29,266 bases of DNA from a virus, in IMG/VR virus record IMGVR_UViG_3300009001_001862, positions 1 through 29,266 of that record; one strand, given 5' to 3'. How positions within the stretch are numbered: position 1 is the first letter of the stretch; each line of letters begins with the position of its first letter. Positions 1 through 29,266 of the stretch are shown here, piece after piece. The notes under the pieces are model-generated. The model saw only the letters and a list, made by a program, of their open reading frames with translations, was not told the DNA's origin and made no database searches. The position numbers were made by a program, and so were the translations under genes.

Positions 1-108
1 CATGCTCACAAATACGCTCAGGGCAAGCCAGCGAAATTGCGATACGCCCAGAACATCACCATCAAGGCTGACAGGAACGGCATTCCTCAAATGCACAGGA
101 AGGTGTGA
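1..108 (+). CDS. 3' end of an unidentified gene (5' end outside window)
   Basis: An open frame runs from the first base to a TGA at 106-108 and encodes 35 residues ending QMHRKV. The piece is basic and carries no motif I recognise. The next gene starts 3 bp downstream, so it belongs to the same rightward gene string. Function unknown. Confidence 0.55.
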   Translation, partial: HAHKYAQGKPAKLRYAQNITIKADRNGIPQMHRKV

Positions 109-110
109 GC

Positions 111-242
111 ATGGGTGTGAATCAAGGTGATTATTGGATTTGCCGATCCTGTGGAGGCAGGGGATATTGCACGTTGTTCTTCGTTTGTGAAATGTGTGGG
201 TATCGTGAGCCAGAAGATGTGAAGAGGGAGGAATCCAAGTGA
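111..242 (+). CDS. Small zinc-ribbon protein, 43 aa
   Basis: ATG at 111, TGA at 240-242. The protein has two CxxC-type pairs, CRSCGGRGYC near residues 12-20 and CEMCGY near 30-33, which is the spacing of a zinc ribbon; the C-terminal third is charged. It overlaps the next gene by 4 bp (GTGA), typical of coupled translation. Zinc ribbons this small are usually adaptors for nucleic acid or protein binding. The exact role cannot be told from sequence. Confidence 0.6.
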   Translation: MGVNQGDYWICRSCGGRGYCTLFFVCEMCGYREPEDVKREESK

Positions 243-388
243 ACGAAAAATGCAAATATCAACACAAGGAACTGTGCAAAATCAAAGCCGAAACCAAAAC
301 CGAAGCAGGTGTTCCCATGTGTAAGCCATATCATAACCATTGGATTCAACTAAAATTGCGTCATGGCGTGAAGGGGGAATTGCGATGA
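239..388 (+). CDS. Small Cys/His-containing basic protein, 49 aa
   Basis: The frame opens with GTG at 239, overlapping the stop of the previous gene, and ends at TGA 386-388, which overlaps the next ATG (ATGA). Cysteines at residues 5, 13 and 28 and several histidines could bind a metal. The overlaps on both sides are the main reason to believe it is real. No family recognised. Confidence 0.45.
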   Translation: MNEKCKYQHKELCKIKAETKTEAGVPMCKPYHNHWIQLKLRHGVKGELR

Positions 389-813
389 AAGCACCGAAGG
401 AGGTTGTGGAATCGCTCGCAATCGAGCATGGCTTCTTCAACGCCTTTGATGGGAAGGTGTATTACGAGGGCGACGTTGTGCCGATTTACCACTATGATTC
501 TGGGACGGCCTACAATGGAACGGTTGTCAAATTGATAAAACCAGGATTTTCAGGCTTGGTTCAAATCAAGAAGTCCATGACTGGTGGCGACATTGTGATC
601 ACCGAATATGACTACCGAATCGAGGATGAGGAAATTGAGAAGTGGGTGGCGAAACCCATCCCTCCCGATCCGAACTGCTACATCATCGCCCCTGAGCCTG
701 TGGCTTGGCGGTGGCATTTCGCAATGGGTGAAATCCTTAAGAGCGAGATGGTGAAGAACAACTCCAACGTTGGTGTTGATGGCGACGGCGATGAGTTCCG
801 CATGGAGGCTTGA
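385..813 (+). CDS. Hypothetical protein, 142 aa
   Basis: I choose ATG 385 (MKAPKEVVES) because it overlaps the stop of the preceding small gene as ATGA and follows a purine-rich GAAGGGGGAATTGCG stretch; an in-frame ATG at 340 lies inside that gene. The central part (about residues 25-80) is rich in beta-strand-type alternation with GDVVPIYHYD and GTVVKLIKPG, which resembles a small barrel, but I cannot assign a family. The C-terminus has a short Asp/Gly run. Function unknown. Confidence 0.7.
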   Translation: MKAPKEVVESLAIEHGFFNAFDGKVYYEGDVVPIYHYDSGTAYNGTVVKLIKPGFSGLVQIKKSMTGGDIVITEYDYRIEDEEIEKWVAKPIPPDPNCYIIAPEPVAWRWHFAMGEILKSEMVKNNSNVGVDGDGDEFRMEA

Positions 814-815
814 CA

Positions 816-1187
816 ATGACTTGGTTCACGGATGGGGTCGAGATGATCCCAAAGCGAAAAGACGGGCGTTGCGCTCATTGCACCCCCGTTAAATCCACAT
901 TCGGCTCAAGGACGTTCAAGGCAAAGTGGAAGATCGGCGGTGCAGACGTTGATAGTGGCTACATCATGGAGGACGGCAGCGCACCTGAACCTTTGACACT
1001 TGAGCAATACGATGAATTGATGCGCCAATATGACAACAACACGGATGCAATGATGAAATCATTGGGTCGAACCCGTGTTGATTGGAAAGAGGTCTGCGGC
1101 CATTGTAAGCGTATTTGGGAGATCAACCCAAACAAGGATGAATGGTGTCATTATTCCTACGCATTGTATTGTCGCCCCCTTGTGTGA
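816..1187 (+). CDS. Putative zinc-binding protein, 123 aa
   Basis: ATG 816 is preferred; an in-frame TTG at 810 would overlap the previous stop. CAHC (residues 20-23) and CGHC (about residue 94) give two CxxC knuckles some 70 residues apart, with two further Cys near the C-terminus. This suggests a zinc ribbon with a large insertion, or two half-sites. It is the last gene of the first small-gene string; a 34 bp gap with an inverted repeat follows. Function unknown. Confidence 0.65.
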   Translation: MTWFTDGVEMIPKRKDGRCAHCTPVKSTFGSRTFKAKWKIGGADVDSGYIMEDGSAPEPLTLEQYDELMRQYDNNTDAMMKSLGRTRVDWKEVCGHCKRIWEINPNKDEWCHYSYALYCRPLV

Positions 1188-1204
1188 GTCTTGATAAGCA
1201 AGAC
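1188..1204. promoter_or_regulatory. Perfect inverted repeat upstream of the thermosome gene
   Basis: GTCTTG-ATAAG-CAAGAC forms a 6 bp perfect inverted repeat with a 5 nt spacer. It fills the gap between the stop at 1187 and the chaperonin start, and includes a weak TATA-like TTGATA (1191-1196) about 26-31 bp before ATG 1222. It could be an operator over a promoter, or an RNA hairpin. There is no T-run after it, so a terminator is less likely. Confidence 0.4.
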
Positions 1205-1221
1205 ACCGATACGGCTTGACG

Positions 1222-2850
1222 ATGCAACCGAGCCAAGGCCAACAACCCGTGTATATCATGCAGAAAGGAACTGAACAAACCAACGGTTCAGCCGCCCAAC
1301 GAAACAACATTCAGGCGGCAAAGGCCGTTGGTGCTGCAATCAAGACCACGCTTGGGCCGTTGGGCATGGACAAGATGCTCATTGACCCTGCGGGGAACGT
1401 CCTCATCACCAACGATGGCGTGTCAATCCTACGTGAGATCGGCATCGAGCATCCAGCCGCCAAGATGATTGTTGAGGTCGCCAAGACTCAGGAAAGCCGT
1501 TGCTATGACGGGACGACCTCAGCCGTGGTTCTCTCAGGGGCTTTGCTTGAAGAGGCTGAACGTTTGCTGGATAAGGGCATCCACCCAACCACAATCTGTA
1601 AAGGATTCCGAATCGCCAAGTCATTTTGTGTTGATGAATTGCGCCACCACGCCGAGTTCATCCTAAATGAAATCGTGGCCGAGTTCGGGCGGGACGGCAA
1701 AGGATTGCCGCCAAACAAACTGTCGTATTATGGGGCTTACAGTTCCTTGACGGGCAAAGCGGCTGAGGGCATTCAGGGGCAATTAGCACAATTGGCTCAG
1801 TCCGTCGTTGGATCGGTGGAGTCCATTGAGGACATTCGCTTCATTTCGGCAAGCGGGACAAACGAAGAGGACACCTATTCCGCACCTGGGATTGTCATTG
1901 AACGTGATTTAGCGAGTCCGATGATGAAGCGAACCATTCAGGAAACACGACTTCTTCTCCTTGATTGCGCTATTGAGCCAAAGAAAACCAACCTTGATGC
2001 TCAGGTTCAAATCACCAACCCTGCACAGGTCGAAGAGTTCTTACGTCAAGAAGAGGATGCGATTCGGGACATGGTGGAATTGATTCAACAATCTGGGGCA
2101 AACGTTGTTTTGACCCAAAAGAAGATTGACGATCTCGCCCTGCATTTCCTCAAGAAGCATGGGATTTCCGCAATTCATTCTGTCAAGAAGTCTGACCTTG
2201 AAGCAGCGAGCCGCATTTCAGGCGCAAGTGTTGTTTCCAGCCTTTCTAACCCCATTAGCGAGAGCGAATTGGGGGAATGCGCCTTCCATGTTTCGGACAA
2301 GTTCGATTACGATTTGGCCCTTATCACGTCGCCAACCTCTCCAATCAAGACTGTTATCGCCTGTGGTGCGACCCCACAGGTTGCTGAGGAAATGGAACGT
2401 GCGCTGGAAGATGCAATCGGTGTCGCTTGGCTGATGAAGGTTGATGATGGCGTGTTGTTGGGCGGGGGCGCAACTCAAGCATTCCTGTATAACCAACTCA
2501 AGACTCGATGCCGTCCAGAAGGACGTGTGCAGATGGCGGTTGATGCCTTCGCTGAGGCGTTGCTACAAATCCCATCAGCCATCGCTGAGAACGCAGGGCT
2601 TGACCCTGTGGATGAACTCATCCTTCTTACCAAACAAAGCCTTGAGTCCGACTACAACTATTTCATTGACGTTGAGCCTCAACAGAAAGACCACCCTAAC
2701 GACGCTTTGAAGCAGGGTATTTTTGAGCCAAAAGCCCTTCATGTTCAGGCCATCACCTCAGCAACGGAGGCTGCGATTATGGTTCTTCGGATTGACGATG
2801 TTATCCGAATGAACCCCTCAGCAGGGCAACCGCCAATGCCTCCAATGTGA
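1222..2850 (+). CDS. Group II chaperonin (thermosome / Cpn60-TCP-1 family)
   Basis: A full-length 542 aa thermosome subunit. These form double-ring ATP-driven folding chambers in the archaeal cytosol. Visible hallmarks: the N-terminal ATP-binding segment [10 protein letters not shown] (residues 44-53), NDGVSIL (64-70), the nucleotide motif as YDGTT (95-99, usually GDGTT), the apical-domain segment with [13 protein letters not shown], the hinge/ATPase segment [13 protein letters not shown] near 414-417, and a C-terminal MPPM tail. Length fits the family. ATG 1222 is chosen over TTG 1216, which would add only two residues. The aspartate thought to activate water is kept (D96), but the Gly before it is Tyr. 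The gene stands alone between short gaps, so it may have its own promoter. A cellular origin of the gene is likely; in a virus it would help fold capsid or tail proteins. Confidence 0.97.
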
Positions 2851-2853
2851 GCG

Positions 2854-2859
2854 TTTATA
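2854..2859 (+). promoter_or_regulatory. TATA box of a probable leaderless promoter
   Basis: TTTATA, followed by CC, lies in the 32 bp gap after the thermosome gene. Its centre is about 26 bp before ATG 2883, the distance expected between an archaeal TATA box and the start site. Transcription would then begin at or near the A of the start codon, giving a leaderless mRNA. No Shine-Dalgarno sequence precedes this ATG, which agrees. Confidence 0.5.
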
Positions 2860-2882
2860 CCTAAGCGACACAACTCGCAACT

Positions 2883-3230
2883 ATGGCGAAAACCAAGCGT
2901 GTTCGGGTGAAGATCATCAAAATGATGGAGAAGTTCGGTGAAATGGACACGGCTGAGATTTATGATCGCCTCAACGATTACGATAGCGAGTTCAAAATCC
3001 ACCACGGCATCACCATGCAAGTGTTGGGGAACGTTCTCAGCAAAGAGCCGATCTTCTTGAAAATGGCTGGCGTTGAGGATCAAAACGCCCCTCGATTTGA
3101 GGGGACAAATGGCTACGCTTACAAAATCTCATTGTGGGCTTTGAACAAGAGCCTTCTCAACACACACCCTGAACTCGCTGATGAAAGCACGAACTCCTAT
3201 CGCTTGAGAACTTCAAGGTCGGCATCGTAA
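2883..3230 (+). CDS. Winged-helix-like small protein, 115 aa
   Basis: ATG 2883, no ribosome binding site, with a TATA box 26 bp upstream. Residues about 5-60 read as a helix-turn-helix: RVRVKIIKMMEKFGEMD, TAEIYDRLND, then GITMQVLGNVLSKEPIFLKM, followed by a short strand region YAYKISLWAL. That order suggests a winged-helix DNA-binding domain, and a regulator of neighbouring transcription units is plausible. Family assignment is by pattern only. Confidence 0.7.
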   Translation: MAKTKRVRVKIIKMMEKFGEMDTAEIYDRLNDYDSEFKIHHGITMQVLGNVLSKEPIFLKMAGVEDQNAPRFEGTNGYAYKISLWALNKSLLNTHPELADESTNSYRLRTSRSAS

Positions 3231-3238
3231 GGAATGTT

Positions 3239-3244
3239 CTTATA
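3239..3244 (+). promoter_or_regulatory. TATA-like box upstream of the 637 aa gene
   Basis: CTTATA followed by CC sits in the 62 bp gap, about 51 bp before ATG 3293. It shares TTATACC with the box at 2854. Transcription starting about 25 bp downstream would give a short leader that includes the purine-rich GAGAAGGCAAG. Candidate promoter for the long downstream operon. Confidence 0.35.
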
Positions 3245-3292
3245 CCCTGCCCCATGTGGATTGCTTGTCCGTGAGAAGGCAAGTGATACACC

Positions 3293-5206
3293 ATGAGCAG
3301 AAAAGATTTGGAAGAAGAAGCAGAAAACCACGAATGGAGTCCCGATTTGGGGTCTGTTTTGAAGATGGCTGGCGAGGTCATTCTCGCACAATGGCATGAG
3401 AAGAACGGCATTTACCTCAACTCCGAGGAACGTAAGGAACGTGGGAAGCGACCCCAAGCCGAAGTCCACCAGTCCGACATTCAAATCCGCAACGGCAACC
3501 AACTCATCACCTTTGTTCCTGTTGATGAGGACAAAGCCATGATTTCAATTCCTGTTGGGATGAGCGACAAAGCCACGCCAGCATCCATCCCCAAAGAATG
3601 GTGTCTGGGCATGTGGATTGACGGCATGATTGAAGCGTTTGAGGGTGATGAAACCGTTGTTCGCTATTTCGCCAACGGCATGAACTCGGCTCTCAACAAC
3701 GCAACCGAGATTGACGACGAAGGCAAATTGAAAATCAACAGGAAAAAATTGCCTGAGTTCAACAACCCGATTGCCGTTGCTGAAATCATGGACTCCTTCA
3801 AGCGAACTTTCGTGAGCAAGTCCAAGCCAAGCACCAAGGCGAACTTCACGATGGTTGTCCAAGAACTTGAGCCTGTTGCTGAGGCCGTCGAGGTTGTTGA
3901 ACCTGAGCCTGAGCCAAGCAAAGCCGATCTCGTAATGGGTTTGGCTGACAGACTCGCATCACATTCCACACCCCAAGAGGAACAGGTGGTTGGCGAGGAT
4001 TCGCATTCCAACACCGAGCCTGTTCACGCTTTGGAAGAGGCAGAAACACCGACTCCCCCTGCCGATGATGCCGAAGAAGTGGTGGCCGTTGTTGCCGACC
4101 CAACGCCACCTGTGGATGAAAACCCACACAACTTCAAGAAGAACCCCACCGACTGGATCAAGCACGAATTGATGCACTACAACAAGGCGTTGGGTGAAGA
4201 GAGTTGGAATGCTGATGAGGTCGCTGAGGTCGCAGGTTGTCATGTGCAGACCATCAAGCGAGCGTTGGACAAGTTCGAGGCTGAGGCTGCGTATGTTCAC
4301 ATGCAAGGGCTTCACACGTTGAAGGACGCTGATGAAGGCACACCAGGATGGGTTGCCCTTGACGTGGACATCAACGAGGACTGGATTCTCCGCATTGAAT
4401 GTGAGCGTTCACCTACGGGACGCTATGCACGTGGTCGCCCCATTTGGTTCTATGTCATGGACAAATCCTTCCCCGACCAACACCACCCCACGGCTGAGGA
4501 AACGGCTGAGATGGTCGCTGGTTTTTTGGAGAAGGATTGGAACACCCACCCCGAAGAGATGGCTGAACGGATGGATGCCTACACCGCAGAATTGGAGGCG
4601 ATTGAGGGCGATGCTGAGGAAGAAGCCCCCTCGCTCAAAGCGGCTGACAACACCGATCCATCGTTGAGTCCATGCCCAGACTGTGGCTCATTGACCTCCC
4701 CCAACGACGTTCCCAAGGAAGCCCCTGATTTCATCTGCGGCGACTGTCATTTGGTTCGTCTTGATGAGGACGAAGCATGGGCTGAGGAATCAGCCGTCCG
4801 AGCGCAGATGAACTCGATTTACGACGGGACGGCCAGCGACGTGAACAACGCCCCTGAGCCTGAACCCGTGGATGAGATGGAAGAACCTGCCCCTGACCCC
4901 TACGACTTCCCTCCTGAGCCTGTGGCCGAAGTCATTGACACGCCCGTTGCTGCGATTGAGAAGGCGACTGGACGTTGTGTGCATTGTGCATCCCCTTCAA
5001 CCTTCACCGCCAACACCACCATAGGAGAGCGTTTGTTCTGCACCGAGAAGTGTTGGGCTAAATACACAGGAAACCCTGTGCATGAGGAAGGCTGGTATGG
5101 ATTCAAGGCATCGCACGATGAAGAGGTTGAGATGGAACTTGAGGCTGAGGCTGAACAGATTCGCACCGAGAATGAATACGACCTCGGCAACGCAATGGGG
5201 TTTTGA
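3293..5206 (+). CDS. Large acidic modular protein with HTH-like segment and two zinc ribbons, 637 aa
   Basis: The order is an N-terminal globular part (about 1-185) that I do not recognise; a Pro/Glu/Val-rich acidic linker (about 190-285); a helix-turn-helix-like segment WNADEVAEVAGCHVQTIKRA (about 304-323); a mixed domain with RPIWFYVMDKSFP; a zinc ribbon CPDC...CGDC (about 461-485); a second acidic Pro-rich linker; and a C-terminal CVHC...CTEKC zinc finger (about 562-587). Acidic linkers between nucleic-acid-type modules suggest a scaffold or DNA-mimicking protein. It is codon-biased toward C-ending codons like the other probably abundant proteins here. The specific function is unknown. Confidence 0.85.
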   Translation: MSRKDLEEEAENHEWSPDLGSVLKMAGEVILAQWHEKNGIYLNSEERKERGKRPQAEVHQSDIQIRNGNQLITFVPVDEDKAMISIPVGMSDKATPASIPKEWCLGMWIDGMIEAFEGDETVVRYFANGMNSALNNATEIDDEGKLKINRKKLPEFNNPIAVAEIMDSFKRTFVSKSKPSTKANFTMVVQELEPVAEAVEVVEPEPEPSKADLVMGLADRLASHSTPQEEQVVGEDSHSNTEPVHALEEAETPTPPADDAEEVVAVVADPTPPVDENPHNFKKNPTDWIKHELMHYNKALGEESWNADEVAEVAGCHVQTIKRALDKFEAEAAYVHMQGLHTLKDADEGTPGWVALDVDINEDWILRIECERSPTGRYARGRPIWFYVMDKSFPDQHHPTAEETAEMVAGFLEKDWNTHPEEMAERMDAYTAELEAIEGDAEEEAPSLKAADNTDPSLSPCPDCGSLTSPNDVPKEAPDFICGDCHLVRLDEDEAWAEESAVRAQMNSIYDGTASDVNNAPEPEPVDEMEEPAPDPYDFPPEPVAEVIDTPVAAIEKATGRCVHCASPSTFTANTTIGERLFCTEKCWAKYTGNPVHEEGWYGFKASHDEEVEMELEAEAEQIRTENEYDLGNAMGF

Positions 5207-5207
5207 G

Positions 5208-5504
5208 ATGAAGAGGCCAAAGCAGAACGGTGGTCCGAAAATCACCACGTTCACGAAGAAGCCCAAGTCCCGATCCACGGCCAACAAGGTTTGGACGACG
5301 GTTCATTCAGTCTATGGGCAACCGCCTTCGTGGATGAGAATGATCCCCGCCAGACGTTGGTTTGAGGACGAGAACGGCAAGCAGCAGTTCACCAACACCT
5401 CCCGATGGGAGATTGCCTTTGATGAAGAAGCGGAAGAACTTTTGATTCTCACGGGTCCAGCAAAGAGCGTGGTTAAACTGCTACCAACGTTGGTGGTGGA
5501 CTGA
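5208..5504 (+). CDS. Hypothetical protein, 98 aa
   Basis: ATG 5208 is chosen because it follows the previous stop by 1 bp; the open frame extends further upstream only inside that gene. The first 30 residues are strongly basic (MKRPKQNGG...TKKPKSRS), then a compact region with WMRMIPARRWF and a C-terminal strand-like tail. Its stop overlaps the next ATG (TGATG). The basic head suggests nucleic acid contact. No family recognised. Confidence 0.65.
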   Translation: MKRPKQNGGPKITTFTKKPKSRSTANKVWTTVHSVYGQPPSWMRMIPARRWFEDENGKQQFTNTSRWEIAFDEEAEELLILTGPAKSVVKLLPTLVVD

Positions 5505-6127
5505 TGGCTGAGTTGGTCGGATTCCCCAAAGCACCCTTGACGCCTATCATGGTGTCCTTCATGCGGTGCAGGGAGAGCCGACCATTCGTTGGTTCTTTCG
5601 AGGCACGACCCAAAGAGGGTGAAGTTGTCGCATTCATCCCTTACCTTGACTTGCCGAACTATGCTCTTGATGAAGAACGTGCAATCGCCTACATTGACGC
5701 TGATGGCTTCCGTGGCTGGATTTCCAAGGACGACGTATCAACGCACTTTGACATAATGGACGCCACCCACGACAAATGCTGGCCTTTCTTCGGACTGTTT
5801 GAGAGGCAAGGTTGGGAGGCCACGCCGATCCTGTGGTCGGCAATTGACTGGCCGAAGCATTTCCAACTGAGAAGTGATGATTCAGCATACGACATGTCGC
5901 CAGAAGCCTTCTTCGCCAATTGCGATTTGATTACGTCCTGTCCTTGGTGTGGGCATCCACAACTCAATGACAAGCATGGAAAACCAATCAACGGAGATGC
6001 TTGCGAAGCGTGTGAATGGGGGCGGGATGAGGAAGAGGAAGATCAGAAGAAACGTGAATCGTTGCCTGTTGTAAAGTTCGATGAAAACAACTCCGAAACA
6101 GGATTCTTGGGCGAGGATTGGGCGTGA
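5504..6127 (+). CDS. Hypothetical zinc-finger protein, 207 aa
   Basis: ATG 5504 overlaps the preceding stop. The body (1-140) has no motif I can name. CPWCGHPQ (about 145-152) and CEAC (about 167-170) form a zinc-ribbon-like pair of knuckles, followed by an acidic EEEED run and a short tail. It belongs to the tightly packed small-gene operon. Function unknown. Confidence 0.75.
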   Translation: MAELVGFPKAPLTPIMVSFMRCRESRPFVGSFEARPKEGEVVAFIPYLDLPNYALDEERAIAYIDADGFRGWISKDDVSTHFDIMDATHDKCWPFFGLFERQGWEATPILWSAIDWPKHFQLRSDDSAYDMSPEAFFANCDLITSCPWCGHPQLNDKHGKPINGDACEACEWGRDEEEEDQKKRESLPVVKFDENNSETGFLGEDWA

Positions 6128-6131
6128 GGTC

Positions 6132-6401
6132 ATGGACGTATCACAAGCACCGATTCCAGTTCTTGAGATACCAGAAGAAAGACCAAGAAAACCCTCAGCC
6201 AAAATACCTCATGTTTGGAAGTGCGGCCATGTTGTTGATATTGCATGGGTTCTTGATGGCTTCCGCTATTGCCCTTATTGCGGCAGCAAATACCCCAAGA
6301 ATCGAATCAATTTGATTGCACGTTGGATTTCATATCAGCGATGGTATGCGTCTTATCACCGAATATCCCTTACAACCGATGATATGATGAAAGGTGAGTG
6401 A
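6132..6401 (+). CDS. Small zinc-ribbon protein, 89 aa
   Basis: ATG 6132 begins 5 bp after the previous stop, with a GAGGT ribosome-binding-like sequence just before it. WKCGH (about residue 30) and CPYCGSKY (about 45-52) look like one zinc ribbon with a His or Cys as the remaining ligand. The C-terminal 35 residues are basic and aromatic. The gene overlaps the next by 8 bp if that gene uses its GTG start. Confidence 0.65.
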   Translation: MDVSQAPIPVLEIPEERPRKPSAKIPHVWKCGHVVDIAWVLDGFRYCPYCGSKYPKNRINLIARWISYQRWYASYHRISLTTDDMMKGE

Positions 6402-6696
6402 GGCTTTAATTGCCGAACCCCTTTGGGAGAGGATAATGAGGCTATTCCGTAAGGGGAATCCCGAAAGACGTGTGGAGGTCAAACAAGAACATGAGGCATT
6501 CATCAAAGCGCATCAGGAGATTCTTGTTGAATTGTTTGCGGATCGGGGAATGCTTCTCGGCAGCAACAGGTTCAACGAACTCACAGGTGTTGAGCGATTT
6601 GACGCCCTGTTTGAAATTGACAATCGAATTATCAAAATCAAAGAACTGATTGAAACGGAGGAAATGAAATGCAAGAAGCGTTTAAGGTCGTTGTGA
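6394..6696 (+). CDS. Helical hypothetical protein, up to 100 aa
   Basis: The frame opens at GTG 6394. An alternative is ATG 6436 (MRLFRKGNPERR), preceded immediately by GGGAGAGG, giving 86 aa. The sequence is nearly all helix-forming and charged (VEVKQEHEAFIKAHQEILVE, then RIIKIKELIETEE), so a coiled-coil or small helical bundle is likely. It overlaps the next gene by 28 bp. Function unknown; start uncertain. Confidence 0.6.
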   Translation: MSEALIAEPLWERIMRLFRKGNPERRVEVKQEHEAFIKAHQEILVELFADRGMLLGSNRFNELTGVERFDALFEIDNRIIKIKELIETEEMKCKKRLRSL

Positions 6697-7004
6697 ATGA
6701 TGAAGAGAACGGTTTGTGGCTTGTCCATGAGGGCGAGCCAAGAATCTGCGTGTCGCCTGTGAACAAAGCAGGATGGCGAAAGGTGAGCGTTTGTTTGGTT
6801 GGCCCTAACGAAGCAGCCAAGATCGGAGAGGGTTTGCTGAAAGACGTTGAGGAATACCTGTCCCAAAACCACTACATGAAACAGAACAACGACATTCCTT
6901 GGCGTTGGAAGCGAACAACGATTGGGCATCCATCGGAAGGCATCGCTATGCACGAAGCCAACGTGCGCCAGCATCAACTTGTGCCTGTGGGTGAAGAAGA
7001 ATGA
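6669..7004 (+). CDS. Hypothetical protein, 111 aa
   Basis: ATG 6669 lies just downstream of GGAGGAAATGAA, a good ribosome binding site inside the end of the previous gene. The N-terminal half alternates strands (FKVVVNDEENGLWLVHEGE), the middle is helical and the tail ends in EEE. The stop overlaps the next ATG (ATGA). No family recognised. Confidence 0.65.
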   Translation: MQEAFKVVVNDEENGLWLVHEGEPRICVSPVNKAGWRKVSVCLVGPNEAAKIGEGLLKDVEEYLSQNHYMKQNNDIPWRWKRTTIGHPSEGIAMHEANVRQHQLVPVGEEE

Positions 7005-7114
7005 GGTTCACGGGGCAGACCTGCTCAAAGAGAGGATGCAACAATTTGCTTCGACCTGGGTTCCGTCTTTGCTTTCAATGCACTTACAAGAATGCACCAA
7101 AGGAGGAAGAATGA
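7001..7114 (+). CDS. Very small zinc-finger protein, 37 aa
   Basis: ATG 7001 overlaps the previous stop and its own TGA (7112-7114) overlaps the next ATG at 7111. Four cysteines, at residues 8, 13, 24 and 27 (CSKRGC and CFQC), give a compact zinc-knuckle arrangement that fits the whole protein. Overlaps on both sides and the Cys spacing support a real gene despite its size. Confidence 0.55.
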   Translation: MRFTGQTCSKRGCNNLLRPGFRLCFQCTYKNAPKEEE

Positions 7115-7260
7115 TGGCGAGTCCCGATCAGCAGAAAAAATGCCCCGATTGCGGGAATGATAACATGATTGATGGTGGAGAACGCTTTGACGTATTCTCA
7201 GGACAAAACAAGAAAACCAAGAAGTGTTCTCAATGCAGGAGGTGGATTTACGATGGTTGA
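7111..7260 (+). CDS. Small zinc-ribbon protein, 49 aa
   Basis: Starts at ATG 7111 (or 7114), following AGGAGGAAGA, a strong ribosome binding site. CPDCGNDN (about 11-18) and CSQCRRW (about 39-45) form a textbook zinc ribbon with about 24 residues between the pairs. It overlaps the next gene by 8 bp. It probably binds nucleic acid or a protein partner; which one is unknown. Confidence 0.65.
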   Translation: MMASPDQQKKCPDCGNDNMIDGGERFDVFSGQNKKTKKCSQCRRWIYDG

Positions 7261-7780
7261 AATGCCGACGCCGACCCAAAAAGACGTTGAATGGGCGTAT
7301 TACCTGTGGAACTCACTATCCGTTGGTGAAGGACGTTGGACGCTACCAAATGTGGGCGCATACGTGCGAACTGGTCCGAAAGAATTGACGCTGCGTGAAA
7401 TCCATTTCTCTAAGCCTCAAGAGAACCAATTCGGTTCATCGGTGTTTGACAACCATCATTGGATTATGACGCTCGCTGATGCTATCGGCTGGACTATCAC
7501 GGAAAGCGTCATATTGGCGACGGATAACGACGGTGAAATCAACATTCCAAATGAGTTGGTCGGTCTGGTTTCCGTTTGTGCGAATCGCTGCGGTGCGGTT
7601 TATCGTGTTGAAGAACTTAACACAGGCCAGCAATACGTCAAAATCCAACCCAACCTCGCTTGCCCATGTTGTGGAGATGAACATGCGGTTGAGCCTGTTC
7701 TTGATGGCGTTCATGTCGTCGTTGATGATCGGGGATATGTGGTGAATCAAAACAGGTTGGCTCAACAAGAGGAAGAATGA
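7253..7780 (+). CDS. Hypothetical protein with C-terminal zinc-binding cysteines, 175 aa
   Basis: ATG 7253 is chosen; the frame is open upstream only within the preceding gene. The first 100 residues are mixed and rich in aromatics (VEWAYYLWNSL). CANRCG (about 107-112) and CPCCG (about 136-140) form a likely zinc ribbon around a strand-like YRVEELNTGQQYVKIQP insert. It overlaps the PC4-like gene by 4 bp. Function unknown. Confidence 0.7.
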   Translation: MVEMPTPTQKDVEWAYYLWNSLSVGEGRWTLPNVGAYVRTGPKELTLREIHFSKPQENQFGSSVFDNHHWIMTLADAIGWTITESVILATDNDGEINIPNELVGLVSVCANRCGAVYRVEELNTGQQYVKIQPNLACPCCGDEHAVEPVLDGVHVVVDDRGYVVNQNRLAQQEEE

Positions 7781-8073
7781 TGGCTGGCGAGAATGATTTC
7801 AATTCAAGGGTGTTTGGTGTAGTCCCTACAACGTTCACCCCAGGGTTTGAATTGCACGTTATGACAAGCGAAGCCTACAATTCACGGGTGTTGAACCTAC
7901 GTTTGAATCGGGTCATTCCATCTGTCCGAGGCTATACGGGCTACACAAAACAGGGTTTCATGCTTTCAAGAGATGAAGCGAGATTGCTTCTTGATAAATT
8001 GGTTGAAGTGATTCATGATGATGATGCTTGGGAAGATGAGCCAGATGAAATCGTGGTGATGGATGATGATTGA
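7777..8073 (+). CDS. PC4-like (transcription coactivator p15-type) candidate, 98 aa
   Basis: Residues about 38-80 read VLNLRLNRVIPS...GYTKQGFMLSRDEARLLLDKLVEVI. That is the PC4 pattern of strands, a Lys-x-Gly turn, a 'gxSLsxxEaxxLixxL'-type strand and a closing helix. PC4 family proteins bind single-stranded DNA and assist transcription initiation. The C-terminus is a run of acidic residues (DDDAWEDEPDE...DDD), common in ssDNA-binding proteins. ATG 7777 overlaps the previous stop. It overlaps the TFB-like gene by 11 bp, so both are likely co-translated. The assignment rests on a short pattern and needs a profile search. Confidence 0.45.
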   Translation: MMAGENDFNSRVFGVVPTTFTPGFELHVMTSEAYNSRVLNLRLNRVIPSVRGYTGYTKQGFMLSRDEARLLLDKLVEVIHDDDAWEDEPDEIVVMDDD

Positions 8074-8431
8074 ACGTTGGGAGGAACACCACAGGGAAAC
8101 CATTGAACAACTGGTTGCCCGACTTGATTTACCCGAAGAGATAGTCCCCATTGCCTTTGAGATTTGGAGGGCGGCTCGATTGAAAGCAGCGAGAGTCCCT
8201 AAATCATTGATTGTTGATTGCGTCTATTTGGTCGCCCACATGACAGGGAATCGCCGTTCTATCATTGACATGGCCGACGCAGCACTAAGCGTGATTCAAC
8301 GTCGCACCAAACCATTCAATCAGGATCGGCGGAAGGAAAGCACAAAATGGATTGAAACGGAATGGGCAAAGAAAGTCGTTCTTGAACAAATCCCTGATGA
8401 GCAATTGCTTGAGGATTTCTTGAATAGGTGA
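8063..8431 (+). CDS. TFB/cyclin-like protein with a single cyclin repeat, 122 aa
   Basis: Residues 15-80 resemble one cyclin fold repeat of archaeal transcription factor B. LDLPEEIVPIAFEIWRAARL, then a KSLIVDCVYLVAHMTG helix and NRRSIIDMADAA, match the family pattern 'L.LP..V...A..iyr.A...', '.iaAa.vYaA....g' and 'RTl.EiA..a'. TFB normally has an N-terminal zinc ribbon plus two repeats in about 300 aa; here both the ribbon and one repeat are missing. A small TFB-like protein could compete with or replace host TFB at promoters, or bind TBP-DNA. It overlaps the PC4-like gene, which adds context. Homology is judged by eye. Confidence 0.5.
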   Translation: MMIERWEEHHRETIEQLVARLDLPEEIVPIAFEIWRAARLKAARVPKSLIVDCVYLVAHMTGNRRSIIDMADAALSVIQRRTKPFNQDRRKESTKWIETEWAKKVVLEQIPDEQLLEDFLNR

Positions 8432-8435
8432 TGGT

Positions 8436-9926
8436 GTGAACTACCGCATCTTTGCTGAATCCATGCGGGTCTGCAAAGCCATGCCCAAGGACAAATCAAA
8501 AATCATCAAGAACATGCTTTTGATGTCCCCGTTGAGCCAATGGAAAGTCGCATACCTCTCCCATGCCCCCTCATCAACACATAGGCTCTCCGACGAGGAC
8601 TTGAGGGAGATTTTCTTCCACCTTACCGATCTTTATCCAGAAGAGATGCCCGATTTTTCAAACCCCATCACAATGCTGGCGAACCTGTCAAGGGCGAACA
8701 AAACCGTTGCGACAATTGACAGAATGTTTGAGGCCACAAGAAACGTGCTTGAAACGATGGAATGCAATGAGCGTCGAGCGATTTTGATTCGTCCCTTGTT
8801 TTCACGTGTGGCCTCTCAGGACATGGCGGTTTTCTTCTTGCGACTGAGCAATCACCAAGGCCCAATCAACAGGCATGACATAACAAAAGCACTTGCTCAC
8901 GCTAATGGTGAACTCATGCGACATGTGCGAAAAGCCTCATTCCTGATTGGCTTAGAAAAGGTATGCGATAGGCTATCACGCCAAGAGAGCATCCATGATG
9001 TGTTGAGGCCAGCAATTGGGATGCCTATTGTGATCCCCTCGCCAACAATTGTCAAAATCCAAGACGTGCCTTTCGGACGTTCCCTTCTTGAAATCCCAGA
9101 AGGGGAAAGAATGACCCTGCATGTTCTCAAAGACGATGTTCGCATGTTCAATGCGGCTGGAATTGTTGTTGATGTGGAGGAATCAACATACAAATTGATG
9201 GAGGCTGCACGTATCAAGGAGGGCATTTACCTCATCGAATACGCAAGCGGAAGGGACGTTGAACTGATGTTCCTTGATTTGCTTACACCATCGGTTGAAA
9301 CGATGCCCTTTGAGAAGCGACGTGTTGAGATCGGTTGCCCTAAGTGGTTGTTGAAACCAATGAAAATGATTGATGAGGCAGCGTATTACCTTGAACACGT
9401 TGGGACAAAACAACCAACCGTCCTTTGGAATGCAAACGGCATCCTCACTTACGAGAGTTCAGTCTATGAATCGGTGCTGATGAACGTCCATGAAACGCAC
9501 AAATCTGTTTTCAAGGTGGTTGGCGGGGTCTATGTCAAAGAAACCCCACAGTCCCGCCCCAAATTATCAAAATGGCGTGTTGCAGTTAGGGATGGCGATT
9601 CGTTTTACGAAGTGGGGCTGGTGGACATTGACCCTCGTTTGTCCCTCATGCGTTTTGTCAATCCACACAAAATCGTTGAGGGTGAAGAGGTGTCAATGAA
9701 CACCTCGGTTTTTGTCAATGTCCATGTGATTTCATCTGGTTGGGGGGATTATGGGGCTTACATTCAAGGCGTGATTGAAAGCGTGGCGAGTCGTGCGGGG
9801 CGCAATGATTGTGTTAGCATTGACGAAATCGAAGCCTTGACAAAAAGATGGGATGATGAATATGCAGATATTGACAAAGACATGGACTTCGTGGACTCAA
9901 TGGGCCATGAAGAAGGAGGGAATTGA
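8436..9926 (+). CDS. Degenerate ATP-dependent DNA ligase-like protein, 496 aa
   Basis: GTG 8436 start. The domain order follows archaeal DNA ligase I. The N-terminal DNA-binding domain (about 1-190) has FFLRLSNHQGPINRHDITKA in place of the 'LLGdLriGv.e.tvldAla' segment. The nucleotidyltransferase domain (about 195-340) has IGMPIVIPSPT for 'vG.PirPMLA', LHVLKDDVRMFN for 'vqvHkdGd.v.iysR', and LMFLDLLTPSVETMPFEKRR for 'l.lFDvLYldG..l...p..eRR'. The OB-like C-terminus (about 370-496) has DSFYEVGLVD for 'g.flevGkVg'. The motif I region is EIPEGER (219-225) where active ligases have ExKxDGxR, so the lysine that carries AMP is absent. Ligation is unlikely; nick or DNA-end binding is possible. Length is slightly below the usual 550-600 aa. 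Confidence 0.65.
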   Translation: MNYRIFAESMRVCKAMPKDKSKIIKNMLLMSPLSQWKVAYLSHAPSSTHRLSDEDLREIFFHLTDLYPEEMPDFSNPITMLANLSRANKTVATIDRMFEATRNVLETMECNERRAILIRPLFSRVASQDMAVFFLRLSNHQGPINRHDITKALAHANGELMRHVRKASFLIGLEKVCDRLSRQESIHDVLRPAIGMPIVIPSPTIVKIQDVPFGRSLLEIPEGERMTLHVLKDDVRMFNAAGIVVDVEESTYKLMEAARIKEGIYLIEYASGRDVELMFLDLLTPSVETMPFEKRRVEIGCPKWLLKPMKMIDEAAYYLEHVGTKQPTVLWNANGILTYESSVYESVLMNVHETHKSVFKVVGGVYVKETPQSRPKLSKWRVAVRDGDSFYEVGLVDIDPRLSLMRFVNPHKIVEGEEVSMNTSVFVNVHVISSGWGDYGAYIQGVIESVASRAGRNDCVSIDEIEALTKRWDDEYADIDKDMDFVDSMGHEEGGN

Positions 9927-9929
9927 AGG

Positions 9930-10433
9930 ATGGATGAGGCTAACGTTGGTGATGTTTTCAATATCAACAATCAGCCTGGTTCTTCTATTGCTGGTGGCGA
10001 TAATCGCACCGATAGCGTGGTTCTATCGGAAAATGATTTGATCCGCACCATGCAATCGGCCATGCTGATACGTGGGGAAATCCGTTGTCGGCTTTCAACC
10101 AAGTTCAGTTGTGGTTATGAAATCCGCCCGATCATTTGGTTCGCCAAGCGAACACCTGAGATTGATGCAACGTTGAATCAGTTAGGCTTGACGTGGAAAC
10201 AAACCTACGTGAAAACCGAGGACATAGCCAAATTAACCCACGCATTCCAGCGTTTCTTCAATTTGAGCGTGAAGTCGCATGGACTGAAAATGGTGGCGAG
10301 GCTTAATGGTGTTCTCCCTCAACCCCTTGATTACGACGAAGTGCAGGAATCACTTGCTCAAATTGAGAAGCATAGTGAGGCATTAAATAGCCAATCCCCT
10401 TCGGATGAATCCCGCAAAGGTGAGCAAACATGA
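9930..10433 (+). CDS. Hypothetical protein, 167 aa
   Basis: ATG 9930 starts 3 bp after the ligase-like gene. The first 28 residues are Asn/Gly-rich (VFNINNQPGSSIAGGDNRTD), then a globular part with CRLSTKFSCGYEIRP and RFFNLSVKSHGLKMVARLNG, and a charged Ser/Glu tail. It overlaps the ssDNA-binding-like gene by 4 bp. No family recognised. Its position between the ligase-like and OB-like genes suggests a DNA metabolism role, which is only inference. Confidence 0.65.
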   Translation: MDEANVGDVFNINNQPGSSIAGGDNRTDSVVLSENDLIRTMQSAMLIRGEIRCRLSTKFSCGYEIRPIIWFAKRTPEIDATLNQLGLTWKQTYVKTEDIAKLTHAFQRFFNLSVKSHGLKMVARLNGVLPQPLDYDEVQESLAQIEKHSEALNSQSPSDESRKGEQT

Positions 10434-11743
10434 TGAACGAAGCATTGAAGCGAATTATGGAAAACAAAAACTGGAATGAAGATGAAACGGTGTCGGCCTT
10501 TGCTGACTTCGTGAAGGAGAACTACCCTGAGATTTGGAATCAGGCTGGACAAAGCATCGGCAACCTCGAAGCCGAGGACTTGGACTTCTTCTCGTCTGCA
10601 TTTGAAGTGAACTCCGTCCGACGAAAGGGTTCTGGCGGCAAGGGCGAAACATGGGTCGGCATGGTCGTGGCCTACGATGGGACACGGGACATGATGCAAC
10701 GCCAGCGTGATACCGCCATTGAAGCAGCCGAAGTGAACCTCGGCCAAGCCCTGCGCTACGGCATCCGTCAAGGCGAGAAAACCATCGGCATTGGTCGTGT
10801 GGTCAAGGAGAACGGCGAATGGGTTGTCAAGAGCGCAGACGACTCCCTGCTTTACAAGGAGTCCGAAACGGACGGCAAGACCCCTCAATGGGTTATCGCC
10901 ATCAACAACGGCGCATCGCACATCTGTTTGCTCAAGGACGACAACCGTTCACCCAAGCGAGCCTTCATGGTGAAGCGAAAGTGGCTTTTCATCGGCAACA
11001 CCCAAGAGAAGTTCCTCAACGAAGGTGCATTGCCCCCAATGACCCTCGAATGTTCGTTTGGTGCGGCTGAGGTTGAACTCCAAATGCTGCGCCCCATCAC
11101 CTTCAAGGCCGAGATGGAGAAGGCGTGGAAGCCAGCAGGATCGGATGAGCCAGACGAGAACCAACTCGTCGCTCTTGACATTGACCCAGACTACGGTTTG
11201 GGGTGGGTGGACGATGAAATCCTCCCACGTGTCACCCAACTGTTCTCCCCCGACCAGTTCATCGCCAACTTCATGCCTTCTGTTGATTTGGCCGAGGTCT
11301 TTGACTATCACATGGAGAACCGCAAGATTCTCTCGTCTGGTCGGGACTTTGGGCCTCTCTTCGCCATTTCTGGGACGGTGGACTACATCGACCACGCAGG
11401 AAAAGAGAACCTATACACCGATGGCGGCTTCAAGCATTCAATTACCCTCACGTCCAACAGTCTGCGACGAGAGGATGCGAATGCTAACCTGTGGATTGAC
11501 GTTTCCCGCTACCTTGTGGAGAAGCAACACGCATTCCAAGTCAAGAAGGCCGATGGCTGGAAGGACTACGCATCAGGGAGTCGCCTGTGGGTCATTGTGC
11601 GCTCTCGCACGTGGCAAGGAACAGACGGCGGCATCAACATCAACTTGGACGCAAAGGGCGTGTATGCAATGCCCCTTCGCTCGATTGTTGCGAAGGTCGC
11701 CCCTGCCGACGCCAACGACGTTTCCCACACGGACAACTTTTGA
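10430..11743 (+). CDS. Putative OB-fold single-stranded DNA-binding protein, 437 aa
   Basis: ATG 10430 follows AGGTGAG, a good ribosome binding site. Residues about 300-425 look like an OB fold: GPLFAISGTVDYIDHA, ITLTSNSLRR, NLWIDVSRYL, then YASGSRLWVIVRSRTWQG and NLDAKGVYAMP. A second beta-rich block lies at about 70-200 (WVGMVVAYDG, GIGRVVKENGEWVV). The C-terminus ends in an acidic/aromatic tip, DVSHTDNF, reminiscent of the partner-binding tail of single-strand binding proteins. It lies directly before a Sak4-like recombinase, a usual partner of phage ssDNA-binding proteins. Codon use is strongly biased, as expected for an abundant protein. I infer function from fold pattern and context; a structural protein is the main alternative. 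Confidence 0.5.
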   Translation: MMNEALKRIMENKNWNEDETVSAFADFVKENYPEIWNQAGQSIGNLEAEDLDFFSSAFEVNSVRRKGSGGKGETWVGMVVAYDGTRDMMQRQRDTAIEAAEVNLGQALRYGIRQGEKTIGIGRVVKENGEWVVKSADDSLLYKESETDGKTPQWVIAINNGASHICLLKDDNRSPKRAFMVKRKWLFIGNTQEKFLNEGALPPMTLECSFGAAEVELQMLRPITFKAEMEKAWKPAGSDEPDENQLVALDIDPDYGLGWVDDEILPRVTQLFSPDQFIANFMPSVDLAEVFDYHMENRKILSSGRDFGPLFAISGTVDYIDHAGKENLYTDGGFKHSITLTSNSLRREDANANLWIDVSRYLVEKQHAFQVKKADGWKDYASGSRLWVIVRSRTWQGTDGGININLDAKGVYAMPLRSIVAKVAPADANDVSHTDNF

Positions 11744-11755
11744 GGTGAATGAACC

Positions 11756-12994
11756 ATGACAGGAACAGGATTTTTGGACAACTGGAAGCCCGTTGATACG
11801 AACAAAGAACCCTCTCAGCAGGTGAAGGCTGAGGCAACCAGCCTCCCCTCCACGGCTGACGTGGCTCAAGCCCCTGTGGTGAACCAATCCCTGCCCTCCG
11901 TTGAAGAGAGGCAATCGGGAATGGTTTCTGGATTCGCTGCTGATGATTTCCCCATTGAGGCGTTGGTTGATGAAGAACCATCGCCACAGGAAGAACCAGC
12001 ACCAGCACCAAGCGGTGCGTGGACGCTGCCTCAATCAGCCAACCCTGCCGCCAAGCGTGTTGCCGTCGCCCGATCCACCCATGTTCGCAAGGGTAAGAAG
12101 GTCATTTGTGGCGTTTCTGGTGGTCGCAAGGGCGGGAAGTCGGGTATGTTGCTCGATTCTCGCACCGATGAAGAGGTCGCCAACGGTGCAATGATTTTCG
12201 TTGCCGACTTTGACGGCGGTTCGGATTCAACCGTCGCAGCGCACCACCAAGACAAGCCAGGGATTGTCATTCTCAATCCGTGGGTCTTGAACCGCCAGTC
12301 AAGAAGTCGTGTCCCATTCAACTACCCTGAAACCTTCAACAAGGCGATGGACGACCTGTTGTATGCTCTTGAGGTCGCTGAGGCCCAAGACGAATACTTC
12401 AAACTCCACGGCAAGTTGCCGAACCCATACCTTAAGACCTTCATTTTTGATGGGATGGACCATTGGTTGCATGTCTGTGGAACCGCCATGAAAATTGAGG
12501 ACTTGGACTTGGGCGACGATGCCGTGGACGTTTCAGGCAAGAAAACCACCACCCGCATTGGTCGTTTCAATTGGGAGTTCCGAAAGAACCGATACCAAGC
12601 CGCCATGAACGCCTTCCAAGAGTTGGCTCGATTGAACGTTCACGTCTATGTTATCACGGGCGTTAAGCCGTCCTACGACTCCAACGGGAACGAAATCATG
12701 GGTGCTGATGTTCCAGCATGGATGAAGGACACCGAGCGTGATCTTGAACAACTGATTGAGATTACCCTTGAGGAAGAACGTGATGAGATCGGTGGGCTTA
12801 CGGGCAAGGTCGTTTCAAAGGCACAGTTGAAGTTCGACAGGACTTCCCTTCGCCTCCCTGAGCCAGTCATTCTCTTTGAGCAGCAGGTCGGAACAGACGG
12901 TCAATGGTTTGGCTACAAAGGACTACGTGATGGTTCTTTTGAGCATCCCGACGACGTTCACGAACTGGTTCAAGAGGAAGAGGATTCAGCGTGA
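11756..12994 (+). CDS. Sak4-type RecA-like recombinase ATPase, 412 aa
   Basis: ATG 11756 follows GAGGTGAATGAACC. The first 90 residues are a Pro/Ala/Glu-rich, probably disordered extension. A Walker A motif GVSGGRKGGKSG lies near 119-130, and a Walker B strand TFIFDGMDHW near 228-237. AMIFVADFDGGSD between them is the typical second strand. Later come YVITGVKP and an Asp/Glu-rich tail (QEEEDSA). Sak4 proteins are single-domain RecA/RadA relatives used by tailed viruses for strand annealing with a cognate ssDNA-binding protein, here probably the upstream gene. The length without the N-terminal extension fits the family, somewhat enlarged. Confidence 0.8.
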   Translation: MTGTGFLDNWKPVDTNKEPSQQVKAEATSLPSTADVAQAPVVNQSLPSVEERQSGMVSGFAADDFPIEALVDEEPSPQEEPAPAPSGAWTLPQSANPAAKRVAVARSTHVRKGKKVICGVSGGRKGGKSGMLLDSRTDEEVANGAMIFVADFDGGSDSTVAAHHQDKPGIVILNPWVLNRQSRSRVPFNYPETFNKAMDDLLYALEVAEAQDEYFKLHGKLPNPYLKTFIFDGMDHWLHVCGTAMKIEDLDLGDDAVDVSGKKTTTRIGRFNWEFRKNRYQAAMNAFQELARLNVHVYVITGVKPSYDSNGNEIMGADVPAWMKDTERDLEQLIEITLEEERDEIGGLTGKVVSKAQLKFDRTSLRLPEPVILFEQQVGTDGQWFGYKGLRDGSFEHPDDVHELVQEEEDSA

Positions 12995-13173
12995 GCGAAT
13001 ACGGCTTCCCAAAGGACGAGAAATACGGCCAAGGGTGCAAACACATTTGGCGTGTTCTTGACACGCAGGTTCAACGACACCCTGAACACGGTTTGGTTCT
13101 CAAGGCATATTGCTACAACTGCGGGAGTCATGGAACGGCGAAAGTTCAAATCATCATTGACAAAGAGGGTTGA
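12991..13173 (+). CDS. Small zinc-binding protein, 60 aa
   Basis: GTG 12991 overlaps the Sak4 stop (GTGA). CKH (residue 16-18) and CYNCGSHG (about 41-48) could make one zinc site with the histidines. An alternating strand pattern follows (AKVQIIID). Short spacing to both neighbours suggests co-translation. Function unknown. Confidence 0.6.
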   Translation: MSEYGFPKDEKYGQGCKHIWRVLDTQVQRHPEHGLVLKAYCYNCGSHGTAKVQIIIDKEG

Positions 13174-13175
13174 AC

Positions 13176-14144
13176 ATGGAAGAGAAAGTCGGCTTGGTTT
13201 GTTTTTCGGGTGGGAAGGATAGCACCGCTATGCTTCTTCGCTTGCTCGAACTTGACGACCCATCCATGCCTGTCAATCGCATTGTGTTTGCCGATACAGG
13301 ATTTGAGTTCCCTGAATTGTTGGAATACATGAACAACGTCATGAAATACATCAACACAAAATATCCAGAAAAGAACCTTGAACTTGAGATGGTCGGTTCT
13401 CCCCGATCATGGGATGATTGGTTCTATGGGGTCATGCAGCGTGGTGCAAACAAAGGAAAGCAACGTGGCGCACCTCTCCGAGCATATCCTTGCTATTGGG
13501 CGAGAGAAGCAAAGGTTCAGCCATTGCAGAAGGTTGCTGAGGAAGCCGACATTGCTTACATTGGCATCGCTGCCGACGAAGCCCACCGTGTCGGAAAGAA
13601 GGACGACCCTCGGAACGCAAAGAACCGATACCCATTGGTTGAATGGGGATGGTCGGAGGATGATTGCATCAAATACCTCGATGGACTCGAAATGGTGAAC
13701 GAACTTTACGTTCACTTTGACCGCTTGGGGTGCTTTCATTGCATCAAACAACCGCTTGATTCATGGTGGAATCTGTGGCGTGGCTATCCTGAGTTTTGGG
13801 AGATTGCCAAGCATTGGGATAAGGAGAGCGTGAAGGTGAGCAATCACGGCCTCCGATCCATGAAGCCTGGAAAGGATGGTTATTTGCTTGAAGAATTGGA
13901 AGAACGATTCAAGCAAGGCTACAAACCCCCATCAAAGAAAGGAAAGTTCGATTGTAAATCATGCAAAGCGGTTTCTTTTACTGCTCTCGGTCAATTGAAG
14001 TTAGAGGATTTCAACATTGAAAACGCACCTGAACTCATTGATGCGAAGTTCATTGACCTTGAGCCAACGGCTGATGAGGTTTTGATTGAACCAGATGATG
14101 ATGTTTCTTGCGATATTGTAGGGGGGTCTTTTGATGATGATTGA
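13176..14144 (+). CDS. PAPS reductase / PP-loop ATP pyrophosphatase-like protein, 322 aa
   Basis: ATG 13176 (an in-frame TTG at 13170 adds two residues). The PP-loop SGGKDST is at residues 11-17. FADTGFEFPE near 38-47 and CYWAREAKVQPLQ near 107-119 match the PAPS-reductase pattern of a cysteine followed by 'K V x P L'. CFHC (about 187-190) and CKSC (about 264-267) may bind Zn or an Fe-S cluster. The domain splits ATP or PAPS to activate a substrate. In viruses such proteins are frequent and suspected in DNA modification, related to DndC of DNA phosphorothioation. Here it abuts a methyltransferase gene, which fits that idea. The chemistry cannot be settled from sequence; sulfur assimilation is the alternative. 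Confidence 0.8.
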   Translation: MEEKVGLVCFSGGKDSTAMLLRLLELDDPSMPVNRIVFADTGFEFPELLEYMNNVMKYINTKYPEKNLELEMVGSPRSWDDWFYGVMQRGANKGKQRGAPLRAYPCYWAREAKVQPLQKVAEEADIAYIGIAADEAHRVGKKDDPRNAKNRYPLVEWGWSEDDCIKYLDGLEMVNELYVHFDRLGCFHCIKQPLDSWWNLWRGYPEFWEIAKHWDKESVKVSNHGLRSMKPGKDGYLLEELEERFKQGYKPPSKKGKFDCKSCKAVSFTALGQLKLEDFNIENAPELIDAKFIDLEPTADEVLIEPDDDVSCDIVGGSFDDD

Positions 14145-14688
14145 TAGAAGTTGGGCAATGCCAAATGCACTTACATTTTCAATACAGCCAATAAAATTAT
14201 TTTTAGAGGAAGAAATCAAAGGGGCTGAATGGGCCGATCCATTCGCAAGAGATACAGATTTAGCAAAATACACAAACGACCTTAACCCCAATACAAAAGC
14301 CAAAGACAACATGGAAGCATTAGATTTTTTGAAAACTTTTGACGACAATTCTCTTGACGGGGTTCTTTTTGATCCTCCCTATTCCCCACGCCAAATTAAA
14401 GAGATGTATGATGAAATAGGAATACCTCTCCATGATACCAAAAGTTCGGTTTGGTCGAATTGGAAAAAAGAAATTGCCAGAATAGTCAAACCTGGTGGCA
14501 AGGTCATATCATTTGGATGGAATACCTGCGGTGTTGGTTTGACACTTGGTTTCAAAATAGAGCGCATATTACTCGTATGTCACGGTGGCAACCATAATGA
14601 TACAATCGTGACACTTGAAGTGAAAGGCAATAAAGCAAACCACCCCTCGGCAAAACAAACGACTCTTTTTCAGGAGGGAGATGAATGA
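14134..14688 (+). CDS. DNA adenine/cytosine-N methyltransferase-like protein, 184 aa
   Basis: Start taken as ATG 14134 (14137 also possible) after a G-rich GTAGGGGGGTC. Catalytic motif DPPYSPRQIKEMYD (motif IV DPPY) and VKPGGKVISFGWNT are clear; GGNHNDTIVTLEVK closes the fold. The 'FxGxG' AdoMet motif is not obvious, so this is the short form of the family seen in tailed viruses. The C-terminus KQTTLFQEGDE contains a clamp-binding-like Q-x-T-L-F. The gene is much more AT-rich than its neighbours: bases 14161-14220 have 16 G+C of 60. This points to recent acquisition. It overlaps both neighbours. Confidence 0.8.
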   Translation: MMIDRSWAMPNALTFSIQPIKLFLEEEIKGAEWADPFARDTDLAKYTNDLNPNTKAKDNMEALDFLKTFDDNSLDGVLFDPPYSPRQIKEMYDEIGIPLHDTKSSVWSNWKKEIARIVKPGGKVISFGWNTCGVGLTLGFKIERILLVCHGGNHNDTIVTLEVKGNKANHPSAKQTTLFQEGDE

Positions 14689-15704
14689 AAATTAAACCAC
14701 CATATCCTCGCCCAGTTCCCGTAAGTGGAAACCTGCATTCAACATACGCATGGCATCCAGGGATGGCTGATGATAAAGTCCTTCGTGTGAGCAAGTCATC
14801 TCTTGGGGCTTTTCAAACCTGCGAGCAACAATACTTCATCAAATATGTTATCGGTGTCAAAGAGCCTGAGAATGACAACATGATTCGAGGGACAAACGTT
14901 CACGATGCTTACGAGTTCATCATGGATCGTAGCCTTGACGTTGAACACGCAGCGAAGTTGCGTGATGAAGGAGGATATGATGCCGTCAAATCATATTTCC
15001 TTTCGCTCATTCCCCCCGCACAAATCAAGAAGGGTTGGGATGATGAATACGCCAAACCGACAGACAACGAATACACGTTGGACGAGCCACAACACCTTGG
15101 ACGTTTGATGGTGGCTGAGGCACGTCGTTTCATGACCTGCTCGCCAGACGCATTCAAGCCTGTTGGAAATGAGTTGGGCGTTGATGCAATCGTTGAACTT
15201 GACATTAACGGAACAAAAGTCAAGGTTCACCTAAATGGTTTCATTGACCGCCTATTCATGGACAACGAAGGCAATTATCACGTTCATGAACTCAAGACGG
15301 GTATGTGGAAGGACAAGAAAACCAAATACGAAAGCATGGCTAAGGAAATGGCGTTTTATGCCTACATGCTCAAGAAATCATCGCAGACCGACTTTGGGGG
15401 CATAACGGTGTCCTATTGGGGTTGGGATCACACCAAAGGCCATGAGGACAACCCAAACGAGATTTACCGACACGTCGAACATGTAAAGGCCGACGTGATA
15501 ATGGACATGCTTACCGACCTCAAAGCCCTTGCATCAGCACACCTTCGCTACAAAGGCGACAATGACGGTAAAATGTTCGCCACCAAGCCTTCTGGCTCGG
15601 AACGTTTCTTCTGTGAGCCGTGGTGCGCCATCAAAGGTTTCTGCCCCAAATACGAGCGACACATGATGCCTCACGAACTGAGGCCAAAGAGGGAGGCGAA
15701 TTGA
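14685..15704 (+). CDS. PD-(D/E)XK nuclease of the Cas4/RecB-like type with probable Fe-S cluster, 339 aa
   Basis: ATG 14685 overlaps the previous stop. LSRSSLGAF-like KSSLGAFQTCEQQYFIKYV near 37-55 is the N-terminal signature with a first Cys. GFIDRLF (about 185-191) and HELKTG (about 201-206) supply the Asp and Glu-x-Lys of the active site, and KEMAFYAYMLKK gives the following Q/Y-type helix. CEPWCAIKGFC (about 310-320) gives three more Cys, so four ligands for a [4Fe-4S] cluster as in Cas4 and AddB. A 5'-end-processing exonuclease acting with the Sak4 protein is the simplest role. There is no CRISPR array nearby. Confidence 0.85.
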   Translation: MKIKPPYPRPVPVSGNLHSTYAWHPGMADDKVLRVSKSSLGAFQTCEQQYFIKYVIGVKEPENDNMIRGTNVHDAYEFIMDRSLDVEHAAKLRDEGGYDAVKSYFLSLIPPAQIKKGWDDEYAKPTDNEYTLDEPQHLGRLMVAEARRFMTCSPDAFKPVGNELGVDAIVELDINGTKVKVHLNGFIDRLFMDNEGNYHVHELKTGMWKDKKTKYESMAKEMAFYAYMLKKSSQTDFGGITVSYWGWDHTKGHEDNPNEIYRHVEHVKADVIMDMLTDLKALASAHLRYKGDNDGKMFATKPSGSERFFCEPWCAIKGFCPKYERHMMPHELRPKREAN

Positions 15705-15705
15705 T

Positions 15706-16812
15706 GTGCGATACATTAGCCTATTTAGCGGAATCGAGGCAGCAACCGTTGGTTGGCATGACATGGGATGGAACCCCGTCGTCTTTGCCGACTTTGACGA
15801 CTTCCCCTCAGCCGTTCTCAAACATCATTATCCTCACGTTCCAAATGCAGGAGATGTGCTGAAACATGACTGGACGCAATACCGAGGAAAAGCCGATCTC
15901 ATCGTCGGAGGAAGCCCATGCCAGTCTTTTTCCCATGCAGGAAAGCGACTTGGAATGGATGATCCACGTGGCAACTTGGCCCTCCACTACTTACGAATTA
16001 TTAGGGACGTTCAGCCGAAGTGGTTCATCTATGAAAACGTCCCAGGCCTTCTGTCGTCTAACGAAGGACACGATTTCGCCACCTTCCTCGGGGAAATGGT
16101 CAAACTCGGGTATGGGTTCGCCTACCGAGTTCTTGACGCTCAATACTTCGGAGTTCCCCAACGAAGGCGAAGAGTCTTTGTTGTCGGGTGTGCTGATGGC
16201 GATTGGCGAAGTGCCGCAGCAGTTCTATTTGACAAAGAAAGCCTGTGCGGGAATCTTGCGTCGAGCAAAACGAAGAGGCAAGGTTCTTCCCTCTTCTCTC
16301 AAGGCAGCGTTGGAAGCGAAGGCGGGGAATTGGGAAGAGGAATAGAGGTTTTTGAAAACCACCCTCAAGACTCCAGAATCAAGAAAGTTGAGATAGCCCC
16401 AACACTTCACGCAAGAAGCGGAACTGGCGGGAACAATTTGCCGTTGGTGAAAGAAATAGGATTCTCCCACACGCAGGGCTTGGATTGCCAGCCATCAACA
16501 AGACACTTCCCAACGCTACGTGCTGAGGGAGGGGGCATGGCCGTGAGCATTCCAAGCGAACACATTGTCCGTCGCCTCACCCCCATTGAATGCGAGCGTT
16601 TGCAGGGCTTCCCCGACAACTACACCCAGATACCTTGGAAGGGCAGACCTGCACAGGAATGCCCCTCATCTCACCGCTACAAAGCGTTGGGCAACTCAAT
16701 GGCCGTTCCTGTCATGCGGTGGATCGGCATGAGGATTGATATGCTGGATGCGGCAGACCTCCCAAAGCGGGAGAAGTCAAAGACGACCAAGCAAATGACT
16801 TTGTGGGGATGA
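15706..16812 (+). CDS. dcm: DNA (cytosine-5) methyltransferase, 368 aa
   Basis: GTG 15706 is 1 bp after the previous stop, with GGGAGG 9 bp upstream. Motif I is SLFSGIEAATVG (5-16), motif IV GGSPCQSFSHAG has the catalytic Cys at 72, motif VI is YENV (109-112), motif VIII is QRRRRVFVVG, and motif X near the C-terminus is GNSMAVPVM. The target recognition domain lies between about 185 and 300. The enzyme transfers a methyl group from AdoMet to C5 of cytosine in a specific site not predictable here. It ends KQMTLWG, a clamp-binding-like tail. No matching restriction enzyme is visible, so it likely protects viral DNA. Confidence 0.95.
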   Translation: MRYISLFSGIEAATVGWHDMGWNPVVFADFDDFPSAVLKHHYPHVPNAGDVLKHDWTQYRGKADLIVGGSPCQSFSHAGKRLGMDDPRGNLALHYLRIIRDVQPKWFIYENVPGLLSSNEGHDFATFLGEMVKLGYGFAYRVLDAQYFGVPQRRRRVFVVGCADGDWRSAAAVLFDKESLCGNLASSKTKRQGSSLFSQGSVGSEGGELGRGIEVFENHPQDSRIKKVEIAPTLHARSGTGGNNLPLVKEIGFSHTQGLDCQPSTRHFPTLRAEGGGMAVSIPSEHIVRRLTPIECERLQGFPDNYTQIPWKGRPAQECPSSHRYKALGNSMAVPVMRWIGMRIDMLDAADLPKREKSKTTKQMTLWG

Positions 16813-16816
16813 ATCT

Positions 16817-17917
16817 ATGGCCCTCTTCAATCATTTTCCACGTGAAATTGACATGAGGACACGTAAAGTGATTCACAATCGAAAGCAGTTGGAACACTAC
16901 ATCGAAACCACCAACGGCAAAGGCAACCTCACAACCACCGTCTATGGATTCAGGGGATTGAAGCCGAAGGGCAACCGTTGTGAATACAACACGGCCATTG
17001 TTCCTCATTTTGTCATGGATTTTGATGCCGACCAAGGAATACGTGTTCACGACATGGAGGAATCCGAGGCAAAGAGCAGGTGTTGTGATGAGGTGTTGAG
17101 TCTTTCACGACACCTTGACCAAGACTCTCATCGCCATGCCGTGTGGTTCACAGGCGGGGGTTTTCACATTTGGACGAAACTTGACAACGAATACGTGCTG
17201 CCCCCTGAAAAGATGGCCGACCTCCTGTTCTCAGGACGCATGAAAGTCAATGGATGGGTTAAGCGTTTCAACCTCAAGACCCTTGACCCCGTGGTTTCGT
17301 TTAGACCTGATCGCCACATTCGCATCCCTAACACGTTCAACTTCAAACGTCAAATCTGGGGCATTCCTGTCAAGCATGAGGATTTAGAGGCTGGATGGGA
17401 TTTCATCGTTGAGAAGGCCAAAGAACCCAAACCAGGAATGCACCTTTACGGAATAAGCGGGATGCCTCTTGAAATCGTTGAGCGCAGTTCTGTTGATATG
17501 TTCAAGAGCCGCTACAACGAGGAAACGAGGTCATTTGAAATGGAGAACATTGACATTGACATTGAACGCATCAACAACATTCCCATGTTGCCCTGCTTGG
17601 CTCAGGCTGCATGTGAGAAGGGAAGCAACCCTCCACACAAACCCCGATCCTATTTGATGATGTATCTAATGGACTACTTTCGCAACTTCGCTCGACCTGC
17701 GAGGGAGGCCACAGTCCCAAACCATGAGGTGTTGTCATTGACTCACGCATTCATACGCTCGTTGGAATGGGCGGATTATTCACCAACTGAAACGATGAAA
17801 TACCTCACGCATGGCGTTGAGAGGTATTACCTTACACCGACCTGCCCGACCATTTACCATGAGGGATTGTGTGTCGGGAAATGCCCGTATTACGACGAGA
17901 AGGGGGCAACGGCATGA
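16817..17917 (+). CDS. Archaeo-eukaryotic primase, PriS-like domain joined to PriL Fe-S-like domain, 366 aa
   Basis: ATG 16817 after GGGGATGA. The catalytic Asp pair is in HFVMDFDAD (64-72), the nucleotide-binding motif is WFTGGGFHIW (110-119; family form 'FSGrrGfHiw'), and VVSFRPDRHIRIPNTFN (159-174) matches the third motif with Asp and the 'IR.PgS' segment. The C-terminal 120 residues resemble the Fe-S domain of PriL: MLPCLAQAAC (C260, C266), a helical YLMMYLMDYFRNFA, then CPTIYHEGLCVGKC (C343, C352, C356). So both primase subunits appear in one short chain. It would make RNA or DNA primers for replication. A four-Cys zinc site is the alternative to Fe-S. Confidence 0.8.
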   Translation: MALFNHFPREIDMRTRKVIHNRKQLEHYIETTNGKGNLTTTVYGFRGLKPKGNRCEYNTAIVPHFVMDFDADQGIRVHDMEESEAKSRCCDEVLSLSRHLDQDSHRHAVWFTGGGFHIWTKLDNEYVLPPEKMADLLFSGRMKVNGWVKRFNLKTLDPVVSFRPDRHIRIPNTFNFKRQIWGIPVKHEDLEAGWDFIVEKAKEPKPGMHLYGISGMPLEIVERSSVDMFKSRYNEETRSFEMENIDIDIERINNIPMLPCLAQAACEKGSNPPHKPRSYLMMYLMDYFRNFARPAREATVPNHEVLSLTHAFIRSLEWADYSPTETMKYLTHGVERYYLTPTCPTIYHEGLCVGKCPYYDEKGATA

Positions 17918-18957
17918 AATACAAATTGTTGCATGGCGATTGTTCAATCAAAATGAAAGAGATGGATGATAACTCGGTTGAGGCAATTATCACCGATCCC
18001 CCTTATGGTTTGTCATTCATGGGCAAAAAGTGGGATTACGAAGTCCCTTCTGTTGAGATATGGCGTGAAGCCCTTAGAGTCCTCAAACCAGGTGGACACC
18101 TGTTATCCTTTGCTGGTTCACGCACCTATCACCGCATGGCGGTGAACATTGAGGATGCAGGTTTTTGCATCCGTGATCAAATCATGTGGGTGTATTCAAC
18201 GGGCTTCCCGAAGTCGCACAACATAGGCCAAAAGGCCGAGGAATGGGTCGGTTGGGGTTCAGCCCTAAAACCCGCCCATGAGCCTATCGTGGTTGCCCGT
18301 AAGCCCCTTATCGGCACTATCGTTGAGAATGTGCTTAAGCATGGGACGGGTGGCTTGAACATTGACGGTTGCCGTGTGCCGCATAGTGGGAAAGAAGGCG
18401 CATGGGGCGAAGGAAAGAGCAAGGGGTCGATCTATAATGTTGGCGAAGGAAAAAGACATGACGCTGGACGATTCCCCGCTAATTTTATCCACGATGGCTC
18501 GGATGAAGTCGTGGGTCTATTCCCCAACGAAAACGCACGATTCTTTTACTGTGCTAAAACGAGCCAACAAGAAAGGAACGCAGGGCTTGAACACCTCGCT
18601 GATGTTGAGCGCATTGACTACGGCGGCTTTCATAGTGAGGAAGGACTCATCAACAACGGGCGCAACCCTGCGAACCGAATCCCTATGAAGAACCCACACC
18701 CAACTGTTAAGCCCGTGGACTTGATGAAATACCTGTGCCGACTTATCACCCCCCCAAACGGAATCGTTCTTGATCCGTTTATGGGAAGTGGAACAACTGG
18801 TATTGCTGCAACCCAAGAGGGCTTCAATTTCATTGGAATTGAAATGAATGATGAATACATTCAAATCGCAAATCATAGGATTTCACATTGGGTGGAAGAA
18901 AAGCAAGAACTGATTATCGAACAAAGGAAACAAAAGACGTTGTTTGATGGATGGTGA
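17914..18957 (+). CDS. DNA N4-cytosine/N6-adenine methyltransferase, 347 aa
   Basis: ATG 17914 overlaps the primase stop (ATGA). LLHGDCSIKMKEM, then ITDPPYGLSFMGKKWD (motif IV DPPY near 32-35), LKPGGHLLSFAGSRTYHRM, and at the far end DPFMGSGTTGIAA (motif I) and IGIEMNDEYIQIA. The order IV before I makes it a beta-class enzyme. The region from about 110 to 250 is the target recognition part. The tail KQKTLFDGW resembles a sliding-clamp binding peptide. It probably modifies viral DNA; the recognition site and the methylated base are not predictable. Confidence 0.92.
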   Translation: MKYKLLHGDCSIKMKEMDDNSVEAIITDPPYGLSFMGKKWDYEVPSVEIWREALRVLKPGGHLLSFAGSRTYHRMAVNIEDAGFCIRDQIMWVYSTGFPKSHNIGQKAEEWVGWGSALKPAHEPIVVARKPLIGTIVENVLKHGTGGLNIDGCRVPHSGKEGAWGEGKSKGSIYNVGEGKRHDAGRFPANFIHDGSDEVVGLFPNENARFFYCAKTSQQERNAGLEHLADVERIDYGGFHSEEGLINNGRNPANRIPMKNPHPTVKPVDLMKYLCRLITPPNGIVLDPFMGSGTTGIAATQEGFNFIGIEMNDEYIQIANHRISHWVEEKQELIIEQRKQKTLFDGW

Positions 18958-18961
18958 TTAC

Positions 18962-19228
18962 ATGACAGACGAAAAAGAAGAACTTGATGAAATCCGAAGA
19001 AAGAAAGCCGAAGAAATGCTGCAAGCCCACCATAAGGGCGAAGCACCACCAGAAGTGTTGGATTGGTCGTTCCGCCGATCCAATCAATCTGGCTTCATTG
19101 AGATTTGTCAAAAGGACAACATGGTTGCCGTGACCCAAGACCCAAATTGGGCGAACTTGGTCGTGGATATGCTGAACAGTCTTACGTTGGCTCAACAGGT
19201 GGTTGGAAATGACGGAAACGAATTGTGA
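18962..19228 (+). CDS. Hypothetical protein, 88 aa
   Basis: ATG 18962 is chosen because GGTGA precedes it by a good distance; an in-frame ATG at 18947 lies within the previous gene. The first 35 residues form a charged helix (EEKDEIRRKKAEEMLQ-like), the rest is mixed with SFRRSNQSGFIEICQKDNMV. It overlaps the next gene by 20 bp. No family recognised. Confidence 0.6.
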   Translation: MTDEKEELDEIRRKKAEEMLQAHHKGEAPPEVLDWSFRRSNQSGFIEICQKDNMVAVTQDPNWANLVVDMLNSLTLAQQVVGNDGNEL

Positions 19229-19457
19229 AGGCGGGTGGGATAGCCACCGTTGGGAGGTCGGTAAGCAAAACCGACATGCTGCTAAACTCACTATTTTCTG
19301 CAACCAATGTGGTTGTGAACTTCAAGTGTTTGTGAACATCAAAGGTTATCTATGGGAAGTTGGCGAGGTTAATGAAGAAGAAAACACCGTTTATCTCTAT
19401 GACCGTGAGAATCATGAGGAAGAAATCACATTGGAAGTGTTGGAGGCTACTGCATGA
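19209..19457 (+). CDS. Small Cys-containing protein, 82 aa
   Basis: ATG 19209 is in a GGTGGTTGGAA context. CNQCGCEL (about residues 31-38) plus C6 and the early histidines could form a zinc site. The C-terminal half is strongly acidic and strand-like (VNEEENTVYLYDRENHEEE). It overlaps the nuclease gene by 4 bp. Function unknown. Confidence 0.6.
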   Translation: MTETNCEGGWDSHRWEVGKQNRHAAKLTIFCNQCGCELQVFVNIKGYLWEVGEVNEEENTVYLYDRENHEEEITLEVLEATA

Positions 19458-20164
19458 CCGATCAACGGATCCTCTTTATTGACAACCGAGAGCGTTCAGG
19501 GCTTGAGCAGTTGGTTATCAAATACTGCGAGAAAAACAAATTGAACTTTCAAATGCGGCAAACGCTCATCACCGATTATTGCTTTGCTGATGTTGGGATT
19601 GAGGCAAAATCAATTGACGATTACCTATCCAGTCTTTATTCAGGGCATTTGGAACGGCAACTGCAAAACCTTGAGGACAACTACAATTCAGCGATTCTCA
19701 TAATTCATGGAACACTTGACCAGCATATCGCCAACGGAAAGAAGCGAGGAAAGAAAATCCCTTATGCGAAGGTGTTTGGTTCATTTACAGGTTCGCTGGC
19801 GAGGTTTTCAACCGACTACGACATTTCAATTATGACGTTCCCCAACAAATCATTGGCTGCACGTTTCATCTGCAAGCGATTTGAAAAGCATGGGACGCTT
19901 GGCTCATCCTCCACCTATCGTCTGCTTCGAAAGACGGCAACCGAGGACATGAGAATTGACATTTTGCAGGGGGCTGGTTGTAGCCTCGCCATCGCCAAGC
20001 GTTTGCTTGACCTGCATGGTTCAATCGTTGAGATTTCAGGATTGACGGCAAAGGAACTCCAAGCGGTGGAGGGCATCGGCAAAGTCCGAGCCGAGCGCAT
20101 TGTCAAGGCATTCAACTCCGAACAACCAATTGTGCAAGAGAAAGTCAAAATGTCGAGGGCTTGA
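19454..20164 (+). CDS. XPF/ERCC4-family nuclease with HhH domain, 236 aa
   Basis: ATG 19454 overlaps the previous stop (ATGA). The nuclease core has FIDNRER (8-14), TDYCFADVGIEAKSIDDYL (40-58) in place of the family 'GDY......ERK...D' pattern, and YNSAILIIHG. The C-terminal half holds a tandem helix-hairpin-helix: ILQGAGCSLAIAKRLLDLHG and LQAVEGIGKVRAERIVKAF. XPF-type enzymes cut branched or flapped DNA beside single/double-strand junctions. The family Arg of E-R-K is Ala here (E50, A51, K52), but the acidic residues and Lys are present, so activity is plausible. It would resolve recombination or replication intermediates. Confidence 0.85.
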   Translation: MTDQRILFIDNRERSGLEQLVIKYCEKNKLNFQMRQTLITDYCFADVGIEAKSIDDYLSSLYSGHLERQLQNLEDNYNSAILIIHGTLDQHIANGKKRGKKIPYAKVFGSFTGSLARFSTDYDISIMTFPNKSLAARFICKRFEKHGTLGSSSTYRLLRKTATEDMRIDILQGAGCSLAIAKRLLDLHGSIVEISGLTAKELQAVEGIGKVRAERIVKAFNSEQPIVQEKVKMSRA

Positions 20165-20280
20165 TGTGGGGAGGCTTGAAATACCCTACATGCGGTGGAC
20201 GGGAATGCCCAACCATGAACAGGAGGAACGCACGTGTTAATGAAGCCATCATCAGACTCAGGGGATCGCAAATGGTTTGA
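20164..20280 (+). CDS. Possible 38 aa small protein
   Basis: ATG 20164 overlaps the nuclease stop as TGATG and the frame runs to TGA 20278-20280, across the start of the helicase gene. CGGREC is the only motif-like feature. It may instead be a chance open frame in a 69 bp leader region, so it is listed only because the start overlap matches the style of this genome. Confidence 0.2.
   Translation: MWGGLKYPTCGGRECPTMNRRNARVNEAIIRLRGSQMV
20221..20226 (+). promoter_or_regulatory. Strong ribosome binding site that decides a GTG start
   Basis: AGGAGG lies 7 bp before GTG 20234, the ideal distance. This supports GTG 20234 over the in-frame ATG at 20240 as the helicase start. Confidence 0.65.
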
Positions 20281-21685
20281 CTATACGTTGGTTAAAACGC
20301 CATACGAAGGCTCAAAGTTTATCAAAGAATACATTGAACGTTTCAACACGGTTTCATTCTTCAACGAGTTCGCAGGTATGCTCTCCCTTTTCTATGTCGT
20401 CGGTCAAGTGATTGCCCCTTATGTCCGTGTCCCAATCCACGGAACGCACCTTGACACCAGGGTTCACGTCTATTGGATTCAACAATCAAGAACGGGTAAG
20501 TCGGCAGCGTATGAGTTCACCAAGCAATTGTTGGATGCTTGCGGTGTTGAAAGTGCGAAGTTCACATCAGGTTCGGACGCTGGATTGCTCGGCCACGTTG
20601 ATGCTGAACCAGAATACGATGAAAGCGGCAAGCCGACAGGCAAAGTGAATTATGTGGTCACGAAGGGTCTGTTGAATGGCTACAAGACCCTGCTCTTTGA
20701 CGAGGCCAGCGTCCTTCTTGACGACAAGAAATCCTACTTCTCCGAAAAAATCCTGTATCTTCAAGAGGCTATGGCCTCGATAGGATCGGCGACAAACAAC
20801 TTGGCGAAGGTGTTGAAAGGCGCAGACATTCAAGTGGTTTCTGGCGTTTCAATTTGGGCGACCACCTTTCCGCCCAAGGACATTATGCACCATGTCTTGG
20901 AGAAGGGATTTTTCCAGCGTGTGTTCCTGTATCAAAATGACGTGAGCCAAGAGCAACGTCAAACCACCAGCGAACACCGCCTTCAAGGAACGTATATCCC
21001 TGTTCCCGATAAGGTCTGGGGGTATGATGCGTTGGCGGCTTTCATCCTTGAAAAGCGGGACGAAATCAAGAAACGGTTGCTCAAAGCGGCAGGGATGAGC
21101 GAAGAGGAATGGGATGAAATGGACGATATGCAAAGGGACATGATCGCTAACAAGCATTGCTATGACATTTTCACGGTGGATGAATCATACCACGCTGCGC
21201 TGCTAAATGCAACCACCGACTATTACGAACTGGTGAATCAAATCCATGACGCAAACGTGCGTGAAACGGCAACGTCCTTCATCCCCAACATCGAGAACTA
21301 CACCATCACTTTTGGAAACATCATCGCAACCATCATGGGTTCGCCTGTTATTACGGCAGACCACATAATGATGGCGACTGAAATCATTTACGACAACCTT
21401 CACAACTTGGTTATCTGGCTTGAACAGAAGCAGGATTTCAAGGCAAAGAAAAAGCGAGATGCTTCCTTGCACGAATGGAAGGTTGCTTACAACAAGTGTC
21501 AAAAGTTGGCTCATTCCCGATCCAAGCGTGAATGCGTTAAGAAGAAGGAGATTGAGAAGGTGTATGCCGTTGATCAAGGCGTGAGCGTCAAAACGGCTCA
21601 ACGTCGCCTCCAAAAACTGACGGATTCACCCGACGCAGACCGCCTTATGGATGGAAGGAATGCTTTCATTGCGTTCAATTGGTGA
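20234..21685 (+). CDS. AAA+ ATPase, probable replicative helicase (MCM/DUF3987-like), 483 aa
   Basis: GTG 20234 with AGGAGG 7 bp upstream. The Walker A region is IQQSRTGKSAAYEF with GKS at 88-90; the usual first Gly is Gln at 83. Walker B is TLLFDEASVLL (152-162). VSGVSIWATTFPP (about 203-215) looks like sensor 1, and GFFQRVFLYQND like the arginine-finger strand. The C-terminus (about 420-483) reads as a winged helix, with KKKEIEKVYAVDQGVSVKTA and RRLQKLTD. Proteins of this layout in viruses are helicases or helicase loaders near primases, and a primase lies 2.3 kb upstream. Exact subfamily is uncertain. Confidence 0.7.
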   Translation: MLMKPSSDSGDRKWFDYTLVKTPYEGSKFIKEYIERFNTVSFFNEFAGMLSLFYVVGQVIAPYVRVPIHGTHLDTRVHVYWIQQSRTGKSAAYEFTKQLLDACGVESAKFTSGSDAGLLGHVDAEPEYDESGKPTGKVNYVVTKGLLNGYKTLLFDEASVLLDDKKSYFSEKILYLQEAMASIGSATNNLAKVLKGADIQVVSGVSIWATTFPPKDIMHHVLEKGFFQRVFLYQNDVSQEQRQTTSEHRLQGTYIPVPDKVWGYDALAAFILEKRDEIKKRLLKAAGMSEEEWDEMDDMQRDMIANKHCYDIFTVDESYHAALLNATTDYYELVNQIHDANVRETATSFIPNIENYTITFGNIIATIMGSPVITADHIMMATEIIYDNLHNLVIWLEQKQDFKAKKKRDASLHEWKVAYNKCQKLAHSRSKRECVKKKEIEKVYAVDQGVSVKTAQRRLQKLTDSPDADRLMDGRNAFIAFNW

Positions 21686-21686
21686 G

Positions 21687-21872
21687 ATGATGAGAGCGTA
21701 TCGGGATAAGGTCATGCAAACGTGCGTTGGCTGCGATACGGACGTTTTAGCCATTCGAATAAATGGTTTCTATGCGGGTAGTCGTGATAGAATGTTTTTA
21801 TGGGAATGTCCTTTGTGCGAATACATCTGGCGGAAACCAAAACCCGTGTTGGTGAGCAAAAATGACGTGTGA
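21687..21872 (+). CDS. Small zinc-ribbon protein, 61 aa
   Basis: ATG 21687, 1 bp after the helicase stop; the open frame extends upstream only inside that gene. CVGC (about residues 13-16) and CPLCEYIW (about 42-49) give a zinc ribbon with about 25 residues between the pairs. It overlaps the next gene by 11 bp. Role unknown. Confidence 0.6.
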   Translation: MMRAYRDKVMQTCVGCDTDVLAIRINGFYAGSRDRMFLWECPLCEYIWRKPKPVLVSKNDV

Positions 21873-22413
21873 TTGTGCTACCTGCAACTTGCTGGCAAAG
21901 GCCGTCATTGGACGTGAAAAGAATCCATCGCCAGACGCTAAGGCAGGAAAACACGTGTGCGGGACGTGCAACGGAAAGGGCAAGACGCCCAAGTGCGAAA
22001 CCTGCGGCTTCCAATCAACGCCATACGGAACGTTCCGAGCGACCAAACCTTCGCAATGGAAGAACCGCCCTTTCAAGAAAGGAGATCCATACGTCAATTC
22101 ATGGGACGAACCATTGTTGGTTGAAGCCTTGCTTAAGGGCAAAAAATCCTCAAAACCATTCCACGGCTACAATCCAAACCGCCATAGCAAGAAGGGAGGA
22201 TTGAACGCCAAAGGACGTGCTAAGTTCAAGCGTGAACAAGGCTCAAACCTCAAACCCCCTGTCACCGAAAAACCATCAACTCTCAAACCAGGCTCAAAGA
22301 AAGCAAAGCGTCGAAAGTCGTTTTGCGCTCGGATGGGCGGGGTGAAAGGACCGACCAGCAAAGGCGGTAAATTGACACCGAAGGGTGCAGCGTTGAAGCG
22401 TTGGAACTGCTGA
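21862..22413 (+). CDS. Basic virion-type protein with N-terminal zinc fingers, 183 aa
   Basis: ATG 21862. The N-terminus has CDCATC (3-8) and CGTCNGKGKTPKCETC (about 33-48), a DnaJ-like zinc arrangement. From about residue 108 the chain is very basic and ends GGLNAKGRAKFKREQGSNLK, then RRKSFCARMGGVKGP, TSKGGKLTPKGAALKRWNC. That C-terminal block is common in marine tailed viruses (I believe the family is DUF6321), of unknown function. Its basic nature suggests DNA binding, perhaps in packaged virions. It sits at the switch from replication to structural genes. Confidence 0.75.
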   Translation: MTCDCATCNLLAKAVIGREKNPSPDAKAGKHVCGTCNGKGKTPKCETCGFQSTPYGTFRATKPSQWKNRPFKKGDPYVNSWDEPLLVEALLKGKKSSKPFHGYNPNRHSKKGGLNAKGRAKFKREQGSNLKPPVTEKPSTLKPGSKKAKRRKSFCARMGGVKGPTSKGGKLTPKGAALKRWNC

Positions 22414-22422
22414 GGTGTTTGA

Positions 22423-23568
22423 TTGCCGAACACCAATCTGTCCGAGGGTCATGAAAAGACCTCATCATCAACCTATCAAAATGATGGGCTACGTGATACG
22501 GACGTTCTAACCAGTCCATCCTTAACCAATTGGGTTGAGCGTGGCAACGGCAATGGCGTTATCCCGATCACCCTCAACCGATACGACGAATCCGACAGGA
22601 ACAACCCTGTTAGCGGCAACTGTTGTGTTCGACCAAACGGGACGATTGGAAGCACCAAGGAACTCTATGTGGACGCTGGCGTTGTCCAATTGGACGGCAT
22701 GTTTTACAACGTGGGTTCAGCATCAGTCCTTGATATTGCAGCAACGACCAATTATTATTCATCATACCATGCTTCGGCAATCCCAAATGGGACAAACCCA
22801 AACGACGAAGCAATCCTTTTGGTTTATGTTGATCCTCGCTTGCCCAACAACGTTGGCTTTGTTTATGGTTCATACGTTGATACCTCCACAGGACTATACC
22901 CACAATCGCCTTCAAACCACCTTGTCTTGCAGAACACGGTGCTTGCCGCAGTTCGGGTGGGCAAAGGGGCTTCAAACCCCGTTATCCTCGCCATAGAGGA
23001 TAAGAGGGTGTTTCACCGACCTGGGCCTGTTGCATTGTCGGCAATCGAGCATAGCGATGGGACGGAGGAAAACCTTCGCAACGACTTTGTTTCAGGATTT
23101 AACGCCGCCGACCTTCCTATCACCGAACTTGGCGTCCTCTATGCACGTGATCCAAGCGGCTTCACCGATTTTCCCCAAGGAACAGGTCAAACGCACTTAT
23201 TCTTTCAATCCGACCAAGGCTTGGGAATCACGGCTGGCGGGGGTGGTGCGTATCAAATCACCCCTATTCATCGGACATCAAAGACACCTTCAATCCCTTA
23301 CGTCGGGCCAACAGTCCTAAACTTTGGAATTGCTGCCCCTGCTGGCCTCCTTTACAAGCCCCTGCAAAGCGAAGAGGACGGGGCAACTCATTTGGTTAAT
23401 GTGGACGTTTATGGCGTTGGCAACGCTTTTTTGGGGACGCTGATTGAAACGCTTCACTACACCGTCAATGCTGGTGATTTGACATTGAACGATCCAGCCA
23501 CCCTACCAGCAGGTTTCGCAACGGCTACGCAAGCCGTTATCACCTACACCCACGCTCAACACGTTTAG
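22423..23568 (+). CDS. Putative tail fibre or baseplate protein, 381 aa
   Basis: TTG 22423 with GAGGTG 8 bp upstream; the first in-frame ATG is far inside. The sequence is rich in Asn, Gly, Thr and Ser with many short strands, and lacks long helices, as in fibre and receptor-binding proteins. Segments such as VDAGVVQLDGMFYNVG and ILLVYVDPRLPNNVGF resemble baseplate/fibre proteins of tailed viruses; GLGITAGGGGAYQITP is a glycine-rich loop. The last part (from about 330) forms another small beta domain. It is the only clear structural-type gene on the + strand, facing the late - strand operon. Precise role uncertain. Confidence 0.6.
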   Translation: MPNTNLSEGHEKTSSSTYQNDGLRDTDVLTSPSLTNWVERGNGNGVIPITLNRYDESDRNNPVSGNCCVRPNGTIGSTKELYVDAGVVQLDGMFYNVGSASVLDIAATTNYYSSYHASAIPNGTNPNDEAILLVYVDPRLPNNVGFVYGSYVDTSTGLYPQSPSNHLVLQNTVLAAVRVGKGASNPVILAIEDKRVFHRPGPVALSAIEHSDGTEENLRNDFVSGFNAADLPITELGVLYARDPSGFTDFPQGTGQTHLFFQSDQGLGITAGGGGAYQITPIHRTSKTPSIPYVGPTVLNFGIAAPAGLLYKPLQSEEDGATHLVNVDVYGVGNAFLGTLIETLHYTVNAGDLTLNDPATLPAGFATATQAVITYTHAQHV

Positions 23569-24803
23569 AAATCCATTAGGGTTTTTCTAAGGCTTTTCGC
23601 CCTTTGGACATTTTCAGGGAAGTTCCGAAGGCCGAGCATTTCAACAACAGGCATGTTGGTTGATTTTGGTTTCCGAACCCACGTGTGCAAATCAAAATCA
23701 TTGTCCAATAAATCGGAAACCAAATCCTCATTTGGAACTCCATGTTTTGCCCCAATCAAATAATTTGAATAAACAACAGGTCCGTCATGCTTTGCACCGA
23801 TTTTCACGGTGTCCCTTTGCAGTTGGTCATAGCCGCCCCCTGACAACTGTTCGTCGGAACCGCCATATTGGTGAACACGATCCACGTATTGCGGGTCAAG
23901 GTAAAGGAACTCATCGCCTTGGAGAAGTTTTGAGGTATCTCGCAAATCGCCCGTGTGAACTTCCACTTCTCGGAGTCTTTCTGGGTATGCGCTCATGTCA
24001 ATTCCTCCAACGTCATACGGCATAACTCTTGATGGTTGTTTTCGCCAACCGCTATTCAATATCGGCCCTTCGGTATATCCCGAACCAGAATACCATTCGG
24101 GATAATCTGCACGTTTCGTTTTGCTTGGATATTTCAGGTTTCCAAATGCTTGATGGTTTGAACCAATGTAAAGTTGAGCAAGTTCGGACAATTCATCACT
24201 TGACAACGACTCATTTTTCACATCTCTTCGATAGCGCAAATCATTCATACGTTCAATCATTTCATTCATTCGTTCTCTTGTTCTTGGGATTTCAACAACA
24301 CCCAATCCGTCTTTCAAATGCTGAAAAGCATTGGTGTTGTCTGGATTTATGTCTGCATAAAATCCTGTGCCTCTATTCAGTCCGAGGATAGTTGAAGCAC
24401 TTCCACCATACAATTCAGCAGGTCGGGCTTCAGGGAAAAAATCAGCAAGCCCTCTCATGTAAGGCTGAATCTGTGTTTTTCCTCCAACCCAAGGGAACAT
24501 TGATGGAAGCATTTGCGAACTTGAATTGAAACCAGGGTTCTGTGTGATAAAATCGCTCAATCCCCGATCTCTCATGCCTTTCCAAGACTTATTTTGATAA
24601 CTCCCGCTTTTGTAAGGGAACGGGAAGGGGGACAATTTCTTTGATTCAGCCCGTTCCTTCTTCGTTTGTCCCTTCCCGTAATTTTTGAGTTGCGGGAAAA
24701 GGGTTTCCAACAAGTTATCCATGTCATGGTAGGGGATGCCCTCATGAAAAATATCGGCCTTCATCAAATCCCATGCAGCATCAAAGATCATATCAAGCCT
24801 CAC
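23565..24803 (-). CDS. Dam-like (D12-class) DNA adenine methyltransferase with N-terminal extension, 412 aa
   Basis: ATG at 24803 overlaps the upstream peptidase gene by 4 bp. Motif I is FPWVGGKTQ (103-111) with ELYGGSASTILGL (about 129-141), FYADINPDNTNAF (about 147-159) is the next AdoMet-binding part, and the catalytic motif reads DPQY (303-306) instead of DPPY. Around it are YLDPQYVDRVHQYGG and VVYSNYLIGAKHG. The first 100 residues are an extension: IFDAAWDLMKADIF (6-19) shares the F..AW..MK.D motif with two neighbours, then a basic stretch. It stands apart from the other methyltransferases, in the late operon. It may be packaged or simply late expressed. The Pro-to-Gln change could weaken activity. 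Confidence 0.8.
   Translation of the reverse strand: MRLDMIFDAAWDLMKADIFHEGIPYHDMDNLLETLFPQLKNYGKGQTKKERAESKKLSPFPFPYKSGSYQNKSWKGMRDRGLSDFITQNPGFNSSSQMLPSMFPWVGGKTQIQPYMRGLADFFPEARPAELYGGSASTILGLNRGTGFYADINPDNTNAFQHLKDGLGVVEIPRTRERMNEMIERMNDLRYRRDVKNESLSSDELSELAQLYIGSNHQAFGNLKYPSKTKRADYPEWYSGSGYTEGPILNSGWRKQPSRVMPYDVGGIDMSAYPERLREVEVHTGDLRDTSKLLQGDEFLYLDPQYVDRVHQYGGSDEQLSGGGYDQLQRDTVKIGAKHDGPVVYSNYLIGAKHGVPNEDLVSDLLDNDFDLHTWVRKPKSTNMPVVEMLGLRNFPENVQRAKSLRKTLMDF
23582..23586 (+). terminator. Possible T-run terminator for the + strand operon
   Basis: TTTTT lies 14 bp after the + strand stop and inside the 3' end of the - strand gene, within TTAGGGTTTTTCTAA. Archaeal termination uses short T-runs on the coding strand. 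The short run makes this weak. Confidence 0.25.
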
Positions 24804-25846
24804 CTCTTAGTGCTTGCTCTTTTGCCACCTGCGCCTAATTGACGACGCATGGCGGGGCGAATCGTCCCCCTGCTCTTATTGCGAGCATAACGCCTCTTTG
24901 TGCGTTCTCGCTTGACTTTACGTGAGATGTCCCAGACTCGGTGTTCAGCCTGTCGGTATGGTCTGTTGCTGATGTTGGATTGGGTGTAGCCGTGAAAGCG
25001 ACCTTTGCTGATTGAATCCCATGCGACTTTGAATGGTTCGGTTGATGCTACGATTAAATCATCTGTGATGTCATATTCGTAATTTGGGTCGTCTTGCGGC
25101 AAAATGAAGTCGTTGGAACCTTGATCGTAAAAACGATCTTGGGCGAGTTGTCGTGCCTTTGGAATGATAGACTGTTGTTCATATCCTCTCCTACCATGTA
25201 TTGCTTCTCTTGTGGCTTGTTCAAGAACATGGGCTGGCATCTCGGTTTGAAACTTTGAACCACGTCCCTGTTGAGAGTCAAGAACATGACCAATTTCATG
25301 AGCCATGACAGGTGCAAGACGATTTGTAAAACGAGCAACCGTTTTTTCGCCAAAATCTTTGTCGGGCATAGCCAACATTCCTTGTTTATCAGTCCGAAAC
25401 ATGGCTGAATCACCGTGAAACTTAAGTCCGTATGGAGTCAAAGCCACCATTTGGCGTGTGTTTCCTTGTTCATCAGGTGCGGTATAACCCGACCATGCGG
25501 GGGTCATTGATGAGCCAGTTGGTAAATCTCGAATGTCATACATGATTTTGCGCTCGGATTTGACCATCGTTGGCTTCCCACCAACGCCCTGTGGCTTTGA
25601 CCGCTTCCTGCGAGTCATTGCCTTCTTCTCATTCGAACTGATGCCACGTGTGGTTGTAGGGGTCTTGCTGCTGACCTTCTTTGATGGTCGGCACTTGGGG
25701 TAGCCCCTGCTATCCGTCTTGGCCTCATCACGCCCACAGGGGGGGTGAGATCCGTCTTTGTCCTTACGTGAAACGTCCACCCACTTCTCCTTGAACCATC
25801 GCCTCAAGTCCTTTGAGATGAGGTCGGAAATGGGGGTGTCAATCAT
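24800..25846 (-). CDS. Zincin-type metallopeptidase fused to an N-terminal RWFKEKW/CGR module, 348 aa
   Basis: ATG at 25846. Residues about 11-52 hold DLRRWFKEKWVDVSRKDK, then HPPCGRDEAKTDSRGYPKC. I have seen this short Cys-containing block in other marine tailed-virus proteins, but its function is not known to me. A basic linker follows (TRRKRSKPQGVGGKP). The C-terminal domain has MAHEIGHVLDSQQG with the HExxH zinc site at 183-187 and the Gly/Asp type seen in metzincin-like and phage peptidases. A second basic tail ends the protein. Possible roles are capsid or tail maturation, or cell wall/S-layer cleavage. It overlaps both neighbours by 4 bp. Confidence 0.7.
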   Translation of the reverse strand: MIDTPISDLISKDLRRWFKEKWVDVSRKDKDGSHPPCGRDEAKTDSRGYPKCRPSKKVSSKTPTTTRGISSNEKKAMTRRKRSKPQGVGGKPTMVKSERKIMYDIRDLPTGSSMTPAWSGYTAPDEQGNTRQMVALTPYGLKFHGDSAMFRTDKQGMLAMPDKDFGEKTVARFTNRLAPVMAHEIGHVLDSQQGRGSKFQTEMPAHVLEQATREAIHGRRGYEQQSIIPKARQLAQDRFYDQGSNDFILPQDDPNYEYDITDDLIVASTEPFKVAWDSISKGRFHGYTQSNISNRPYRQAEHRVWDISRKVKRERTKRRYARNKSRGTIRPAMRRQLGAGGKRASTKR

Positions 25847-26049
25847 TTCTTTTTCCCCTTTTTCTTCCAGCCGCCGCCTTTGGATTTATACCACTTAGCA
25901 GCCCAACCGTTGGCGTAGGCTGATGGATAAACCTTGAACTTGGAACGTGCCTTTGATTTGGCTTGCGACCAAAGACCAGGATTAGTTGGGGCGTTGTCGC
26001 CCTTCTCGTCGCTTTTCATCAGTTCCCATGCAATCTCAAAATTGCTCAT
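25843..26049 (-). CDS. Small basic virion-associated-type protein, 68 aa
   Basis: ATG at 26049. NFEIAWELMKSDEKGD (3-18) carries the F..AW..MK.D motif. NPGLWSQAKSKARSKFKVYP (about 23-42) and SAYANGWAAKWYKSKGGGWK (about 43-62) follow, and the chain ends KKKGKKK. The middle block recurs in marine tailed viruses, often fused to other domains. High Lys content suggests DNA or capsid contact. It overlaps both neighbours by 4 bp. Confidence 0.7.
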   Translation of the reverse strand: MSNFEIAWELMKSDEKGDNAPTNPGLWSQAKSKARSKFKVYPSAYANGWAAKWYKSKGGGWKKKGKKK

Positions 26050-26450
26050 TGGTAGCCCTCCATTCCTGGTTCCATGTCGCTATGCGGCCATGTTTCGATT
26101 TTGAAATAATCGTAGGGTGGACGTTGTGATTCTTCCATGTCCACATTTCTCAAATGTCGCCATTGCATCTCCTTTCGCCAGCAATCGTAGCAAAGCAAGA
26201 CATCGCCTTGCCCTGTCTTGAGTCGCCCAACCAAAGCGGTTTCCATGCAACCATCGCAGATGCCAACATCGGCTTCATCGGCTTTCATAATCGTCCATGC
26301 GCCATTGAATGCTTTCTTCAAATCCAATGCTTTGTAGCATGGGCATTTAGGCTCACTTTTTGAGCAATTCATCACGCCCTTCTTCATGCAAGCGCATGGA
26401 TTCTGTTCAGTCGCACCGCAGCAACATTTCTTCTTTTTCATTTCGGACAT
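26046..26450 (-). CDS. Cys-rich protein with zinc ribbon and AW-motif, 134 aa
   Basis: ATG at 26450 overlaps the stop of the preceding tail-type gene (TAATG). The first 40 residues are packed with cysteines: KKKKCCCGATEQNPCACMKK and CSKSEPKCPCY, which could bind several metal ions. AFNGAWTIMKADEADVG (about 47-63) is the AW motif. ICDGCMETAL and LLCYDCWRKEM (about 64-90) give a zinc ribbon. A Cys-rich head joined to a ribbon is unusual. Function unknown. Confidence 0.7.
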   Translation of the reverse strand: MSEMKKKKCCCGATEQNPCACMKKGVMNCSKSEPKCPCYKALDLKKAFNGAWTIMKADEADVGICDGCMETALVGRLKTGQGDVLLCYDCWRKEMQWRHLRNVDMEESQRPPYDYFKIETWPHSDMEPGMEGYQ

Positions 26451-26791
26451 TATCGAACCTCCATTAAAATATCCACACGAACTTCATTCGTGCCGTTCTT
26501 CGTAATCGGCATGAAAGTTGCCCTGAAACTTGGCGAATCAAGAGGGTTCGTGCCGTGAAGCACAACCTCGGTGATGTCCTGTTCGCTGGATAATTGGGTG
26601 TCAAACAATGCGCTCACCGAGATTGTCCGATCATCAATGCGCTGAATGGTCGTATCACGGCTCATTTTGGTGTTCCCTGCGCCTCCATCACGGCTTGAGG
26701 CATCGGAAGCCCCAGAACCAAGCGAACACTTCTTGATGAGCGTTTGGAGGTGGTCGGTCAAAGCGGCTTTGAGGGGGTCGAGAACAGGCAT
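26450..26791 (-). CDS. Small tail-type structural protein candidate, 113 aa
   Basis: ATG at 26791 is next to the stop of the hub-like gene. LKAALTDHLQTLIKKCSLGS is an N-terminal helix, followed by a Gly/Ser-rich linker. The C-terminal half ITEVVLHGTNPLDSP...FRATFMPITKNGTNEVRVDIL matches the pattern of tail-fibre attachment/collar domains, 'iteVgLfd......aR.tf.pi.k...d.l.v.w.i'. Position after the hub-like gene supports a baseplate or fibre-linked role. Confidence 0.5.
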   Translation of the reverse strand: MPVLDPLKAALTDHLQTLIKKCSLGSGASDASSRDGGAGNTKMSRDTTIQRIDDRTISVSALFDTQLSSEQDITEVVLHGTNPLDSPSFRATFMPITKNGTNEVRVDILMEVR

Positions 26792-26792
26792 A

Positions 26793-29266
26793 TCATTTCA
26801 CCACGTAATTTCGGCTCTTGCTCATGCCGATGGGGAAGCCCCTTTTATTCCCATCCCGAACACCTATCTTTCCAAGCCCGTTTTTGTGCCTTGCACCGAT
26901 AATGAAGCCTGTTTCATTGACGTTGCGAACACGGACTCGATGGACGGTGATGATAGCAACTGAGGCTGACATGGCGAGGTTTTCCTTGATGTCCTTATCG
27001 CCTGAACTTGCGCTCAAACCGCTTACATCAACGGTGTTGGTTTTGAGGTCGGCCAAAATGCCTTCAATGCCCTTCTCGTATTGAGCGATGGTGAGATCGG
27101 TCTTGAGGGATTGATAATGATGCTTGGCCTCAAACACAACGAACTTACCGACAACGCCTTGAGTCGGCAAATTGACGTCTATGATGTCGCCAGCCTCAAC
27201 AGAAGTGGCGTTCATCAATCCCTGCATCACAATCATTGGTGCGCCGTTCTCAGCCCTTGCGAGCAGGGTCTTAGCCAACTTACGTGCGGCAGATACGCTC
27301 TTTACGCCAGGGATTTGTTGGCGCAGCGTCTTGATAACTTCCTCTTCACCACCTGCCGACGCTTGACGGATTTTCTCGCTATCACGAACACGAATGAACA
27401 CAATTTCGTTGCCAGCGATCACATCGCCAACAATCACGATTTCGTTTGGTGAATCAAACAACTTGCTCACATGAACGGCTTCGACGCCATTCTCAATGCC
27501 GAGTCGGATTCCCTTTTCCTTGAACACCTTGTTTGAGAACACAATTGTTCCGTTGCGCTCGTTAAGGATTTGCCGCCCGTCCAGTTGTGAAATGTTGCGA
27601 ATGACCTCCATCGTGTTCAACCCTCTCGTATCACGGGACACGTATTGCGTGGAATGGTCGTTAATTTGACGTAGCATTGGGTGTGCATCCAAATACGTTT
27701 CAATGTCTTTGGAGTTGTTGTGCAAAGCGTCTGTTGGGGTGACGCTGATTCCAGCAATGTTGCCTCCTGCGTCGTTGAGAAGGTGCAAAGCAGCGTCGGA
27801 GGTCCGAAGCCCAATGTAGCCAGTCTGCCCCACCAGAACGTCGCCAACGGCCATCCCTGAGTCGGAAAGACTCTTGCCCGACATGTCCTTGAACACCATG
27901 ACGGTGTTTTTCTGCTCTTGAACCACTTCTGCGACCCTCCACTTGATGTTGTTTGAATCAATGAGATATGGTGGGGTGAAGTTGGTTGAAATAATTCGTC
28001 CATCGGCTCGGATTTCATCAAGGGCGTTCTTGTTTTGGATAACGCCCCTGCTGCTGCCGTTTTTGATGCTGAATGGGCTTTGCATAGCCATGATGAAATC
28101 GGACGGCTCGTAATGCAAAAGACCACGATAATTCAATGCGGTTTTGGCGACCACATCTGTTGTGGGATCGTAGTGATACCATGCTTGAGAAGCCATTCGC
28201 ATAGCGACAACTGCATTATCCACGAAGGTTGGCGCAATTGCTTGTTTCACCAATGGGCTTCGAGCATCAACAATTTTACCGCTTGCTGAGGAAACATCGG
28301 TAAAATACAAGGTAAGCCCTGTAAAGTCGGACACGGAAGTTCCTGTTGAATCAAGCAATGTTCCTGTGGTCGTTATGTCGTTATCATCAACTGAGGTGTA
28401 AGTGATTGATTGGGTGTGGTCAAGAGCAAACAATTTGCCCGTTGGGGGAAGAACCGTGGCGTCGTCCACAAGGAAAACCCCGCTTCCTTTGTTCGCCAGA
28501 ACATTGACACGTGGGAAATAACGCATGGCCTCGCTGGATTGGGTGATTTTGTGTTGCTTGGCCTGTCGTGCATGATCACCCATGACGCCCGTTGTTTGTG
28601 CATAACGTGTTTCGGACTGATAAATTGGTTCATCGCCACCTGTCGTTTGAGCCTGTGAATACCGAGCCTCAATTTTCGTGTTGAAGAGTCCTTGGTCGTC
28701 TATGCGGTGGGCGTCGGCCTTAGCGAATTGAAGCATGTTTGCCGTTGGAATCAAGTGCCAAGTTATGTCGTATTCGTTTGCATTGGGGAAATCCATTGTG
28801 AAGGCAGAACCAGCAGAAGTGATTGGCTCAACTTCGTTTTCTCCACGTGCATAGTTCATTTCAAAGACGCCGTATCGCTTATCACGGTCAAATGGTTGTG
28901 AGGCCAAATAGGACGTTGCGACTGAACAACGTGGACCCAAAACCCACCCGTCTTGGAGAAGATCGGAAGCGAAACCAAACAATTTCAATGGCCGAACAGG
29001 ACGGACGATGTAATCCACGTATTTTCGTCGGGGATGAGAGGTCGTGGCTCGATTGGTGTTTTCATCAATTTCCGTTTTGAGGGGTGAATCCTCGCTTTCA
29101 TCACGATTGAGATACGTTTTGCGTAGGATGAAAACACCGCCCCATGCTGGAAGGTCCGAAACACCTCGAACCGCCCAAGCATCCAAGGCATGTGTTTTGT
29201 AGTCGGTTCGGACGCTATCATTTGACAATGCCCCCACAATTGCGCCCTTTGAAGCGTTTGAGTCGG
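26793..29266 (-). CDS. Large tail protein, hub-like (5' end outside window), at least 823 aa
   Basis: The frame has no stop up to the window edge, so the GTG at 29237 is not necessarily the true start. The chain is long and strand-rich, with no Cys-pair motifs. Near the C-terminus, NATSVEAGDIIDVNLP, GKFVVFEAKHHYQ and LKTDLTIAQYEKGIEGILAD resemble the end of baseplate hub/late-control-D proteins, in which a small beta domain threads into the tail tube. An earlier part, LVGQTGYIGLRTSDAALHLL, is unassigned. The last 75 residues (IITVHRVRVRNVNETGFIIG onward) are a separate basic beta domain. It leads the late operon. Hub identity is inferred. Confidence 0.55.
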   Translation of the reverse strand, partial: DSNASKGAIVGALSNDSVRTDYKTHALDAWAVRGVSDLPAWGGVFILRKTYLNRDESEDSPLKTEIDENTNRATTSHPRRKYVDYIVRPVRPLKLFGFASDLLQDGWVLGPRCSVATSYLASQPFDRDKRYGVFEMNYARGENEVEPITSAGSAFTMDFPNANEYDITWHLIPTANMLQFAKADAHRIDDQGLFNTKIEARYSQAQTTGGDEPIYQSETRYAQTTGVMGDHARQAKQHKITQSSEAMRYFPRVNVLANKGSGVFLVDDATVLPPTGKLFALDHTQSITYTSVDDNDITTTGTLLDSTGTSVSDFTGLTLYFTDVSSASGKIVDARSPLVKQAIAPTFVDNAVVAMRMASQAWYHYDPTTDVVAKTALNYRGLLHYEPSDFIMAMQSPFSIKNGSSRGVIQNKNALDEIRADGRIISTNFTPPYLIDSNNIKWRVAEVVQEQKNTVMVFKDMSGKSLSDSGMAVGDVLVGQTGYIGLRTSDAALHLLNDAGGNIAGISVTPTDALHNNSKDIETYLDAHPMLRQINDHSTQYVSRDTRGLNTMEVIRNISQLDGRQILNERNGTIVFSNKVFKEKGIRLGIENGVEAVHVSKLFDSPNEIVIVGDVIAGNEIVFIRVRDSEKIRQASAGGEEEVIKTLRQQIPGVKSVSAARKLAKTLLARAENGAPMIVMQGLMNATSVEAGDIIDVNLPTQGVVGKFVVFEAKHHYQSLKTDLTIAQYEKGIEGILADLKTNTVDVSGLSASSGDKDIKENLAMSASVAIITVHRVRVRNVNETGFIIGARHKNGLGKIGVRDGNKRGFPIGMSKSRNYVVK

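What the first reader, a model, noticed from the sequence alone, without database searches (positions are those of the whole stretch)
8063..8431. A virus-encoded TFB-like protein with a single cyclin repeat
Cellular TFB has a zinc ribbon and two cyclin repeats. Here one repeat-like domain stands alone in 122 aa. Such a protein could compete with host TFB on TBP-DNA, or direct RNA polymerase to viral promoters. I know of no well described system of this kind.
Basis: partly seen in the sequence, partly recalled or inferred. Interest (0 to 1): 0.7.

Follow-up and report, generated by a model that had tools for sequence, protein, structure and literature searches.

The report
Viral half-TFB with one cyclin repeat
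A family of tailed viruses, probably of archaea, encodes a small protein that is one half of the core of the host's promoter-recognition factor TFB without the part that recruits RNA polymerase, so it may block or redirect host gene expression, although nobody has tested what it does.

Summary
Window 8063-8431 (+) is a real, conserved 122-aa gene (homologues 39-77% identical in 17 IMG/VR contigs; dN/dS about 0.12; same neighbours in every locus). Its predicted structure is confident (pLDDT 92.7) and is one cyclin fold. Profile evidence points to TFIIB/TFB: Pfam TFIIB matches 10 of 11 members; a family profile against PDB sequences hits only TFIIB/TFB; an archaeal TFB repeat-2 profile ranks the viral copies 1-10 among 4026 viral reading frames. 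It resembles the second (C-terminal) TFB repeat slightly more than the first. It has no zinc ribbon, B-reader or second repeat, and the tight helix 4-helix 5 turn that forms TFB's BRE-reading helix-turn-helix is replaced by a conserved basic 22-residue loop. No second TFB-like gene and no TBP was found in the relatives searched. Full-length TFBs are known in other archaeal viruses; I found no stand-alone single-repeat form in the literature searched. Best guess: a core-only TFB derivative acting at host TBP-promoter complexes, by analogy with the inhibitory artificial TFBc. The function is inferred; a DNA or protein adaptor in the viral replication operon is a serious rival. New variant of a known kind.

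The parts
8063..8431 (+). Gene for the stand-alone single cyclin-repeat TFB-like protein, 122 aa
8093..8290 (+). Residues 11-76 (helices H1-H4): the stretch that matches TFB/TFIIB cyclin repeats
   Evidence: Pfam 11-73; hhalign to archaeal TFB repeat 1 and repeat 2
8198..8260 (+). Residues 46-66: H3 and the H3-H4 loop (PKSLIVDCVYLVAHMTGNRRS), the best conserved stretch of the family; AHMTGNRRS invariant in 11 members
8294..8359 (+). Residues 78-99: basic 22-residue loop (net +3 to +5 in all members) in place of the short H4-H5 turn of TFB
8360..8389 (+). Residues 100-109: predicted helix H5
7777..8073 (+). Upstream partner gene, 98 aa, overlaps the TFB-like gene by 11 bp; conserved in every locus; family unclear (weak PC4-like hints only)
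8436..9926 (+). Downstream conserved gene, 496 aa, no known family
7111..7260 (+). Small CxxC-CxxC zinc-ribbon ORF (start 7111 or 7114), conserved in nine relatives; possible but unproven trans partner

Best explanation
The gene encodes one TFIIB/TFB-type cyclin repeat, probably derived from a TFB core and closest to its C-terminal repeat. Most likely the virus makes it to act at host promoters: it would bind host TBP-DNA or the pre-initiation complex through the cyclin fold but, having no zinc ribbon or B-reader, could not itself recruit and activate RNA polymerase. It would therefore work like the experimental core-only 'TFBc', competing with host TFB and lowering host transcription or biasing it towards viral promoters. 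Shown: a conserved gene, the (predicted) fold, TFB-repeat descent, absence of the other TFB domains in the protein, a thermosome gene pointing to an archaeal host. Inferred: contact with TBP, DNA or RNAP, and the direction of the effect.
For: TFIIB is the only Pfam family shared by most members (10 of 11) and the only family hit in PDB sequences, through both repeats. Confident one-domain cyclin fold whose best solved matches are TFIIB cores (VIA-align Z 11.3, rmsd 2.2 over 96 residues; archaeal 1d3u Z 10.5). Profiles from archaeal TFB repeats single the gene out of 4026 viral frames (ranks 1-10 with the repeat-2 profile); hhalign scores 30.2 and 33.9 against at most 17.4 for shuffled alignments. 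Archaeal host: thermosome above the curated cut-off and a Hef/XPF-type nuclease in the same record. Precedent: TFB core alone binds TBP-promoter DNA, fails to recruit RNAP and outcompetes TFB (PMC8448881). Purifying selection.
Against: TFBc has two cyclin repeats; whether one repeat alone can hold TBP-DNA is unknown. The helix-turn-helix used for BRE contact is not kept at TFB spacing. Net charge of the protein is near zero, not strongly basic. The gene sits in a block that also holds probable DNA-metabolism genes rather than beside regulators. No viral promoter motif could be found, as the genomes are nearly gapless. A shared fold shows no function.
Confidence: 0.42

Rival explanations
1. A cyclin-fold adaptor or DNA-binding protein for viral DNA replication or recombination, derived from TFB but no longer touching the transcription machinery. 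It would act with the neighbours it is always co-encoded with (98-aa, 496-aa, 167-aa, 437-aa, 412-aa proteins).
For: Invariant linkage to the same block in all ten loci, 11-bp overlap with the 98-aa gene in the window; loss of the canonical helix-turn-helix; invariant H3-H4 segment and basic H4-H5 loop peculiar to the family.
Against: The neighbours have no assigned function here, so 'replication block' is itself an inference; operons in compact viral genomes mix functions.
Confidence: 0.3
2. A positive factor: half of a split viral TFB. The repeat (as a monomer or homodimer) works with a zinc-ribbon protein encoded in trans, such as the conserved 7111-7260 ORF, to bring host RNAP to viral promoters.
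For: A small C4 zinc-ribbon ORF lies two genes upstream in the window and in nine relatives; TFB3 activates transcription in trans together with full TFB (PMC7289017).
Against: That ORF is not specifically TFB-like: its hits are to many generic zinc ribbons, the cysteine pairs are about 24 rather than 15 residues apart, and the TFIIB zinc-ribbon models match weakly. No B-reader or linker found.
Confidence: 0.18
3. Not TFB-derived: a different cyclin-like or generic helical protein that resembles TFIIB by chance or convergence.
For: The single-sequence Pfam score is just under the curated cut-off; cyclin C and Rb chains score nearly as high in structure comparison; Foldseek E-values are modest (best 9e-3).
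Against: Sequence profiles hit TFIIB and no other cyclin family; shuffled and neighbour controls give nothing.
Confidence: 0.07

Closest known systems
Archaeal TFB / eukaryotic TFIIB core (Pyrococcus woesei TFBc, PDB 1d3u and 1ais)
   Same: Cyclin fold; helices 1-4 align in sequence with both repeats, slightly better with repeat 2
   Different: One repeat instead of two; no zinc ribbon, B-reader or linker; H4-H5 turn replaced by a basic loop
Virus-encoded full-length TFBs: Acidianus, Metallosphaera and Saccharolobus rod-shaped viruses, Halorubrum tailed virus, Aoguangviridae (magrovirus) TFB
   Same: Archaeal virus carrying a gene related to TFB
   Different: The rudivirus and Halorubrum-virus copies align over 91-96% of a full TFB (282 and about 310 aa); the window gene has one repeat only. 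The magrovirus TFB could not be examined (record not held)
Sulfolobus TFB3
   Same: Naturally shortened TFB relative lacking the B-finger and the BRE helix-turn-helix (PMC2246294)
   Different: TFB3 keeps the zinc ribbon; the viral protein has no zinc ribbon and keeps a cyclin repeat
Artificial TFBc (cyclin folds only) used to block re-initiation
   Same: Cyclin part without the RNAP-recruiting domain (PMC8448881)
   Different: Made in the laboratory, two repeats

Membership tests
TFB/TFIIB | TFIIB-type cyclin repeat sequence | tested here: met
   Pfam PF00382 in 10 of 11 members although each under the curated cut-off; PDB profile hits only TFIIB; repeat-2 profile ranks 1-10 of 4026 frames
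TFB/TFIIB | Two tandem cyclin repeats | tested here: not met
   122 aa, one domain; at most one TFIIB match per record, at this gene
TFB/TFIIB | N-terminal zinc ribbon | tested here: not met
   1-3 cysteines per member, no CxxC pair
TFB/TFIIB | B-reader and B-linker | tested here: not met
   Nothing precedes helix 1, which starts at residue 2
TFB/TFIIB | Helix-turn-helix of repeat 2 that reads the BRE | tested here: not met
   H4 ends at 77 and the next helix starts at 100 in the model; TFB has a turn of a few residues. Based on a predicted structure
TFB/TFIIB | Binds TBP-TATA DNA and RNAP | not testable with these tools
   needs biochemistry or a complex prediction
Cyclin-fold superfamily | Five-helix cyclin fold | tested here: met
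   pLDDT 92.7, pTM 0.88; Z 9.6-11.3 to TFIIB, cyclins and Rb
Sulfolobus TFB3-type truncated TFB | Zinc ribbon kept | tested here: not met
   No cysteine pairs
Magrovirales | Family B DNA polymerase | tested here: inconclusive
   PF00136 found in none of 7 records, five of them 90-107 kb, but the records may be fragments
Virus of an archaeal host | Archaeal signature genes | tested here: met
   Thermosome alpha and beta models over cut-off; Hef nuclease match. Host order not determined

The most novel reading that the evidence does not exclude
A natural single-repeat 'half TFB' by which tailed archaeal viruses occupy or remodel TBP-promoter complexes, using the conserved AHMTGNRRS loop and the basic H4-H5 loop in place of the BRE helix-turn-helix, to switch transcription from host to virus.
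Probability: 0.35. Interest if true: 0.75.

Novelty: new variant of a known kind. Interest (0 to 1): 0.55.

Why it matters
Very little is known of how archaeal viruses take over host transcription; RIP of ATV is the main worked example of a viral protein acting on RNAP (PMC5123050, abstract). A minimal, well-conserved one-repeat TFB relative would be a compact handle on which TFB parts suffice for TBP-DNA binding, and a possible agent of host shut-off or promoter switching in uncultured viruses.

Tried and rejected
Split-TFB zinc ribbon: the small 7111-7260 ORF is conserved but generic; the TFIIB zinc-ribbon model also gives weak hits in a 637-aa gene and in virion-side proteins, and rings in all 14 control genomes including bacteria, so not pursued. 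98-aa neighbour as PC4 coactivator: one weak Pfam hit (E 0.21), low-confidence model (pLDDT 72), PC4 chains only at low rank (Foldseek rank 32, Z 2.6): left open. 496-aa neighbour looked ligase-like by eye; no profile support. Cellular homologues: no confirmed hit in genome contigs, nor in 5 and 23 archaeal genomes of other lineages; these searches are not decisive. Promoter motifs upstream of viral genes: only 25 usable gaps, no clear TATA/BRE signal. Named Poseidoniales virus records ON649702, PP497040 and OR863078 are not held, and window proteins have no relatives in the phage collection that would place the virus. The Poseidoniales virus survey PMC11706807 is not held.

Full report
What is there. 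The window is a 29,266-base viral record of its own. The ORF at 8063-8431 (+) encodes 122 aa. Close and distant homologues lie in 17 IMG/VR contigs, down to 39-43% identity, on contigs up to 107 kb. Synonymous change far exceeds amino-acid change (dN/dS 0.11-0.12 for the pairs that could be computed; synonymous sites saturated for L021). Gene order around it is the same in ten relatives, including the most distant: small zinc-ribbon ORF, 203-aa gene, 98-aa gene, TFB-like gene, 496-aa gene, then genes of 167, 437 and 412 aa, except where a contig ends or, in L011, where a short extra stretch separates the 98-aa gene from the TFB-like gene.

Is it TFB? One sequence alone gives Pfam TFIIB at E 8.2e-5, just under the curated cut-off. 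Ten of eleven family members match the same model independently, and in fifteen of sixteen viral records searched the TFIIB model finds this gene and nothing else. A profile of the family against all PDB sequences returns eight chains up to E 10, all TFIIB/TFB, matching both repeats. NCBIfam's archaeal TFIIB model matches through its second repeat. I collected archaeal TFBs, split a diverse set of 15 into repeats, and compared: hhalign 30.2 (repeat 1) and 33.9 (repeat 2) against at most 17.4 in 30 column-shuffled controls and 7.8-14.0 for four neighbouring families. Used as HMMs against 4026 reading frames of these viruses, the repeat-2 profile places the TFB-like genes in ranks 1-10; the repeat-1 profile does so less cleanly. 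The resemblance is therefore specific, and somewhat closer to the C-terminal repeat; the assignment to repeat 2 is a lean, not a proof.

Structure. AlphaFold2 with the 11-member alignment gives pLDDT 92.7, pTM 0.88. The best matches among solved structures are TFIIB cores (Z 11.3, 96 residues, rmsd 2.2; archaeal 1d3u Z 10.5), followed closely by cyclin C, cyclin T and Rb, so the fold alone would only say 'cyclin'; the sequence says TFIIB. In the viral structure library the leading named matches are giant-virus TFIIB/Brf proteins and the SSRV1 TFB, all with modest E-values. Helices H1-H4 align with TFB. The tight turn to H5, part of TFB's BRE-reading helix-turn-helix, is replaced by residues 78-99, a basic loop with net charge +3 to +5 in every member; the H3-H4 segment AHMTGNRRS is invariant.

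What is missing. No zinc ribbon, B-reader or second repeat in the protein. No second TFIIB match in any of sixteen records, five of them 90-107 kb, and no TBP match in the eight records tested for it; records may be fragments. The small zinc-ribbon ORF upstream is conserved but generic.

Host. The record encodes a thermosome above the archaeal equivalog cut-offs and a Hef/XPF-like nuclease, so the host is very probably an archaeon. No family B polymerase was found in seven records, unlike described Magrovirales. I could not place the virus or name the host order.

How it may work. Literature: the zinc ribbon recruits RNAP and the second cyclin fold contacts the BRE (PMC7289017); TFB reduced to its cyclin folds still binds TBP-promoter DNA, fails to recruit RNAP and outcompetes TFB (PMC8448881); Sulfolobus TFB3, the opposite truncation, abolishes the TFB1-RNAP interaction in pull-downs (PMC2246294) and activates transcription in trans (PMC7289017). 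From these the most economical reading is a TFBc-like competitor or modifier at TBP-promoter complexes. This is inference: nothing here shows contact with TBP, DNA or RNAP. Loss of the BRE helix-turn-helix geometry and the fixed linkage to a block that may serve DNA metabolism keep a replication-adaptor role open, and a split, positive factor is possible.

Known or new. Viral TFBs as such are known and, where examined, full length; ICTV also labels a TFB in Aoguangviridae. I found no description of a stand-alone single-repeat TFB relative in viruses in nine full-text searches, within the limits of that library. I rate it a new variant of a known kind.

Noticed in passing
window 23565-24803 (-), 25843-26049 (-), 26046-26450 (-); L127, L130, L131, L132: A short N-terminal motif F-x-x-A-W-x-[LIV]-[LM]-K (consensus about MTAFDTAWSLLKMP) starts many otherwise different proteins, all on the minus strand (virion side in the window): 17 of 253 ORFs in three records against 0.065 expected in shuffles. 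It could be a capsid- or virion-targeting tag.
   Followed up: partly
window 1216-2850 (+): Virus-encoded group II chaperonin (thermosome alpha/beta over curated cut-offs), conserved in relatives at 44-82%; described magroviruses instead carry GroEL/GroES according to the ICTV text.
   Followed up: partly
window 7111-7260 (+): Small C4 zinc-ribbon protein, CPDCGN...CxQCRRW, conserved in nine relatives at the same place.
   Followed up: partly
window 7777-8073 (+): 98-aa protein with an invariant TGYTKQG motif; strand-strand-strand-helix model of low confidence, PC4-like hint only.
   Followed up: partly
window 8436-9926 (+): 496-aa protein conserved in all loci checked, no convincing match in Pfam, NCBIfam, PHROGs or PDB sequences.
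   Followed up: partly
window 19454-20164 (+): Hef/XPF-type ERCC4 nuclease with helix-hairpin-helix.
   Followed up: no
window 14131-14688, 15706-16812, 17869-18957 (+), 23565-24803 (-): Several DNA methyltransferase-like genes (the last by profile; the others by reading motifs); the 14131 gene is present in only some relatives.
   Followed up: no
window 21862-22413 (+), 24800-25846 (-), 2883-3230 (+): Carriers of DUF6321, DUF5872 and (near threshold) DUF3860; the DUF5872 part has relatives in Pelagibacter phages.
   Followed up: no
L011 381-538: In this relative a short extra stretch with a cysteine- and histidine-rich small frame separates the 98-aa gene from the TFB-like gene, so the two do not always overlap.
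   Followed up: no

Follow-up and report, generated by a model that had tools for sequence, protein, structure and literature searches.

Few replication enzymes are as conserved as DNA ligase. The closest described systems to the one considered here are the magroviruses, almost all of which encode PolB, a DNA ligase and an ERCC4 nuclease (PMC10160649), and the Magrovirales have a virus-encoded PolB replisome (PMC12999244, PMC10160649). The contigs with archaeal-type viral ligases used for comparison in this study fit these viruses, since PolB is present in 10 of the 11. Their replication genes lie on a single strand, in an order whose details vary by contig: ligase, small genes, two RFC-like genes, a 408-aa protein (between RFC and the ATPase), a RecA-like ATPase and a clamp-like protein, then PolB, a PD-(D/E)XK nuclease, a primase and ERCC4. 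RFC, clamp, primase and SSB-position are provisional names, taken from sequence and gene order. The clamp-like protein (18621-19397 in locus L246) is missed by the Pfam PCNA_N model, making searches with that model uninformative.

The window analyzed here, a 29.3-kb IMG/VR virus record, has no tRNAs and no Rfam families. Among its genes is a 496-aa open reading frame (Table 1), with a GTG start and no internal stops, described in a first-pass annotation as resembling archaeal DNA ligase I over its whole length but lacking the catalytic lysine. Relatives, gathered with the window protein and its two downstream neighbors as queries, are found in about 16 viral contigs at 55-87% identity, and the gene adjoins the same neighbors wherever the contig extends that far. 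Two copies (L001 and L008) are truncated by contig ends; one, on a short contig (L010), has a single in-frame stop, possibly an assembly error. No relatives were found by tblastn among 50,697 phage records, nor in the genome contig collection searched. The carriers are marine tailed viruses that form a group related to archaeal viruses.

Table 1. Positions of the pseudo-ligase, its domains and former motifs, neighboring genes, and a second ligase-family protein (A6).
Feature	Position	Strand	Basis or remark
TFIIB-repeat-like protein, directly upstream of pseudo-ligase	8063..8431	+	E 8e-5, just under cut-off; kept in relatives
Pseudo-DNA-ligase gene	8436..9926	+	496 aa; open reading frame, profile homology to ligases, conservation in relatives
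Helical N-terminal domain resembling ligase DNA-binding domain (DBD)	8436..9011	+	Residues 1-192; alignment, charge count, helices in both models
Degenerate adenylation domain	9012..9491	+	Residues 193-352
Former motif I, EIPEGER for ExKxDGxR	9090..9110	+	Lys replaced by Pro221, one residue deleted
Former motif III, EGIYLIEYAS	9219..9248	+	Resembles viral TEIYPVE; catalytic Glu replaced by invariant Gly263
Former motif IV lysine, now invariant Asn332	9429..9431	+	Motif alignment
Former first motif V lysine, now invariant Asn350	9483..9485	+	Motif alignment
OB-fold-like C-terminal domain	9492..9845	+	Residues 353-470; motif VI arginines replaced
Small conserved protein, possibly related to a 147-aa magrovirus gene	9930..10433	+	hhalign P 0.03, weak
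437-aa protein	10430..11743	+	N-terminus homologous to that of magrovirus-type 408-aa protein, P 3e-5; putative SSB-like role
RecA-like ATPase	11756..12994	+	Also downstream of ligase in magrovirus-type contigs
PD-(D/E)XK nuclease	14685..15704	+	Common to magrovirus-type contigs
Primase-like protein	16817..17917	+	Homology to magrovirus-type contigs only; putative primase, named from sequence
ERCC4-HhH nuclease	19454..20164	+	Common to magrovirus-type contigs
A6 (loci L254, L255)	G004:9725-11506, G002:50921-52675		A6 rows L067-L087
Intact magrovirus counterpart of A6	loci L256-L258, L260-L339		

Neither single-sequence nor profile searches with the window protein gave a Pfam, PHROG or PDB-sequence match, so that the ligase assignment needed a comparison of profiles; identity to known ligases, archaeal LigI included, is about 16%, and the relationship is visible at the profile level only. 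Compared by hhalign with 11 ligases (archaeal cellular and one bacterial), the family scores 36.7 (P=9e-4), its residues 1-429 corresponding to ligase-profile residues 1-505 over 416 collinear columns; 100 column shuffles gave a mean of 17.9 (SD 3.0) and a maximum of 30.5, over no more than 107 columns. The score is 37.9 against 71 ligases, and 45.8 (P=4.6e-5) against 20 archaeal-type ligases from viral contigs, where 60 column shuffles reached at most 27.9. The best score is thus for the magrovirus-type ligases, above that for cellular ligases, nearly all of those fetched being archaeal. Both hhalign and MAFFT align EIP-EGER beneath EIKYDGAR, MAFFT independently placing LEIP-EGERMTLH beneath FEIKYDGARVQVH. 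In a tree the family is monophyletic (SH-aLRT 100), on a branch too long for it to be placed inside the viral ligases. By these comparisons the protein is a diverged ATP-dependent DNA ligase by descent, with a DBD - adenylation - OB domain order. The proposed ligase ancestry across the whole length is therefore upheld, by hhalign with its shuffle controls and by two alignments; the likeness to archaeal LigI stands as far as descent goes, but the magrovirus-type ligases, rather than those of Pfu and Sulfolobus, were the nearest found.

Predicted structures are consistent with this. An AlphaFold model built from family sequences without any ligase reached a pLDDT of 43, too poor to be read as a structure, although its PDB matches are still informative: the best 50 found by Foldseek are all DNA ligases, with E from 2e-5. 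VIA-align scores for the adenylation domain did not exceed a Z of 5.8, and ATP-grasp folds scored nearly as high, a result that is weak alone. With cellular ligases included in the alignment, the pLDDT rose to 73.5 (53-73.5 among individual models), and the model matches archaeal and human ligases across residues 1-474; being partly circular, it serves as a compatibility check only. The comparison with Pfu and Sulfolobus LigI (2cfm and 2hiv; PF04675/PF01068), put forward at first pass as a check, gives the same predicted fold and domain order. Unlike these enzymes, the window protein is without motifs I, III, IV, V, and VI and the PCNA-binding loop.

The extent of the losses is seen in an alignment of 11 family members with 17 viral and 10 cellular ligases, where positions that hardly vary among ligases are changed across the whole family. 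The motif I lysine is proline in all ten family rows that cover the site (residues 219-225 in the window protein), eight reading EIPEGER, one EIPEGMR (L014), and one EIPEGQW (L035). The eleventh (L008) is cut at motif I, but the opposite end of its contig reads EIPEGER, as does the complete contig G002. The motif III glutamate is glycine in 11 of 11 rows. Here the first-pass annotation had aligned YLIEYAS (9228-9248) with a DGE-type motif; this stretch corresponds instead to the viral IYPVE strand, although the loss of the motif itself is real. The motif IV lysine and the first motif V lysine are asparagine in every row, the motif IV glutamate is proline or valine (Pro327 in the window protein), and the second motif V position is variable; the motif VI arginines have become Tyr442, Gly445, and Ala451 in all 11. 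The absence of the catalytic lysine and the degradation of the other motifs are thus both confirmed. The invariance of lysine among the fetched ligases is partly a selection effect, because the search patterns in part demanded a lysine at motif I or motif IV; no such requirement was placed on the remaining motifs. Sequencing error was considered as a source of the replacements and excluded, the same residues being found in independent contigs with synonymous differences.

Some ligase features are retained in the family: Glu219, Gly223, Arg225 (in 9 of 10), His229, Asp281, and Arg295. Invariant residues are concentrated in two regions, the former pocket (W331, N332, N334, N350) and the OB domain, in the latter of which 47% of positions are fully conserved. 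In the DBD loop, substitutions have removed an Arg and a Gly that never vary among ligases, so that DNA contacts, if any, must be remodelled. The archaeal PCNA-binding QxxxFF loop of the DBD is deleted in all family members, making the usual PCNA-mediated recruitment unlikely; it is missing from the viral ligases in the alignment as well. The net charge of the DBD is +3 to +7 (about +5) in the family, vs. about -2 in active-type viral ligases, and that of the adenylation domain about -10, vs. +2.5.

The gene is nonetheless kept. Its dN/dS is 0.05-0.11, and contigs differ in the synonymous codons used at the replaced catalytic positions, which together indicate that the replaced residues themselves are maintained. 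The suggestion made at first pass that the protein is selected for retention is borne out by these values and by its presence in about 16 contigs. To judge from its sequences, the gene is a viral pseudo-ligase under purifying selection, rather than a decaying gene. Since all the residues for the joining chemistry are replaced and the gene persists, its function must be something other than DNA sealing; the roles named at first pass (nick binding, shielding of ends, recruitment of partners) are candidates.

The gene order points to where this protein came from. The window has the pseudo-ligase, a small gene, the 437-aa protein, the RecA-like ATPase, PD-(D/E)XK nuclease, primase-like protein, and ERCC4 nuclease, with methyltransferases inserted; relative to the SSB-position gene, ATPase, nuclease, primase, and ERCC4, the position and strand of the pseudo-ligase match those of the magrovirus replication ligase. 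That ligase (L166-L181, L184, L185) has the same three-domain body, of 505-510 aa vs. 496, and shares several strands with the window protein (IYPVE/IYLVE, FNRKG/FNAAG, and IAVKDG/VAVRDG), as well as an equal place in the gene order. It differs in that its catalytic residues are present and its contigs carry PolB, RFC, and clamp-like genes. On sequence and order, the pseudo-ligase gene is the apparent orthologue of the magrovirus-type replication-module ligase. Two other genes in the window may be mentioned: the small TFIIB-repeat-like protein (8063-8431) is a possible viral transcription factor, and a PAPS-reductase-domain protein (13170-14144) adjoins several DNA methyltransferases, with which it could form a DNA modification set.

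The genes that accompany the magrovirus ligase were looked for in the window's relatives. PolB was not found in eight records of the window's group, including the complete genome G002, and tblastn detected no RFC or clamp homologue in the relatives; nor was a canonical ligase detected in them, again including G002. This genome (about 96.5 kb) is considered complete because it has a 101-bp terminal direct repeat, with one mismatch. It is that of a tailed virus (L042-L046), with a portal, SU10-type capsid, terminase, UvrD helicase, and chaperonin; the proteins tried found no relatives of it in the phage record collection. The window also has a group II chaperonin (thermosome) gene (1216-2850; Pfam E 1e-127), which supports an archaeal host; thermosome-type chaperonin genes are described from the genomes of viruses of marine group II archaea (PMC5332604).

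The reading that we consider probable, if by no means certain, is that the protein is an orthologue of the magrovirus-type ligase that has become a pseudoenzyme and now acts as a non-catalytic DNA binder. A replication ligase would have been converted in a lineage without detectable PolB, clamp loader, or clamp; all the residues for self-adenylation and nick sealing are gone, on the simplest view through a single loss in the family's ancestor, and purifying selection has kept the three-domain body. The positively charged N-terminal domain may hold nicked, gapped, or branched DNA, while the altered adenylation and OB domains could provide a platform for the SSB-position protein, RecA-like ATPase, nuclease, and primase. 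Nicks might then be protected, or handed over in a recombination-type replication, rather than sealed at once, and sealing would presumably be left to the host ligase. Binding of DNA structures without catalysis, within a recombination/replication module, is the most likely role suggested by the sequences. Counted against it are the replaced DBD-loop residues, and the invariant residues of the former pocket and OB domain, which allow for another ligand or activity.

The strongest rival is that the protein is purely a scaffold, with no ligase-like DNA binding, serving as a protein adaptor in a viral recombination complex. The adenylation and OB domains are strongly conserved yet negatively charged, the DBD loop has lost its Arg and Gly, and the pseudo-ligase always adjoins the same genes, all of which would suit an adaptor; a DBD more positively charged than that of active-type viral ligases would not, and we regard this possibility as unlikely, though worth keeping in view.

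It is rather improbable that the old pocket has been rebuilt for a different reaction or ligand. Such a new enzyme could account for the invariance or near-invariance in 11 sequences of W331, N332, N334, E340, N350, R385-D386-G387-D388, and GWGDYGAY, but no known catalytic pattern is recognized among them, and there is no family match. Improbable, too, is a decoy directed at the host, occupying nicks or host partners and so slowing host ligase or repair: a virus with no detectable canonical ligase or polymerase must meet host enzymes, but this gene lies in a conserved replication/recombination operon, and the archaeal PCNA-binding motif is missing.

Continued ligation by means of a different lysine can be given very little weight: the adenylation domain does have an invariant lysine (K307), but its position is not that of motif I, and the Glu, Lys, and Arg residues that the chemistry requires in motifs III to VI are likewise replaced. 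A decaying gene caught before its loss, as the complete loss of catalytic residues and the possibly artefactual stop in L010 might suggest, is already contradicted by the low dN/dS and by the other complete copies, which are full length and have diversified to 55% identity.

If the protein is indeed a ligase turned DNA binder, it may not be the only one in these viruses. The structural module of magrovirus-type contigs encodes a second member of the ligase family, some 830-880 aa long, whose motifs are intact (QEKYDGMR, LDAEL, EGVVIKD, WIKWKK) and whose profile matches that of viral ligases (hhalign P=3e-18). Its homologue in the window's lineage, A6, lies beyond the 29-kb window; it is found in 24 contigs, with P=2e-15 to the magrovirus form. 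Like the pseudo-ligase, A6 has lost catalytic residues: the motif I lysine is methionine in 10 of 12 rows, the motif III glutamate is tyrosine and the motif IV lysine arginine in all 12, and the motif V lysines are arginine or threonine, and alanine. It is a separate gene and, unlike the pseudo-ligase, is recognized as a ligase relative in its adenylation-domain part alone; the open frame that contains this part spans about 1150 aa in G002 and G004. Matched by contig name, the two degraded proteins are found together in six contigs. Two A6 rows (L067 and L068) have a lysine at motif I (VQKKPMGKR) but neither the motif III Glu nor the motif V Lys; in these, the motif I lysine may have been the last to go, or may have returned.

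The structural-module protein, which carries KxPxGxR, was also considered as a substitute for the lost ligase. This is excluded because the magrovirus counterpart occurs alongside an intact ligase, and for A6 by its own losses at motifs I and III. A tentative proposal, which we hold with less than even confidence, is that the replication and structural-module ligases of a magrovirus-like ancestor were converted in parallel to non-catalytic binders of DNA structures.

Pseudoenzymes are a known kind of protein, and no description of a viral pseudo-DNA-ligase was found in the open-licence literature searched, nor of a dead viral DNA ligase family paired with a second degraded ligase. A ligase body that stays intact and in place after total loss of its chemistry implies a second use for the fold, one without catalysis, which selection can act on by itself. 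In this family nature has supplied separation-of-function proteins that are strongly conserved and can be set against active-type viral relatives. With a second ligase having undergone parallel loss, what ligases do beyond ligating becomes directly testable. If the parallel conversion took place, both viral replication/recombination and packaging would rely on recognizing nicks or ends without sealing them. The pseudo-ligase lineage also documents a possible route from a virus's own replisome to that of its host.
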